From the NCBI GenBank assembly GCA_947624445.1, contig CANQKF010000008.1, positions 1 through 64,000 of the forward strand: DNA of 64,000 nt, in the 5' to 3' direction. The position numbers were made by a program, and so were the translations under genes. Shown here in pieces: positions 1-64,000 of the stretch (the first letter of the stretch is position 1; the number at the start of each line of letters is the position of its first letter). Under the pieces are notes generated by a model, which saw only the letters and a program-made list of their open reading frames with translations, did no database searches and had not been told where the DNA came from. Source of the stretch: an uncultured Clostridia bacterium (GTDB taxonomy: Bacteria > Bacillota > Clostridia > Christensenellales > Borkfalkiaceae).

Positions 1-19
1 CCCATTAAAGTGTATAGGG

Positions 20-51
20 ATACCCGTTGAAAGACACGGGAATAAGTAAAA
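20..51 (+). repeat. 32-nt direct repeat, copy 1
   Basis: The segment begins ATACCCGTTGA and ends AAGTAAAA. It matches 889-920 in the same orientation at 26 of 32 positions, and all six differences are transitions. It lies in the AT-rich left end and is followed by a strong terminator at 137-176. Copy 2 also lies just after a gene end, so this may be a conserved 3'-end or terminal element of a mobile element. That role is inference. Confidence 0.6.
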
Positions 52-136
52 CCGCAAGGTGAGGCGGTATATAAATTCATTTATCGTAGAAACGATTTAA
101 GAGGTTGCGCCGAATGTCATAAACCTAAAAAACGGC

Positions 137-176
137 AACCGCCGACAGAGCATTACGCTCCGTCGGCGGTTTTTTT
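137..176 (+). terminator. Rho-independent terminator
   Basis: A ten-base-pair stem (AACCGCCGAC with GTCGGCGGTT) holds an inner GAG/CTC stem and is followed by seven T. It ends a plus-strand transcript entering from left of the window. No coding sequence is visible between base 1 and this hairpin. Bases 181-349 contain nothing I can name. Confidence 0.85.
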
Positions 177-349
177 CTATCTTTCATTCTTCATTTTCTC
201 GGCTCAATTTTTTCTTGCAAAACCCCTTTTTGTGACATTTGGGACACCTTAAAGAATAGGAATATTCCCACAAAAAATGCGTCGCCTACGCTCATATATA
301 CCTCCTTGCTTTCATTCTGAAAGGCTTATCCGTAATCATACGCAAAGCG

Positions 350-808
350 TTAGTTGCAATGCTCTTTCATAAACCTACCGCACCACTCTTTCGTGAAAGC
401 ATAGAGATCGTCGAGAGTAAACGTGGATTGTCCGCGGCAGTATCTGACATATTCCAAAAGACTTCCCTCAAAAAATATGCGGATGTCAAGTTCAAGGAAT
501 TGCCTGTTTGTGATCTTCTTATCATTATTTGCGAGTTCCAATAACTTGTTAATTGCAAGTACGGAAAGTCGTTTCGGTGCGAAAATTAAACTATCCGATT
601 CGCAAATAATCCTATAATTCTTGTCGTTCTCCTTCAAAAAAGAGAAAAGCGCTTCGATAAACTTTTCGTAATCGTTTGCCGCAAACAGTTTGGCATTTGT
701 ATCCCCGACCAAGACAAGATTATTGCGGAACTCAAACGCTGTGCCGATGTGATAAGCAATACGGATCAGGATATGCTTACCCTCCGCAAACATATTGAAG
801 CCGTGCAA
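350..808 (-). pseudogene. Chimeric hypothetical ORF, probably a truncated mobile-element gene
   Basis: The open frame is 152 codons from a TTG at 808, with an internal ATG at 793. I do not recognise the protein. The part from about residue 35 onward (GDTNAKLFAANDYEKF and beyond) has the composition of real protein. The first 30 or so residues are the exact antisense of a convincing plus-strand coding tail at 707-871. No ribosome binding site precedes either start. I infer that a real 5' end was lost when two mobile-element fragments joined near 700. The low GC compared with the chromosome core fits transfer. Confidence is low that this is expressed as drawn. Confidence 0.4.
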
Positions 809-871
809 GATGAGCCGACCGAGGAGGAAATTCTATTTGAAAAACTTCGTCAAATCAACAAGCCGATATGA
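707..871 (+). pseudogene. Orphan C-terminal coding tail
   Basis: Plus-strand codons from 707 to the TGA at 869-871 encode about 54 residues starting DQDKIIAELKR and ending FEKLRQINKPI. They are rich in charged and leucine residues, like a coiled or helical C-terminus of a recombinase or mobilisation protein. There is no start codon or upstream part, because the region to the left belongs to the opposite-strand frame ending at 350. The 32-nt repeat copy 2 starts 17 nt after the stop. The family is not recognised. Confidence 0.45.
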
Positions 872-888
872 CAAAAAATTGTTTTGCA

Positions 889-920
889 ATACCCGTTGAG
901 AGGCACGAAAGCAAGTAAAA
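889..920 (+). repeat. 32-nt direct repeat, copy 2
   Basis: This is the second copy of the element at 20-51, with the same ATACCCGTTGA start and AAGTAAAA end. It follows the orphan coding tail ending at 871 and precedes a hairpin at 962-991. The two copies bracket 837 bp of AT-rich DNA. Confidence 0.6.
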
Positions 921-961
921 TGTAAAGCAGAGCAGAATAGGGATCCGAGAATATCGAGCAA

Positions 962-991
962 GGGCTACCGATTAAAAACTATCGGTAGCCC
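962..991 (+). terminator. 11-bp perfect hairpin, possible terminator
   Basis: GGGCTACCGAT pairs perfectly with ATCGGTAGCCC around an eight-base loop. No T tract follows on the plus strand, so termination is uncertain. It may be the structured end of the same mobile element that carries repeat copy 2. Confidence 0.45.
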
Positions 992-1023
992 ATCTCTATA
1001 CTCATTCCTTGAAATACAAAATA

Positions 1024-1070
1024 AATCCGAACCAATCACGGGTTACGATTACCTTTGTTGAGTTCGGATT
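1024..1070 (-). terminator. Terminator of ssrA
   Basis: On the minus strand, AATCCGAAC and GTTCGGATT form a nine-base-pair stem with a long loop. They are followed by a T-rich stretch (TTATTTTG). It begins nine bases after the CCA end of tmRNA, where a terminator is expected. Confidence 0.65.
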
Positions 1071-1079
1071 ATTTTGATT

Positions 1080-1467
1080 TGGTGGACCTGCGGAGAGTTG
1101 AACTCCGGTCTTACAGGGTTCAGACGCGGACACTACACGCGTAGTCTGTGGTCGTTCTCGGCCCCGCGGAGCCCGCAGACAAGCTCCTTTGGGGCCATAC
1201 CTCCGAAATTCATCGCCCGACGGGGGAGGTCCGCCGCCAGACAACGTTCCCTACTCAATGACGCCCAAACCCCGACCGTAGGACTTCGGGGCAGGACGGA
1301 GCGCAATTATTTACGCCGCAAGCGCAACGCGGCGAGCCGAAGCTCTGCGCGCGGAAGCGCGTTTCGTTGACTTTTCGTCAGCAATTAAAATTTTTCCGTT
1401 TTTACGGAGCCGAGCCTCCGGCGTGCGTCCGACGAGATCCGCCTGCAATCGAATCCGAAACAGGCCC
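1080..1467 (-). ncRNA. ssrA: Transfer-messenger RNA (tmRNA)
   Basis: The 388-nt RNA rescues stalled ribosomes by acting as alanyl-tRNA and then as mRNA for a degradation tag. The 5' strand GGGCCTG pairs with the 3' strand CAGGTCC before the terminal ACCA, making the acceptor stem. The T-arm is CGGAG, loop TTCAACT, CTCCG. The 5' part contains the typical GGATTCGA sequence. An internal reading frame at 1311-1382 ends in ALAA and a TAA stop. A consensus promoter (1482-1510) and a downstream stem-loop (1024-1070) frame it. The CCA end is encoded. It is a one-piece tmRNA, not the permuted type. The tag is unusually long and basic. Confidence 0.95.
1311..1382 (-). other. tmRNA tag-peptide reading frame
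   Basis: The resume codon is most likely the GCT at 1380-1382. The frame gives 23 residues beginning ADEKSTKR and ending ALAA, then TAA at 1311-1313. Seven residues are Lys or Arg and only two are acidic. The middle holds two RASAR-like repeats. Well-known tags (E. coli, B. subtilis) are about 10 to 15 residues and not basic, so this one is long and highly charged. The exact resume codon is inferred from the ALAA end and the frame. Confidence 0.8.
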
Positions 1468-1481
1468 TCTTGTGCGCTACT

Positions 1482-1510
1482 ATTATATACCACGGGAAAG
1501 AAAATGTCAA
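1482..1510 (-). promoter_or_regulatory. Sigma-A promoter of ssrA
   Basis: On the minus strand, TTGACA (1505-1510) and TATAAT (1482-1487) are separated by 17 bp, a perfect consensus. The predicted transcription start is about eight bases before the mature 5' end at 1467. Confidence 0.9.
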
Positions 1511-1586
1511 CCGTTTTTGGGCGGAAGGCCGCATTCCCGCCGCAAAAAGGGCCGCTACCACTCCTCTCTTCCGAAGAAAAGAGCTG

Positions 1587-2453
1587 TTAACGCTGTTTGC
1601 GGACGATCGCGCCTTCTCCGATCTTTTTCATGAATTCCGCCGCGGATCTCGGGTTTCTCAATACGTTCTCGTCGATCGGCACCCCATTCCTCTCCCATCC
1701 GCTCGGCTCTGCGAAGAAAACGGTTTCCATGCTTTCGCATTCATCAAACGCATATTTTCCGATAAACGTGATGCCCTTGGGAATCGTGATCGAGGTCAAG
1801 CTTTGGCAACGCAAGAAAGTACTTTCCTCAATGGCGCTAACCCCCTCGGAGATCGTGACGGAATTCAAACCGGCACAACCACTGAAAGCACCGCGTCCGA
1901 TCGATGTAACACTATTCGGGATCGTGATTGAAGTTATTCCCGAACAACGAGTAAAAGCGCCATTCCCGATCGAGGTAACACTATCCGGGATCGTGATCGA
2001 AGTTATTCCCGAACAGCCGCTAAAAGCGAGCCCTCCGATCGAAGTAACACCCTCGGGAATTCTTACCTCGGCCTCTCTTCCATTATATTTCTTCAACATT
2101 CCGTTATCGATTTGAAAGGCGGGAATATTTTTGTTGACAATTTTTGGCGCTTCTGGATTTTTAGGCGCAGCTTTCGTTTGCGAACTTTGGATCCACTTTG
2201 TGGATTGCGTTTTCAAAACTTGAATTCCGTTTGCGGCTATGGTCGTTTGAACGATCAGTTCACCGAATCCATATATCATAATCGCAACAATCAAAAAGAC
2301 CAGGCAACCGCATAATAAAACAATAAAGCCTAACCAAATTGCATTCTTAAAGGTCACCCAACAAACGATTGCCCCGGCGACGGACGCCACGAAGCCGATA
2401 ATTGCGAAAATAATCGCAAGCCATTGAATTTTCCTACCAATGTTCTGAAACAT
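1587..2453 (-). CDS. Membrane-anchored BspA-like leucine-rich repeat protein
   Basis: The protein has 288 residues, starting at the ATG at 2451-2453 behind AGGAGGTG. A longer frame to 2540 lacks such a site. Two hydrophobic helices lie near residues 11-33 and 40-65. A polar linker follows, then about five 23-residue leucine-rich repeats of the LRR_5 type (IPDSVTSIGNGAF is a typical unit) up to about residue 265. The repeats are nearly identical at DNA level with a 69-bp period. Such repeats usually mediate protein binding. The partner is unknown, and there is no signal peptidase or sortase motif. GC is lower than in the core genome, and the flanks are mobile debris and repeats, so acquisition is likely. 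It runs toward ssrA with no clear terminator between. Confidence 0.8.
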   Translation of the reverse strand: MFQNIGRKIQWLAIIFAIIGFVASVAGAIVCWVTFKNAIWLGFIVLLCGCLVFLIVAIMIYGFGELIVQTTIAANGIQVLKTQSTKWIQSSQTKAAPKNPEAPKIVNKNIPAFQIDNGMLKKYNGREAEVRIPEGVTSIGGLAFSGCSGITSITIPDSVTSIGNGAFTRCSGITSITIPNSVTSIGRGAFSGCAGLNSVTISEGVSAIEESTFLRCQSLTSITIPKGITFIGKYAFDECESMETVFFAEPSGWERNGVPIDENVLRNPRSAAEFMKKIGEGAIVRKQR

Positions 2454-2531
2454 AGAACACCTCCTAAAATTTTTTCCAAAAAAAGTGCGCCAGCCGAAGC
2501 CAACGCACGAAAAACGCAAATTCCGACTGTC

Positions 2532-2674
2532 GCCAAACAATCATTCAAAGTACGGGTTCTTCCACACTCATCACGGGAATTTGCATTTTTACCAAATTCT
2601 AAAATGAGTGCGGAAAAATTTTATGAAATGAAAAAAGCCCATACTCCCAATTAAGGCTATGATGATTGTTTGGC
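2532..2674 (-). ncRNA. Candidate structured leader RNA
   Basis: The first 13 bases expected in the transcript (GCCAAACAATCAT, ending at 2662) are perfectly complementary to 2532-2544, which closes a 143-nt domain. Inside it, CCGCACTCAT and ATGAGTGTGG (2604-2613 and 2562-2571, one mismatch) and GAATTTG with CAAATTC form a nested hairpin with a nine-base loop. An AGCC/GGCT pairing followed by six T near 2635-2660 could act as an early terminator. A promoter ends at 2681, placing the RNA 5' end at the first base of the closing stem. The leucine-rich repeat gene starts 79 nt later. The regulatory role is inference. Confidence 0.5.
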
Positions 2675-2680
2675 ATTTTC

Positions 2681-2709
2681 AATATAACACATTTTGAAAA
2701 AGAAAGCAA
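2681..2709 (-). promoter_or_regulatory. Sigma-A promoter for the leader and LRR gene
   Basis: TTGCTT (2704-2709) and TATATT (2681-2686) are spaced 17 bp apart on the minus strand. The predicted start is at about 2674, the first base of the closing stem of the leader RNA. Confidence 0.75.
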
Positions 2710-2758
2710 GCCTTTTGCTGAAAATTTTTCTTTGGATTTGAAAAAGCAATATTATGAA

Positions 2759-2794
2759 GCCGCGGGGCGTTTGGATATCCAAGCGCCCCGCGGC
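2759..2794. repeat. 36-bp palindrome
   Basis: Two 18-bp arms meet at 2776/2777 with a single mismatch. The outer part GCCGCGGGGCG pairs with CGCCCCGCGGC. It marks the border between AT-rich DNA on the left and GC-rich repeat DNA on the right. No T tract follows, so it is not a standard terminator. Confidence 0.7.
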
Positions 2795-3260
2795 CCAACG
2801 TGATGGGGGCTTTGTCTTTGCCCGCCCCCCGTCATCCTAGCGCAGCGCCTCTGCGGGCGAGTTTTCCTATCATTCTGAACGAACGCGCCCCGCGCGCGGC
2901 TTCGATTGCTTACCAAGCGCGGCACGAGCACGTAGTGCGAAGTAAGAATCCAGAAATACGGAGTCCGTTTTCCAGCATCGACCGTCGGGATTCTTCGGGG
3001 GCTGCGCCCCCTCTGAATGACATGTGGGACGGGGCGGGGGCGGTTTTGAATGCGCCCGCGCGAGAGGTGCGGGGCTTTCCCCCCATCCGTCACGGCTGCG
3101 CCGTGCCACCCTCGCGCACGGGTAGAGCCCCGTGCTTGGTCGGCATTTGCCCTTGCATATGGGCAAATGCGAAAAGAATTTTGCGCTAAGAGTTATCAAC
3201 TCTTAGCAGAATGCAAAATTCTTCCCCCAGTGGGGGTAGGGCTTGGGACGATCGCGTGGG
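2795..3260. repeat. Palindrome-rich intergenic repeat region
   Basis: No convincing gene is present. An ATTCTGAACGAA-type end near 2872 faces a CTCTGAATGACA-type end near 3020, as in dispersed inverted repeats of other bacteria. Three hairpins follow. GCATTTGCCC pairs with GGGCAAATGC (3143-3170). GAATTTTGC pairs with GCAAAATTC around an inner 10-bp stem GCTAAGAGTT/AACTCTTAGC (3176-3221). CCCCCA pairs with TGGGGG near 3224-3236. It reads like stacked non-autonomous or REP-type elements. Confidence 0.55.
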
Positions 3261-3272
3261 TTTCTTGTAAAC

Positions 3273-3302
3273 AAAAAGCAGGGACGTTCTCCCTGCTTTT
3301 TT
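3273..3302 (-). terminator. Bidirectional terminator after recG
   Basis: AGCAGGGA pairs with TCCCTGCT around a five-base loop, with A and T runs on both sides. It lies 13 bases past the recG stop, so it can end recG transcription on the minus strand. Confidence 0.85.
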
Positions 3303-3315
3303 ATGGCCGACGACG

Positions 3316-5340
3316 TCAGTTCAATACGACGTCTTTGAGGCTTTCATATTTTTCCATGGCGGCGCGGCGGATCTCCTCGAAGTTCAGGCGGCGCTCGAAG
3401 GCTTCGTCGGCGAGCTTCTTCGCCGTGAAAATGCTCTCCGCGCTGTAGCGCAGGTTCTTGATCTCGGTGAGGAACTTTCCGCTCTGGCGGGTGCCCAGAA
3501 AGTCGCCGCCGCCCCGCAGCTCGAGATCCTTTTCGGCGAGTTTGAAGCCGTCGGAAGTCGTCCGCAGGATGTTCAGCCGCTCGATCGCCGTCTCCAATTC
3601 GCTCCCGAGGAGCAGGAAGCAGTAGCTCTTTTCGCTGCCCCGCCCCACGCGCCCGCGCAGCTGGTGGAGCTGGGAGAGCCCGAACCGCTCGGCGTTGTAG
3701 ACGACCATGACCGTCGCGTTGGGAACGTCGACGCCCACTTCGATGACCGTCGTCGAGACGAGCGCCTGATCCTCCCCGCGCTTGAAACGCGCCATGATCT
3801 CCTCCTTTTCGCGGTCCTTCATGCGCCCGTGCAACAGCCCCAGCCGCACTTCGGGCAGCGAGCCGCGCAGCCGTTCGAAGAGCTCCTCGGCGGAAGTCAC
3901 CTCCCCCTCGGGGTCGTCGTCCGAGATCTTCGGGCAGACGAAATACGCCTGCCTGCCCCGCTTGAGTTCGCCGCGGATCCACGCGAGCATATCCTCGTAT
4001 TTGCGTTCGGGGATGACCGCCGTCGTGATCTCTTGGCGGTCCTTGGGCTTATCGGGGATGGTCGTGATATCGAGGTCGCCGTAGAAGATGAGCGAGAGGG
4101 TGCGCGGGATGGGCGTCGCGGACATGACGAGCACATCCACTGCCTCGCCTTTTTCACTCAAAATATTGCGCTGCGCGACGCCGAAACGGTGCTGCTCGTC
4201 GCACACGCAGAAGGCGAGATCGCGGAAGCGGACGTCCCCCTGCAAAACGGCGTGGGTGCCGCAGAGGATCTCGATCTCCCCCGCCGCGAGCCGCGCTTTC
4301 AGCTCCCGCTTCTCCTTCGCGGTGAGCGCGCCCGCGAGATACCCCACGCGGCACTCGGGGAAGATCCTTTGGAGCAGCGCGTAGTTCTGCGCGGCGAGCA
4401 CTTCGGTGGGCGAGAGATAGACGGCCTGGAACCCGCTCCGCACCGCCATGAAGACGCCCGTGAGCGCGACCGCCGTCTTGCCGCTCCCGACGTCGCCCTG
4501 CAGCAGGCGGTTCATGCGGAAAGGGCCGTGGAGGTCGTCGTAGATGGCCCGCACGGCGCCCTGCTGGCCGCGCGTGAAGAGGAAGGGAAAGCGCTTTTCG
4601 AATTGCGCGACTTCCCGCTCGGTGACCGAATAGCTGCGCAGCCGCGCCTCCCCCTTGTCCCCCTTGATGAGGCGGAAGGCGGAGATCAGCGTGAAGTATT
4701 CCTCGATCGCGATCCGCTCGGCGCAGCGCTGCATTTCATCGAAAGAATTCGGCATATGTACCCCCCCATATGCGCGTTCGAGGGGCATGAGCGCATACTT
4801 CTGCCGCAGCTCGGCGGGGATGATGGACCCGAACGCTTCGAGAGGAAGGGCGCGGCGGACGGCGTCCCGCACCAGCCACTGCGCGATCCCGCCCTTGAGG
4901 GGATAGACGGGCACGAGCCCCTTCATCTTCCCCTGCGCGCCGACCTGCTCGAACGTCGGGTTGACGAGGGAGATGCGGTCGTAGTAGTTGCGCACCCGCC
5001 CGTAGAAGAGATACTCGCCCGGGACGAGCTTCTTTGCGACCCACGGCTGGTTGAACCAGACGGCGGTGAAGTTATCCGCCCCCTGCTCCAACAGCGCGCG
5101 GACCATGCGCCCCTTGCCGCCGCGATAGTCGGGCTGCACGGAGACGACCGTGCAGGCGACGAGCGCCATGTCGTTGTGGTAGACCTCGCGGATGGAGACG
5201 CGGTTCGTCATATCGAGATAGGCGCGCGGAAAGTAGCGGACGAGCTCCGCCGTCGTCGTGATGCCGAGACGGGCGAATTCCTTCGCCCGCTTATCGCTGA
5301 TCCCCGAGATCTCCGTGAGTTTCATAATATCGAAATCCAA
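3316..5340 (-). CDS. recG: ATP-dependent DNA helicase RecG
   Basis: RecG remodels stalled replication forks and branch-migrates Holliday junctions. The 674-residue length matches the family. The N-terminal wedge and OB domain come first. Superfamily 2 helicase motifs follow: QGDVGSGKT (motif I, near residue 280), DEQHRFG (motif II, the RecG form of DEAD), MSATPIPRT (motif III), and the C-terminal QLHQLRGRVGRG (motif VI) with the LRGGGDFLGTRQSG tail. The frame starts with TTG at 5340, but the ATG at 5323-5325 is also possible. Neither has a good ribosome binding site. It follows fakA and asp23, the usual Firmicute order, but a terminator separates it from fakA. Confidence 0.95.
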   Translation of the reverse strand: MDFDIMKLTEISGISDKRAKEFARLGITTTAELVRYFPRAYLDMTNRVSIREVYHNDMALVACTVVSVQPDYRGGKGRMVRALLEQGADNFTAVWFNQPWVAKKLVPGEYLFYGRVRNYYDRISLVNPTFEQVGAQGKMKGLVPVYPLKGGIAQWLVRDAVRRALPLEAFGSIIPAELRQKYALMPLERAYGGVHMPNSFDEMQRCAERIAIEEYFTLISAFRLIKGDKGEARLRSYSVTEREVAQFEKRFPFLFTRGQQGAVRAIYDDLHGPFRMNRLLQGDVGSGKTAVALTGVFMAVRSGFQAVYLSPTEVLAAQNYALLQRIFPECRVGYLAGALTAKEKRELKARLAAGEIEILCGTHAVLQGDVRFRDLAFCVCDEQHRFGVAQRNILSEKGEAVDVLVMSATPIPRTLSLIFYGDLDITTIPDKPKDRQEITTAVIPERKYEDMLAWIRGELKRGRQAYFVCPKISDDDPEGEVTSAEELFERLRGSLPEVRLGLLHGRMKDREKEEIMARFKRGEDQALVSTTVIEVGVDVPNATVMVVYNAERFGLSQLHQLRGRVGRGSEKSYCFLLLGSELETAIERLNILRTTSDGFKLAEKDLELRGGGDFLGTRQSGKFLTEIKNLRYSAESIFTAKKLADEAFERRLNFEEIRRAAMEKYESLKDVVLN

Positions 5341-5371
5341 TGAATTTTATTTCAATATGCTTCTTATAACA

Positions 5372-5396
5372 AAAAAGAGCGGTTCCCGCTCTTTTT
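5372..5396 (-). terminator. Terminator between fakA and recG
   Basis: AAAAAGAGCGG and CCGCTCTTTTT form a symmetric hairpin just past the fakA stop (5401). recG begins 32 bases later, so recG must be read by readthrough or from a weak local promoter that I cannot identify. Confidence 0.8.
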
Positions 5397-5400
5397 GCGC

Positions 5401-7047
5401 TTATTCGAGGGACAGCAGGTAGTAGTAGACGGGCTGCCCGCCGCTGTGATAGTCTACGTCGCAATCGGGGAAGGCGTCCTGCACCTTGGCGGCGAGCGCC
5501 GCCGCCTCCGATTCCTGCACCCCCTCGCCGTAGTAGAGCGTGATGACTTCGTGCGAATCGTCTTTGAGTTTATCGAGCAGGGTGAGCACGGCGTCGTCGA
5601 TGTTGTCGCTCTTCGAGAGGATCTTCTTGTCGTCGAGCCCGATGATGTCCCCCTCTTTGATCTTGAACCCGTTCACGCTCGTCGTGCGGACGGCGTGGGT
5701 GACCTGCCCTGCGCGCACGTTGTCGAGCGCGTGGATCATGTTCGTCTTGTTCTCCTCGGCGGAGACTTCGGGCGAGAAGGCGAGCGCGGCGGCAAAGCCC
5801 TGCGGGATATTTTTGGTGGGAATGACGTGGATCGTGCGGTTCTCCACGAGCGCCTTCGCCTGCTCCGCCGCGAGGATGATATTCTTGTTGTTGGGGAACA
5901 CGAACACGTTGTCCGCATTGATCTTCTGCACCGCCGTCGCGATGTCCGAGGCGGAGGGATTCATCGTCTGCCCGCCCTCGATGACCTTATCCACGAAGAG
6001 ATCCTTGAAGATCTCCGCAAGTCCGCCGCCCGCGCAGATGGCGAGCATGCCCTGCTCCTTCTTTTCCGCCGCGATCTTCTCTTTGAGACGGCGGTTCTGC
6101 TCGAGCATGTTCTCGATCTTGGGACGGTCGAGCTCGCCGAGCTCGAGGGCATAGGTGAGGGCGACGCCCGGGCAATTCGTGTGCACGTGCACCTTGACCA
6201 TCTCGAGGTCGCCAATGCAGATGACCGAATCCCCGATGTTCATGAGGTTCTCGCGGAGCTTATCGATGTCCGCGAGCGTCGTGCTCTTCTTTAAGTTGAT
6301 GACGAAAAACTCGGTGCAGTAGGCGAATTGGATATCCCCGAGATCCATGTTGATGATCTCGGAATTGTCGCCGAAGTCGGCGTCCATCGAGGTCTGCGCC
6401 GCGTCCGTGGGCACTTCGGAGGCGATCTCCTCGCCCATCAGCGCCGAAAGGAAGCCGCGCATGATCGTCATGAGCCCGACGCCGCCCGAATCGACGACGC
6501 CCGCCTTCTTCAAAACGGGCAAAAGTTCGGGCGTTTTGGCGAGCGCACGGTCCCCCTCTTCGATGATCGCGGGCAAAAACGTCTCGAAATCGCGGTATTT
6601 TCCCGCGTTTTTCGCCGCGAATTCGCTCATCATGCGCACGACGGTGAGGATCGTGCCCTCTTTGGGGATGGAGACGGCGTTGTAGGCGACCTTTGTGCCC
6701 GCCTCGAGCGCCTTGGCAAAGACTTTGGTATCGATCTCGGACTTCTGCGTGCGCAGGACCGAGCAGATCCCGCGGAAAATTTGCGACAAAATGACGCCCG
6801 AGTTCCCCCGCGCGCCCTTCAGCGCCCCTTTCGAGACGAGGTCGCACACTTCGGCAAAGCTGTTCGAGGCGGAGGAAGAGAGTTCTTTCACCGCGGACTG
6901 CATCGTGAGCGACATATTGGTACCGGTATCGCCGTCGGGCACGGGAAAGACGTTGAGCGCGTCTACCTTCGCCCGATTGTTATCCAGCGTTTTCGCGCCC
7001 GCAAAGACCATCTTGCGGAACAGCGCACAATTTATCGTTTTTTGCAT
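5401..7047 (-). CDS. fakA: Fatty acid kinase catalytic subunit FakA (DAK2/DegV-type)
   Basis: FakA phosphorylates fatty acids presented by a FakB carrier protein, feeding exogenous fatty acids into phospholipid synthesis. The 548 residues match S. aureus FakA in size. The N-terminal DAK2 nucleotide-binding domain has the Mg-binding loop PVPDGDTGTNM (residues 36-45). The middle domain is conserved in the family. The C-terminal part from about residue 320 is DegV-like. A GGAG sequence lies eight bases before the ATG. asp23 lies immediately upstream, a standard Firmicute pair. No fakB is in the window. The older label dihydroxyacetone kinase-like is less accurate. Confidence 0.9.
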   Translation of the reverse strand: MQKTINCALFRKMVFAGAKTLDNNRAKVDALNVFPVPDGDTGTNMSLTMQSAVKELSSSASNSFAEVCDLVSKGALKGARGNSGVILSQIFRGICSVLRTQKSEIDTKVFAKALEAGTKVAYNAVSIPKEGTILTVVRMMSEFAAKNAGKYRDFETFLPAIIEEGDRALAKTPELLPVLKKAGVVDSGGVGLMTIMRGFLSALMGEEIASEVPTDAAQTSMDADFGDNSEIINMDLGDIQFAYCTEFFVINLKKSTTLADIDKLRENLMNIGDSVICIGDLEMVKVHVHTNCPGVALTYALELGELDRPKIENMLEQNRRLKEKIAAEKKEQGMLAICAGGGLAEIFKDLFVDKVIEGGQTMNPSASDIATAVQKINADNVFVFPNNKNIILAAEQAKALVENRTIHVIPTKNIPQGFAAALAFSPEVSAEENKTNMIHALDNVRAGQVTHAVRTTSVNGFKIKEGDIIGLDDKKILSKSDNIDDAVLTLLDKLKDDSHEVITLYYGEGVQESEAAALAAKVQDAFPDCDVDYHSGGQPVYYYLLSLE

Positions 7048-7087
7048 ACGAAAATCTCCGAATGGATTCGGAACGCAGCGGACCTTG

Positions 7088-7438
7088 TCAGAGTTTGAGG
7101 CCGACGACGTTGACGTTCACGGTATCCACGATCATGCCCGTGAACTTCTCCACCTTATATTTGATCGCCTCTTTGAGCGATTCGGCGACCGCTTCGATGG
7201 AGACGCCGTACTTGATGAGCACGGAGACGTCGATAAAAATGCGGTTCCCTTGGGTCGTCACCTTGACGCCCTTTCCGCCTGCGTCCTTTTTGAGGAGTTC
7301 GGCAAGCGTATCTGTAAAACGGCGCGATACGGTATCCACGATGCCATAACTTTCCACCGCGGCTTGGGAGGCGACTCTTGCGATCGCCAGATCCGAAATC
7401 GAAATTTTTCCGTATGCGTTGCTCGTGCTGACAGACAT
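7088..7438 (-). CDS. Asp23/Gls24 family envelope stress protein
   Basis: The 116-residue protein is of the Asp23/Gls24 (DUF322) family. These small proteins gather at the membrane or respond to envelope and alkaline stress. The start is the ATG at 7436-7438 (MSVSTSNAYG) behind TTGAGGAAAAG. The upstream extension to 7516 overlaps the promoter and is not real. The conserved core GKISISDLAIARVASQA and the C-terminal VDTVNVNVVGL are typical. It is the first gene of the asp23-fakA unit, with a consensus promoter at 7459-7487, divergent from rpmB. Confidence 0.9.
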   Translation of the reverse strand: MSVSTSNAYGKISISDLAIARVASQAAVESYGIVDTVSRRFTDTLAELLKKDAGGKGVKVTTQGNRIFIDVSVLIKYGVSIEAVAESLKEAIKYKVEKFTGMIVDTVNVNVVGLKL

Positions 7439-7458
7439 GATGCTTTTCCTCAATACAT

Positions 7459-7487
7459 ATTTTACCCTATCACGGAAGAATTTGCAA
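7459..7487 (-). promoter_or_regulatory. Sigma-A promoter of asp23-fakA
   Basis: TTGCAA (7482-7487) and TAAAAT (7459-7464) lie 17 bp apart on the minus strand. The 5' leader to the asp23 start is about 15 nt. Confidence 0.8.
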
Positions 7488-7549
7488 GCGATATTCGGAA
7501 AAAAATACCGATTCACAGAATTTTTTTGCGCGTTTTGCCTCGATTTTAA

Positions 7550-7578
7550 TTGATTTTTTCGCCCCGAAATGCTATCAT
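7550..7578 (+). promoter_or_regulatory. Sigma-A promoter of rpmB
   Basis: TTGATT (7550-7555) and TATCAT (7573-7578) lie 17 bp apart, 72 bp before the rpmB start. The promoter diverges from that of asp23. Confidence 0.7.
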
Positions 7579-7650
7579 AATGATGTTGTGCGGAAATGAT
7601 GCGTCCGCGCGCGCGATTTTTATGAATTTTCCCGAGACGGAGGTGGAGAT

Positions 7651-7839
7651 ATGTCGAGAGTGTGCAGTATCTGCGGAAAGGGGCAAACGGCGGGCAACAA
7701 CGTCAGCCATTCCAACCGCAAGACGAAGCGGACCTTCGCGGCGAACGTGCAGAAAGTCACCTACAAGAAGGACGGCAAGGTGACGACGGACTATGTCTGC
7801 GCGCGTTGCCTCAAGAGCGACAAGGTCGAAAGAGTTTAA
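7651..7839 (+). CDS. rpmB: 50S ribosomal protein L28, zinc-ribbon form
   Basis: The protein is 62 residues, the usual L28 size. Two CxxC pairs (VCSICGKG near the N-terminus and VCARCLKS near the C-terminus) show the zinc-binding version. A good GGAGGTGG site precedes the ATG. In Firmicutes rpmB is often divergent from asp23-fakA-recG, as here. In B. subtilis spoVM also neighbours it, but here spoVM stayed with thiN 4 kb away. A terminator-like hairpin follows. Confidence 0.97.
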
Positions 7840-7844
7840 CGGCA

Positions 7845-7878
7845 AAAAGAGGGAGCGTCTTGCACGCCCCTTTTTTGT
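7845..7878 (+). terminator. Terminator of rpmB
   Basis: A GC-rich inverted pair (GGGAGCGT and ACGCCCC, imperfect) is followed by six T. A second GAGGG/CCCTC hairpin with TTTT lies at about 7899-7917. Confidence 0.6.
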
Positions 7879-7953
7879 TTGGTTTTTGCGCGGGGAGAGG
7901 GACAAACGACCCTCTTTTCGCGTTGTAACGGCAAATACCGCGGGAGGAAAACC

Positions 7954-10806
7954 ATGCTGGAGATCAGAGATCTGACGAAAATCTACAAAACAAAGGGCGA
8001 GGAAGTGAAGGCGCTCGACGGCGTATCCATCTCCTTCGGGGAGACGGGGCTCGTGTTCCTGCTCGGGAAATCGGGCAGCGGCAAGAGCACCCTCCTCAAC
8101 CTCATCGGCGGGCTGGACGCGCCGAGCGCGGGCGAGATCGTCGTCATGGGGCGGTCCTCGAAGGACTTTACGGGCGGGGACTTCGATTCCTACCGCAATA
8201 CCTTCGTCGGGTTTGTCTTTCAGGAATACAACGTGCTCGACGAATTCAACGTGGAGGACAACGTTTCGCTCGCCCTCGAGCTTCAGGGCAAGACCCGCGA
8301 AAAGGAGAAGGTGCGCGCGATCCTCGAGGAAGTCGAGCTCACCGCCTTCCGCCGCCGCAAGCCCAACACCCTCTCGGGCGGGCAGAAGCAGCGCGTCGCG
8401 ATCGCCCGCGCCCTCGTGAAGGACCCGCAGATCATTCTCGCGGACGAGCCCACGGGCGCGCTCGACTCGGCGACGGGCAAACAGGTATTCGAGACCTTGA
8501 AGCGCCTCTCCTCGACCCGCCTCGTCCTCGTCGTCTCGCACGACCGCGACTTCGCCGAGGAATACGGCGACCGCATCGTCGAACTCAAGGACGGGAAGAT
8601 CGTCTCCGACGTCACCAAGACGCGGGAGACGGGCACCGACCTCGGCGGCCGCATCAAGCAGGTCGGCGAGCACACCCTCTTCGTGCGGGCGGGCGCGCCC
8701 GACGAGGCGACGCTCGGCGCCATCCGCACCTTCCTTTCGGAGGGGACGGGCGAAGTCGTGCTCACCAAGGGAGAGGCCGAGATCGCGGCGTTCCGCAAGG
8801 CAAACCGCATCGACGCCGAGGGCGGCAGGGAGCGCTTCGTCGCGACCGACGAGACCAAGCTCGAGCGCAGGGAATACGGGCAGACCAAGTTCATCCGCGC
8901 GCGGCTCCCCGCAGGCAAGGCCATCCGCATCGGCGCCTCGGGGCTCAAACTCAAACCCCTGCGCCTCGTGTTCACCATCCTCCTCTCCCTCGTCTCCTTC
9001 CTGATGTTCGGGCTCTCCTCCACCATGATGCTCTACGACGGCGAGAGCGTGCTCGTGCGCTCCTTCCTCGACAGCGGCATGGAATACGTCCGCCTCGAGA
9101 AGCGCTACCGGTACACCGTGGAGACCACCTTCCGCGGCGGCGGAAACGCTTCCTACGAAACCAACCTCTCCACCGATTTCACCCCCGAAGAAGTCGAGAA
9201 GTTCTCTTCCGAGACGCCCGCGATCGGCGCCTATGAACTCGGAAGAAGCGTCTCGAACATCACAAGGGCAGAGGGCATCGGCTACTATCTCCCCGAGATC
9301 GGGACCGCCGCCTTCGCCCCCGAGGGAAGCGTGCTCCGGAAGGGCCTTGTGGGGCGGTATCCCCTCTCTTCCGATGAGATCTGCATCAGCAGCTATCTCT
9401 GCGATTGCATGCTGCATCTCGATTACTTTCCCGCCGTGCAAGACGGCATGGCGGCAGAGCCCCTGGCGCTCAAAACGGCCGAGGACGTGCTCGGGCAGAC
9501 CCTGCTCTTCGGCAAAACGCCCCTCAAGATCGTGGGGATCTTCGAGAGCGGTCCCATTCCCGAAAAGTACGGCCGCATCAAAACGCTCGGCGATCTCGAA
9601 CTCGCCGACAACGAAGATATTCTCGATAACGCCGAAGATATCCTGCTCTATCTCACGTTCAGCCAATACATCTCCGAGGGGCTGCACGCGCTCATCCTCA
9701 CGGGGGAGAACTTCCGCAGCGATCATGCGGAGCTCCTCTCTCGCGTCGTGCACTACGATGAAAATGCGGATTCCTTCGAGAGCGAAGTGCGGTTGGAGGA
9801 CGGCGGCAAGGAGATTGGGAGATTGGGCGCCGTGGAAGTCTTTGATCCCCAAAAACGGGATTGCACCTTCTTCGATGAGAACAAGACCGCGCTCTCGGGC
9901 AATGAGATCCTCGTTCCCGCGTACTTTCTCGCAACGCTTGCGCAGAAGTTCGAACCCGAAGATGAAGTCGCCATCCTCGACGCGCTCGACGTTCTCCAAG
10001 GCGGCGAAGGCGACCGCGAAGAAGCGGAGCGCACCATTCGGGCGCTCTTCCAAGCGCCCTACCCCTGCACGGCGGCATATCTTCAAACCGAGCTCGGCGA
10101 TATGCAGATCGTCGGCATCCTCGGGGATAAATCTATGCGCATCTGTTTCAGTTGTTCGCAGGAGCTCTACGATTCGCTCGACGCGCAAGGTCTGATCTAC
10201 ATGCGGGTCCGCACGAACACCCGCTATTCCTTCCCCGAGGACGCCGAATACTCGGTTTTGCTCGTCCCCTGCAAGGGCACGGCTTCGGCCTTCCGTGCGC
10301 TCTACGGCCGCACGGGTGTGTTTGGCGAAGACGACGTAAAATACGAGATCGGAAACGTGATCGTGCGCAGCGTGACGCTTGCGAACGAAATCATCGACGT
10401 ACTGCACACCGTGTTCCTCGTGCTCGGCATCGTGCTCGCGCTCTTCTCCTCCCTCCTGCTCTTCAATTTCATCTCGATGAGCATCTCCAACAAGCGGAAG
10501 GAGATCGGCATTCTGCGCGCCGTCGGCGCAAGGGGCACGGACGTGTTCAAGATCTTCTTCGCGGAGAGCGGCATCATCGTGGGCGTCTGCACCCTCCTCG
10601 CGATCGTGGGCTCGGCGGTCGCCGCCTCCTTCCTCAACGCGACGCTGCGCAGGAGCATCGGGCTGGACGTCTCGCTGTTCGTGTTCGGCTTGCCCTCGGT
10701 GGCGGTGATGCTCGGCGTGGCGGTTGCCGTCGCCTTCCTCGGGACCTTCCTGCCCGTGTGGCTCTCCGCCCGCAAGAAGCCCGTCGACAGCATCCGCGCC
10801 CTGTAA
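7954..10806 (+). CDS. MacB-like ABC transporter, ATPase fused to FtsX-type permease (copy 1)
   Basis: The 950-residue protein starts at the ATG behind GGGAGGAAAACC. An upstream extension to 7879 is not supported. Residues 1-230 form the ATPase: Walker [10 protein letters not shown] (38-46), signature [15 protein letters not shown], Walker [10 protein letters not shown]-loop SHD. A 100-residue linker follows. TM1 lies near 336-355, then a large extracellular domain of about 450 residues, then three helices near 815-840, 875-893 and 916-938 with the FtsX sequence [12 protein letters not shown]. This is the type VII (MacB/LolCDE/BceAB-like) layout, which transmits force across the membrane rather than moving substrate through it. 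The substrate is unknown. No periplasmic adaptor or sensor kinase is adjacent. A close relative lies at 26182-28734. Confidence 0.9.
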   Translation: MLEIRDLTKIYKTKGEEVKALDGVSISFGETGLVFLLGKSGSGKSTLLNLIGGLDAPSAGEIVVMGRSSKDFTGGDFDSYRNTFVGFVFQEYNVLDEFNVEDNVSLALELQGKTREKEKVRAILEEVELTAFRRRKPNTLSGGQKQRVAIARALVKDPQIILADEPTGALDSATGKQVFETLKRLSSTRLVLVVSHDRDFAEEYGDRIVELKDGKIVSDVTKTRETGTDLGGRIKQVGEHTLFVRAGAPDEATLGAIRTFLSEGTGEVVLTKGEAEIAAFRKANRIDAEGGRERFVATDETKLERREYGQTKFIRARLPAGKAIRIGASGLKLKPLRLVFTILLSLVSFLMFGLSSTMMLYDGESVLVRSFLDSGMEYVRLEKRYRYTVETTFRGGGNASYETNLSTDFTPEEVEKFSSETPAIGAYELGRSVSNITRAEGIGYYLPEIGTAAFAPEGSVLRKGLVGRYPLSSDEICISSYLCDCMLHLDYFPAVQDGMAAEPLALKTAEDVLGQTLLFGKTPLKIVGIFESGPIPEKYGRIKTLGDLELADNEDILDNAEDILLYLTFSQYISEGLHALILTGENFRSDHAELLSRVVHYDENADSFESEVRLEDGGKEIGRLGAVEVFDPQKRDCTFFDENKTALSGNEILVPAYFLATLAQKFEPEDEVAILDALDVLQGGEGDREEAERTIRALFQAPYPCTAAYLQTELGDMQIVGILGDKSMRICFSCSQELYDSLDAQGLIYMRVRTNTRYSFPEDAEYSVLLVPCKGTASAFRALYGRTGVFGEDDVKYEIGNVIVRSVTLANEIIDVLHTVFLVLGIVLALFSSLLLFNFISMSISNKRKEIGILRAVGARGTDVFKIFFAESGIIVGVCTLLAIVGSAVAASFLNATLRRSIGLDVSLFVFGLPSVAVMLGVAVAVAFLGTFLPVWLSARKKPVDSIRAL

Positions 10807-10881
10807 CTTTACTTTCTCAACAAACGAAAACGCCCGCAGGGCGATCGCCGAGCGGGAGAAAAATCAAGAAAGATCGGCAGA

Positions 10882-10912
10882 GGCGGGCAAGCGCGGACGG
10901 CGCGGGCCCGCC
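10882..10912 (-). terminator. Possible terminator after the peptidase gene
   Basis: On the minus strand, GGCGGGC pairs with GCCCGCC directly after the peptidase stop. No clear T tract follows, so the call is weak. Confidence 0.35.
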
Positions 10913-11827
10913 TCATTTCAGCGTCGCGAGGACGCGGGCGGCGTTGGAGAAGAGCAGTTTTTCGGCGACGCGCGGGGAAAATGCTTCCGCGAGGTCCTCG
11001 GCAAGGCGCGGGATCTCTGCGGGAGAGGAGACGTAAGGGTTGGGCGGCGCGCCGTCGAAATCGCTGCCGAGCGCCAGAACCTCCTCCCCGCCCGCTTTGA
11101 GAAGTCGGGATACGTGGGCGATAAACGCCGTCCGCTGCCCCATTGCCGTGCGGTCCTCCGCGAGGAATCCGGGCACGAGACACAGCCCGACGACCCCGCC
11201 GCTCTCCGCGATCGCGCGAACGGCCCCGTCCGTCAAATTGCGCGGGTGCGCATATGCGCCGCGGGCACCCGAATGGCTCGCGACGAAGGGCGCGCGGCCG
11301 TGCAAAACTTCGGCGACGTCCCGCACCAAACGATCGCTGCCGTGGGAGACGTCGACGAGCATCCCGAGCGCCGCCATCGCTTCCACCGCCGCCCGTCCGA
11401 AGGGCGTCAGTCCCCCAAAACGGCCCACCCCGTATGTCGATTTTTCGGGATCTTGCGGGGCGCAGGGGAAGCCGAGCGCGTTGGGAAAATTCCAAGTGAG
11501 GGTCATCATGCGCACGCCGCGGGAAAAGAGCGCTCCGAGCTTTTCGAGGCTCCCCTCGATGGCTTCGCCGCCCTCCACCGTGAGCATGGCGGCGGTTCGG
11601 GCGGTTTGGGCGGAGAGAGCGCTGCAAGCAGAGAAATGTTCGCGGGCGCACATCGCGTCGAAGGCGTCCGCGAGCTCCATCGCGCGGGCGAAGCCCTCCT
11701 GCCGCCGCGGGTCGATGAATGCCGCGAAGCATTGCAGGGCGCAGCCGCCCGCGGACAAACTCTCCCGAGATACGGCTGCGACGCCCTCTTTGGTGAGCGC
11801 GTCGCAGTGCAGATCGATATATTTCAT
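10913..11827 (-). CDS. Membrane dipeptidase, peptidase family M19
   Basis: The 304-residue zinc dipeptidase cleaves small dipeptides, including D-amino-acid-containing ones in relatives. Metal-site motifs are visible: IDLHCDA at the N-terminus (HxD), EGGEAIEG (bridging Glu), DVSHGSD, VASHSGARG, and GSDFDGAP near the C-terminus. The ATG at 11825-11827 overlaps the spoVM stop by four bases (ATGA), so it is translationally coupled to the thiN-spoVM operon. AGGGG immediately before the ATG is too close to serve as its own site. No signal peptide is seen, so it is probably cytoplasmic. A spore or wall role is only hinted at by the neighbours. Confidence 0.88.
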   Translation of the reverse strand: MKYIDLHCDALTKEGVAAVSRESLSAGGCALQCFAAFIDPRRQEGFARAMELADAFDAMCAREHFSACSALSAQTARTAAMLTVEGGEAIEGSLEKLGALFSRGVRMMTLTWNFPNALGFPCAPQDPEKSTYGVGRFGGLTPFGRAAVEAMAALGMLVDVSHGSDRLVRDVAEVLHGRAPFVASHSGARGAYAHPRNLTDGAVRAIAESGGVVGLCLVPGFLAEDRTAMGQRTAFIAHVSRLLKAGGEEVLALGSDFDGAPPNPYVSSPAEIPRLAEDLAEAFSPRVAEKLLFSNAARVLATLK

Positions 11828-11889
11828 CCCCTGTAGAACAGTTTGAAAATGCAGCCGAGCAGCCTCGGGAGCTTAATGCAGACGATCAT
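11824..11889 (-). CDS. spoVM: Spore coat-anchoring micro-protein SpoVM
   Basis: This 21-codon gene begins MIVCIKLPRLLG. B. subtilis SpoVM is 26 residues and carries IKLPKFLGG at the same place. It is an amphipathic helix that recognises the curved forespore membrane and anchors SpoIVA. The Pro at position 8 matches the functionally important Pro9. The ATG overlaps the thiN stop (ATGA), and its TGA overlaps the peptidase ATG (ATGA). GAGGAGG lies at the right distance before the ATG. In B. subtilis spoVM follows rpe and thiN (yloS) exactly as here. The short C-terminus lacks the charged tail of the Bacillus protein. Confidence 0.85.
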   Translation of the reverse strand: MIVCIKLPRLLGCIFKLFYRG

Positions 11890-12521
11890 TCGACCTCCTC
11901 ATTGATGATGACGAGCACATATCCCTCCTTCACCAGAAACGAAAATTTTTCTTCGTTCTCCGTGAGATTGGAGATCCCGCGCGTGGAGCCGTAGCACAGC
12001 CACAGATCCTCGGGGGCGTATTTCAGCCCCCACATATCCATGATATGCGCGTCGCCGCCGAAAGGCAACAGCGAGACCGTCTGCCCCCTCTTGCACAAAA
12101 ACCTTTGCTCGCCTCTGCCGCAGAGGACAATTTGAGCGCCGTTCGTCCTGCATACGACAGTTTTGACGCCCGCCCGCATCGCCTTATACATGAGGTGGAG
12201 ATTGCCGAGAAAGTGGTCCTCGCGCCCGCCCCCGCCGCCGTAAAAGAGGATGCGGTCGGTCGCGCCGAGTTCGAGCGCGCGGAGAACTGCGAGCTCGCCG
12301 TCCGTCTCGTTCTTCTCGGAGGGGAATTTTTGCAGGGGCGCGGGATCCGGAACTTCCTTCAAGGAATCGAAATCGCCCAGCGTTTCATCAATCCGCACCC
12401 TGCCCTTCGCCCACGAATAGGCGCCGTCGCAACAGATGACGTAGCCGCCTTTTGCCGCGATCTCGCCGCGGTAGGGCTCGCCGTTTAAGAGGATGACGGC
12501 CTGCTTGATCGCGCCCTTCAT
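11886..12521 (-). CDS. thiN: Thiamine pyrophosphokinase
   Basis: The 211-residue enzyme transfers pyrophosphate from ATP to thiamine, making thiamine diphosphate. Typical motifs are ICCDGAYSWA, DETLGDFDSL (the GDFDS motif), PSEKNETDGELA (ETD motif) and GGGGGREDHFLGN (GGRxDH motif), followed by the C-terminal sandwich domain. The start ATG at 12519-12521 overlaps the rpe stop by four bases. A longer open frame to 13244 is only the wrong-frame reading of rpe. The rpe-thiN-spoVM order is conserved in Firmicutes. Confidence 0.93.
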   Translation of the reverse strand: MKGAIKQAVILLNGEPYRGEIAAKGGYVICCDGAYSWAKGRVRIDETLGDFDSLKEVPDPAPLQKFPSEKNETDGELAVLRALELGATDRILFYGGGGGREDHFLGNLHLMYKAMRAGVKTVVCRTNGAQIVLCGRGEQRFLCKRGQTVSLLPFGGDAHIMDMWGLKYAPEDLWLCYGSTRGISNLTENEEKFSFLVKEGYVLVIINEEVE

Positions 12522-13168
12522 CCGCGCAGCCTCCCGATCGTCGCCGCCATGTCCGCCGCCCGAAAGACGGTGCTCCCCGCGACGATGACGTTCGCCCCCG
12601 CCGCGATGACATCCTTCACGTTTGCCTCGGTGATGCCGCCGTCCACCTCGAGATCGAGGTCGGGCCTGCCGCGGTTCACGCAGTAACTGCGCAGTTTTTC
12701 GATCTTTTTGAGCGTTTCGGGGAGGAACTTCTGCCCGCCCCAGCCGGGGTGCACGCTCATGAGGAGCAGCATGTCTGCGCCTGCGTCCACCGCGGGAAAG
12801 AGCGCTTCGACGTCCGTTTCGGGATTGACGACGGCGCTCTTTTTCACGCCGAAAGACGCGATCTTTTGGAACAGCGCGGGGACGTCGCACGCCTCGGCAT
12901 GCACGGTGATGATGTCCGCGCCCGCCTTGGCGAAGTCCTCGATGTGCGTTTCGGGATGAAGGACCATGAGGTGGCAATCGAGGGGGAGCCGCGTGTGCGG
13001 ACGGATGGCCAGCACCATCTGCGCGCCGAAGGTGATGGGCGGGACGAAATTGCCGTCCATCACGTCGCAGTGGATGAGATCGGCGCCGCTCGCTTCGAGA
13101 CGGGCGACCTCTGCCCCGACCTTGGAAAAATCGCTCGCGAGAATGCTCGGCGCAATTTTGATATTCAT
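12518..13168 (-). CDS. rpe: Ribulose-phosphate 3-epimerase
   Basis: The 216-residue TIM-barrel enzyme interconverts ribulose 5-phosphate and xylulose 5-phosphate in the pentose phosphate pathway. Motifs visible are APSILASDFSKV, HCDVMDGNFVPPITFG, CHLMVLHPE, MSVHPGWGGQKF and EVDGGIT. A strong AGGAGG site precedes the ATG. It normally follows prpC-prkC-rsgA. Here the upstream neighbour is a 303-bp repeat-containing gap and then rlmN. Confidence 0.97.
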   Translation of the reverse strand: MNIKIAPSILASDFSKVGAEVARLEASGADLIHCDVMDGNFVPPITFGAQMVLAIRPHTRLPLDCHLMVLHPETHIEDFAKAGADIITVHAEACDVPALFQKIASFGVKKSAVVNPETDVEALFPAVDAGADMLLLMSVHPGWGGQKFLPETLKKIEKLRSYCVNRGRPDLDLEVDGGITEANVKDVIAAGANVIVAGSTVFRAADMAATIGRLRG

Positions 13169-13203
13169 GGTGATTCCTCCTTGTTGTTGGATGGATAAAG
13201 ACG

Positions 13204-13453
13204 AGATTTCTACTCACCTGCGGCTCGTGCCGAGCTTGGTGCACAAATAGAAGCCGCGCGCGGGGCGACTGCCGATGAGATTTCTCGACTTCGCTACGCT
13301 CCGCTCGAAATGACAGTTCTAATTTGTCATGTCGAGCGGAGTCGAGACATCTCGCCTTATTTTAGATTTCTACTCACCTGCGGCTCGTACAACTTTTGTA
13401 TACAATAGAAGCCTCGGTTAGGGCGACTTCGCTACGCTCCGCTCGAAATAACA
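13204..13453. repeat. Paired direct and inverted repeats between rlmN and rpe
   Basis: A 25-bp sequence starting AGATTTCTACTCACCTG is identical at 13204-13228 and 13364-13388. CGACTTCGCTACGCTCCG-type sequence, ending in TCGAAATGACA or TCGAAATAACA, occurs at 13286-13315 and 13424-13453. An inverted relative (TGTCATGTCGAGCGGAG) lies at 13325-13353, so 13277-13353 can fold back. No gene is seen in the whole 13169-13471 gap. These look like dispersed REP or MITE-type elements. Confidence 0.7.
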
Positions 13454-13471
13454 TCTCTTTCTCGCATATTG

Positions 13472-14548
13472 TCATCTCCCTGTCGCCGCAGGGGGCTTCT
13501 CTTCGGAAGAATTTTTCGAAACATACCTCGCCCGAAGCTGTCCGCAGGCGCCGCCGATGTCGGCGCCCATGCTGCGGCGGAGGGTCGCGGAAATGCCCTG
13601 CGCTTCCAGCGTCTCCAAAAATTTGCGGGCGTCGCGCTCCTCGGCGGCCTTGAGATCCCGCTCCCGCACCGCGTTGAGGCGGATGAGGTTGACGTGGCAG
13701 GGCCTGCCCTTCAAGAGCTTCGCGAGGGCGAGGGCGTGTGCAACATCGGCGTTTTCCCCCGAAATGAGGGTGTATTCGAAGATGTACCGCCGCCCCGTTT
13801 TTTCGAAATAATCGCTACATGCCCCCAGGATCTCGGAAATTTTATACCTGTTTGCGATGGGCATCGTGCGGGCGCGCTCCTCGTCGGTCACGGCGTGCAG
13901 GGAGACGGTCAGATTGAGCGGAATGCCCTCCGCGGCGAACTTTTTCATCTCGGGGACGAGCCCGCAGGTGGAGAGGCTGATGTTCCGCGCGCTCATGTTG
14001 AGCCCCTCCTCCGCCGTGAGGTTGCGCAAAAATTTTACGACGTTTTCGTAGTTATCGAAGGGCTCCCCGCTGCCCATGAGCACGACGTTGGTGACCGCGC
14101 GGTCCTTCATCGTCCCCCCTTCGCTGCGGTTGACGGCGAGAATCTGGCACAAAATCTCCCCCGCGGTGAGGTCGCGCACCCGCCCGCCGAGCGTGGAGGC
14201 GCAGAATTTGCACCCCATGCGGCAGCCCACCTGCGTGGAAACGCACTGCGTGTTGCCGTATTTATAGCGCATGAGCACGCCCTCGATGAGGTTGCCGTCG
14301 GAAAGGCGGAAGAGATATTTCTTGGTGCCGTCCTCTTGGGAGACGAAGGTCTCGGCGATGCGCACGGGTTCCTCTTCGAAGGTTTTTAAGAGCGTTTCGC
14401 GGAGGGCGGACGGGATATTCAGCTCGGAGATCTTCTTCCCCTGCATGAGCCCGAGGAAGATCTGGCCGGCGCGGAATTTTTTCTCGCCCGCGCGCGCCAC
14501 GAGCTCCTCGAGTTCGGCGCGGGAGAGATCTTGCAAGATCCTTTTCAT
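13472..14548 (-). CDS. rlmN: 23S rRNA/tRNA (adenine-C2) methyltransferase RlmN
   Basis: The 358-residue radical SAM enzyme methylates A2503 of 23S rRNA and A37 of some tRNAs. The iron-sulfur motif is CRMGCKFCAST (CxxxCxxC). GSGEPFDNYE, SLHA and a C-terminal GADIGGACGQL, which holds the catalytic cysteine, are present. Cys in LSTCGLVP is also conserved. The start overlaps the rsmB stop by four bases (ATGA). The C-terminal tail after the catalytic region is about 20 residues, rich in polar residues. Confidence 0.95.
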   Translation of the reverse strand: MKRILQDLSRAELEELVARAGEKKFRAGQIFLGLMQGKKISELNIPSALRETLLKTFEEEPVRIAETFVSQEDGTKKYLFRLSDGNLIEGVLMRYKYGNTQCVSTQVGCRMGCKFCASTLGGRVRDLTAGEILCQILAVNRSEGGTMKDRAVTNVVLMGSGEPFDNYENVVKFLRNLTAEEGLNMSARNISLSTCGLVPEMKKFAAEGIPLNLTVSLHAVTDEERARTMPIANRYKISEILGACSDYFEKTGRRYIFEYTLISGENADVAHALALAKLLKGRPCHVNLIRLNAVRERDLKAAEERDARKFLETLEAQGISATLRRSMGADIGGACGQLRARYVSKNSSEEKPPAATGR

Positions 14549-15759
14549 AGCTTCCTCATTTTAGCGACGTAGAAGCCCGCCCCGTATGCGGCGTCGGGCA
14601 AAAATTGCAGCCCGTATGCCGTTTTTTCGTGGGGAAGCGGGCAGTCCGTCTGTTCTGTGCGGAAGGGCGCGTCCTGCAAAAATCGACATACGCCCCCGTC
14701 GTTTTCCTCTTCGAGCACCGAGCACGTCGCGTAGTACAGGGCGCCGCCGCGCTTGAGATAGCGGGCGCAGTTGGAGAGGATGGCGTGCTGGAGCGCGGTG
14801 AGCCCCGCGAGGTCCTCCTCCCGTTTGCGGAGGGCGAGATCGGGGTTCTCGGCGACCGTCCCCAGCCCCGAGCAGGGCGCGTCGACGAGCACGGCGTCGA
14901 ATTTTTCCTCCCACTTTGGGTCGAACACCGCGCTGTCCTTTTGGAGCGCGGTCACGTTCTCCGCCCCCATCCGCGCCGTGTAGCTCTGGATGAGCCGCAC
15001 GCGGTGGGCATGGAGCTCGCAGGCGGTCACGGAGCCGCATTTTTCGGCGAGCAGCACGCTCTTGCCGCCCGGCGCGGCACAGGCGTCGAGCAGACTTTCG
15101 CAGGGCTCCACGACCGAGCACACGGCGACGCTCCCCACCGATTGGAAGGTGTAATCGCCCGCAAAAAAGCCTTCGTCGCGGACAAAATTGGGGAAAATTT
15201 TGAGATTTTCGAAGGGCGTATCCTCGTGCGGCTGCCCGAGATATCGCTCCATGCCCCGCACGAAACGCACCGAGACGCCGTGGGAACGCGCCGCGAGGAT
15301 GGCCTCCGCGCGATCGCCGTATTGCGCTTTCAGCCGCGCCACGGCGAACTGCGGGAAGTTGTATTTCACGGCGAGCCCCTCGTCCCCCGCGGGCAGGATC
15401 ACTTTGGTTTGGTCGAAGTTGCGCAGGAAGGCGTTCGCAAAGCCCGCCAAGCCCCCCTTGCCGATCTCTTTGAGCAGGCCGACGGCGGAATCCGTCACCG
15501 CGTAGCGGGGCTTATTCAAAAAGATCAGGGCGTAGAGCGCGATCTTGAGCACGATGCGCACGGGCTGTTTGGGGCGCTTCGGCGCGAACGTGCGGATGCA
15601 GAGGGAGAGATAGCCGTCGTTTTCGAGCACCCCGTATACCGTTTTTACGGTGCGGGCGCGCTCCTCCATCGCGGTCTCCGCGAGCGCGATCTTGAGGTGC
15701 GCCCCCTCGGCATATACCTTTGTCAGGACGCGGTAAGGGTCATAAAACGGGTTGGTCAA
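14545..15759 (-). CDS. rsmB: 16S rRNA (cytosine-967-C5) methyltransferase RsmB
   Basis: The 404-residue protein has an N-terminal NusB-like RNA-binding domain (about residues 1-140) and a C-terminal SAM methyltransferase domain. DACAAPGGKS is the SAM loop, DAPCSGLG carries the catalytic-cycle Cys, and YYATCS carries the nucleophile. It overlaps fmt by 20 bases and rlmN by four, indicating tight coupling in the def-fmt-rsmB-rlmN operon. Confidence 0.93.
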   Translation of the reverse strand: MTNPFYDPYRVLTKVYAEGAHLKIALAETAMEERARTVKTVYGVLENDGYLSLCIRTFAPKRPKQPVRIVLKIALYALIFLNKPRYAVTDSAVGLLKEIGKGGLAGFANAFLRNFDQTKVILPAGDEGLAVKYNFPQFAVARLKAQYGDRAEAILAARSHGVSVRFVRGMERYLGQPHEDTPFENLKIFPNFVRDEGFFAGDYTFQSVGSVAVCSVVEPCESLLDACAAPGGKSVLLAEKCGSVTACELHAHRVRLIQSYTARMGAENVTALQKDSAVFDPKWEEKFDAVLVDAPCSGLGTVAENPDLALRKREEDLAGLTALQHAILSNCARYLKRGGALYYATCSVLEEENDGGVCRFLQDAPFRTEQTDCPLPHEKTAYGLQFLPDAAYGAGFYVAKMRKL

Positions 15760-16663
15760 AGCGCTGCCCTGCCTGTATTTTTCTTCCGTTCAGAAAGTCG
15801 CGCGCGGACATCCGCCGCCCGCCCGCGGGTTGCAATTCGAGGATGTTCACGGCGCCCTCGCCGCACTTCACGATCAGCCCCTCCTTGGGCGACGCCGAGA
15901 GCACGGTGCCCGCGGGGGCAGCCGCTTCGCAGGCGATCTCCTCCGCGAACCAAAAATTCAGCGCCGTGCCGCCGATCGTCGCGAAGGCGAAGGGCGAGGG
16001 CGAAAGGCCGCGGATGAGGCAGCTCACCTCCCGCGCGGACCTTGAAAAATCCACTTCGGTGCGCTGCACCTTCCTGCAGGTAGATCCCTCCCCCTGCTTT
16101 TGCAGGGAGACCTCCCCCCGCGCGATCTGCCCGACCGCCCCCGCGATGAGCTCCGCGCCGAGGCGGGAGAGCCGCTCTTCGAGGGTATCGCGGGTATCGC
16201 TGTCGTAGATCGGGCACTTCGCGGCGCACAAGATGTCCCCCGTATCCAGCCCGAGCTCGGTTTTCATGACGGTGATCCCCGTCTCGCGGCAACCGTCGAT
16301 GAGGGCGCGGGCGATGGGCGCGGCGCCGCGGTAGGCGGGCAGAAGCGAGGCGTGGATGTTCCACACGCCGAGGGGAAAGACGTCGATGACTTCCTGCGTC
16401 AGGATCTGCCCGTAGGCGCAGGTCACCATGAGATCGGCATGCAGCGCGCGCAACATTGCGGTCTGCGCCTTGATCTTTTCGGGCTGCAACACGGGGATGC
16501 CGCACGCCTCCGCCGCGGCTTTCACGGGCGAAGGGGTAAGAACGCCCTTCCTCCCCTGCGGCTTATCGGGCTGGGTGACGACGGCGGCGATCTCGTAGGT
16601 TTGGGAAAGTTTCAAAAGGGGCTCCACCGCGAACTCGGGCGTGCCCGCAAACACGATCTTCAT
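15740..16663 (-). CDS. fmt: Methionyl-tRNA formyltransferase
   Basis: The 307-residue enzyme formylates initiator Met-tRNA using 10-formyl-tetrahydrofolate. The N-terminal domain has FAGTPEFAV, and the active-site region is NIHASLLPAYRGAAPIARA (catalytic Asn-His). SLGLDTGD-like sequence (TELGLDTGDI) follows. The C-terminal domain is shorter but complete. The start touches the def stop with no gap. The pair formylates and later deformylates initiator methionine. Confidence 0.96.
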   Translation of the reverse strand: MKIVFAGTPEFAVEPLLKLSQTYEIAAVVTQPDKPQGRKGVLTPSPVKAAAEACGIPVLQPEKIKAQTAMLRALHADLMVTCAYGQILTQEVIDVFPLGVWNIHASLLPAYRGAAPIARALIDGCRETGITVMKTELGLDTGDILCAAKCPIYDSDTRDTLEERLSRLGAELIAGAVGQIARGEVSLQKQGEGSTCRKVQRTEVDFSRSAREVSCLIRGLSPSPFAFATIGGTALNFWFAEEIACEAAAPAGTVLSASPKEGLIVKCGEGAVNILELQPAGGRRMSARDFLNGRKIQAGQRFDQPVL

Positions 16664-17119
16664 TCAGTCCTCCGCGTCACGGATGTGATCGGCCTTATCG
16701 GTGTAGAGAATGCCGTCGAGATGGTCGAACTCGTGGCAGATCGCGCGGGCGAAGAAATCGCGGGCGACGAGGGAATAGCGGTCCCCCTTGCGGTCGTAGA
16801 AGAGGATCTTCACCTTGGAGGGACGGAGGACGTTGCCCGCCTTCCCGCGGACCGAGAGGCAGCCCTCGGCGCCGTACTGCTCCCCCTTCTGCCACACGAA
16901 CACGGGGTTGACGAACTCGAAATACCCCTCCTCCACGTTCACGCAGGCGACGCGCAGCGGCACGCCGATCTGCGGCGCGGCGAGCCCGGCGCCCTCGGCG
17001 TCGAGCAGGGTATCGCGCATGTCGTCGAGAAGGCGGGAGAGCGCGTCGTCGAATTTCTCGACGGGCTTGCAGGATTCGCGGAGGACGGGATCGCCCACCT
17101 GTACGATAGTTTTGATCAT
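16664..17119 (-). CDS. def: Peptide deformylase
   Basis: The 151-residue metalloenzyme removes the formyl group from new proteins. All three signature motifs are present: GAGLAAPQIG, EGCLSV and HEFDHLDG, giving Cys and two His metal ligands. The length fits the short type-1 form. It sits between priA and fmt in the conserved order, with nine bases between the priA stop and its start. Confidence 0.97.
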   Translation of the reverse strand: MIKTIVQVGDPVLRESCKPVEKFDDALSRLLDDMRDTLLDAEGAGLAAPQIGVPLRVACVNVEEGYFEFVNPVFVWQKGEQYGAEGCLSVRGKAGNVLRPSKVKILFYDRKGDRYSLVARDFFARAICHEFDHLDGILYTDKADHIRDAED

Positions 17120-17129
17120 AAGGTCTCCT

Positions 17130-19307
17130 TCAGCTCAAGGATTCGGGATTTTCCTCGATATAGACGAGGACGTCTTTGTGCTTGACTGCGGATACGGCGG
17201 CGTAGATCTCCCGCAGCACGGCGGGATCTTTGAGCCGCATCAGCACCTGATAGCGGTATTTGTTGCGGATGCGCTTGATGGGCGCGTGCATCTTGTTGAA
17301 AAAGAGGAACTTCTCGGGCGCCCGCACATAGATCGCTTGGAGCGCCTCGAAGGTCTCTTTGAGGGCGGAGAGCGTCTCCTTTTCGTCGTCCCCCGTCGCG
17401 AGGACGCGGACGATCTTGGAAAAGGGCGGGAACATCATCGCCTCGCGCATCGCGATCTCATGGGCGTAGAAGCCCGCGTAGTCGTATGCCGCGGCGAAGC
17501 GGAGAATGTAGTTTTCGGGCGAATAGGTCTGGAGGACGACCTCCCCCGGCGCCTGCGCGCGGCCGCTCCTGCCCGCGACCTGCGTGACGAGCTGGAAGGT
17601 GCGCTCCCCGCTGCGGTAATCGGGGATGTGCAGCCCCATGTCCGCGTCGAGGATGCCGACGAGGGTGACGCGGGGGAAATCGTGCCCCTTTGCGACCATC
17701 TGCGTCCCGACGAGGATATCCGCGTTGTGCTCGGAGAACTGTTTGAGGATGCGGAGATGCCCCTCCTTGCCGCGGGTCGTATCCACGTCCATGCGCAGGA
17801 TGCGCGCCGAGGGGTAGAGCTTTTGCAGGTCGTGCACGACGCGCTGGGTGCCCGTGCCCACGTAGCCGAAGCGGTGCCCGCCGCACTCGGGGCAGGCGGG
17901 CGGCATCTTGTAGCGCGCCTCGCAGTAGTGGCATTTGAGCCTGTTTTCGTCGCTGTGGTAGGTGAGGGCGACGTCGCAATTCTTGCACTTTGCGACATAC
18001 CCGCAATCGCGGCAGATCGCCGTCTGCGCAAACCCCCTGCGGTTGAGGAAGAGGATGGCCTGGTTGCCCTCCGCAAGGCAGGAAGCGAGCTTTTCGCGGA
18101 GCATGGAGGAGAACGCCGTCGCGTTGCCCCTGCGCACCTCGCGGCGCATATCCGCGATGCGCACCGCGGGCATGGGGCGGGCGTTGATGCGGTCGGGGAG
18201 CTCGACGAGCGCAAATTCCCCGTCCTTTGCGCGGCGGTAGGTCTCGACGGAGGGCGTCGCGCTGCCCAAGACGAGCTTGCACCCGTGGTAGCGGGCGCGG
18301 AGAAGGGCGATATCGAAGGTATTGTAGCGCGGGGCGCTCTCCGAGGAATAGCTGCCGTCGTGCTCCTCGTCGATGACGATGATCCCCACGTCGGAGACGG
18401 GCGCAAAGACCGCCGAACGGGCGCCGATCGCGATGCGGGCCTCCCCCGCGCGGAGACGTTCCCATTCGTCGAAGCGCTCCCCCGCCGAGAGCCCGCTGTG
18501 CAGAATGGCGGCGCGCTCCCCGAAGCGGGCGCGGAGCTGGGAGAGCATCTGGGGGGTGAGGGAGATCTCGGGGACGAGGAAGATCGCCGTCTGCCCCTTT
18601 TGAAGGCGGTCGGCGATGAGATCGAGGTAGATCTCCGTCTTGCCGCTGCCCGTCACCCCGTGGAGGAGGGTGACCGTCTTTTCGGTGCGTTCGATGGCTT
18701 CGAGGGCGGCCTTCTGGGCGGGCGTGAGGACTTTGGGCGCCTGCAACTGCCCGACGCCCCGATAGGGATCGCGGAACACCCGCCGCGCCTCCGCCCGCAC
18801 GGCGCCCGCGTTCTCCAACGCTTTGAGCGCCGCGGCGCCGAACGTCTCGCGCAGCACGCTCCCCGCCGCCTCCCCGTGTTCGCGGAGATAGCCGAGGATC
18901 TGCCACTGCTTTTGCGCGCGGGGAGCGGGGGTATAGTCGTCGCCCAAAACGTAGACGGTGTGCGTCTTTTCGGAGACCTTGCCCGTGCGCATCTCGGCTG
19001 GCAGAAAGAGACGGAGCACGAGCGCCATGGGGACGCGGTAGCGCAGGGCGATGCGGTCGGCGAGCAGGAGCGCCTCCCCGGTGAGGGCGGGCGTCGGGTC
19101 GGCGCGGAGAATGGATCTGATCTTTTCGGGGGGGACGTCCGTCCGGGATTTCGTCCGCATGACAAAACCCGTCGCCACCCCTCTTCCGAAGGGCACGGCG
19201 ACGCGCATTCCCGCGGCGATCTCCTCCCCGCAGGCGTAATCGAAGATCTTATCGACATCGCTGTGCGCGATGTCCACGATGACTTCCGCGTACATGGATC
19301 CGTCCAT
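17130..19307 (-). CDS. priA: Primosomal helicase PriA (replication restart)
   Basis: The 725-residue helicase reloads the replisome at collapsed forks. The 3'-DNA-binding domain is N-terminal (VIVDIAHSDVDKIFDYA). The helicase core has HGVTGSGKTEIY (Walker A), DEEHDGSY (the DEEH box) and a zinc region CRDCGYVAKCKNCDVALTYH followed by CHYCEARYKMPPACPECGG. The C-terminal helicase motif VAGRSGRAQAPG is intact. Two starts are possible, 19307 and the ATG at 19293-19295. Neither has a good ribosome site. A terminator hairpin sits directly before the first. Confidence 0.95.
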   Translation of the reverse strand: MDGSMYAEVIVDIAHSDVDKIFDYACGEEIAAGMRVAVPFGRGVATGFVMRTKSRTDVPPEKIRSILRADPTPALTGEALLLADRIALRYRVPMALVLRLFLPAEMRTGKVSEKTHTVYVLGDDYTPAPRAQKQWQILGYLREHGEAAGSVLRETFGAAALKALENAGAVRAEARRVFRDPYRGVGQLQAPKVLTPAQKAALEAIERTEKTVTLLHGVTGSGKTEIYLDLIADRLQKGQTAIFLVPEISLTPQMLSQLRARFGERAAILHSGLSAGERFDEWERLRAGEARIAIGARSAVFAPVSDVGIIVIDEEHDGSYSSESAPRYNTFDIALLRARYHGCKLVLGSATPSVETYRRAKDGEFALVELPDRINARPMPAVRIADMRREVRRGNATAFSSMLREKLASCLAEGNQAILFLNRRGFAQTAICRDCGYVAKCKNCDVALTYHSDENRLKCHYCEARYKMPPACPECGGHRFGYVGTGTQRVVHDLQKLYPSARILRMDVDTTRGKEGHLRILKQFSEHNADILVGTQMVAKGHDFPRVTLVGILDADMGLHIPDYRSGERTFQLVTQVAGRSGRAQAPGEVVLQTYSPENYILRFAAAYDYAGFYAHEIAMREAMMFPPFSKIVRVLATGDDEKETLSALKETFEALQAIYVRAPEKFLFFNKMHAPIKRIRNKYRYQVLMRLKDPAVLREIYAAVSAVKHKDVLVYIEENPESLS

Positions 19308-19308
19308 G

Positions 19309-19333
19309 AAAAAACTGCCCCGTGGAGCGGGGC
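19309..19333 (-). terminator. Hairpin with T6 abutting the priA start
   Basis: GCCCCG and CGGGGC (19317-19333) form a stem, and on the minus strand six T occupy 19309-19314. They end one base before the priA ATG. It lies between the rpoZ stop and priA and may limit readthrough into priA. Confidence 0.75.
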
Positions 19334-19342
19334 GTTTCTTCG

Positions 19343-19564
19343 TTAATCTCTCGAGCTCTTGAACTTGCCGTTCATGACCTCCTGGCAGGCGAGGACGATC
19401 TCCTTCTGCTTGCCGGGAAGCTCCGTGACGCCCGCAGTCTGCATCTGTTCGATGATCTGCCGCGTCCGCTTTGCGATGACCACGCAGAGTTCATAGCGCG
19501 AGATCGGCTCCGACTCCGTGCCCAGCTTGCGCACGAGGGAATCCACCGACGGTTCGTTGATCAT
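19343..19564 (-). CDS. rpoZ: RNA polymerase omega subunit
   Basis: The 73-residue subunit helps assemble RNA polymerase. The typical sequence SRYELCVVIAKRTRQI is present near residues 22-37. The start ATG at 19562-19564 has AGGAG about 12 bases before. It lies directly downstream of gmk, the usual pair. The C-terminus is slightly longer and polar. Confidence 0.93.
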   Translation of the reverse strand: MINEPSVDSLVRKLGTESEPISRYELCVVIAKRTRQIIEQMQTAGVTELPGKQKEIVLACQEVMNGKFKSSRD

Positions 19565-19576
19565 ATATCGACACTC

Positions 19577-20140
19577 CTATAGATTGATTTCTTTGCGGAA
19601 GATATCGCGCAGCTCGAAGGTCGCGCGCATGAGGTCGTCGTTGACGACGACGTAGTCGTATTCCTTCGCCTTGGAGAGCTCGTAGTCGACCCGCTTCTTG
19701 CGCAGGGCGATCTGCTCGGGGTCCTCCGAGCCGCGGCCCTTGAGGCGGGCGTCGAGCGCCTCCTCCGAGGGCGGGACGATGAGGATGTTGATGACTTTTT
19801 CGCCGTAGTCCCGCTTGACGATGAGGGCGCCCACGACGTCGATCTCGAGGATGACGCTCCGCCCCTTCGCGATCTCCTCGAACACGTATTTCTTCGGGGT
19901 CCCGTAGTAGTTGCCGAAGTGGTCGTCGTATTCGATGAATTCGCCCGCGGCGATGCCCGCCTCGAAAGCCTGCCTCGTCGTGAAGAAATATTCGACGCCC
20001 TCCCGTTCCCCCGGGCGGGGTTCGCGGGTGGTGCAGGAAACGGAGAGCGCGAGCTCGGGTTCGAGCTTCAAGAGTTCGCGGACGAGCGTCCCCTTTCCGA
20101 CGCCCGAGGGACCTGAAATGCAAAAAAGTAATGCGCGCAT
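19577..20140 (-). CDS. gmk: Guanylate kinase
   Basis: The 187-residue enzyme phosphorylates GMP to GDP with ATP. The P-loop is SGPSGVGKGT (residues 9-18). GMP-binding residues are in SVSCTTREPRPGE and VEYFFTT, and EYDDHFGNYYGTP is characteristic. It starts three bases after the yicC stop with no strong ribosome site, suggesting coupling to yicC. Confidence 0.96.
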   Translation of the reverse strand: MRALLFCISGPSGVGKGTLVRELLKLEPELALSVSCTTREPRPGEREGVEYFFTTRQAFEAGIAAGEFIEYDDHFGNYYGTPKKYVFEEIAKGRSVILEIDVVGALIVKRDYGEKVINILIVPPSEEALDARLKGRGSEDPEQIALRKKRVDYELSKAKEYDYVVVNDDLMRATFELRDIFRKEINL

Positions 20141-20143
20141 AGT

Positions 20144-21010
20144 TTATTCGAGATTCTGGATCTGTTCGCGGACTTTCTCGATCTCGTTCTTCATGGCGAG
20201 CGCGAGCCGCGTGACTTCGGTATCGTTGGACTTGCTGCAGATCGTGTTGCATTCGCGGTTGAATTCCTGAAGGAGGAAATCCAGCTTGCGCCCGACTTCG
20301 GCGAGCCCCTCGATCTTGCGGAACTCGGCGATGTGCGACGAGAGCCGCGTGAGCTCTTCGTCGATGTTGCACTTATCGGTAAAGACGGCCGCCTCGGTGA
20401 GGATGCGGGCTTCGTCTGCCTTGCCCGAGAGCAGTTCCTGCATGCGCTCGGTGAGTTTTTTGCGGTATTCCTCGGCGACGAAAGGCGCGCGGGCGGCGAT
20501 GCCGTCGCGAAGAAGGGCGATCGTATCCATGCGGGCGGAGAGATCGGCGTGCAGCCGTTCCCCCTCCGCGCGGCGCATCGTGCGGTGCGCTTCGAGCGCC
20601 GCCGTGAGCGCTTCCGTAAGCACGGGTTCGAGCGCGTCCTCCTCGCCGTTCTCCTCGGTGCGGACGACGTCGGGAAGGCGCAGTAGGAAGGAGACGGAGA
20701 GATCGTTTTTCAGCCCGGCTTCCCGTTCGAGCGACTTTGCCGCCTCCGCATAGGAGCGGGCGAGCGGAAGATCGAGCAGGAACGCCTTGGGGCGCTCCCG
20801 CTTATCGGTGAGCCCGATGAACACATCGACATGCCCGCGCGTGATATATTTGCGCACGATCCCGCGGATGCGTTCCTCGAGGGGCAAGAGGATGCGGGGG
20901 CTCTTGACGGAGATATCGAGATAGCGGTTGTTCACCGAACGCACTTCGGCGGTGAGCGTGAGCCCGCCCTCGCCCGATTCTCCCTTGCCGTAACCCGTCA
21001 TGCTGTACAT
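20144..21010 (-). CDS. yicC: YicC family endoribonuclease
   Basis: The 288-residue protein begins MYSMTGYG, the diagnostic YicC N-terminus, behind GGGAGG. A longer frame to 21064 is ruled out by that site and by the promoter within it. The C-terminal DUF1732 region holds CNIDEELTRLSSHI and GRKLDFLLQEFNRECNTICSK. YicC proteins (YloC in B. subtilis) are RNases that promote small-RNA or mRNA decay. It is the first gene of the gmk-rpoZ-priA run. The small gene remA, often between yicC and gmk in Firmicutes, is missing. Confidence 0.92.
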   Translation of the reverse strand: MYSMTGYGKGESGEGGLTLTAEVRSVNNRYLDISVKSPRILLPLEERIRGIVRKYITRGHVDVFIGLTDKRERPKAFLLDLPLARSYAEAAKSLEREAGLKNDLSVSFLLRLPDVVRTEENGEEDALEPVLTEALTAALEAHRTMRRAEGERLHADLSARMDTIALLRDGIAARAPFVAEEYRKKLTERMQELLSGKADEARILTEAAVFTDKCNIDEELTRLSSHIAEFRKIEGLAEVGRKLDFLLQEFNRECNTICSKSNDTEVTRLALAMKNEIEKVREQIQNLE

Positions 21011-21034
21011 GAAGCAGCCTCCCTGTTTTGCCCT

Positions 21035-21064
21035 ATTATAGCACACGCCTGCGCGCGCGGTCAA
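21035..21064 (-). promoter_or_regulatory. Sigma-A promoter of the yicC-gmk-rpoZ operon
   Basis: TTGACC (21059-21064) and TATAAT (21035-21040) lie 18 bp apart on the minus strand. The start codon follows after a leader of about 18 nt. Confidence 0.85.
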
Positions 21065-21082
21065 GTTCTTTTGCGGAATTTT

Positions 21083-25370
<4,288 letters not shown>

Positions 25371-25378
25371 ACCCCGAT

Positions 25379-25407
25379 ATTATAGCACAAGCGGGGCGAA
25401 AAAGCAA
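25379..25407 (-). promoter_or_regulatory. Sigma-A promoter of pcrA, predicted leaderless
   Basis: TTGCTT (25402-25407) and TATAAT (25379-25384) lie 17 bp apart on the minus strand. Only eight bases separate TATAAT from the ATG, so transcription should begin about two bases before the start codon. Confidence 0.75.
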
Positions 25408-25428
25408 GGGCTTGCGCCCGAAATCCCC

Positions 25429-25821
25429 CTACTTCCTGCCCTTGATCTCAAACTCGTATTCCCGCTTGAAGCGCTCGAGGGCATGGAGATAGCGCTCCGA
25501 GAGCTCCAGATTGTAGCGCTGCTTCTCGGCGTAGGAGAGCGTCTCGTAATAGGCCCTGTCGGTGAGCCGCCCGATCGCGTCGGAGACCTCCCCCTCCTCG
25601 AGCAGGAGCTGCTTCACGCGCAGATAGAAGCCGTCGGGCTCCTCGCCCTTGATCTGCGCCTCCACTTTCTCCTGGAAATAGCGCTCGAGCTTGTTCTCGT
25701 TGATGCCCTGCGCCTTCGCGTGCGAGCGCTCCTCGGCGAGCTTGCGGTCGCACTCCTGCCAGAATCCGCGCTTCATCCTGCGCTTTGCCTCTTTTGCAAG
25801 CATCTTGAGCGAACGTTCCAT
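25429..25821 (-). CDS. Hypothetical charged helical protein
   Basis: The family of this 130-residue protein is not recognised. It is rich in Lys, Arg and Glu, predicted mostly helical, with no membrane segment or cysteine pair. GGAGG precedes the ATG at correct spacing, and codon use matches the neighbours, so it is a real gene. It follows the rpsU terminator and precedes the pcrA promoter. Its C-terminus (ERFKREYEFEIKGRK) is basic. A nucleic-acid or ribosome-associated role is possible but unproven. Confidence 0.65.
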   Translation of the reverse strand: MERSLKMLAKEAKRRMKRGFWQECDRKLAEERSHAKAQGINENKLERYFQEKVEAQIKGEEPDGFYLRVKQLLLEEGEVSDAIGRLTDRAYYETLSYAEKQRYNLELSERYLHALERFKREYEFEIKGRK

Positions 25822-25858
25822 AAAATGCCTCCGTTAGCGGAAATTCGTGATTTTTCGC

Positions 25859-25887
25859 AAAAAAAATCCGCAACCGAAGTTACGGAT
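25859..25887 (-). terminator. Terminator of rpsU
   Basis: On the minus strand, ATCCGTAAC pairs with GTTGCGGAT around a TTCG tetraloop, followed by eight T. It starts about seven bases after the rpsU stop. Confidence 0.92.
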
Positions 25888-25894
25888 CTTTTGT

Positions 25895-26071
25895 TCAGTT
25901 TCTGCTTCTCTTTCTCGCCGCTTCCGACTTCTTTCTCTTCTTGACGGAGGGCTTCTCGTAGAACTCCTTCTTGCGGAGATCGCCGATGATGCCGTCGCGC
26001 GAGCACTTTCTCTTGAATCTGCGGAGCGCGGATTCGAGGCTCTCGTTTTCACCGACCTTGATCGTGGACAT
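25895..26071 (-). CDS. rpsU: 30S ribosomal protein S21
   Basis: The 58-residue protein has the S21 sequence ([21 protein letters not shown]) and a basic C-terminus. The ATG at 26069-26071 follows AGGAGGG with good spacing. A TTG six bases upstream is an alternative in the same frame but is less likely. Strong promoter and terminator make it a single-gene unit. Confidence 0.97.
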
Positions 26072-26109
26072 ATTCAACCCTCCTTCGCCGAAGCACTTAT
26101 TTCTTGACT

Positions 26110-26138
26110 ATTATAGCAGACCCTGCCGCGCTTGTCAA
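26110..26138 (-). promoter_or_regulatory. Sigma-A promoter of rpsU
   Basis: TTGACA (26133-26138) and TATAAT (26110-26115) are 17 bp apart on the minus strand, a perfect consensus. Confidence 0.92.
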
Positions 26139-26181
26139 ACGCTTTTGCGCGCAACGGGAAATTTTTTTGCGGAAATTGCGG

Positions 26182-28734
26182 TCAGACGGCGCGGATCGCC
26201 TCGATGGGCTTCTTCTTCGCCGTCAGCGCGACGGGCACCGCCGTGGAAAACACCGAGGTCGTGAACGCGATCGCGAACACGATGAGCGCGTTGATCCAAT
26301 CGAAACAGAACATGCCGAAGGAGAAATCCGCGACGCGCATCAAGACGGCGTTGACGATCGCGCACGCCGCGAACGCGCCGAGGCTCCCGAGCACGAAGCA
26401 CGCCGCCGTGATGGCGATCCCCTCCGTCATGAAGATCTTGAACACGTCGATCCCGCGGGCGCCCACTGCGCGCAGGATGCCGATATCCTTCCGCTTGGCG
26501 TTGATGCTCGCCGAGATGAAGTTGAAGAGGAGCAGCGCCGCGAACACGGCGAGCGCCGCCGAGACGGGCCCCAGAATGACGAGCAGCCTGTGGAAGAGCG
26601 CGTCGTTTTCGCGGATGTCCCGCATGAAGGCGTAGGGCGCCTCGTAGTCGATGTCCGTCGCGCTGTCCTCCCTGCCGTCAAGCGCCATGAGCGCCGCGCT
26701 CCGCTTGGCGCGCCCGCCCGTGAGCGTGCCGAAGAGGTATTGCTGGTAGCTGCCCTCGGGTTCGTACTCCGCCTTGACGGTAAACGGCGTCCACGGCCCG
26801 AAGGAGGCCTCGAAGTAGTTGCTCGAGCGGAAGAACTCCCGCGCGATGCCGCCGTTGTGGTTGGTGCGCTGCCCGTAGAAGGAATCGTACCCCGAATAGG
26901 CCTCGAAGAGCCCGTCGCCCGCAAAGGCGACCGACGACATCGACCAGCGGAATTCCTCCGTGAAGTCGTCCTGATATTCCGACCACACCTCGGCGGGATA
27001 GCGGAGCGTATCCTGCGGCTGCTGTTGCCACGGGGGCACGTTGCCCTCGGGCGCCCGCGCGATCACGTTGCCCTCTTTCAGGAAGGCGTGCGCCGAGAAG
27101 TCGTCGTGCGCGTCGAAGATCCCGACGACGGTGAGCGGGAGCGAGCTGCCCGCCCCCATGTAGATGGAGATGCTCTTGCCGAGCATCTCGGCGGGCTCCG
27201 CGATCGTCACGCGGTCGTTGCCCGTGCCGTAGCCGTACTGCGCGAAAGTTTCAAACACGGGCACCGAGATGAGGATCTCCGTGCGCGCCGCGGGCATTTC
27301 CCCCGCGACGAGCGAGAACGTCCCGCTCTCGAAGTACCACGCCGCGTCCGAGGCGTAGGCGATCGCCGTGAAGTCGCCGATGCAGTCGTAGTAATCGCTC
27401 TTCGTCTCCTCGTCCGTCCGCGCCTGCGTGCTGCCGAAGGTGAGCGTCTGGTTGAAGGTGAAGGCGGGGAAGAAGTGCATCTCGGGATAGTCCGCGCGGA
27501 TCCTCTCGATCTCCGCCGCGGAGAAGGGCGAAGAAGAGGCGCCCGTGTAGATTTTACGCGTATACGTCCCCTCTGTTTCGCTGTACATATGCGCAACGCC
27601 GAACTTCTCGAGCACCGCCGCGGAGTAGTTCGCGTCCGTGAGCGTCCGCGCGCCGAGCTTTTCGGGATCGTAGGTGAGCAGGGTGGAAAAGACGCCGAAC
27701 ACGATGAAGGCGATCGTCGCGAGCAGCGCCGTAAAGGCGAGGCGGACGGGCTTGAGTTTGAGCCCTGCGAAGCCCATTTTGAGCGCATAGCGGAGCGGGA
27801 AATCCGATTTGATGAAGTGCGTCTCGTCCTTTCCTGCGGAGACGGGCGCCATGTGCGTCTCCGAGAACCCCGCCGCGGTGTGCTCCTCGGGAAGCGCGGC
27901 GAGGTCGGCGTCCTCCGAAGAAATGACCACACCCCCTCGCGTTTTGCGCACGAAGTCGAGAATTTTCGCCTCCTCCTCGGAGGTGAGCGCGGCGCCGTTC
28001 GCGACGGCGAGCTTCTTCTCGCCGATCTCGCAAAGGTTCTTGCGCGCCGCCTCCCGCTGCTCGCCCGTGCGGCTGACGTCGGAGACGATCTCGCCGTCCT
28101 TGAGCTCGATGATGCGGTCGGCATAGACCTCCGCAAATTCGCGGTCGTGCGAGACGACGATGACCAGCTTGTTCTCGGAGAGCTTGCGGAGGGTATCGAA
28201 CACCTGCGCGCCCGTCTTGGAATCGAGAGCGCCCGTGGGTTCGTCCGCCATGATGATCTCGGGATTCTTGACGAGCGCGCGGGCGATCGCGACGCGCTGC
28301 TTCTGCCCGCCCGAGAGCGTGTTGGGACGGCGGTCGCCGTAGCCCTCGAGGTCCACCTCGCGCAGAAGTTCGGCGATCCGCGCGTCGTCCCGCGGCTTGC
28401 CCTGCAATTCGAGCGCGAGGGCGACGTTCTCCGCCACCGTCAGCTCGGAGAGGATGTTGTACTCTTGAAAGATGAAGCCGACGTAGGTATTGCGGTAGGA
28501 ATCGAAATCGCTGTGCGAGAACGCCTTGGAGGAGCGCCCCTTCACGATGATCTCCCCTTCGTCGGGGGAATCCAGCCCGCCCGAGACGTTGAGCAGCGTG
28601 CTCTTGCCGCTGCCCGATTTGCCGAGCAGAAAGACCATGCCCCGCTCGGGAAAATCCACCGAGACATGGTTGAGCGCGACGACGGTCTCGCCGCCCGTCA
28701 CGTATTTTTTGACGAGATCTTTTACCTGTAACAT
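26182..28734 (-). CDS. MacB-like ABC transporter, ATPase fused to FtsX-type permease (copy 2)
   Basis: The 850-residue protein has the same layout as the one at 7954-10806. The ATPase domain (residues 1-230) holds [36 protein letters not shown] and SHD. A linker with some similarity to copy 1 ends in [12 protein letters not shown], which begins TM1 near residue 325. A large extracellular domain follows, then three C-terminal helices with [18 protein letters not shown] precedes the ATG. The substrate is unknown, and no partner protein is adjacent. Linker and permease diverge enough from copy 1 to suggest an old duplication. Confidence 0.9.
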
Positions 28735-28814
28735 CTTCGTTTCCTCCTCGTTGGGTTTGGAAGCGTTTTACGGAAAGCAAGGAAGGCGCGCAAAGCCGCG
28801 GGCCGCAAAGCCGC

Positions 28815-29939
28815 TCAATAGAATTCTTCTTCGAGTTCCGCGATCACCTCGTCCGTCATGAAGCCGTAGGTGCAATAGAGGGTGAGGATCGTAAACCGGT
28901 CGCGGATCCGGTATGCGTCTTTCAGCATGGCGCGGAAGGTCTCCCGCGGGATGCCGAGCTCCGAAAAGCGGGTCGGGCAGCCGAGCGCGGAGAGCGTCTC
29001 CGCGATCCGTGCGACGGGGGGAAGCCCCTCCGCCTCGGCATAGACCGCTTCGCACCCCGCAAAGGCGGGACGGCGGCCGATCGTGTGATAGAGGTAGAGG
29101 GAGACGAGCGTCCCCAGCCCCACCTTCACGCCGTGGAGCGGGATGCGCGCGCCGCGGGCGAGGAAGTCCATTTCGAGGAAGTGGCTCATGTGGTGCTCGG
29201 CGCCCGAGGCGGGGCGGGAATTGCCCGCGATGACCATCGCATAGCCCGAGATGAGCAGGGCGTCCATGAGCCTGCGGATCCCCTCCTCGCCGCCCGCTTT
29301 GAGCGCGGGCAGGCTCTCGTCCATCGCGCGGACCGCCTCCCCCATCAGCGCGGCCGATCGCGCGTCGTACTTCTCCCCCGTGAGGTGCGCGGAGATGCGC
29401 CAATCGGCGAGACAGCAATATTTGGCGAGGATGTCCCCCACGCCCGCGCCGATCATGCGGCGGGGGGCAGCCGAGAGCACCGAGAAATCCATCAGGACGT
29501 CCTGCGCGACCTGCGCGGGGCGGGTGATCTTGAACCCGTGCTCGATGAGGGGCGTCACCCCCGAGGTGAAGCCGTCCATCGAGGGCGCCGTCGCGAAGAT
29601 CCCGCTCGGGCGGTGCAGGAGCGAGCCTGCGTATTTGGCGACGTCGTTGAGCGTCCCCGCCCCCGCGGCAAGCAAATAATCGCACCCATCCCCCGACTTC
29701 TTGGCGATCCCGACGGTCGCTTCGTCGGCGACGGGCTCGGGTTCGAGGAGATGGCAGTCCTTTACAAAGCAGACCTTTTCGAGCGCCGCTTTGAGGGGCA
29801 GGGCGAGGGGCAGAGTGTTTTCATCGGTGAGGAGCATCACTTTTTTTCCGCGCATGCGCGCCAGAAACTCGGGAAAGTCGCCGCCGCGCCCCTCCTCCGC
29901 ATGCACGCCGAACTCCCGCGAGAGTGCAAAAATATCCAT
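28815..29939 (-). CDS. sn-Glycerol-1-phosphate dehydrogenase (AraM/EgsA family)
   Basis: The 374-residue enzyme of the iron-containing alcohol dehydrogenase superfamily reduces dihydroxyacetone phosphate to sn-glycerol 1-phosphate. NAD-binding GAGTLNDVAKY, substrate-region TAPSMDGFTS, and metal-site GAGVGDILAK and SGAEHHMSHF are visible. In B. subtilis the orthologue AraM sits in the arabinose operon and supplies heptaprenylglyceryl phosphate synthesis. Here it follows a winged-helix regulator by five bases. No PcrB-like prenyltransferase is in the window. Whether the product goes to ether lipid or is sugar-linked is open. Confidence 0.85.
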   Translation of the reverse strand: MDIFALSREFGVHAEEGRGGDFPEFLARMRGKKVMLLTDENTLPLALPLKAALEKVCFVKDCHLLEPEPVADEATVGIAKKSGDGCDYLLAAGAGTLNDVAKYAGSLLHRPSGIFATAPSMDGFTSGVTPLIEHGFKITRPAQVAQDVLMDFSVLSAAPRRMIGAGVGDILAKYCCLADWRISAHLTGEKYDARSAALMGEAVRAMDESLPALKAGGEEGIRRLMDALLISGYAMVIAGNSRPASGAEHHMSHFLEMDFLARGARIPLHGVKVGLGTLVSLYLYHTIGRRPAFAGCEAVYAEAEGLPPVARIAETLSALGCPTRFSELGIPRETFRAMLKDAYRIRDRFTILTLYCTYGFMTDEVIAELEEEFY

Positions 29940-29944
29940 TTTAT

Positions 29945-30874
29945 TTACCCCATCCCCCCGCTTTCTTTGGTGACGAAGTTGCAGACGATGCCCTCGTCGT
30001 AATCGCCGAAGCCGCGCCCGAACAGCGTGAATCCGCCGCGGTGCACGGCGTCCTCGGGGACGAAAATGCGGAAGCGGATCTGCTCGCCCGCGCGGATCTC
30101 AAGGTCCGCGAGCGTGATCTCCGAGACCTTCACGCCCGAGATGTAGGTGCCGTCGCGGTTGACGACGAGGAGGATCTTCTTGCCGTATTGCCCGAGATTG
30201 CCGAACCACCATGCGGGATTCGCCGTGCCCGTGCGGTCGTTGTATTCCCCCTTGCTCGTGTAGTAACCGAGCGTGTGCCCGTTGACCGCAAAGTGGACGT
30301 CGCTCGGATAGTAGGCGGAATATCCCGGCGCCTCCGAGGCGAGTTCGAGGGAAAATTGCAGCTCCAAAAGCTCGCTCTCGGCGGTGAGATAGTTGGGCAC
30401 GAGGTATTCGACATACCCATAGGAGAGCCACAGGATCCCCGCCTTGATGCGCTCGGGATAGGAGAAGCAGGCGGGGTCGTCGAACCTGCCGATGACCTTC
30501 TCGCGGGTCGCGAGCCCGCAGGTCGGGTGGATCTCGTAGCCAACATAGTGCCCGATGTCGATGAGCGCCGATTCCACGCGCCCCTCCGCCTGCGGATGGC
30601 TCGTGAAGTCCACGATGATCTTATCCGTCGCGAGGCAGCAGATCTTCTGCGTGCCGCGGACGCCCGAGGACGTCGTGATCTCGATGAGCCCCGCCGCGTG
30701 CAGTTTGCGGATGTGCGCCGTGATCGCACCGTTGGAGACGCCGAACTTCTTGGCGAAGTAGGCGAGATTCAGCTCCCCGTGCGTGAGCAGCTCCTCGATG
30801 ATGCCGAGACGGATCTCCGAATCGAGCGCTTCATATAACAACTTGCCGTTTCTGAAATCCTTGAGATAAATCAT
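29945..30874 (-). CDS. ArsR-type winged-helix transcriptional regulator with sensor domain
   Basis: In this 309-residue protein, residues 15-85 form a winged helix (LGIIEELLTHGELNLAYFAK, then SNGAITAHIRKLHAAGLIEI). The C-terminal 200 residues look like a beta-rich ligand-binding domain I do not recognise. It is immediately upstream of the glycerol-1-phosphate dehydrogenase gene, so it probably controls that gene or itself. A similar pairing of ArsR-like regulator and AraM-type enzyme occurs in sugar operons, and a GH51 arabinofuranosidase lies 10 kb away. The promoter is so close to the ATG that the mRNA should be leaderless. Confidence 0.75.
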   Translation of the reverse strand: MIYLKDFRNGKLLYEALDSEIRLGIIEELLTHGELNLAYFAKKFGVSNGAITAHIRKLHAAGLIEITTSSGVRGTQKICCLATDKIIVDFTSHPQAEGRVESALIDIGHYVGYEIHPTCGLATREKVIGRFDDPACFSYPERIKAGILWLSYGYVEYLVPNYLTAESELLELQFSLELASEAPGYSAYYPSDVHFAVNGHTLGYYTSKGEYNDRTGTANPAWWFGNLGQYGKKILLVVNRDGTYISGVKVSEITLADLEIRAGEQIRFRIFVPEDAVHRGGFTLFGRGFGDYDEGIVCNFVTKESGGMG

Positions 30875-30880
30875 AGGTCT

Positions 30881-30909
30881 ATTCTACCTCTTTTCGCCCG
30901 AAAAGTCAA
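30881..30909 (-). promoter_or_regulatory. Sigma-A promoter of the regulator gene, predicted leaderless
   Basis: TTGACT (30904-30909) and TAGAAT (30881-30886) are 17 bp apart on the minus strand. Six bases separate the -10 box from the ATG, so the A of ATG is the expected first base. GAGG lies upstream of the transcription start and cannot act as a ribosome site. Confidence 0.75.
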
Positions 30910-30952
30910 CAATCCTTTGAATATACGTGAAATATTTCAAAAAAAGTAAAAG

Positions 30953-30976
30953 AAAAGGCGGGAGATCCCGTCTTTT
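30953..30976 (-). terminator. Terminator of the phosphohexomutase gene
   Basis: AAAAGACGGGA and TCCCGCCTTTT form an 11-bp arm pair on the minus strand with one G-U-type mismatch and a T-rich end. It lies 67 bases after the stop at 31043. Confidence 0.6.
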
Positions 30977-31042
30977 CCTCTGCGATCGGCGCCCTGTTTG
31001 CGCCCGGTCGCTGATTTTTTGCTTATTTTCGCTTGTGTCCGC

Positions 31043-32761
31043 TCATTTGACGCGCGCGAGCAGGGCTTCGACGTCCTGCTTCGCCGCCGCCATGGCAGCC
31101 TCGGCCGCGGGCGCGTTTTCCGCCTTCACCGAGTAGTAGATCTTGAGCTTGGGCTCGGTGCCGCTCGGGCGGACGCAGATGAAGCTTCCCCCCGCGAGCT
31201 CGTAGTAGACGCAGTTGCACTTGGGGATGCCGAGCTGCGTGCACTTGCCCGTCTTGTCGCGGCGCACGTCCTTCGAATAGTCGCGCACCGCCTCCACCGC
31301 GAAGTCGCCGAAGGAGGCGATCCCGACCGTCTTGAGGGCGTCGACGACGGCGTTCATCTCCTTCATCGCGTTCAGCCCCGAATATTGGATGGAGACGTTT
31401 TTATCGAGCACGTACCCGTACTTCTTGTAGATCTCGTTGAGGCGCATCCACACCGTTTTGCCGACGCTCTTGTAGTAGCAGACCATCTCCGCGCAGAGCA
31501 TGGAGGCGACGACGGCGTCCTTATCCCGCGCGTGCGTGCCGCGCAAGTAGCCGCAGCTCTCCTCGAAGCCGAACACGAAGGTGTGCGCCCCGCTCTTCTC
31601 CCACTCCTTGATCTTCTCGCCGATGAACTTGAAGCCGACGGGCGTTTCGAAGAGGGCGACGCCGAACTCGGCGCAGATGAGCTTTGCCATGCCCGTCGAG
31701 ACGAAGGACTTCACGACGGCGGCGTTCGCGGGCAGTTTGTTCTCCTCTTTGAGGCGGGTGAGGATGTAGTCGAGCAGAAGAATGCCCACCTGGTTGCCCG
31801 AGAGCGCGTGGAACTCCCCCGCTTCGTCCTTCACGGCGACGCCCAAACGGTCGCTGTCGGGATCGGTGCCAAAGACGACGTCCGCGGAGATCTTGTTCGC
31901 GAGGGCGATGCCCATCGAGAGCGTCTCCTTGAACTCGGGGTTGGGCACGGCGACCGTCGAAAAGGCGGGATCCTCCGTCGTCTGTTCCTCGACGACCGTC
32001 GCGTTGATGCCGAGGCGGGCGAGGATGCGCGTGACGGGCAGATAGCCCGAGCCGTGCACGGGGGTGTAGACGAGCCGCAGGTCCTTGCCGCACTTCCGCA
32101 CGGCGGCCTCCGAAAGGGTGAGCTTTGCGAGCTCGTCGAGATAGTCGTCGTCGAGGCGCTCGGGCACGGGAACGATGAGCGGGCTGTGCGCTTCTCCCGT
32201 GACGGAGAGGTAGTCTTGGATCTTCTCGATGAAGCCGACGACGACCGCCGTCGCCTCGGGGGACATCTGCGCGCCGTCCTCGCCGTAGACCTTATAGCCG
32301 TTGTATTCCTTGGGATTGTGCGAAGCGGTGATCATGATCCCCGCGACGGCGTCGAGGTGCCGCACGGCATAGGAGAGCATGGGCACGGGGTGGACGCGCG
32401 AGAAGAGGTAGGCCTTCACGCCGTTCTTGGCGAGCACGCCCGCCGCCGCCTCGGCAAAGAGACGGGAATTCTTTCGCGTATCGTAGGAGATGACGACGCC
32501 GCGCCCCTTCGCCTCCGCGGGAAGGGTGCCGATATACTCCGCGAGCCCCTGCGTGGCGCGGCGGACGGTGTAGACGTTCATCATGTTGACGCCGCAGCCG
32601 ATGATCCCGCGCATGCCCGCCGTCCCGAATTCGAGCGCGCCGCCGAAGCGGTACTCCTTCTCCTTTTCGTCGTTCGCGATCGCGAGGAGCTCCTCGCGGT
32701 CCTCCGCGGCGAGGCGGGGATCCCCCACCCAGCTTTCGTAGATCTTTTTGTAATCAACCAT
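31043..32761 (-). CDS. Phosphoglucomutase/phosphomannomutase
   Basis: The 572-residue alpha-D-phosphohexomutase interconverts hexose 1- and 6-phosphates. The active-site phosphoserine loop is TASHNPKEYNG (near residue 145). The metal loop is GTDPDSDRLG. TPVHGSG and the phosphate-binding RPSGTEPKLK at the C-terminus are present. The length fits the PgcA-type, which supplies glucose 1-phosphate for glycolipids and wall polymers. The ATG at 32759-32761 has AGGTGG at good distance. A GTG three codons upstream is the alternative. It is downstream of two membrane protein genes, probably by chance. Confidence 0.92.
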   Translation of the reverse strand: MVDYKKIYESWVGDPRLAAEDREELLAIANDEKEKEYRFGGALEFGTAGMRGIIGCGVNMMNVYTVRRATQGLAEYIGTLPAEAKGRGVVISYDTRKNSRLFAEAAAGVLAKNGVKAYLFSRVHPVPMLSYAVRHLDAVAGIMITASHNPKEYNGYKVYGEDGAQMSPEATAVVVGFIEKIQDYLSVTGEAHSPLIVPVPERLDDDYLDELAKLTLSEAAVRKCGKDLRLVYTPVHGSGYLPVTRILARLGINATVVEEQTTEDPAFSTVAVPNPEFKETLSMGIALANKISADVVFGTDPDSDRLGVAVKDEAGEFHALSGNQVGILLLDYILTRLKEENKLPANAAVVKSFVSTGMAKLICAEFGVALFETPVGFKFIGEKIKEWEKSGAHTFVFGFEESCGYLRGTHARDKDAVVASMLCAEMVCYYKSVGKTVWMRLNEIYKKYGYVLDKNVSIQYSGLNAMKEMNAVVDALKTVGIASFGDFAVEAVRDYSKDVRRDKTGKCTQLGIPKCNCVYYELAGGSFICVRPSGTEPKLKIYYSVKAENAPAAEAAMAAAKQDVEALLARVK

Positions 32762-32805
32762 AATATCCACCTGACCTTTGACCGCGCATTGCGCGTTGAG
32801 ATTTT

Positions 32806-33912
32806 TTATTCGCTTTCCCGCGCTTGGGGCGCTTCTTGGGGCGCCGCTTGGGAAGTTTCGGGGATTTCCGCCGCCGTTTGAGGAATTTCAGGCGCTTCGG
32901 GCGCCGTTTCGATCGGTTCGGGCGCTTCGGTGGGCGCGGGAGCGGCCGCCGCGGCCTGCGGCTGTGCGTTCTCCACGCCCGCGATCGCGTCGCGCGCGAG
33001 GAAGTACTTCTTGCCCGCCGTCTCGTAGTAGTTGACGAGCTGCATCACGATGAGGAACACGAAGCTGAGCGGGAACGTGAAGAACACGCCGCTGCCGAAG
33101 GTGCAGATCGCGAAGCCGACGTTCACAAAGACGATCAGATAGCAGGCGACGAGGTAGTTGGCGAAGCGGTGCAGGAAATCCTTGCCGCAGCGCAGGCTCT
33201 CGCCGAACGCCGCGAACACCCCCTTCCCGCCCACGATCATCGCGGGCATCCACGCCGAGATCAGGGTGAGCTTCAACGCCTGCAATGCGACGACCGCCGC
33301 AAACGTGAGGGCGACGGAGAGCAGGACGGCGAGGAATCCCCACGTCGGGAAGAGCGAGGGAAGATAGAAGAAGAGGAACCAGCTCGCAAGCAGCGAGCAG
33401 AGGTCGTAGAGGAAGGCGACGGGCACAAAGACGAGCTCGTAGAGCGCCGCCTTGCCGAGATTTTTGAAGAACGCCGCGGAGAAACGGGTATGGGAGAAGG
33501 TCGCCATGCGGTCGTTGATCGCCGCCGCCAATGTGAACTGCGCGAGCCCCGTCACGAAGCGCTGCAAGATATACATGCAGCACACGCCGACGACGCTCCC
33601 GACGATCCCGCCCATGTGCGCGCCGAGCAGCGCCACGAAGTCGCGGAAGGCGGCGTGGAAGGTCCCCTGGAACTCGGTGAGGATAGCGGTATCCCCCGCG
33701 GTGAGGGAGAGCGCGAGCTTGCGGAAGAACTCGGGGATGAGATCGATGAGCGTGTTGAATTCGGCGCTCTCGAGAATGAACCCCAGCCCGAGATGCAGGA
33801 TGAGGAAGGTGAGGCTGAAAAAGACCGCGCTTGCAATGAGCCGATAAAAGAGCAGTTGGAACACGCGGGAGAATTCGTCTGTCGTGATCGAGACCGCACG
33901 TTTGAAACGCAT
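32806..33912 (-). CDS. Multi-pass membrane protein with Pro/Ala/Glu-rich tail
   Basis: The family of this 368-residue protein is not recognised. About six hydrophobic segments lie between residues 20 and 300, and the sequence ends in a 60-residue cytoplasmic-type tail of Ala, Pro and Glu (APTEAPEPIETAPEAPEIPQ). The gene is separated from the next one (33914-34735) by one base, so the two are co-translated. Codon use fits the host. A role in membrane organisation or export is possible. Confidence 0.6.
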   Translation of the reverse strand: MRFKRAVSITTDEFSRVFQLLFYRLIASAVFFSLTFLILHLGLGFILESAEFNTLIDLIPEFFRKLALSLTAGDTAILTEFQGTFHAAFRDFVALLGAHMGGIVGSVVGVCCMYILQRFVTGLAQFTLAAAINDRMATFSHTRFSAAFFKNLGKAALYELVFVPVAFLYDLCSLLASWFLFFYLPSLFPTWGFLAVLLSVALTFAAVVALQALKLTLISAWMPAMIVGGKGVFAAFGESLRCGKDFLHRFANYLVACYLIVFVNVGFAICTFGSGVFFTFPLSFVFLIVMQLVNYYETAGKKYFLARDAIAGVENAQPQAAAAAPAPTEAPEPIETAPEAPEIPQTAAEIPETSQAAPQEAPQARESE

Positions 33913-33913
33913 A

Positions 33914-34735
33914 TCAATACCCCCTGTATGTGTGAAGAAGATCTTCGCGGTCGAGCTTATCCACTTCGAAGTAGACGACTTCCATGCGGATCGTGAAGTT
34001 GAGATAGAGCAGCGCGAACAAGATCACCGCGAGGATGCGGAATACGAATTCGGGCAGGAACGCCGCCCCGCCGATGAGGAAGATCGCCACCGAGTAGGAG
34101 AGCAGGAAGGAGACGAGAAGCTCCCAGCGCACCCCCACCATGAGCTGATAGGAATAGACGAGGGCGTTGTAAGTGCCGAAGCCCGTCATGAGGCGGCAGG
34201 GCAGGAAGAGATAGAACACCGTGGAGAGGAAGAGCAGCGCGTAGCCGAAGAAGAGGAAGGCCGCGACGGCGAGGAGGTAGAAGAGCGCCTTCGCCGCGAG
34301 GAACGAGAAGAGGAAGAAGAGCGCCGAGACGATGAGCGCCCAGAGTTCGTAGCACGCGAGGTAGACGAAGGTCACCGCCGCCGTCGGCAAGAGCGCCTGC
34401 GTGAACGAGCGCAGGGTGCCGCTGAACGTCCGCTTCCCGATCCGCATGTGCTTTTCCACGAAGGAGAGCATGAGCGCCGTAAAGACGATGAGGAGAATGA
34501 AGGCGAACACGCTGTAGAGCCCGCCGAGCACGGAATCGACGCGGACAAAGGAAAAGCAACGGAAATACACGCCGAACTCCGTGGGCGGATCGCCCGAGAA
34601 GAAGGCGCGCGTCACCGCGGCGATGGCGGAATAATCGAGTGACAGCGCCAAAAAGACCGCGGGCATGAGCGCAAACGGCAACACAAACCAAAGATTTTTG
34701 AAGATGTACTTCCAACTTCCGAAGAAATCGCGCAT
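33914..34735 (-). CDS. Multi-pass membrane protein
   Basis: The 273-residue protein has about six hydrophobic helices. It starts MRDFFGSWKYIFKNLWF and ends in a short polar tail. The family is not recognised, but the N-terminal aromatic helix and pairing with the following gene suggest a two-component membrane complex. Spacing of one base to the second gene implies coupled translation. Confidence 0.6.
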   Translation of the reverse strand: MRDFFGSWKYIFKNLWFVLPFALMPAVFLALSLDYSAIAAVTRAFFSGDPPTEFGVYFRCFSFVRVDSVLGGLYSVFAFILLIVFTALMLSFVEKHMRIGKRTFSGTLRSFTQALLPTAAVTFVYLACYELWALIVSALFFLFSFLAAKALFYLLAVAAFLFFGYALLFLSTVFYLFLPCRLMTGFGTYNALVYSYQLMVGVRWELLVSFLLSYSVAIFLIGGAAFLPEFVFRILAVILFALLYLNFTIRMEVVYFEVDKLDREDLLHTYRGY

Positions 34736-34814
34736 AAAAGCTCCTTAAAGTGCTTCTCTATTATATAACAAATCGCGCGAACTGTAAAGAGTTTTTTGCG
34801 GTTTTTCCGCAGAG

Positions 34815-34852
34815 GAAAAAATTCCGGCCCCCGCGCGGCGGAGACCGGAATT
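34815..34852 (-). terminator. Terminator of the P-type ATPase gene
   Basis: AATTCCGG and CCGGAATT pair around a GC-rich loop. On the minus strand the hairpin is followed by six T. It is 18 bases beyond the ATPase stop. Confidence 0.8.
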
Positions 34853-34869
34853 GCGGCGGGCGCCTTTTC

Positions 34870-37554
34870 TCACGCTTTCCGCGCGCGCCGCAGGAAGCAT
34901 TTGGAGATCTCGACGAGCGGCACGGGCGCGAGCGCGAGCGCCGCCGCGGTGAGATAGGCCTGCCACGGGAGATAGACGAACCCGAAGAAGTCCATCACGC
35001 CCGGCACGAAGAGCACGAGCGCCGCGATGACGAAGGACGCCCCGACGGCGGCGAGCAGCACGGGGTTGTGCCCGTTGCCCCGCGCGAATGCCGATTCGAA
35101 GTCCGAGCGCTGGTTGAGGCAGTGGGCGAGCTGGGAGAAGGCGACCACGAAGAAGGTCATCGTCATCGCGACCTCCGCCCCGCCGAAGGCGTACAGCCCC
35201 GTGAAATAGGCGGCAAGGGCGAGCGCGGCGAGCATGAGCCCGTGCGCCACGATGCGGATCACGAGCCCTTTTTCCAACAGCGTCCCCGACTTTACGGGCG
35301 GATGGCGCATGATGTCCTTCGCGGCGGGATCGACGCCCAGCCCGAGCGCGGGAAGGGTGTCCGTCACGAGGTTGATGATGAGCACATGCACCGCGAGCAG
35401 GGGCGCGGGAAGGTTGAAGAGCGTCGCGAGGAAGATGACGAGCACCTCCGCGATGTTGCCCGCGAGCAGGAATTGGATGACTTTGCGGATGTTGGCGTAG
35501 ACCCGCCGCCCCTCGCGCACGGCGCTCTCGATCGTCGTGAAGTTGTTGTCGAGCAGGATGATATCCGAGGCCTCTTTGGCGACGTCCGTCCCCGCGCCCA
35601 TCGCGACGCCGATGTTCGCCGCCTTGAGCGCGGGCGAATCGTTGACGCCGTCCCCCGTCATCGAGGCGACCTCCCCCGTGCGTTGCAACGACCGCACGAT
35701 GCGCAGTTTATCCGAGGGCGAGACGCGGGCGTAGACGGAGGTCGTGCCGACCACCCCGTCGAGCGCCTCGTCGGACATGGCGGAGAGCTCGGCGCCCGTG
35801 ACGACGGTATCCCCCGCGCGGAAGATGCCGAGCTCCTTCGCGATCGCGACGGCGGTCGTCTTGTGGTCGCCCGTGATCATCACGACGCGGATGCCCGCCG
35901 TATGGCAGGAGGCGATGGCGCCGATGACCTCCTTGCGGGGCGGGTCGATCATGCAGGTGAGCCCGACGAAGATGAGGTCGCGCTCCACGTCGTCCCCCTC
36001 CTTGGGGAGAAAATCGACGAGGCGGACGGCGTAGCCGAGCACCCGCAGCGCCTGTTCGCTCATCTGCTCGGCGAGCGCGATCGCCGCCGCGGCCTCTTCT
36101 TTGCGGATGGGCTGCACGCCCTCCTCGGTGAGGATGCGGGTGCAGCGGGGCAGAAGTTCGTCGATCGCGCCCTTGGTGTAGACGACCCGCCGCGCCCCGT
36201 CCGCCGTCACGACGGACATGCGCTTGCGGTCGGAATCGAAGGGCTGTTCAAAGACGCGGGGTTGTTCGGCTTTCAGCGCCTCGGGCTTCATGCCGAATTT
36301 TTCGGAAAAATCGATGAGGGCCCCCTCTGTCGGGTCGCCGAGATATTCATCCTCCTTCCCGGGGACGCGGGCGGCGTCGTTGCAGAGCGCGGCGGCATAC
36401 ACGAGCGCGCGGCGCTCCTCCGTGAGCCCGCCCCCGACGGGCACCGTCTGCCCGCGGAGGATCTCCGAGGCCGTCGCGAAGCGGGTGACGGTCATGCGGT
36501 TGAGGGTGAGGGTGCCCGTCTTGTCGCAGCAGACGACGGTCGCGCTGCCCAGCGTCTCCACGGCGGGAAGGCTGCGCACGAGCGCCTGCTGTTTTGCCAT
36601 GCGCCGCACGCCGAGCGCCATGACGACGGTCGCCGTCGCGGGGAGCCCTTCGGGGATGACCGAGATCGCGAGCGCGATCGCCGTGAGCAGGGGCTGCACC
36701 CAATTTTCGGACTTCGACCAATCCGAAACGCGCAGGAAGCTGATCGCGAGCACGACGAGCGCGACAACGATCCCCACGAGCGAGAGCGCCTTGCCCACGC
36801 CGTTGAGCTTTTTCTTGATGGGCGTTTCGAGCTCGTCGGTTTCGTCGAGCATGCCCGCGATGGAGCCCACCTCGGTGCGCATGCCCGTCGCGACGACGAC
36901 GCCCGTTCCCGTGCCCGCGGTGCACACGGAGGAGGAATACGCCATGTTGACGCGGTCGCCCAAAGGTGCGTCCTCGTTCAGGCGGGCGAGGGCGTCCTTT
37001 TCGACGGGCAGACTCTCGCCCGTGAGCGCGGATTCCTGCACGGCGAGGTTGGATTCCTCCAAGAGGCGGAGATCGGCGGGCACGACGCAGCCGTCCGCGA
37101 GGATCACGACGTCCCCCGGGACGAGCTCCTCGGCGGGAAGGATGCATTCGGCGCCGTCGCGGAGCACCCGCGCCGTGGGCGCCGTGAGCGTCGAGAGCGC
37201 GGCGAGGGCGTCCGCCGCCTTCTTCTCCTGCACGACGCCGATGACCGCGTTGACGACGACGATCACGAAGATGACGATCGCCTCCGCGTAGTCGCCGAAG
37301 CAGATCGAAACGATCGCGGCGATGAGCAGGATGACGACCATCACGTCGCGGATCTGCTCCCAGATGAGCCGCCAAAGACGCTTCGGTTTGCGCGTGCGGA
37401 GCGAATTATTGCCATACGTCCCCCGCCTTTTTTCGGCTTCGGCGTTCGTGAGCCCTCCGCGGTCGGAGGAGAGATCTGTGAGGGTCTGCTCCGCCGTGCG
37501 GGCGTGCCAGGGCTGCCGCGCGGGCGATCCTGTGGGTTCTGTTTGCTTTGCCAT
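34870..37554 (-). CDS. P-type cation ATPase, calcium-type (PMCA/SERCA-like, P2)
   Basis: This ATP-driven pump has 894 residues. The actuator loop has LTGES (near residue 180). The phosphorylation site is CDKTGTLTLNRM (Asp near 343). TGDGVNDSPALK is the hinge motif. M4 has the PEGLPA cation-site sequence, and M6 has NLVTDTLPALGLG, typical of calcium pumps. About ten helices are seen. Calcium export is the best guess, but Mn or other divalent cations cannot be excluded. A GGGGGGA site precedes the ATG. It is divergent from the antiporter and MgtC-like genes, which suggests a common ion-homeostasis theme. Confidence 0.9.
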   Translation of the reverse strand: MAKQTEPTGSPARQPWHARTAEQTLTDLSSDRGGLTNAEAEKRRGTYGNNSLRTRKPKRLWRLIWEQIRDVMVVILLIAAIVSICFGDYAEAIVIFVIVVVNAVIGVVQEKKAADALAALSTLTAPTARVLRDGAECILPAEELVPGDVVILADGCVVPADLRLLEESNLAVQESALTGESLPVEKDALARLNEDAPLGDRVNMAYSSSVCTAGTGTGVVVATGMRTEVGSIAGMLDETDELETPIKKKLNGVGKALSLVGIVVALVVLAISFLRVSDWSKSENWVQPLLTAIALAISVIPEGLPATATVVMALGVRRMAKQQALVRSLPAVETLGSATVVCCDKTGTLTLNRMTVTRFATASEILRGQTVPVGGGLTEERRALVYAAALCNDAARVPGKEDEYLGDPTEGALIDFSEKFGMKPEALKAEQPRVFEQPFDSDRKRMSVVTADGARRVVYTKGAIDELLPRCTRILTEEGVQPIRKEEAAAAIALAEQMSEQALRVLGYAVRLVDFLPKEGDDVERDLIFVGLTCMIDPPRKEVIGAIASCHTAGIRVVMITGDHKTTAVAIAKELGIFRAGDTVVTGAELSAMSDEALDGVVGTTSVYARVSPSDKLRIVRSLQRTGEVASMTGDGVNDSPALKAANIGVAMGAGTDVAKEASDIILLDNNFTTIESAVREGRRVYANIRKVIQFLLAGNIAEVLVIFLATLFNLPAPLLAVHVLIINLVTDTLPALGLGVDPAAKDIMRHPPVKSGTLLEKGLVIRIVAHGLMLAALALAAYFTGLYAFGGAEVAMTMTFFVVAFSQLAHCLNQRSDFESAFARGNGHNPVLLAAVGASFVIAALVLFVPGVMDFFGFVYLPWQAYLTAAALALAPVPLVEISKCFLRRARKA

Positions 37555-37583
37555 GATGTCCCCCCGAAATAAGTTTCGCTCTC

Positions 37584-37612
37584 ATTATACCACAAATGCG
37601 CGCGAATGAAAA
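37584..37612 (-). promoter_or_regulatory. Promoter of the P-type ATPase gene
   Basis: TATAAT (37584-37589) with a weak -35 TTTTCA (37607-37612) is spaced 17 bp on the minus strand. The intergenic region to 37786 also holds the divergent antiporter promoter. Confidence 0.6.
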
Positions 37613-37731
37613 CTTATTTGCGCACACATTTTCGCGGCGCGGCGCAAGGGCGGAAGGCGGGCGCCGCGCGAAAATTTCTTTCGTCCGCGCAAAAATTCTC
37701 ACGGTTTTTTTCATATTTTTTCAAAATCGGC

Positions 37732-37760
37732 TTGAATTTTGCGCGCGGGTCTGTTATAAT
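37732..37760 (+). promoter_or_regulatory. Promoter of the antiporter-MgtC operon
   Basis: TTGAAT (37732-37737) and TATAAT (37755-37760) lie 17 bp apart on the plus strand. The leader to the ATG at 37787 is about 20 nt. Confidence 0.85.
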
Positions 37761-37786
37761 ACTATTCTCCTTGAGAAGAACGCGCC

Positions 37787-39244
37787 ATGCTCGATCGATT
37801 TTACGAACAACTTGCCAAAACATCCTATGTGCCCGTCGTCATCATCTCGGTGGCGATCATGTTGCTTGCGGGCTTTTTGCTGACGCGCGTCACAAAGCTG
37901 CTGAAGCTCCCCAACGTCACCGCTTACATCCTCGCGGGCATCCTCCTCGGCCCCTATTGCTTCGACCTCGTGCCCGCGCAGGTCGCCGAGGGCATGGACT
38001 TCATCTCGGATATCGCGCTCGCCTTCATCGCCTTCAGCGTCGGGGAATATTTCCGCCTCTCCACGCTCAAAAAGAACGGCGGGAAGGTGGTCGTCATCAC
38101 CCTCTTCGAGGCCCTGCTCGCCTCGGCGCTCGTGTTCATCCTCACCTATTTCATCCTGCGGCTGGGGCTCGCCTTCTCCATCATCCTCGCCGCGCTCGCC
38201 TCGGCGACGGCCCCCGCCTCCACGATGATGACCATCCGCCAGACCAAGGCGCACGGCGATTTCGTGGATACCCTCTTTTCCGTCGTGGCGCTCGACGACG
38301 TTGTGAGCCTCATCGCGTACAGCGTTGCCGTCTCCGTCGCCCTCTCGACGCTCGGGGGCGCCGTCTCCGCGGGGGACGTGCTCCTTCCCATCGCGTGGAA
38401 CGTGCTGCTCATCGCGATCGGCGTCGGGTGCGGCTTCCTGCTCAAACTCCTCATGGCCAAGCGCTCGACGGACAACCGCCTCATCGTCTCCATCGCCCTG
38501 CTCTTCGTGATCTGCGGCATCGGCGCGGCGCTCGGGGTCTCCCCCTTGCTCGGCTGCATGGCGATGGGCACCGTCTACATCAACGTCTCAAACGACGACA
38601 AGCTCTTCAAGCAGCTCAACTACTTTTCGCCCCCCATCCTGCTGCTCTTCTTCGTGAAGTCGGGCATCGGCTTCCGCCTCGACGCGCTCGTGAGCGTCGA
38701 CCACATGATGGGCGGCGTTCCCCTGCTCGTCGTCGGCATTCTCTACTTTTTCGTGCGCATCGCGGGCAAGTATCTCGGCGCATTTTTGGGGTGCGCCGTC
38801 ACAAAGAAGTCGGGGACTGTGCGCAATTATCTCGGTTTGGCGCTCACGCCGCAGGCGGGCGTTGCGATCGGTCTCGCCGCGATGGGCGCGCGCATTCTCG
38901 GCGGGGAAATGGGCGATATGCTCGAGACGATCATTCTCTCCTCGAGCATCCTCTACGAGCTCGTCGGGCCCGCGCTCGCAAAGCTCGCCCTCTATCTCTC
39001 CCACTCCTACGGGAAGGCCGCCGAGGAGGGCGCGGAGGCGCAGCCCGCCGCGCCGCCCGCCCGCACCGATGAGGTCGCCGCGCTCAAAGAACAGCTCGTT
39101 GCGATCGAGAAGGCAATCTCCGTGAAGGAATACGCGCGCTCCCCCGAGGTGGAGGCGTTTTTGGAGGCGACGGAGGGCCCGCCCGACGCCGATTCCTCCA
39201 CCGCCACCGAATACAACCGAAGAAAATTCATCAACAAGAGGTAA
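37787..39244 (+). CDS. CPA2-family cation/proton antiporter
   Basis: The 485-residue protein has about twelve hydrophobic helices and resembles monovalent cation/proton antiporters of the CPA2 (KefB/NapA) group. LPNVTAYILAGILLGP is a typical CPA2 helix, and VALDDVVSLIAYS carries the paired Asp of the ion site. The soluble C-terminus (about 80 residues) is short and Ala-rich, with no Rossmann RCK fold. So Na or K exchange with protons is likely but the ion is uncertain. It overlaps no gene and is followed after three bases by the MgtC-like gene. Confidence 0.85.
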   Translation: MLDRFYEQLAKTSYVPVVIISVAIMLLAGFLLTRVTKLLKLPNVTAYILAGILLGPYCFDLVPAQVAEGMDFISDIALAFIAFSVGEYFRLSTLKKNGGKVVVITLFEALLASALVFILTYFILRLGLAFSIILAALASATAPASTMMTIRQTKAHGDFVDTLFSVVALDDVVSLIAYSVAVSVALSTLGGAVSAGDVLLPIAWNVLLIAIGVGCGFLLKLLMAKRSTDNRLIVSIALLFVICGIGAALGVSPLLGCMAMGTVYINVSNDDKLFKQLNYFSPPILLLFFVKSGIGFRLDALVSVDHMMGGVPLLVVGILYFFVRIAGKYLGAFLGCAVTKKSGTVRNYLGLALTPQAGVAIGLAAMGARILGGEMGDMLETIILSSSILYELVGPALAKLALYLSHSYGKAAEEGAEAQPAAPPARTDEVAALKEQLVAIEKAISVKEYARSPEVEAFLEATEGPPDADSSTATEYNRRKFINKR

Positions 39245-39247
39245 CGT

Positions 39248-39964
39248 ATGCCAACCGATTATATCGTGAAACTGCTCGGCGCATGGTCGCAGGAAGTCAA
39301 TCTCGCCTCCACCGCCCTCAAGACGGCGCTCGTCGTGGCGATGGCCGTCATTTTGGGCTGCGAACGCTCGCGCAACCGCCATGCCGCGGGGCTGCGCACG
39401 CTCATCGTGCTCTCCATCGGCTCCCTCTACGCGGGGATCGCCGACGTCTACTTCATCACCGCGCTCAACGTGCAATTCTCCTTCCTCTCGGCGGCGGTGA
39501 TCATCGGTATCTCGATCATCATCGCGAACACCATCGTCTATTCCTCCAAAAACCAGATCATGGGGCTCACGACCTCCATCGGCGCGTGGACGATGGCGAT
39601 CGTTTCGGCGCTGCTCGGCGTCGGGCTCTACACCGCCGCCCTCATCGGGTTCATCGCCCTCATGATCGGCCTGCTCGCATTCTCGAGGATGGAGACGTAC
39701 ATCAAAAATAAGTCCAACCACTTCGAGATCCACCTCGAACTCAAATCGCGGAACAGCTTGCAGGAGTTCATCACGGCGGCGCGGCAGTTCGGGCTCAAGA
39801 TCGACAACCTCGAGCTCAACCCCGCCTACGCGAACTCGGGGCTGAGCGTGTATACCGTGCGGCTCACCGTCATCAAGAAGGACCTCCGCAAGAAGAGCCA
39901 CAACGATATCGTCGAGGCGCTCTCGGTGCTCGATTGCGTCTATTACATCGAGAAATTGGGCTGA
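39248..39964 (+). CDS. MgtC/SapB family membrane protein
   Basis: The 238-residue protein has four to five N-terminal helices followed by a soluble C-terminal domain. The family signature GCERSRNRHAAGLRTLI follows helix 1. MgtC proteins modulate the F-ATPase or act in Mg homeostasis. The C-terminal domain from residue 160 is ACT-like. AAGAGGTAACGT ahead of the ATG overlaps the antiporter stop, so the two genes are coupled. Together with the nearby P-type ATPase they form an ion-homeostasis group. Confidence 0.85.
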   Translation: MPTDYIVKLLGAWSQEVNLASTALKTALVVAMAVILGCERSRNRHAAGLRTLIVLSIGSLYAGIADVYFITALNVQFSFLSAAVIIGISIIIANTIVYSSKNQIMGLTTSIGAWTMAIVSALLGVGLYTAALIGFIALMIGLLAFSRMETYIKNKSNHFEIHLELKSRNSLQEFITAARQFGLKIDNLELNPAYANSGLSVYTVRLTVIKKDLRKKSHNDIVEALSVLDCVYYIEKLG

Positions 39965-39976
39965 CGGCCCGAACGA

Positions 39977-40012
39977 AACGCCCCGCTCTCATAAAGGAGC
40001 GGGGCGTTTTTT
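39977..40012 (+). terminator. Terminator of the antiporter operon
   Basis: AACGCCCCGCTC and GAGCGGGGCGTT form a 12-bp stem with loop TCATAAAG and a T tract. It also fits the minus-strand end of the GH51 gene at 40050. Confidence 0.93.
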
Positions 40013-40049
40013 TGCCTTTTCTGCGTTTTTCTGCCTTTTTACTGTCGCG

Positions 40050-42266
40050 TTATTTGGTGTGGAAGCGGAGCACGCTCACGCTGTATGCGGGCGCGGTGTA
40101 GCCGATCTTCGAAGAGACGCCCGAGAGCTTGATCGCCGCGGGCGAGACCGCCTCGCTCTCCAAGCTGTTCTTCGCGCCGGGGTCGGCGGAAAGCACGGTG
40201 CCCTCGCCGTTGCCCTTCAACGAATAGCCCTCGAACACGAAGTTCGCCTTGCGCTTCTCCGCCGAGGCATTGACGAATTTCACGATGATGTCCCCCGTCG
40301 TTTCGTCGTAGCTCACCACATGGTAGCACGCCTCGATCTGCACGGGCGTGCCCGAGGTCTGCGGGACCGTCGTGTACATATCGGCGCCCTCGCCGTACTG
40401 CACCTGCGTGCGGAAGGCGTGCGTGCCCGCGTTCGCGGCAAAGACTTGCTGCACATAGTAGTTGGGGGTGCGCACGAGCGCGCGGTTGGTGAAGAACATC
40501 ATGTCCGCGGGCCACTGGTTGTTGGCGTCGCCGTTTTCGTAGAGCCCGAACATGGGCGCGTAGGCGGCGAGGCGGACGACGTCGCCGTTGCGCTCGAGCC
40601 CCGTCATGTATGCCGCCTCGGAGAGCGCGGTCATCCAATTATTGTGCTCGAAGGGAAGCGCCTGCCCGTTGAGGGTGTTCGCCTGGTTCGCCGAATACTC
40701 GCCGAGGAACACATGGTAGCCGCCTTGGCCCGCGTCGCGGAAATAGTTGTCGTACATCCCCGTGTTCTGGAAGAAGTCGACGTAGTTCATGTAGTAGTGA
40801 TGATCGACCATGCCGTAGTCCATGACCGTCTTGACGGCGGCGTCCGCCCGCGCGATATAGGTGTTTGCCGCCATCTTCGCCGTCCCCGCACGCCCCGCGA
40901 CGAGGTTCTCGCAGTCGGTGAAGTTGGGGCCGTTGCCGACGATGAGCTCGATCTCGCGGTAGATCGGATTTTCCTGCGCCTTGAACGCCGCGAGGAACTG
41001 CTCGTAGTAGGAATAATAGGACCCCCACTGCTCGTTGCCGATGCCGAGATACTTCATCCCGAAGGGCTCGGGATGCCCCATGTCCGCGCGGACCTGCGCC
41101 CAATATTTCTCGTTTTCATCGGAGGAACCCGTGCTGCCGTTCGCAAAGGCGACGAGATCGAGCGCGTCCTGGATGAAATCCTGCGTCTTGTTGCCGTGCC
41201 TGCCCTCGAGCTCGACGAATTTCCCCACCGTGCTCGTCTGGATGAGGCAGCTCATGCCGCAGTTGAGGATGGGAATGGGCGCCGCGCCGAGCTTCTCGCA
41301 CATCAGGAAATATTCATAGAAGCCCACGCCGTACTCCATATCGTAGTACTCCGAGCGCTCCCAGAGATCGAGGTTGGGCTTGCGGGTGACTTCCTCGCCC
41401 CGCGTCGTCTTTTCGGTGACCGTTCCGTCGCGGTTCTCCTTGTAGGTGAGCGCGGGCACGGTGTCGTCGCCGTCCTTGGCGAGTGCGCCGATGGAATTCT
41501 TCCAATCGTAGACCTTCACGTCGTCCCGCCCCTCGATGATGCAGCCGCCCGGGAAGCGGACGAACTTGGGCGAGAGCGCTTCGATCGCCTCATAGATGTA
41601 GTTCTTCACGCCCGCCGTGGCGTCCGTCGTGACGAACTGCACGCCGTCGAGCCCCAGAGAACCTGCATTGGCAAAGTCCAGCTCGAACGTGAGGCCCTCG
41701 CCCCCCGTCGCGAGCCCCTCGATCGTCGTCGAATACTTGACCCATTCGTCGCTCTTCGCGACCTCGATCGCCCCCTCGGCATAGGACTTCAGTTCGCCGT
41801 CGACGACGCGGATCCCGATCTTCCCCGCGTAGTCCGTCGCGCGGATGAAAGCGGAAAATTCATAGTCCGTGCCCTTCTCGATGGCGATCGGGAGGCGCTC
41901 GTAGCCCTCGTTGGCGAGATACTGCCCCGCCGCCGCCGTGATCTCGGCGTAGTTCGGCGCCGATTCGCTGACGCCCTGCGTGCCGCGGGAGAACTGCACC
42001 GTGCCGCTCCAGCGGTTTCTGTAATTGTTGACGCCCTCGAAGGAGCCGTTGGCGAGCAGATTGTCGTCCATCGCGTAGGATGTGAAGTTGATGTCCTCGA
42101 GGAACACCCCGAAGAGTTCATCCGAGATGTCGCGGACGCGCTCGCTCGACGCCGTGACCGTGATGTAGGGATCCCCGTATGCCTTGGTCCCCGTGCCGCA
42201 TCCCGCGGCGCCCAGTGCTATCACAGCGATCGCCGCGCCCGATAATGCCAAATACCGCCGTTTCAT
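40050..42266 (-). CDS. GH51 alpha-L-arabinofuranosidase, lipoprotein
   Basis: The 738-residue secreted enzyme starts with a lipoprotein signal (cysteine in LGAAGC near residue 23). This is unusual, since many GH51 enzymes are intracellular. A carbohydrate-binding-like domain (about 60-210) precedes the TIM barrel. The catalytic acid/base is in GIGNEQWG (about residue 410) and the nucleophile in FLGEYSAN (about 523). A C-terminal beta domain follows. It should release arabinose from plant polysaccharides. A strong promoter and AGGAGG lie upstream. A single-gene unit in a non-carbohydrate neighbourhood suggests individual acquisition. Confidence 0.9.
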   Translation of the reverse strand: MKRRYLALSGAAIAVIALGAAGCGTGTKAYGDPYITVTASSERVRDISDELFGVFLEDINFTSYAMDDNLLANGSFEGVNNYRNRWSGTVQFSRGTQGVSESAPNYAEITAAAGQYLANEGYERLPIAIEKGTDYEFSAFIRATDYAGKIGIRVVDGELKSYAEGAIEVAKSDEWVKYSTTIEGLATGGEGLTFELDFANAGSLGLDGVQFVTTDATAGVKNYIYEAIEALSPKFVRFPGGCIIEGRDDVKVYDWKNSIGALAKDGDDTVPALTYKENRDGTVTEKTTRGEEVTRKPNLDLWERSEYYDMEYGVGFYEYFLMCEKLGAAPIPILNCGMSCLIQTSTVGKFVELEGRHGNKTQDFIQDALDLVAFANGSTGSSDENEKYWAQVRADMGHPEPFGMKYLGIGNEQWGSYYSYYEQFLAAFKAQENPIYREIELIVGNGPNFTDCENLVAGRAGTAKMAANTYIARADAAVKTVMDYGMVDHHYYMNYVDFFQNTGMYDNYFRDAGQGGYHVFLGEYSANQANTLNGQALPFEHNNWMTALSEAAYMTGLERNGDVVRLAAYAPMFGLYENGDANNQWPADMMFFTNRALVRTPNYYVQQVFAANAGTHAFRTQVQYGEGADMYTTVPQTSGTPVQIEACYHVVSYDETTGDIIVKFVNASAEKRKANFVFEGYSLKGNGEGTVLSADPGAKNSLESEAVSPAAIKLSGVSSKIGYTAPAYSVSVLRFHTK

Positions 42267-42295
42267 AAGTTTCCTCCCCTTCCTTTCTTTCCCGC

Positions 42296-42324
42296 ATTAT
42301 AGCACAATGCGCGCGGTTTTTCAA
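42296..42324 (-). promoter_or_regulatory. Promoter of the GH51 gene
   Basis: TTGAAA (42319-42324) and TATAAT (42296-42301) are 17 bp apart on the minus strand. No catabolite-control (cre) site is obvious in the short leader. Confidence 0.88.
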
Positions 42325-42357
42325 GCCTTTCGCGCGAGGTTCCCGTGCGGCGGGCGC

Positions 42358-42386
42358 AAAAAAACCGCGCCGTGGCGCGGTTTTTA
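42358..42386 (-). terminator. Terminator of mscL
   Basis: AAAAACCGCGCC and GGCGCGGTTTTT form a near-perfect hairpin with A/T runs on both sides. It lies 11 bases after the mscL stop and can serve both strands. Confidence 0.88.
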
Positions 42387-42396
42387 TGACCCGTGG

Positions 42397-43008
42397 TTAC
42401 TTCTGTGTGCCGTTTTGCGCCTTCATGAGGTCGCGGATCTCGGCGAGCAGCTGCTCCGTCGTGGGTGCGGGCGGCACTGCGGCGGCTGCTGCTGCGGCAG
42501 CGGCGGCTTCGGCGTCGAGCTTCGCCTTCTTCTCGGCAGCGGCGGCGAGAATCGCGTCGCTGGTCTTGCCTGCGCGGCGGAGCTCCTTCACTTCCTCTTT
42601 GGTGAGCGGCGCATACTTGTTCTTCGCGGCGGCCGCGCCCTCGTGCACATGGTTGATCATGCGGATGATGAGGAAGAGCACGAGCGCGATGAGCAGGAAG
42701 TTGATGATCGCCGTGATGAACGCGCCCCAATCGATATAGATGGAGTTCGCGAGGTCGATGACCGTATCCCCCGCCTCGTTGAGCATAGTTGCCTTGTGCA
42801 GGTAGGTGTAGATGTTCTCCAACCCCTTGCCGCCCGTGACGAGGAACAGGATCCAGTTGATGATGGGCATCAGGATCTGGTTGGTGAGCGCCGTCACGAT
42901 CGCGCTGAACGCGCCGCCGATGATGACGCCGACGGCCATGTCGATCACGTTGCCGCGCATGATGAACGCCTTGAACTCCTGGAAGAAGCCCTTCTTCTCT
43001 TTTGCCAT
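42397..43008 (-). CDS. mscL: Large-conductance mechanosensitive channel MscL
   Basis: The 203-residue channel releases solutes on sudden osmotic downshift. It starts with the conserved helix KGFFQEFKAFIMRGNVIDMAVG. TM1 holds GVIIGGAFSAIV, and TM2 is FITAIINFLLIALVLFLII. MscL is normally about 140 residues. The extra C-terminus is alanine-rich (about ten Ala in a row, near residue 170) ending in a helix LLAEIRDLMKAQ, the usual bundle. The GGAGG site overlaps the malQ stop codon, so it is the last gene of the purA-malQ run. Confidence 0.92.
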   Translation of the reverse strand: MAKEKKGFFQEFKAFIMRGNVIDMAVGVIIGGAFSAIVTALTNQILMPIINWILFLVTGGKGLENIYTYLHKATMLNEAGDTVIDLANSIYIDWGAFITAIINFLLIALVLFLIIRMINHVHEGAAAAKNKYAPLTKEEVKELRRAGKTSDAILAAAAEKKAKLDAEAAAAAAAAAAVPPAPTTEQLLAEIRDLMKAQNGTQK

Positions 43009-43012
43009 AAAG

Positions 43013-44509
43013 TTACCTCCGATAAATTTTTATCATTTTTTTCAGTTTCGCCATGGCGCGCCCCTTGCAGGGCGACGCGAGGCGGAATTGCCAATTCCCC
43101 GTCTCCCGCCCGGGGAGATTCATGCGGGTCTCTTCGCCCGTCTCCAAAATATCCTGCACGGGAAGGATGGCGTATTTCGCCCGCGAAGCGAGCGCGAGCC
43201 GCACGATCGCCTCGGCGAGCCCTTCGCCGCCCGCGCCCAGCGTCATGCGGATGCCCGCCTCCTCGAGCGCCGCCGCCACGCGGGACTTGAAGAGGATGAA
43301 TTCCTCCGTCGAGAGCCCGCCGATAAAGCCGCGGATCGTGTTGTTGTCGTGCGTGCCCGTGTAGACGACGCAGTTCTCGCCGATGTTCTTGGGCAGATAT
43401 TCGTTATTTTCGTTGCCGTCGAAGGCGAAGAGCAGCACCTTCATGCCGGGAAAGCCCGTTGTTTTCAGCAGGGCGCGGACGCCGTCGTCGATGCACCCGA
43501 GGTCCTCGGCGATGATGCGCGCTTTCCCGTCGCCGAGGCGCGCGAACAGCCGCTCCTTGGGGCCTTCGCACCACATGCCCTCCCGCGCCGTCTCTGCGGC
43601 GGCGGGGATCTCGTAGTAGCGGTCGATCCCGCGGAAGTGATCGATGCGCACGAGGTCGAAGGTGGAGAGCGCCGTCTTTAAGCGGGCGGTCCACCAGGCG
43701 AACTCCTCTCTCTCGTGCGCCGCCCAATCGTAGACGGGATTGCCCCACAGCTGCCCCGTCTCCGAGAAGTAATCGGGGGGGACCCCCGCCACTTTTTCGG
43801 GTTTCAGCGCGCCGTCGAGCTTGAAGAGTTCGGGGTGCGCCCAGACGTCCGCGCTGTCGTAGGCGACATAGAGCGGGAGATCCCCGAGGATGCGGATCCC
43901 CAGCCGCTTGCAGTAGGCGTGCAACGCCTCCCACTGCGCCCAAAATTCATACTGCACGAACTGCCAGAAGAGGTACTCCTCGTGGTGCTCGGTGCGGAGG
44001 CGCTCCAACGCCTCGGGATCGCGGCGCTTGAGCCCCTCGTCCCAATCGAAAAACCCACCCCCGTATATCGTTTTTGCGGTCATGAACAGGGCGTAGTCCT
44101 CGAATCTTCCCGCCTTCACGAAGGCGCGGAAATGCGGGTCGTCGAAGGCGAAACGGGAGAACGCGAGGCGCAGCGTCGCATAGCGCTCCGCATAGAGCGC
44201 GCCGTAGTCGATCGGCTTGCCGCGGTAGCTGCGGCAGAGCGCTTTGAGCTCCTTCGCCGTGAGCAGCTTCTGCTTTTTGAGCGCCGCGAGGTCGATGAAA
44301 TAGGGATTGCCCGAATCGCAGGCGACCGATTGGTAGGGCGAATCGCCAAAGCCCGTCTGCACGAGGGGCAGGATCTGCCAGACCTTCACGCCGCATTTTT
44401 TGAGGCGGTCTGCGAACCGGTATGCTTGCTTGCCGAGCGCGCCGATGCCGTAGTCCCCGGGAAGCGAGGAGATGTGGCAGAGCACGCCCGCAACTCTTGA
44501 TGATTTCAT
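43013..44509 (-). CDS. malQ: 4-alpha-glucanotransferase (amylomaltase)
   Basis: The 498-residue GH77 enzyme transfers glucan chains in maltose and glycogen use. The true start is the ATG at 44507-44509 ([18 protein letters not shown]), which overlaps the dapL stop as ATGA. An in-frame extension upstream to 45010 is antisense shadow. Catalytic residues lie in VRIDHFRG (nucleophile Asp) and IIAEDLG (acid Glu). YTGTHDNNT is also typical. Its place in a biosynthetic operon is unusual but the coupling is clear. Confidence 0.93.
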   Translation of the reverse strand: MKSSRVAGVLCHISSLPGDYGIGALGKQAYRFADRLKKCGVKVWQILPLVQTGFGDSPYQSVACDSGNPYFIDLAALKKQKLLTAKELKALCRSYRGKPIDYGALYAERYATLRLAFSRFAFDDPHFRAFVKAGRFEDYALFMTAKTIYGGGFFDWDEGLKRRDPEALERLRTEHHEEYLFWQFVQYEFWAQWEALHAYCKRLGIRILGDLPLYVAYDSADVWAHPELFKLDGALKPEKVAGVPPDYFSETGQLWGNPVYDWAAHEREEFAWWTARLKTALSTFDLVRIDHFRGIDRYYEIPAAAETAREGMWCEGPKERLFARLGDGKARIIAEDLGCIDDGVRALLKTTGFPGMKVLLFAFDGNENNEYLPKNIGENCVVYTGTHDNNTIRGFIGGLSTEEFILFKSRVAAALEEAGIRMTLGAGGEGLAEAIVRLALASRAKYAILPVQDILETGEETRMNLPGRETGNWQFRLASPCKGRAMAKLKKMIKIYRR

Positions 44510-45692
44510 GCTTTCAGATACTCCGTGATCCTGCGGCAAGCCTCCCGCGTGTTCTCCTCGGTGGAGAACGCCGTAAGGCGGAAAAAGCCCTCGCCGCCCT
44601 TGCCGAAGCCGCTTCCCGGCGTGCCGACGACGTTCGCCTTCTCCAAAAGCTCGTCGAAAAACTCCCAGCTCTTCTTGCCGTTCGGGCATTTGAGCCAGAT
44701 GTAGGGCGAATTCTTTCCGCCCGTATACCAGATCCCGAGCGCGTCGAGGCAATCGCCGATGATGCGCGCGTTGTTCTTGTAGTAAGCGATATTGGCACGG
44801 ATCTCCCGCTCCCCCTCCTCGGAAAAGACGGCCGCCGCCCCCATCTGCGGGATATAGGAGGCGCCGTTGAACTTGGTCGCCTGCCTTCTCGCCCACATGC
44901 GGCCCAGCAGGACGCCCCCGAAGGAGAGCGTATCGGGCACGACGGTATAGCCGCAGCGCACGCCCGTGAAGCCCGCCGTCTTGGAGAACGAACAGATCTC
45001 CACGGCGCACTCCCGCGCCCCCTCGATCTCGAAGATGCTGCGGGGGAGGTCGTCGGAGATGAAATATTCATACGCCGCGTCGAAGAGGATGAGCGCGTGC
45101 TCGCGTATGGCGTAGTCCACCCACGCTTTGAGCCCCGCGCGGTCGTAGACGGCGCCCGTCGGGTTGTTGGGCGAGCAGATGTAGATGAGATCGGCGTGGA
45201 CCCCCGCTTCGGGCAGGGGCAAAAAGCCGTTGCCGAGGTTGGCGTCCGCATAGAGGATCTTGCGCCCCGCCATGATGTTGGCGTCGACGTAGGCGGGGTA
45301 GACGGGATCGGGCACGAGCACGACGTTGTCCTGCGCGAAGAGATCGAGCAGGTTGCCGAGGTCGGACTTGGCGCCGTCGGAGACGAACACCTCCTCGCGC
45401 TTCACTTCCACCCCCTTGCGGGCGTAATTTGCGCGGATGGCGTCGATGAGTTCGGTGTAGCCGTAGCAGTAGCGGTCGGGCCCGTACCCCTTGAAGGTCT
45501 CGGCATGGGCGAGATCCTCCACCGCGCGGTGCATCGCCGCGATGACGACGGGCGCGAGCGGGCGGGTGACGTCGCCCACGGAGAGCTTGATCACCTGCCG
45601 CCCGGGATGTTCCTTTTGGTAGGCCGCGAGCTTGGAAGCCACCGTGGAGAAGAGATAGTTCTCCGCGATGTTCGCGAAATTTGTGTTGATCT

Positions 45693-45696
<4 letters not shown>
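44506..45696 (-). CDS. dapL: LL-diaminopimelate aminotransferase
   Basis: The 396-residue PLP enzyme converts tetrahydrodipicolinate directly to LL-diaminopimelate, bypassing the acyl pathways. The N-terminal [20 protein letters not shown] and GDVTRPL, and the cofactor lysine in [10 protein letters not shown] (near residue 238), are diagnostic. Its start overlaps the pyrG stop (ATGA). dapF lies two genes upstream, giving a complete LL-to-meso route with no dapD or dapE needed. Confidence 0.94.
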
Positions 45697-47294
<1,598 letters not shown>

Positions 47295-47319
47295 ATCACC
47301 CCGTTCCTTTCGCCGAGGT

Positions 47320-48165
47320 TCAGATCTCGACTTCGCCGCGGAAAGCGATCTCGGCGGGGCCCGTCAAAAAGACGGTCTCGCCCGTGTAGACGACTTCGAG
47401 CGTGCCGCCCACAAGCTCCACCTTGATCGGCGCGCCCTCTGCGGCATAGCCGTTCAGAACCGCCGCGACCGCCGCCGCGCATGCGCCCGTGCCGCAGGCG
47501 AGCGTCTCGCCGCTGCCCCGCTCGTAGACGCGGACTTTGAGAGCGTTCTCCCCCGTGACCTGCACGAATTCGGTGTTGACGCGCGCGGGGAAGGCGGGAT
47601 GCTGTTCAAAGGCGGGGCCGAGCGTCCCGAGATCGAGCGCCGCGGGGTCGTCCCCGAATACCACGCAGTGCGGGTTGCCCATGGAGAGGCAGGTCACCGC
47701 GTAGGTCTCGCCGTTCACCATGAGCGGATGGGCGATCACCTGCTCCCCGTCGAACTCCGCGGGGATGCGGGAAGGGCGGAAGGCGGGCTTGCCCATATCC
47801 ACGGTGAAGGCGTAGGCCTCCCCCGTGTGCCGCTTGGTGCGGACGGCGACCGTCTTTACCCCCGCCTTGGTCTCGATCGTGAGGAAGCGGTTCTTGATCC
47901 CCTTCACGTCATAGAGATACTTGGCGATGCAGCGGACGGCGTTGCCGCACATCTTCCCCTCGCTGCCGTCGGCATTGAACATCCGCATGCGGCAATCCGC
48001 GATGCGGGAGGGAAGAATGAGCACGATGCCGTCGCCGCCGATCGAGAAGTGACGGTCGGAGAGTTGCACGGCAAGTTTTTGCGGAGTGGGCAGCGGCGCT
48101 TCGAGACAATCGAAATAGATGTAGTCGTTCCCTGCTCCTTGCATCTTGTAGAATGTTCTGTTCAT
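47320..48165 (-). CDS. dapF: Diaminopimelate epimerase
   Basis: The 281-residue cofactor-free racemase makes meso-diaminopimelate for peptidoglycan and lysine. The catalytic cysteines are in [13 protein letters not shown] and [15 protein letters not shown] and GNPHCVVF are typical. The ATG at 48163-48165 follows GCGAGGTCAAGT. A TTG-initiated extension to 48204 is less likely. purA starts about 70 bases further upstream on the same strand. Confidence 0.95.
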
Positions 48166-48237
48166 ACTTGACCTCGCGTTGTTTAATTTTTTATTCCGAC
48201 GCAAATATTGCGTGCGTTCCGATGTGTTTCCTTGCGC

Positions 48238-49512
48238 TTATTTCAGCTTGATGACGGCGTCGCGCGCGGCGCCGACCGCAGCATAGGTGATGTTGCATTT
48301 GCAGGCGTCCTCGAGGAACGCGATGTAGTCGAGCGCGGCCTTGGGGAGCTCCTCCTTCTTGCGGCAGCCCGAGATATCGCACTGCCAGCCCTTCACCTTC
48401 TCGTAGACAGGCGCGCAGCGGTCCAGAAGATCGGGATAGGGGAACTCGCGCAGGAGCTTCCCGTCCAGCGAATACGCCGTGCAGACTTCGATCTCCTCGT
48501 AGATGGAGAGGATATCGAGCTTGGTGAGCACGATCTCGTCCGCCCCCTGGCAGCGGATGCCGTAGGAGGAGGCGACGACGTCGAAGGGCCCCACTCGCCG
48601 CGGCCTTCCCGTGGCGGCGCCGTATTCCCCGCCCGCGGCGCGGAGGGCTTCCGCCTTCTCGCCCGCGTATTCGGCGACGAACGGCCCCTCCCCCACGCAG
48701 GTGGAGTACGCCTTCATGATGCCGATGGACTTATCGAGCTTGAGGTTGGGCACGCCCGCCCCGATGGGCGCATACGCCGCGATCGTGAGCGAACTCGACG
48801 TGTAGGGCAGAATGCCGTAGTCGATATCGCGCAGCGCGCCGAGCTGGGCCTCGAACATGATCTTCTTGCCCGCCTTGGCGGCTTCGTTGAGGTACAGCCC
48901 CGTATCGGTGATGAACGCCGCGAGGGGCTTGCCGTAGGTCTCGAAATAGGCAACGAGCTCCTCCGCCGCGACGGGGGCATGGCCGTATCCGCCCGCGACG
49001 GTGAGATTCTTCCATTCGGCGATCTCCTTCGCCTTCGCATAGAGGCGCGCGGGATCCATGAGCTCGCCCATGCGGAAGCACTTCTTCATGGCGCGGTCGG
49101 CATAGACGGGCGCGATGCCGCGGCGCGTCGAGCCGAATTTCTTGCCCGCAAGGCGGTCCTCTTCGAGGCAATCGAGCAGCACGTGGTAGGGCATCGTGAT
49201 GACGGCGCGGTCGCTGATCTTGAGATTTTCGGGCGTGATGGAGACCCCCTTCTCGCGGAGGCGCGCCATCTCCTCGGAAAGGTGCTTGATGTCGATGACC
49301 ATGCCCATGCCGAGCACGTTGACGACGTTCTCCCGCAGGATGCCCGAGGGCAAAAGATTGAGGATGAACTTCCCCCGTTCGTTGATGACCGTGTGCCCGG
49401 CGTTGTTCCCGCCCTGATAGCGGCAGACGATATCGTAGTCCTCGGAGAGGAAATCCACCATCTTGCCCTTTCCTTCGTCTCCCCAGTTGATCCCGCATAC
49501 GGATGTCAGCAT
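48238..49512 (-). CDS. purA: Adenylosuccinate synthetase
   Basis: The 424-residue GTP-dependent enzyme catalyses the first committed step from IMP to AMP. NWGDEGKGK is the P-loop region. GGNNAGHTV, TRRGIAPVY and ITDTGLYLNE are as expected. GGGAGACATT precedes the ATG, and a perfect consensus promoter lies 60 bases upstream. It heads the purA-dapF-pyrG-dapL-malQ-mscL run. Confidence 0.95.
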   Translation of the reverse strand: MLTSVCGINWGDEGKGKMVDFLSEDYDIVCRYQGGNNAGHTVINERGKFILNLLPSGILRENVVNVLGMGMVIDIKHLSEEMARLREKGVSITPENLKISDRAVITMPYHVLLDCLEEDRLAGKKFGSTRRGIAPVYADRAMKKCFRMGELMDPARLYAKAKEIAEWKNLTVAGGYGHAPVAAEELVAYFETYGKPLAAFITDTGLYLNEAAKAGKKIMFEAQLGALRDIDYGILPYTSSSLTIAAYAPIGAGVPNLKLDKSIGIMKAYSTCVGEGPFVAEYAGEKAEALRAAGGEYGAATGRPRRVGPFDVVASSYGIRCQGADEIVLTKLDILSIYEEIEVCTAYSLDGKLLREFPYPDLLDRCAPVYEKVKGWQCDISGCRKKEELPKAALDYIAFLEDACKCNITYAAVGAARDAVIKLK

Positions 49513-49571
49513 AATGTCTCCCTTTTCGTCCGGGGCGGCGTTGCGCGGAATGCCCCGAAAAAACCGCTTCC

Positions 49572-49600
49572 ATTATATAATTTACGGCGCGATTTGTCAA
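49572..49600 (-). promoter_or_regulatory. Promoter of purA and the downstream run
   Basis: TTGACA (49595-49600) and TATAAT (49572-49577) lie 17 bp apart on the minus strand. No purine riboswitch is visible in the 50-nt leader. Confidence 0.92.
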
Positions 49601-49753
49601 GCTATAAGCGGCAGATTTTGGCGTTCATTTCCTCCCGCGGGAAATTTTTCCCGCAGGCCGCCGCGGCCGCTCCGCAAATGTATCAAAGAAAAAATTTTTG
49701 CGATATTTTTGCAAGAAATCGCGTATTTTCCGAGGAAAAATCACAAAAAGGGG

Positions 49754-49782
49754 TTGACAAACGAATTGTAATGTGATAGACT
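49754..49782 (+). promoter_or_regulatory. Promoter of the Nudix gene
   Basis: TTGACA (49754-49759) with TAGACT (49777-49782) is spaced 17 bp on the plus strand. The promoter diverges from purA. Confidence 0.7.
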
Positions 49783-49808
49783 ATACAGAACATCGAGGAG
49801 GCAAGAAG

Positions 49809-50300
49809 ATGTTTTGCAGGGATTGCGGCGAAAAACTTTCGCTCCGCTTTTTGGAAAACGAGGGGCTCGTGCCCTATTGCAATAAGTGCGGGAAATTCAA
49901 ATTTCCCTTCTTCCCCGTGGCGGTCTCCATGGTCGTCGTGCGGCGGTCGGACCGCGCCATTTTGCTCGCAAAGCACGTCGGCGACGAGGACTATAAGCTC
50001 ATCGCGGGGTACATCAAAAAGGGCGAGAGCGCGGAAAAGACGATCCCGCGCGAACTCCGCGAGGAGACCCATCTCACCGCCGTCAAGTGGAAGTATCTCG
50101 CCTCCCGCTATCACGACGCAAAGGATATCCTGATGCTCGGCTTCCTCGTCACCTGCGACGACGGCGAGCTCTCCTACAACGAGGAGATCGCCGAGACGCG
50201 CTGGTGCACCCCCGAGGAGGCGCGGGCGATCATCCGCAAAAATTCGACGGCGGAATTCTTCCTGAACGCGGCGATCGCCGAACTCGGAAGAAAGAAATGA
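49809..50300 (+). CDS. Nudix hydrolase with N-terminal zinc ribbon
   Basis: The 163-residue protein starts at the ATG behind GAGGAGG. An upstream frame to 49773 is not supported. Two CxxC pairs (CRDCG and CNKCG, residues 3-29) form a zinc ribbon, as in NADH-pyrophosphatase-like Nudix proteins. The Nudix box GYIKKGESAEKTIPRELREE (near residues 68-90) has the catalytic REL-EE residues. The usual Gly after EE-x is His here (EETHL). The substrate is not known. NAD(H) or nucleoside diphosphate derivatives are likely. Confidence 0.87.
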   Translation: MFCRDCGEKLSLRFLENEGLVPYCNKCGKFKFPFFPVAVSMVVVRRSDRAILLAKHVGDEDYKLIAGYIKKGESAEKTIPRELREETHLTAVKWKYLASRYHDAKDILMLGFLVTCDDGELSYNEEIAETRWCTPEEARAIIRKNSTAEFFLNAAIAELGRKK

Positions 50301-50301
50301 C

Positions 50302-50341
50302 ATGCAAAAAAAATCGGCGGAAACGCCGATTTTTTTTGCAT
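50302..50341 (+). terminator. Bidirectional terminator between Nudix and acyltransferase genes
   Basis: ATGCAAAAAAAATCGGCG pairs with CGCCGATTTTTTTTGCAT around GAAA, an 18-bp arm palindrome. It can stop both converging transcripts. Confidence 0.93.
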
Positions 50342-50373
50342 TTTTTGATGGATGTCCCCCCCTCTTTTCCGCA

Positions 50374-51135
50374 TCACGGGCGGGGAAGATAGGTGTGCTT
50401 GGCGTAGGTCGAGAGCGCGCTGCGCTCGCACATCGCCCGAAAGGCCGCGTCGCGCAGTTCCCGCTTTTGCTCCCGCTTGGAGTGCGCGGCGTCGGGGAAA
50501 AACGGGCCGTCGATGTACACCGTCGCCTTCACGCCCACGAGCCGCTTTTTGTAGGTCACCGTGAACGTGAACACGGGCTTGCCCGTCGCGACGGGGTAGG
50601 CGAAGGACGCGTCGACGAAGGGACGGATGCCCGTATAGAGCGGCCAGATGTGCGCTTCGGGGAAAATAACGACCACGTCCCCCCGCTTCATGCGCTCCGA
50701 GACGGCTTCGTGCAGCCTGCGCGCCTGCGGCAACGTCTCGGGGACGGGCATGCCGCCGAGGTCCTCGACGATGCGCCTGCACCCCGGGATGGAGACGGCG
50801 TCGGGATCGACGAGCAGATAGGGTTTGCGCGGGAATGCCACCATGGAGGGCGTGAAGGCGTCCCCGCCGAGGCGGGTGTGGTTGCCGTAGAGAAAATATC
50901 CGCTCTTTTTGTAGGGGCGGAGTTTGTTTCTGCCGACGATCTTCTGCCCGTAGCCGAATTTGAGGTAGAGATAGGCGACGGGCGTCGCGATGAGATGGTG
51001 CAGCACCCAGGCAACGCCCCGCCGCACCCTGCTCTTCGGAAGATATTCGTAGTGCTCGGGCAGCGGTTTGCGCTTGATCTTCGTCCCCGCGAAGTCGTCG
51101 TTCAAGGGGTCGTTGTAGTAAAAAACCTTCCCCAT
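50374..51135 (-). CDS. PlsC-like 1-acylglycerol-3-phosphate acyltransferase
   Basis: The 253-residue protein starts at MGKVFYYND. A longer upstream frame is shadow of the glycosyltransferase. The acyltransferase motif GNHTRLGGDAF has His and Asp separated by five residues, rather than the usual four. FPEAHIWP is motif III. Substrate-binding GKPVFTFTVTYK and hydrophobic stretches fit a membrane-bound lipid acyltransferase. It starts one base after the glycosyltransferase stop, so they form a lipid-sugar unit. Confidence 0.78.
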   Translation of the reverse strand: MGKVFYYNDPLNDDFAGTKIKRKPLPEHYEYLPKSRVRRGVAWVLHHLIATPVAYLYLKFGYGQKIVGRNKLRPYKKSGYFLYGNHTRLGGDAFTPSMVAFPRKPYLLVDPDAVSIPGCRRIVEDLGGMPVPETLPQARRLHEAVSERMKRGDVVVIFPEAHIWPLYTGIRPFVDASFAYPVATGKPVFTFTVTYKKRLVGVKATVYIDGPFFPDAAHSKREQKRELRDAAFRAMCERSALSTYAKHTYLPRP

Positions 51136-51136
51136 G

Positions 51137-52267
51137 TCACTGTTTTTTGTGCGCGACGTCCTCGAGCATGCGCTCCATGGCCCGCATGCAGTCCTGCTGG
51201 CGGAAGCGGTCGCGGTCGGCTTCGTAGCGGGCGCGGTAGGCCTCGATGCGGTCGTCCCTGCGATAGAAATAGGCGATCTTTTCGGCGAGGTCGCGGCTGT
51301 CCCCCATGCGGAAGAGGCACCGCTCGTCCACCGCAAAGTTCTTGGTCGCGCTGCGCGGGGAATTGCAGATGATGGGCACGAGCCCGCTCACGATCGCTTC
51401 GAGGCAGGCGATGGCCTCGATCTCGACGATCGCCGTATGCACATAGAGGTCGGCGCCGTGCATGACGTCGAGCAGTTCTTCGCGCGAATAGAAGCGGAAA
51501 TCGGCGTCGACTTTCTTGCGCTGCGCGAGCTTTTTGAGTTTCTTCTCCCGCGGTCCGCTCCCCGCGAAGTAGATCTTGATGTCCTCCCGCAGCGGAGACT
51601 TGGCGACGGCCTTGATGAGCACTTGCTGGGCCTTCTCGCGGCTGAATCTGCCGAGGCAGAGGATGGTGAACTTCTCGCTGAGCCGCTTCTTTTCGCGGGG
51701 GAGGAAGAAGGCGTCGTTCACGCCGTTGGAGATCACGCGGCAGGGCAGCGCGCACTTCATCTCGCGCTCGAAGAGCCCGCGGATGAACTCGGTGGGATAG
51801 TGCACGCAGTCCACATGGCGGTAGACGTGGCGGTAGAAACAGGAGTAGATGATGTGGTTGATGAGCTTGCTGTTCATGCAGGCGACGTGCGCGGAGAAGT
51901 TCTCCGCCTGCGCGTGGAAGCTCGCCGTCATCGGGATCTTGAGCTCCTGCGCGACCTTGACCGCGGCGGAACCCAGCCAGAACGGAATGAGGATATGCAC
52001 GACGTCCGATCCCTCCATCACGCGGCGGAGGACCTTGCGGTCGCCCTTCGCGAGGGTGACGTTGTTGGCCTTCAGGATGAGGTTGAAGGGGCCGAAATTC
52101 TTGACAGGCACGACGACAAAGCCCTCTTTGTCCGCCTTATCGGGGTCCGCGCAGACGACCGTGACGTCGTGCCCCGCTTCCTTCAGATAGCCGATGAGAT
52201 TATATGCTGCGAGCGTCGTGCCGTTGTTGGGCTTCCCAAGCACGTCGCATACGATCGTGATCTTCAT
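51137..52267 (-). CDS. GT4-family glycosyltransferase, probable glycolipid synthase
   Basis: The 376-residue protein resembles GT4 diacylglycerol glucosyltransferases and alpha-mannosyltransferases. The N-terminus has KPNNGTTLAAYNLIGYLK (acceptor domain), and the C-terminal nucleotide-sugar domain has CLGRFSREKAQQVLIKA and a Glu-rich EIEAIACLEAIVSG. It is coupled to a lipid acyltransferase, suggesting a glycolipid or phosphatidyl-glycoside. A strong promoter and an inverted-repeat operator candidate lie upstream. Confidence 0.82.
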   Translation of the reverse strand: MKITIVCDVLGKPNNGTTLAAYNLIGYLKEAGHDVTVVCADPDKADKEGFVVVPVKNFGPFNLILKANNVTLAKGDRKVLRRVMEGSDVVHILIPFWLGSAAVKVAQELKIPMTASFHAQAENFSAHVACMNSKLINHIIYSCFYRHVYRHVDCVHYPTEFIRGLFEREMKCALPCRVISNGVNDAFFLPREKKRLSEKFTILCLGRFSREKAQQVLIKAVAKSPLREDIKIYFAGSGPREKKLKKLAQRKKVDADFRFYSREELLDVMHGADLYVHTAIVEIEAIACLEAIVSGLVPIICNSPRSATKNFAVDERCLFRMGDSRDLAEKIAYFYRRDDRIEAYRARYEADRDRFRQQDCMRAMERMLEDVAHKKQ

Positions 52268-52324
52268 TTTTTTCCTCGATTTTCCCCATGTGAATCATGC
52301 AATTTCGTTGCTTTTGTGACTTTT

Positions 52325-52342
52325 GTCATAAAAATCTATGAC
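52325..52342 (-). promoter_or_regulatory. Inverted-repeat operator candidate
   Basis: GTCATA and TATGAC are perfect 6-bp arms around six bases, located just downstream of the predicted transcription start (about +4 to +21). Binding there would block transcription. It could also be a weak leader hairpin. Confidence 0.45.
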
Positions 52343-52352
52343 TTTCAATGCC

Positions 52353-52381
52353 ATTATAACATGTTGTCCCAATGCTGTCAA
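52353..52381 (-). promoter_or_regulatory. Promoter of the glycosyltransferase-acyltransferase operon
   Basis: TTGACA (52376-52381) and TATAAT (52353-52358) lie 17 bp apart on the minus strand, leaving a leader of about 80 nt. Confidence 0.9.
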
Positions 52382-52570
52382 GGAAATTGCGGGAGAATTT
52401 TTCAGGATCCTTCGGCGCACGGGGAGAACGGACCCCTCCGCCCGCCCTTCGGCGCGCCCCGCAAGGGCAGCCGCCGCAGACAAAAGAGCCGCGCGCAGCA
52501 GGCAAACGCAGCATGGCGGGCTTTGTTGCAAATTTGCAGTTCGCCTGTGCGCAGTCCGAAAAATGCACGA

Positions 52571-52597
52571 AAAAGCACCCGAACGGGTGCTTTTTCA
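52571..52597 (-). terminator. Terminator after yebC
   Basis: AAAAAGCACCCG and CGGGTGCTTTTT form a palindrome with T runs. A second AT-rich hairpin (TTATTTCGAT / ATCGAAATAA, 52609-52632) lies between it and the yebC stop. The 52382-52570 part has no gene. Confidence 0.8.
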
Positions 52598-52637
52598 GCC
52601 AAAACACTTTATTTCGATTTTTATCGAAATAACTTTT

Positions 52638-53378
52638 TCACTCCTCTTCGTCGTCCTCGGGCAGGTCGACGTTGTGGTAGACGTTCTGCACGTCGTCGTT
52701 CTCCTCGAGCTTCTCGAGCATTTTCAAAAAGCTCTCGAGCTTTTCGCCCTCGAGGGTAATCTTGTTCTGCGGGATCATCGTGAGCTCGGCTTGCAGGAAG
52801 GCCATGCCCTTCTCCTCGAGGTACTTGCGCACCCCCGAAAACGCGGCGACCGAGGTGTAGACCTCGAACGCGTCCTCGACGGGCACAACGTCGTCCGCGC
52901 CCGCCTCGATGGCGAGCTCGAACACCATATCTTCGGTGAGCCCGGGCTTTGCTTCGATGACGATGAGCCCCTTGTTCTCGAACATGTAGGAGACCGAGCC
53001 CGTCGTGCCCAGCGAGCCGCCGCACTTCGACATGATGGCGCGCACGTCCCCCGCGGTGCGGTTGATGTTGTCGGTCAGCGTGGCGACGATGACCGCCGCC
53101 CCGCCCGCGCCGTAGCCCTCGTAGGTGAGCTCTTTGAAGTCGCGGTCGCCGAGTTCGCCCGCCGCCCGCTTGATGGAGCGCTCGATGTTGTCGTTGGGCA
53201 TGTTCGCCGCCTTGGCTTTGGCGACGACGTCGGCGAGCTTGGAGTTGGTCGCGGGGTTGGGGTTCCCCTTTGCCGCGACGGCGATCTCCCTGCCGATCTT
53301 GGTGAAGAGCCGCCCGCGCGCTGCGTCTGCCTTGCCCTTCTTTGCCTGTATGTTATGCCATTTGCTGTGTCCGGACAT
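52638..53378 (-). CDS. yebC: YebC/PmpR family regulator
   Basis: The 246-residue protein of the YebC/TACO1 family acts as a transcriptional regulator or translation activator at proline stretches. It starts MSGHSKWHNIQAKKGKADAA with AGGAGG in front. The GGAAVIVATLTDNINRT and PQNKITLEGEKLESF regions are typical. The acidic C-terminus (PEDDEEE) is slightly long. It follows the methyltransferase gene by 12 bases. Confidence 0.92.
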   Translation of the reverse strand: MSGHSKWHNIQAKKGKADAARGRLFTKIGREIAVAAKGNPNPATNSKLADVVAKAKAANMPNDNIERSIKRAAGELGDRDFKELTYEGYGAGGAAVIVATLTDNINRTAGDVRAIMSKCGGSLGTTGSVSYMFENKGLIVIEAKPGLTEDMVFELAIEAGADDVVPVEDAFEVYTSVAAFSGVRKYLEEKGMAFLQAELTMIPQNKITLEGEKLESFLKMLEKLEENDDVQNVYHNVDLPEDDEEE

Positions 53379-53390
53379 ATCCTTCCTCCT

Positions 53391-54152
53391 TTATTTCTTC
53401 GCGTACCCCAAAAGGTACATCATGATCCCCGCCGAGACCGCCGCATTCAGGCTCTCCACGGGATCCTGCATGGGGATGCCGACCGTGCGGTCGGCGCGCC
53501 CGCGCACCGCGTCCGAGAGGCCGCCGCCTTCGTTCCCGATGCAGATACAAAATTTTTCGGGCGGCACAAAGGTGAACGCATCCTCGCCGCCCATATCCGC
53601 CGCGATGAGGGGCACGCCCCCGAGCGCCGTAAGGATCTCCTCCCGCGTCCCCCGCATGAGTTTGCAGTAGAACACGCCCGACATCGAGGCCCGCACGCTC
53701 TTGGGGGCATACGGATCGGCGCAGTCGGCGAGGTAGATCTCGCGGTAGCCCGCCGCGGCTGCGGTGCGGATGACCGCGCCCACGTTGGCGGGATCGGCGA
53801 CCCCGTCGAGCAGCAGACAGCGGCCACGTGGCGGCTGCGGCGGGGCTTCGGGGATCTTGACCTCCGCGAGAATGCCCTGCGGCGTCTTTTCGTCGGAGAC
53901 GGCGCGGAAGGCCTCTTCCCCGAGCAGCACGACCGCGCCGCGGCGGTCCTTGAAATACGGCGCTTCCATGAGCGCGCGGCGCTCCCCGGTGGCGAGGAGG
54001 GCGATCCGCACGATCTCCATGCCGCTCTCCGCGCATTCGCGGAACATTTTATCGCCCTCGACGAGGAACGTCCCCCGTTCTCTTCTGCCCTTCTTCTCCT
54101 TGAGGGAGGCGAGCTCCTTGACGACGGGATTCTGTTTGGATACGATGACCAT
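53391..54152 (-). CDS. TrmH/SpoU-family RNA 2'-O-methyltransferase
   Basis: The 253-residue enzyme starts at the ATG at 54150-54152 (MVIVSKQNPVVKELASLK). Extension upstream is shadow of rplT. Residues 1-90 form an RNA-binding domain (RGTFLVEGDKMFRE). The knotted SPOUT domain has LLDGVADPANVGAVIRTAAA, CICIGNEGGGLS and IPMQDPVESLNAAVSAGI. It probably methylates a ribose in 23S rRNA or tRNA. The location next to rplT in Firmicutes is standard. There is no good ribosome site, and a terminator sits right before the start. Confidence 0.9.
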   Translation of the reverse strand: MVIVSKQNPVVKELASLKEKKGRRERGTFLVEGDKMFRECAESGMEIVRIALLATGERRALMEAPYFKDRRGAVVLLGEEAFRAVSDEKTPQGILAEVKIPEAPPQPPRGRCLLLDGVADPANVGAVIRTAAAAGYREIYLADCADPYAPKSVRASMSGVFYCKLMRGTREEILTALGGVPLIAADMGGEDAFTFVPPEKFCICIGNEGGGLSDAVRGRADRTVGIPMQDPVESLNAAVSAGIMMYLLGYAKK

Positions 54153-54160
54153 GTGCCGTG

Positions 54161-54187
54161 AAAAAAGCCTTTCTACGCGAAAGGCTT
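54161..54187 (-). terminator. Terminator of infC-rpmI-rplT
   Basis: On the minus strand, AAGCCTTTC pairs with GAAAGGCTT around GCGTA, followed by TTTTTT. It lies between the rplT stop (54194) and the methyltransferase ATG (54152). Confidence 0.88.
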
Positions 54188-54193
54188 CTTCGT

Positions 54194-54544
54194 TCAGATG
54201 GCAGCCTTCGCCTTCTCGCAGAGCGAGGCAAAAGCCTTCTCGTCGGAGACGGCGAGCTCGGCGAGCATCTTGCGGTTGAGGTCGATGCCCGCGACTTTGA
54301 GCCCGTGCATCAGCTTGGAATAGGACAGCCCGTTGAGGCGGGCGCCCGCGTTGATGCGCGCGATCCAAAGGCTCCGCATATCGCGCTTTCTGCGCTTTCT
54401 GCCGACATATGCATATTGCAGGGACTTCATCACCGCCTGGCGGGCGATGCGGTAGTTCTTGCTCTTGCAGCCGAAGTAGCCCTTCGACAGCTTGAAGATC
54501 TTCCTGCGCTTTTTGACTGCGTTGACGCCTCTCTTGATTCTCAT
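54194..54544 (-). CDS. rplT: 50S ribosomal protein L20
   Basis: The 116-residue protein starts [25 protein letters not shown], the family N-terminus. Sequence and length are standard. AGGGAGG-like GGGAGG precedes the ATG. L20 usually represses its own operon by binding the leader of infC. Confidence 0.98.
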
Positions 54545-54559
54545 GCTTTGTTCCTCCCG

Positions 54560-54760
54560 TTAGTCCTTGTAGGGGATCATCCGCTTCACGGTCTTTTCCT
54601 GCGTGACGGAGACGAGCGTCACCTGGCGCAACGTCCGCTTCCTCTTTCTGTTCTTGGTTTCAGCCTTGTGGTTCTTGCCGCCGTGCGATCTGTTGACCTT
54701 GCCCGAGCCGGTGAGCCAGAAGCGCTTTTTTGAGCTGCTGTGCGATTTTTGTTTCGGCAT
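54560..54760 (-). CDS. rpmI: 50S ribosomal protein L35
   Basis: The 66-residue basic protein MPKQKSHSSSKKRFWLTGSGK has the L35 pattern. It lies between infC and rplT with short spacings (15 and 27 bases). Confidence 0.97.
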   Translation of the reverse strand: MPKQKSHSSSKKRFWLTGSGKVNRSHGGKNHKAETKNRKRKRTLRQVTLVSVTQEKTVKRMIPYKD

Positions 54761-54787
54761 GACTTTTCGTCCTCCTCTATGTTTTCC

Positions 54788-55318
<531 letters not shown>

Positions 55319-55467
55319 ATTCCTCGCAAAAAATAAGAACGGGTTTCACAGAAGAAACCCGTTGAATTGTTTTATGCACGGCGAACCGCCGCGGCACATC
55401 CGAATTCATTGACCCGCGCAGCCTTTGCCGCAGCGGAGAGAAGGGTCGCTTCTGCTTTGCTTTTATT
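55319..55467 (-). promoter_or_regulatory. infC (L20-type) leader with attenuator
   Basis: The 150-nt leader of the infC operon ends in a hairpin of AACGGGTTTC and GAAACCCGTT (55339-55363), followed by a T-rich tail, just before the infC start. This fits the L20/IF3 autoregulatory leader of Firmicutes. I cannot confirm the L20-binding pseudoknot by eye. Confidence 0.7.
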
Positions 55468-55496
55468 AGGATAGCAGATTTTTGCGCCCTTGTCAA
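55468..55496 (-). promoter_or_regulatory. Promoter of infC-rpmI-rplT
   Basis: TTGACA (55491-55496) and TATCCT (55468-55473) are spaced 17 bp on the minus strand. The -35 box touches the end of the ABC gene at 55504. Confidence 0.82.
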
Positions 55497-55503
55497 CTGT
55501 TTT

Positions 55504-57936
55504 TCAGCCCTTTTTTATGGCTTCTGCGGGATCGCAGCGGGAAATTTTTCCGAGCGGCAGCGCCGTCCCCGCCGCGATCACGCCGAAGGAGCCGAGAAGC
55601 AGCACGGGGACCGTCCACGGCGTGTAGCCGAAGAGCACGAGCCCTGCGAGCTCCCACGAGACGGCAAAGATGTTGTTGAGGACGGCGAGCAGCACGAGGG
55701 TGATCGCCGTGCTGAGCGCAAAGACGACGGCGGAGAGGATCGCCGCCTGCGCGAAGTAGATCTTCGTAACGTCCGCCGCCCGCGCGCCGAGCGCGCGCAG
55801 GACGCCGATCTCCTTGCGCTGCGCGAGGATGCTGTAAGAGATCAGGCTCACGACGATGAGCAGCGTGATGAGCACCATGAACGCGCCGATGGCGAGGAAG
55901 GCAAAGCCGATGTTCTTCTGGTAGCTCTCGGAGCCGTAGATGAACTCGGAATATTCGCATTCCGCCGCGAGCGCATGGTCGTAGCGGAGGGCGCGGAGGG
56001 CGCGGTAGAGCTTCATCTCGCCGACCCCCGCGGTGCGGAGCAGCACCCGGTTGGGGCGGAACGCCTCGGCGGCGATCTGCCGCATGTCCCCGTCGCCGAA
56101 ATAGATCGTTCCTCCGACGCGCTCCTCCGGAAATTCGTATCTATCGTACATCGCCACCCCGACGATCTTGTATTCCCGCCCGAGGATCGTCCGATCCCCC
56201 TGCGCGACATCGAGGCGGACGGTCTCCCCCAAATACTTGGGGAAAACGCGCACCGCGCCGCCGTCGAGGCAGCTTTGGCAGGTCAGCCACTCCCCCGTGG
56301 CGCGGAAGAGCGCATTGTAGGCGTCCTCACCGAGGACGATCTCCCCCGCATTCAGCGTTATCTCGCCGTAAGAAAGGGCGGTCTCTCTCCCCTGCATGAT
56401 GATCTGTTCCCACGCGGACGCCGTTCTTTGGAGATGTTTGAACGTCAACCAATCGCATTTCACCGCGCGGCCCCCCTCGGAGAGGGTGATGGCGTGCGGA
56501 TCGTACTTGTCGTCGGAGAGTCCGAACGCGTCGAGATGGGTGAGGATATATTCCTTGGTGCAGAAGAGATCGGCGTAGGCGTCGTTCTCCGCGACGATCC
56601 CTGCAATTTCGATCTCTTTGTTTGCGGTGCCGTTCAAATTGTCGCTCAAATTTTCGACGTAGACCGTCTTGCCGACGAGCGAGGCGGCGGTGTACTTTTC
56701 GGCGGACATGGGAACGAGTTCCTCCCCTTCGCGCACATAATAGTAGGGCGAGGTGAGAAATTGCTGCGAATCCGCCACCGTTTTGAACATCCTTTCCACA
56801 GTCCCGTCGCTGAGATATACCGCGTCGTCCGTGAGCGGCTCCGCCCCCTCGTAGAGGGTGAATCCGTTCGCCGCGAGCTGCGCGCCGTTCTCTACGCATA
56901 AGCAGCGGAACGCGCTGTACAGCCGGTAGCTCTCGAGATGGTCGAATTTTGCGAGGGGCTTTCCGAAATCTTCGTCGCGGATGGGATCGTAGCCGCCGCT
57001 GATCCCCGCGAATGCGTCGGGCGTGCTCCGCTGGGCAAGTTCGATATATGGGATGTCGTTCTGCACGACGCTCTTTGCGAGCGCGCGCTCGGCGTTGGAG
57101 GAGACGAGCGTCTGCGCCAGCACGAGCACCGAGAGGGCGAGCGTTGCGACGAGAAAGGTCGCGACGCTCTTGAATTTCTTTCTGCCGAAGTTGCGCCACC
57201 CCATGCGGAGGGCGAGCCGCCCGGGAAGATGCGGCCGCACGCCGCGCTTTGCGCTTTGCGCCGTTTCCGCGGCTTCGGGCGCGCTGTCCGCGACGACCCG
57301 CCCGTCCTTGAGTTCGATGATCCTGTCCGCGTATTTTTCGGCGGATTCCCTGTCGTGCGAGACGACGACCACGAGCTTTTCCCGCGCGATCGCGCGCAGG
57401 ATGCCGAAGATCTCCTCCCCCGTCTCGCTGTCGAGATTGCCCGTCGGCTCGTCCGCGAGGATCATCTCGGAGTCCTTCACGAGCGCCCGCGCGATGGCGA
57501 CGCGCTGCTTCTCTCCCCCCGAGAGTTCGCCCGGGGCGCGGGACGCGTAGCCCGCGAGCCCCACCTTTTCCAGCGCCCCGTCAACTTTTTCGTCCACATC
57601 CTTCCCGCTCTGCAACTGCAGGGCGAGCGCGACGTTGCTCCCCACCGTCTCCTCTTCGAGCAGCGCGAAATCCTGAAAGACGAACCCCGAAAAGCGGTTC
57701 CTGAAATCGTCGATCTCCTGCCCCTGCGGCGCGGCGCCGCAGATCTCCACCGTGCCGCTTGTGGGACGGTCGAGGAGCCCGATGATGTTGAGCAGGGTCG
57801 TCTTTCCGCTGCCGCTCTTGCCGAGCACAAAGACCATCCCGCGGGCGGGGAGCGTGAGATCGATCCCCTTGAGCGCATCGAAGGGGACCCCCTTCTTGGG
57901 GCGATACGTCTTGGTTACGTTTTTGAGCACGATCAT
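55504..57936 (-). CDS. MacB-like ABC transporter, ATPase fused to FtsX-type permease (copy 3)
   Basis: The 810-residue protein starts at the ATG at 57934-57936 behind AGGAGG. The extension to 58026 is not supported. ATPase motifs are [36 protein letters not shown] and SHD. TM1 is near residue 252, so the linker is 70 to 80 residues shorter than in copies 1 and 2. The extracellular domain is about 380 residues. The C-terminal FtsX segment has [15 protein letters not shown]. It ends in PAEAIKKG, typical of the family. The substrate is unknown. Divergence suggests a separate subfamily. Confidence 0.9.
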
Positions 57937-58010
57937 GCCGTGTACCTCCTGTGAGAGAACGCGATTCCAACGTTTCGGCGCGCGGATCTGTCCCGCCGCG
58001 GGGGAAAATC

Positions 58011-58040
58011 GCGCGCCGCGAAGCATGCTTCGCGGCGCGC
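58011..58040 (-). terminator. 30-bp perfect palindrome after thrS
   Basis: GCGCGCCGCGAAGCA and its exact complement meet at 58025/58026. On the minus strand GATTTTCC follows. It is five bases after the thrS stop and is a likely terminator, though its T tract is short. Confidence 0.7.
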
Positions 58041-58045
58041 GCCGT

Positions 58046-60004
58046 TCAGAAGATGATCTTCTCTTCGTCCTCTCTCTTGCAGAGGGCGATGAAGTCCTCC
58101 TTCTTCATCGAGCCGATGTCGCCCTGCCCGCGCTTGCGGACGGAGACGCTGCCCTCCTCCACCTCTTTGTCGCCCACGACGAGCTTATAGGGCACCTTTT
58201 CGTTCTCGGCGTCGAGGATCTTCCTGCCGATCTTCTCGTTGCGGTAATCCCCCTCGGCGCGGAGCCCGCGCATGGAGAGTTCGTCGACGAGCCTGCGCGC
58301 ATAGTCCGCGGCGCGGTCGGTGATGGGCAGCACCTTGACCTGCACGGGCGAGAACCAGAGCGGGAAGGCGCCCGCGTACTTCTCAATGAGGATGGCGAGC
58401 GTGCGCTCGTAGCAGCCGATGGAGGAGCGGTGGATGACGTAGGGCGTCTTTTTCACGCCGTCGGCGTCGACGTACTCCATGCCGAAGGAATGCCCCGCCG
58501 CAAAGTCGATCTGGATGGTGATGAGGGTATCCTCCTTGCCGAACACGTTTTTGGTCTGCACGTCGAGCTTGGGACCGTAGAAGGCGGCCTCGTCGTCGGC
58601 CTCCACATAGTCGAGCCCGAGGTCGTCGAGGATGGTTTTCATCATCGCCTCGGTGTTGTTCCACGCCGCGTCGTCGTCGATATACTTATCGGACTTGCTC
58701 TTGCCGCGCTTGGAGAAGCGGAAGGTGACGTCCTGCCGCATGCCGAGGCAGTCGAGGATATAATAGGAGAGGTCGAGGCAGCGCTTGAACTCCTCCTCCA
58801 CCTGCTCCTTGGTGCAGATGATGTGCCCGTCGGAGAGGGTGAACTGCCGCACGCGGATGAGCCCGTGCATCTCGCCCGAGGCCTCGTTGCGGAACTCCGT
58901 CGCCGTCTCCGAATAGCGGCAGGGAAGATCGCGGTAGGATTTGAGCCCGTTCTTGTAGATCTGGTATTGGAAGGGGCAGGTCATCGGGCGGAGCGCCATG
59001 ATCTCCTCCCCCTTGTTTTTCGCCTCGCCGTGGTCGTCCACCTCGCCGAGCACGAACATCTTATCGCGGTAGTGCGCCCAGTGGCCCGAGATCTTATAGA
59101 GATCGGATTTCGCCATGTTGGGCGTCTTGGTGATCATGAATCCCCGCTTTGCCTCCTCGTCCTCGACGAAGCGGGAGAGGATCTGGAGCATCTTCGCCCC
59201 CTTGGGCATGAGGATGGGCAGGCCCTGCCCGATGACGTCGCTCGTCATGAAGATGCCGAGATCCCGCCCGAGCTTGTTGTGGTCGCGCTTTTTGGCCTCT
59301 TCGAGGCGGATGAGGTATTCGTCGAGCTCCTCCTTTTTGGCGAAGGCGGTGCCGTAGATGCGGGTGAGCATCTTCTTCTTTTCGTCGCCCCGCCAATAGG
59401 CGCCCGCGAGCGAGGTGAGCTTGAAGGCGCGGATCTTGCCCGTCGAGGGAAGGTGCGGCCCGCGGCAGAGATCGGTGAACGCCCCCTGCTTATAGAAGGA
59501 GAGCACGGCGTCCTTGGGGAGATCCTGGATGAGCTCCACCTTGTAGTTCTCGTGGTAGCCCGCCATGAGGGCGAGGGCGTCCTCGCGGGGCAGCGTGAAG
59601 CGCTCGATGGGAAGATTGCTCTTGATGATCTTCTTCATCTCCGCCTCGATCTTCGCGAAGTCCTCCATCGTGATGGGCGTCTTGAAGTCGACGTCGTAGT
59701 AGAAGCCGTTCTCGATCACGGGGCCGATCGCGAGCTTGCAGGTGGGATAGATGTTTTTGAGCGCCTGCGCGAGCACGTGCGCGCAGGTGTGGCGGTAGAC
59801 GTCGAGCCCCTCCTTTTCCTTGAGGGTGACGATCTCGAGCGCGTCGCCCTCGCGGAGCGGCGAAGAGAGATCGCAGAGCTCGCCGTTGACGCGGGCGCAG
59901 ACCGCCGCGCGCGCAAGCCCCTCGGAAATCGCCTGCGCCGCGGAGAGCGCGGTCGCGCCCTCTGCGAGTTCGAGTGCGTCGCCGTTTTTCAGCGTGATGT
60001 TCAT
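58046..60004 (-). CDS. thrS: Threonyl-tRNA synthetase
   Basis: The 652-residue class II synthetase has an N-terminal TGS domain, the editing domain (HTCAHVLAQALK and the YDVDF region, with RGPHLPSTG), class II motif 2 (YRDLPCRYSETATEFRNEASG), zinc-site cysteine in RPMTCPFQ, and motif 3 (HRSSIGCYERTLAILIEKYAG), followed by the anticodon-binding domain. AAGGAGAAACG precedes the ATG. A T-box leader lies upstream, and ytxC precedes it, as in B. subtilis. Confidence 0.97.
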   Translation of the reverse strand: MNITLKNGDALELAEGATALSAAQAISEGLARAAVCARVNGELCDLSSPLREGDALEIVTLKEKEGLDVYRHTCAHVLAQALKNIYPTCKLAIGPVIENGFYYDVDFKTPITMEDFAKIEAEMKKIIKSNLPIERFTLPREDALALMAGYHENYKVELIQDLPKDAVLSFYKQGAFTDLCRGPHLPSTGKIRAFKLTSLAGAYWRGDEKKKMLTRIYGTAFAKKEELDEYLIRLEEAKKRDHNKLGRDLGIFMTSDVIGQGLPILMPKGAKMLQILSRFVEDEEAKRGFMITKTPNMAKSDLYKISGHWAHYRDKMFVLGEVDDHGEAKNKGEEIMALRPMTCPFQYQIYKNGLKSYRDLPCRYSETATEFRNEASGEMHGLIRVRQFTLSDGHIICTKEQVEEEFKRCLDLSYYILDCLGMRQDVTFRFSKRGKSKSDKYIDDDAAWNNTEAMMKTILDDLGLDYVEADDEAAFYGPKLDVQTKNVFGKEDTLITIQIDFAAGHSFGMEYVDADGVKKTPYVIHRSSIGCYERTLAILIEKYAGAFPLWFSPVQVKVLPITDRAADYARRLVDELSMRGLRAEGDYRNEKIGRKILDAENEKVPYKLVVGDKEVEEGSVSVRKRGQGDIGSMKKEDFIALCKREDEEKIIF

Positions 60005-60100
60005 ATTCGTTTCTCCTTTTTTTTGCCGATTTTGTATTTTTCCGAGGTATTATGTCTGGCATAATGCGTGACATAGTACCTTGCAAAGGCTTGAAAAATG

Positions 60101-60309
60101 AAAAATCGTCCTCAAAATCCCCCTTGGGAGAGTTTAAGGACGCCTTATGAGCGCGGTTCCACCTTAATTGCCCCGCATGCCTGCGGGACCGCTCGAAGAT
60201 TCATTTTTGGGATAAAATAAAGCGGTTTCGCCGCGCGGTGCGATGGAGATCTCTCAGCCGCGGATCCCCTCTCTGGGAATGCGCATCGGGCGCTACTTGT
60301 CTTTAAGTA
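60101..60309 (-). promoter_or_regulatory. T-box riboswitch controlling thrS
   Basis: The T-box sequence AAGGTGGAACCGCG (core TGGAACCGCG at 60152-60161) is clear. It is followed by a terminator with 16-base arms (60108-60123 and 60126-60141, 13 of 16 pairs) and a T-rich tail. Stem I lies near 60220-60300 with AGTAGCGCC and a GGCTGAGAG region. Candidate ACC threonine specifier codons lie at 60237-60239 or 60223-60225, which I cannot choose between by eye. Uncharged tRNA-Thr should favour the antiterminator. Confidence 0.92.
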
Positions 60310-60315
60310 ATTCGT

Positions 60316-60344
60316 ATTTTACGCCCTTTGCACGCGTTTGTCAA
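60316..60344 (-). promoter_or_regulatory. Promoter of the thrS T-box
   Basis: TTGACA (60339-60344) and TAAAAT (60316-60321) are spaced 17 bp on the minus strand. The -35 box overlaps the ytxC stop codon at 60341. Confidence 0.88.
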
Positions 60345-61021
60345 GAAAATACGGTGCGGTCCGCATAATATTTTCGGAGAAAATCGGTGAGTTGCGGCGA
60401 GATCCCGCCGAGGCAGTAGACGAACCCCGCATCCGAAAGCATGATCTCGGTCTCGGCGTCCTCCTGCCCCGTGAGGCGGCTGCGTTTGAGGCGCAGAAAG
60501 TTTTCCCCGAACACGGCGTTGTCCTTGAGATAGACCTTGCGGCGGCTCTCCCCCACGAGGAATTCGCAGAACTTTTTGAGGTCCTCGGGCGAGAAGGTGC
60601 AGGGGATGTATTCGAGGATGCGCGTCCATTTTTCGCGGAGCGCCCCCAGGCGGAAGTTGTAGAAGCCGTCGATGCAGAGCTCTCCCGCGGGGGCGAGGCG
60701 GGCGCGGATATAGCGGCCATCCCCCTCCTCGTCGGCGGCGATGAGCGCGCACAGGAGCAGCCGCTTTTCCCTGCGCGGCAGGCAGACGCGCACCTTCTCT
60801 TGCAGAAAGGCATACTTATAGCCCACGCCGACGATCTCCGCGATCTTGGAGAGCAGCAGGGGCATGAGCCCTTCGGGCAGCCGCAGAAAAAGGGCCGTGC
60901 GCGTTTCGCCGAACATGAGCTCCCCGCCGCCGCCCAGCCGCATCGCCTCCCCCGCGACGGCGTTGTAGAGATAGGTGATGAAGGCGCCGTGCCCGATTGT
61001 ATCCGAAACGGTGATGTCCAC
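60341..61021 (-). CDS. ytxC: YtxC-like putative sporulation protein
   Basis: The 226-residue protein is of the YtxC type, which lies directly before thrS in B. subtilis. The start appears to be a GTG at 61019-61021 (MDITVSDTIGHGAF). No strong ribosome site is visible. The sequence is mixed alpha and hydrophobic, with no catalytic motif that I recognise. Identification rests partly on synteny with thrS. Together with spoVM it supports a sporulating host. Confidence 0.6.
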   Translation of the reverse strand: MDITVSDTIGHGAFITYLYNAVAGEAMRLGGGGELMFGETRTALFLRLPEGLMPLLLSKIAEIVGVGYKYAFLQEKVRVCLPRREKRLLLCALIAADEEGDGRYIRARLAPAGELCIDGFYNFRLGALREKWTRILEYIPCTFSPEDLKKFCEFLVGESRRKVYLKDNAVFGENFLRLKRSRLTGQEDAETEIMLSDAGFVYCLGGISPQLTDFLRKYYADRTVFS

Positions 61022-61109
61022 GTTAGTTATTGTATGCCATGCGCCGCAATTTATTTATGGGATCTTGGCCCATGCCGCCGATAAATTTGGGAAATATATG
61101 GTAGTCTGC

Positions 61110-61138
61110 TTGACATATCGCCCAAAATATAGTATAAT
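61110..61138 (+). promoter_or_regulatory. Promoter of leuS
   Basis: TTGACA (61110-61115) and TATAAT (61133-61138) are 17 bp apart on the plus strand. The leader to the leuS ATG is about 24 nt, so there is no T-box for leuS here. Confidence 0.9.
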
Positions 61139-61168
61139 TTTCCGCACTTGAATCGCAAAGAGGTTTTC

Positions 61169-63832
61169 ATGGATATCAAATCGGTCGAAAAGAAATGGCA
61201 ACAAAAGTGGGAAAAGAGCAAGCTCAACGTGTTCGATCCGCGTTCGGACGCGCCGAAATACTATGTGCTCGAGATGTTCTCCTATCCCTCGGGCGCCAAG
61301 CTGCACATCGGGCATTGGTACAACTACGGCCCCGCGGATAGCTTCGCGCGCTTCAAGCGGATGCAGGGCTACAACGTGTTCCAGCCCATGGGCTTCGACG
61401 CCTTCGGTCTCCCCGCCGAGAACTATGCCATCAAGACGGGCGTGCACCCCAAGGATTCCACCGAAAAGAACATCGAGACGATGGAGCGCCAGCTCCGCGC
61501 GATGGGCGCCATGTTCGATTGGTCCGCCGAGATCAAGACCTGCGAGGAAAACTACTATAAGTGGACGCAGTGGATGTTCCTCAAGCTCTATCAGAAGGGG
61601 CTCGCCTACCGCAAGGAGGCGCCCGTGAACTGGTGCCCCTCCTGCAATACCGTGCTCGCGAACGAGCAGGTGATCGACGGCCGCTGCGAGCGGTGCGACA
61701 GCGTGGTCGTCCGCAAAAATCTCACCCAGTGGTTCTTCAAGATCACCGAATACGCCGAGGAGCTCCTCTCCGGGCTCGACCGCCTCGATTGGCCTGAAAA
61801 GACAAAGAACATGCAGCGGAACTGGATCGGCAAATCCACGGGCTGCGAGATCGAATTCACCTCCGAGCAGGGGGACCCCATCCGCGTGTTCACGACGCGC
61901 TGCGACACCGTGTTCGGCGTCACCTACATCGTGCTCGCGCCCGAACATCCCCTCGCCCGCAAGCTCGCGACGCCCGAACAGCGGGAGGCCGTCGAGGAAT
62001 ATATCGACTATGCCGCCCGCGCGAACGAGATCGAGCGGCTCTCCACCACCCGCGAAAAGACGGGCGTCTTTACGGGCGCCTATGCCGTCCATCCCCTCAC
62101 GGGGCGGAAAGTGCCCGTCTACCTCGCCGACTACGTGCTCGCCACCTACGGCACGGGCGCGGTGATGGCCGTTCCCGCCCACGACGAGCGGGACTATGCC
62201 TTCGCGAAAAAATACGGGCTGCCCATCGAGAAAGTCATCGAGAAGCGGGGCGGCGAGACCGAACTCCCCTTCTGCGAGGACGGCATCGTGGTGGGCTCGG
62301 GCGCATTGAACTTCGACGGGCTCTTCGGCGACGAGGCGCGGGATGCGATCGCGACCTACATCTCCAAGCTCGGCAAGGGCGGCAAGAAGCTCAACTACCG
62401 CCTGCGCGACTGGCTGGTCTCCCGCCAAAGATATTGGGGGGCGCCCATCCCCGTCGTGCACTGCCCCGTCTGCGGCGCGGTGCCCGTGCCCGAGAAGGAT
62501 CTGCCCGTCAAGCTCCCCTACGATGTGGAATTCCGTCCCGACGGCAAATCCCCCCTCGCAAAGCATGAAAAGTTCATGCGCACGACCTGCCCCAAGTGCG
62601 GCGGCGCGGCGCAGCGCGATCCCGATACGCTCGATACCTTCGTGTGCTCGAGCTGGTACTATCTCCGCTATGCGGACGCGGCGAACGACCGCGAGCCCTT
62701 CTCCCGCGCGGCGGTGGATCGGCTCCTGCCCGTCGATACCTATGTGGGCGGCGCAGAACACGCCTGCATGCACCTCCTCTATGCGCGCTTCTTCACCAAG
62801 GCGCTGCGCGATATGGGCTATCTCGACTTCGACGAGCCCTTCAAGCGGCTCGTGCACCAGGGCGTCATTCTCGGGCCCGACGGCAACCGCATGAGCAAAT
62901 CTCACGGCAACATCGTCTCCCCCGACGAGTATGTGGAACAGTACGGCGCCGACGCCTTCCGCCTCTACCTCATGTTCGGCTTCTCCTACACCGAGGGCGG
63001 ACCGTGGAGCGACGACGGCATCAAGGCGATCGCGAAATTCATGGACCGCGTGGAAAAGCTCGTCCTGAAAACCGAAGAATACAAAAAGCCCAAGGAACAA
63101 GAAGCGTACGGCGCCGCGGAAAAGGACGGGCTCGATCTCGTCGCATGGGGGGTCGTCCGCGAATACGGGAACAGGGCGGTGCGGCATGAATTTTCTCCGT
63201 ATCTGAGGCTCGATGAACTTTACGATGGCGCGGCATGCGCTGAGCTTCGGGAGGCGGTGCTGGATTGCAACGCCGAGCTCGGGGCGCCCTTCGGGAAACT
63301 GGTCCGCCGCGATATCGTCGCGGAAAACCGCATTTTTTTCGACGAAGAACTTCTGAACTATGCGGAAGATGTGGAATGGAATTTCCGTCTGTTTGCGTCC
63401 GTCCGTAGGGCAGTCATTTTAAGCGAATACGCGCATCACTATGTCTATCATCCCGCCTCGCTCACATCCTTGATCACAGAGCAGAACGCCCAAAGCGCCG
63501 TTTTGTGTTTCGGGAAGATCAGGGGCGGGATCAAACATACTCCCGATGAAGAACGGTTGCAGGAGCAGATCGACTATCGGTTTCTCTTTATGTTGACGGC
63601 GATCTCGATCTGCGGTTTTTTTCATCCGAAAAACGAGGCAAGCTATTCCGAAAAAAAGCGGGCGTTCAAGGCATATGTCGCACAGGATGAGGTGAAGCGG
63701 ACGCTCCGCTCGCCGAGCAGGAAGCGGCTCTCTTTTGCACAACGGACGGTGATCTTCTGCATGCGGCACCGTTGGTGTTTTGCGCTCCGCATTCTGGCAT
63801 CGGTGCGCTATCGCGAAAAAAAGGCGGCGTGA
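61169..63832 (+). CDS. Leucyl-tRNA synthetase front part fused in frame to a GT2 glycosyltransferase back part
   Basis: The open frame encodes 887 residues. Residues 1-653 are LeuRS: HIGH in KLHIGHW, zinc pair (CPSC and CERC), editing domain with CDTVFGVTY and [14 protein letters not shown], and RMSKS (near 573). The LeuRS part stops at AAEKD near base 63127. Beyond this, residues 654-887 ([43 protein letters not shown]) match the back half of family-2 glycosyltransferases. About 200 residues of LeuRS, including the anticodon-binding bundle, are missing. AAAGAGG precedes the ATG; a TTG at 61148 is less likely. Codon use shifts after about 63190. Either an assembly chimera or a real fusion. 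A cell needs another complete leuS. Confidence 0.85.
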
Positions 63833-63833
63833 T

Positions 63834-64000
63834 ATGGAGAAGGAAACACAATCGGAGCCGCTCGTCAGCGTCATTGTGCCGCTTCACAACGAGCCCGAAA
63901 AATATTTTAAGAAATGTATTGCGAGTGCGCGGGAGCAGACGCTTGCGGACATCGAGATCATCGTCGTGGATGACGGTTCGACGAGCGGCATCGAAACACT
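63834..64000 (+). CDS. GT2-family glycosyltransferase, N-terminal part (cut by window end)
   Basis: The gene starts with ATG one base after the fused gene's stop. The visible 55 residues have the GT-A start LVSVIVPLHNE and the nucleotide-sugar loop IIVVDDGSTSG. The gene runs off the window. Adjacent to the glycosyltransferase back half, it shows that this end belongs to a polysaccharide or glycolipid gene cluster. Confidence 0.9.
   Translation, partial: MEKETQSEPLVSVIVPLHNEPEKYFKKCIASAREQTLADIEIIVVDDGSTSGIET

What the first reader, a model, noticed from the sequence alone, without database searches (positions are those of the whole stretch)
61169..63832. In-frame LeuRS / glycosyltransferase chimera
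Reading the protein, LeuRS sequence is intact through the RMSKS loop and to AAEKD (about 63127), then changes at once to the back half of a GT2 glycosyltransferase. The frame is uninterrupted, but the LeuRS C-terminal domains are gone. GT2 codon use is less GC-biased. Either this is a mis-joined assembly, the simplest explanation, or a true recombination that made an in-frame fusion beside a glycosyltransferase cluster.
Basis: partly seen in the sequence, partly recalled or inferred. Interest (0 to 1): 0.75.

Follow-up and report, generated by a model that had tools for sequence, protein, structure and literature searches.

The report
Assembly-made leuS and glycosyltransferase chimera
The apparent fusion of a leucine-loading enzyme with a sugar-transferring enzyme sits at the broken end of an assembled contig and is best explained as pieces of related bacteria wrongly joined by the assembly software, so it is most likely not a real gene.

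Summary
In detail: one uninterrupted frame (61169-63832) is bacterial leucyl-tRNA synthetase (LeuRS) up to about residue 645-652, then the back half of a family-2 glycosyltransferase (GT2). It is very probably an assembly artefact. The contig (G000:C8) is 64,049 bases long, so the joint lies 0.9 kb from its end. Another contig of the same draft genome, C17, begins with the missing LeuRS 3' part: C17:1-58 is identical to window 62922-62979; C17 then diverges and continues into the anticodon-binding domain. C8 before the joint and C17 after it match the two sides of leuS on one contig of relative G012. A first, hidden joint is likely near 62922-62980: after it the window's leuS is 74.1% identical to G012 (86.2% to G082), lower than in any of 540 equal-sized upstream windows. 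At 63104-63125 both genes encode [A/P]YGA[A/E]EK in the same phase, so crossing there keeps the frame. From 63104 the DNA is 97.3% identical to an intact GT2 in G052. No other genome examined shows the fusion (0 of 93 congeners with a match; 9 more had none; 0 of 80 genome-contig loci). The GT2 front half was not found in this assembly. No reads were available, so the verdict is inferred, but strongly.

The parts
61169..62921 (+). 5' part of this organism's leuS (class I catalytic core, CP1 editing domain, RMSKS loop)
   Evidence: TIGR00396 and PF13603/PF00133 matches; over codons 1-585 closest to G012, 87.6% nt, rank 1 of 32, though G012 is first in only 264 of 540 sliding 46-codon windows; window 50000-63125 matches G012:C6 in four colinear blocks
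62922..62979 (+). 58-base stretch identical to the first 58 bases of contig C17 of the same genome: probable first joint (branch point)
   Evidence: exact run measured, first mismatch at 62980; 92% over the 143 bases 62922-63064
62980..63103 (+). leuS stretch probably of different ancestry from the upstream part
   Evidence: codons 605-650: G082 86.2%, G020 84.1%, G012 74.1%; none of 540 windows of the same size in codons 1-585 is as low against G012; C17 codons 20-64, the same part of the gene, are nearest to G012, 85.6%
63104..63125 (+). second joint: leuS-like and GT2 sequence coincide ([A/P]YGA[A/E]EK, same codon phase in both genes)
   Evidence: G052 GT2 identity starts exactly at 63104; blastn similarity to G012 and G054 leuS ends at 63125; codon phase 0 in both
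63126..63832 (+). 3' part of a GT2 glycosyltransferase gene lacking its N-terminal half
   Evidence: 63104-63832 is 97.3% identical to G052:C19; 93% in G079 and G089; intact 351-359 aa GT2 ORFs there; PF00535 in the two that were scanned, G052 and G079
63835..64000 (+). start of a second, tandem GT2 gene, cut off by the contig end at 64049
   Evidence: same tandem order in G079:C18 and G089:C7; contig length 64049

Best explanation
Assembly chimera in a draft genome that looks metagenome-assembled. The assembler followed this organism's leuS to a conserved stretch (62922-62979) shared with another leuS, left along that other gene's path, and about 125 bases later crossed again, at a short leuS/GT2 look-alike stretch (63104-63125), into a GT2 gene, ending 0.9 kb on. 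The organism's real leuS most likely continues on contig C17. The frame stays open because both genes happen to read [A/P]YGA[A/E]EK in the same codon phase at the crossing, so no selection for a fusion protein is needed. Shown: contig end, exact C17 overlap, matching gene order on both sides of leuS in G012, drop in similarity to G012 after the overlap, intact parental genes in relatives, no second fusion found. Inferred: that the assembler rather than the cell made the joints, and that the GT2 piece comes from a co-occurring congener.
For: Contig C8 ends at 64049, 0.9 kb past the joint. C17:1-58 is identical to window 62922-62979 and C17 then carries the rest of leuS with the anticodon-binding domain (TIGR00396 positions 618-842 of 843 in C17, 2-676 in the window protein). 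C17 bases 21-6450 (four blocks) and window 50000-63125 (four blocks) match the same G012 contig in order, on the two sides of leuS. Similarity to G012 drops after the overlap: 74.1% over codons 605-650, against a minimum of 77.5% in 540 equal windows of codons 1-585, and the gap to the best relative (12.2 points) is reached in 0 of those 540. C17 from codon 20 is nearest to G012 in 150 of 161 windows. The GT2 part is intact, with its front half, in G052, G079 and G089. No second fusion: 0 of 93 congeners with a match, 0 of 80 examined genome-contig loci. Records of relatives listed are mostly titled as metagenome bins. Chimeric contigs from k-mers shared by closely related species are a described failure (PMC7299287, passages seen).
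Against: No reads or coverage could be examined. The leuS donor for 62980-63103 was not found at near-identity (best 88%, G082). The rank evidence is weaker than the identity evidence: G012 is rank 17-18 of 32 after the joint, but ranks of 18 or worse also occur in 30 of 540 upstream windows. The shared 58 bases are themselves nearer to G003 than to G012, in C8 (96.5 against 84.2%) and in C17 (94.7 against 82.5%), and codons 541-585 also lean away from G012 (85.9 against 94.1%), so the first joint could lie upstream of 62922 or this may be a conserved-region effect. The second joint's shared stretch could not be measured against the true donor: the longest exact match between 31 leuS genes and two of the GT2 genes is 14 bases, and none of the 14 rows printed lies at the joint, so how an assembler bridged it is not shown. 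The front half of the GT2 was not found in the assembly.
Confidence: 0.95

Rival explanations
1. A real in-cell recombination at a short look-alike stretch fused leuS to a GT2 gene, and the cell survives on another leuS.
For: The frame is open across the joint and both parental genes exist in the genus.
Against: It would remove the anticodon-binding and C-terminal domains from an essential enzyme (domain absence; essentiality is established knowledge). The only other leuS found in the assembly is a fragment starting at a contig end inside the same gene, with an exact 58-base overlap. It does not explain the drop in similarity after 62980. No congener with a match has it.
Confidence: 0.02
2. 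A genuine strain-level variant: a decayed leuS copy from a congener, inserted with a polysaccharide cluster, beside an intact leuS that is only partly assembled.
For: The stretch 62980-63103 is nearest to other species' leuS; polysaccharide genes often move between bacteria (established knowledge); the GT2 part is 97.3% identical to G052 although the G052 leuS is only 78.6% identical over codons 1-585.
Against: Codons 1-585 and C17 share one nearest relative overall, so they look like the two ends of one gene, and C8 keeps the G012 gene order up to and into leuS. Such an insertion would have to begin where C17 begins.
Confidence: 0.03

Closest known systems
Bacterial leucyl-tRNA synthetase (TIGR00396, leuS_bact)
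   Same: Residues 2-642 match, with catalytic core, CP1 editing domain and RMSKS loop
   Different: Stops at model position 676 of 843; anticodon-binding and C-terminal parts missing here and found at the start of contig C17
Family-2 glycosyltransferase (PF00535) of the G052/G079/G089 type
   Same: Last 244 residues: 97% identical to G052 and 91% to G079 at protein level
   Different: N-terminal half missing; the piece alone matches no Pfam model
Chimeric contigs in short-read metagenome assembly (PMC7299287, passages seen)
   Same: Mixture of sequence from related genomes joined at shared sequence
   Different: The assembler and reads used for this genome are not known to me, so the mechanism inside the assembler is not shown

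Membership tests
Bacterial LeuRS | Class I catalytic core and CP1 editing domain | tested here: met
   PF00133, PF13603, TIGR00396
Bacterial LeuRS | Anticodon-binding and C-terminal domains in the same chain | tested here: not met
   No PF08264 listed for the window protein; present in C17
GT2 glycosyltransferase | N-terminal GT-A domain (PF00535) | tested here: not met
   0 Pfam families for the 244-aa piece; intact relatives G052 and G079 match PF00535 from residue 20 and 12
Assembly chimera | Joint near a contig end, with an alternative continuation of the broken gene on another contig sharing an exact overlap | tested here: met
Assembly chimera | Change of nearest relative at the joint | tested here: met
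   First joint: identity to G012 drops below all 540 control windows, exact place uncertain. Second joint: leuS to a different gene, 97.3% like G052
Assembly chimera | Drop or change in read coverage and lack of spanning pairs at the joint | not testable with these tools
   no reads held
Genuine gene fusion | Recurrence in independent genomes | tested here: not met
   0 of 93 congeners with a match, 9 further congeners without any (at most 4 candidates scored per genome); 0 of the 80 loci kept out of 238 confirmed

The most novel reading that the evidence does not exclude
A real in-frame fusion gene in which a truncated LeuRS (catalytic and editing domains only) carries a GT2 C-terminal half, living beside a complete leuS in the same cell.
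Probability: 0.02. Interest if true: 0.4.

Novelty: not a real feature. Interest (0 to 1): 0.05.

Why it matters
It matters mainly as a caution. An in-frame, stop-free joint is not evidence for a real fusion: two unrelated genes with a short similar stretch in the same codon phase give one automatically. This draft genome carries such a joint at a contig end, and a gene caller would report it as a novel two-domain protein.

Tried and rejected
Considered and rejected: a LeuRS-GT2 architecture conserved in the genus (no second example); a simple one-step swap at 63127 (similarity to G012 already drops near 62922-62980); LeuRS continuing past AAEKD at low similarity. Six genome-contig hits aligned over a longer part of the 121-aa query at 42-50% identity (L099, L106, L114, L125, L134, L145); those loci are ordinary LeuRS frames of 812-910 codons carrying my LeuRS C-terminal motif and no GT2 motif. 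In the same tally 75 of 80 loci were LeuRS with the C-terminal motif, 3 were GT2 alone, and 2 (L124, L126) were LeuRS-length frames of 843 and 830 codons in which my motif missed the C-terminal part. The GT2 motif was strict, so a very divergent GT2 partner could escape it.

Led nowhere: looking for a neighbour of C8's first 400 bases (self match only); for the GT2 front half in the own genome (C8 itself, the second GT2 on C8, and two 34-36% matches on C11); for exact leuS/GT2 microhomology at the second joint (31 of 32 leuS loci picked by the motif; two GT2 genes; at most 14 bases, printed rows lie elsewhere); paper searches for the rabbit-gut series (one listing on another subject) and for LeuRS-GT fusions (none listed). 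In one search the 14 loci on the minus strand were read in the wrong direction, so their low values are meaningless; G012 was dropped by a too strict motif and the script ended in an error. (32 relatives, all kept) replaces both, and one search is its control. The binomial value (3e-4) was computed on 100 of 135 sites although its printed label says 102 of 138; it assumes independent sites and I lean instead.

Full report
What is there. The frame 61169-63832 is open without a stop. Its first part is a bacterial LeuRS: TIGR00396 matches residues 2-642 to model positions 2-676 of 843, with editing and catalytic domains. The last 244 residues match no Pfam model alone. At DNA level 63104-63832 is 97.3% identical (709 of 729 bases) to the 3' part of an intact GT2 gene in the congener G052, whose whole product matches PF00535.

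Where it lies. The window is contig C8 of a 68-contig draft genome, completeness 93.85%, contamination 1.57. C8 is 64,049 bases long, so the joint lies 0.9 kb from the contig end, and the second GT2 starting at 63835 is cut off there.

The missing leuS end. Searching the own genome with the fusion protein finds a LeuRS fragment at the very start of contig C17. The first 58 bases of C17 are identical to window 62922-62979; then the two diverge, with 11 mismatches in the next 85 bases. C17 goes on through the anticodon-binding domain (PF08264) to LeuRS model position 842 of 843. The neighbour order agrees: C17 bases 21-6450 match G012:C6 in four colinear blocks on the downstream side of leuS, and window 50000-63125 matches the same G012 contig in four colinear blocks on the upstream side, with unaligned gaps between blocks. 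C17 is therefore the likely true continuation.

A probable hidden first joint. Codon-aligned leuS of 32 relatives: for window codons 1-585 the nearest is G012 (87.6%, next 84.4%). For codons 605-650 the nearest is G082 (86.2%), with G012 at 74.1%. For C17 codons 20-64, the same part of the gene, and 67-226, the nearest is G012 (85.6% and 85.1%). Control: of 540 windows of 46 codons within codons 1-585, none has so low an identity to G012 (minimum 77.5%) and none so large a gap to the best relative (12.2 points). Against this reading: rank alone is not decisive, since G012 is first in only 264 of the 540 windows and rank 18 or worse in 30 of them; codons 541-585 and the shared 58 bases, in C8 and in C17, are nearer to G003 and others than to G012. 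The exact place of the change is therefore uncertain, and a conserved-region effect may add to it. The second joint and the C17 overlap do not depend on this.

The second joint. Identity to the G052 GT2 starts exactly at 63104 and blastn similarity to the G012 and G054 leuS ends at 63125. Across these 22 bases both genes encode [A/P]YGA[A/E]EK in the same codon phase, which explains the open frame. I could not show the exact shared string, because the leuS donor was not found; among 31 leuS genes tested against two GT2 genes the longest exact match is 14 bases, with the printed top rows elsewhere in the genes.

Elsewhere. One search covered 103 genus genomes (own included) with window 62981-64049; 94 have a match, so 93 congeners have one and 9 have none; at most 4 candidates were scored per genome. 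In none of the 93 does one match span the joint. GT2-type matches at high identity occur in G052, G079 and G089 only, each with its leuS match on another contig. The earlier protein search of 61 genomes (its list is truncated) shows no second fusion among the listed rows; G005 and G045 match to query residue 675 and 665, slightly past the joint, but their DNA matches end at 63124 and 63125. In genome contigs 238 stretches were confirmed and the best 80 kept; 0 of the 80 hold both parts in one frame. The listing warns that the window's own genome may be left out.

Origin of the GT2 piece. It was found in 3 of the 102 congeners searched, and its front half was not found in the own assembly. The tandem second GT2 exists in G079 and G089 in the same order. 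The leuS genes of G052, G079 and G089 are only 77.9-78.6% identical to the window's over codons 1-585. A co-occurring congener is the likely donor; horizontal transfer of a polysaccharide cluster is not excluded, but would not explain the contig-end overlap.

Verdict. Assembly chimera, probably with two joints; not a real gene. Confidence 0.95 for the artefact as a whole; reads would settle it.

Noticed in passing
window 1080-1467 (-): tmRNA with a long, arginine-rich tag (ADEKSTKRASARRASARRVALAA, 23 aa). All 27 tmRNA loci over the Rfam cut-off that were read in the genus (27 of 31 genomes searched, own included) have predicted tags of 20-23 aa ending in ALAA, most of them rich in Arg. Typical tags are recalled as about 10 aa. 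One paper search (tmRNA, tag peptide, arginine-rich) listed one paper on another subject.
   Followed up: partly
window 61110-61138 (+): A perfect-looking sigma-70-type promoter (TTGACA, 17 bases, TATAAT) before leuS, read by eye; not scanned by tool.
   Followed up: no
L067 3577-5689; L068 4903-7015: Tandem pair of related GT2 genes in G079 and G089; the 3' part of the second gene is 69% identical to the window's GT2 piece and the two products end alike. In G052 the GT2 is followed by a different gene instead.
   Followed up: no
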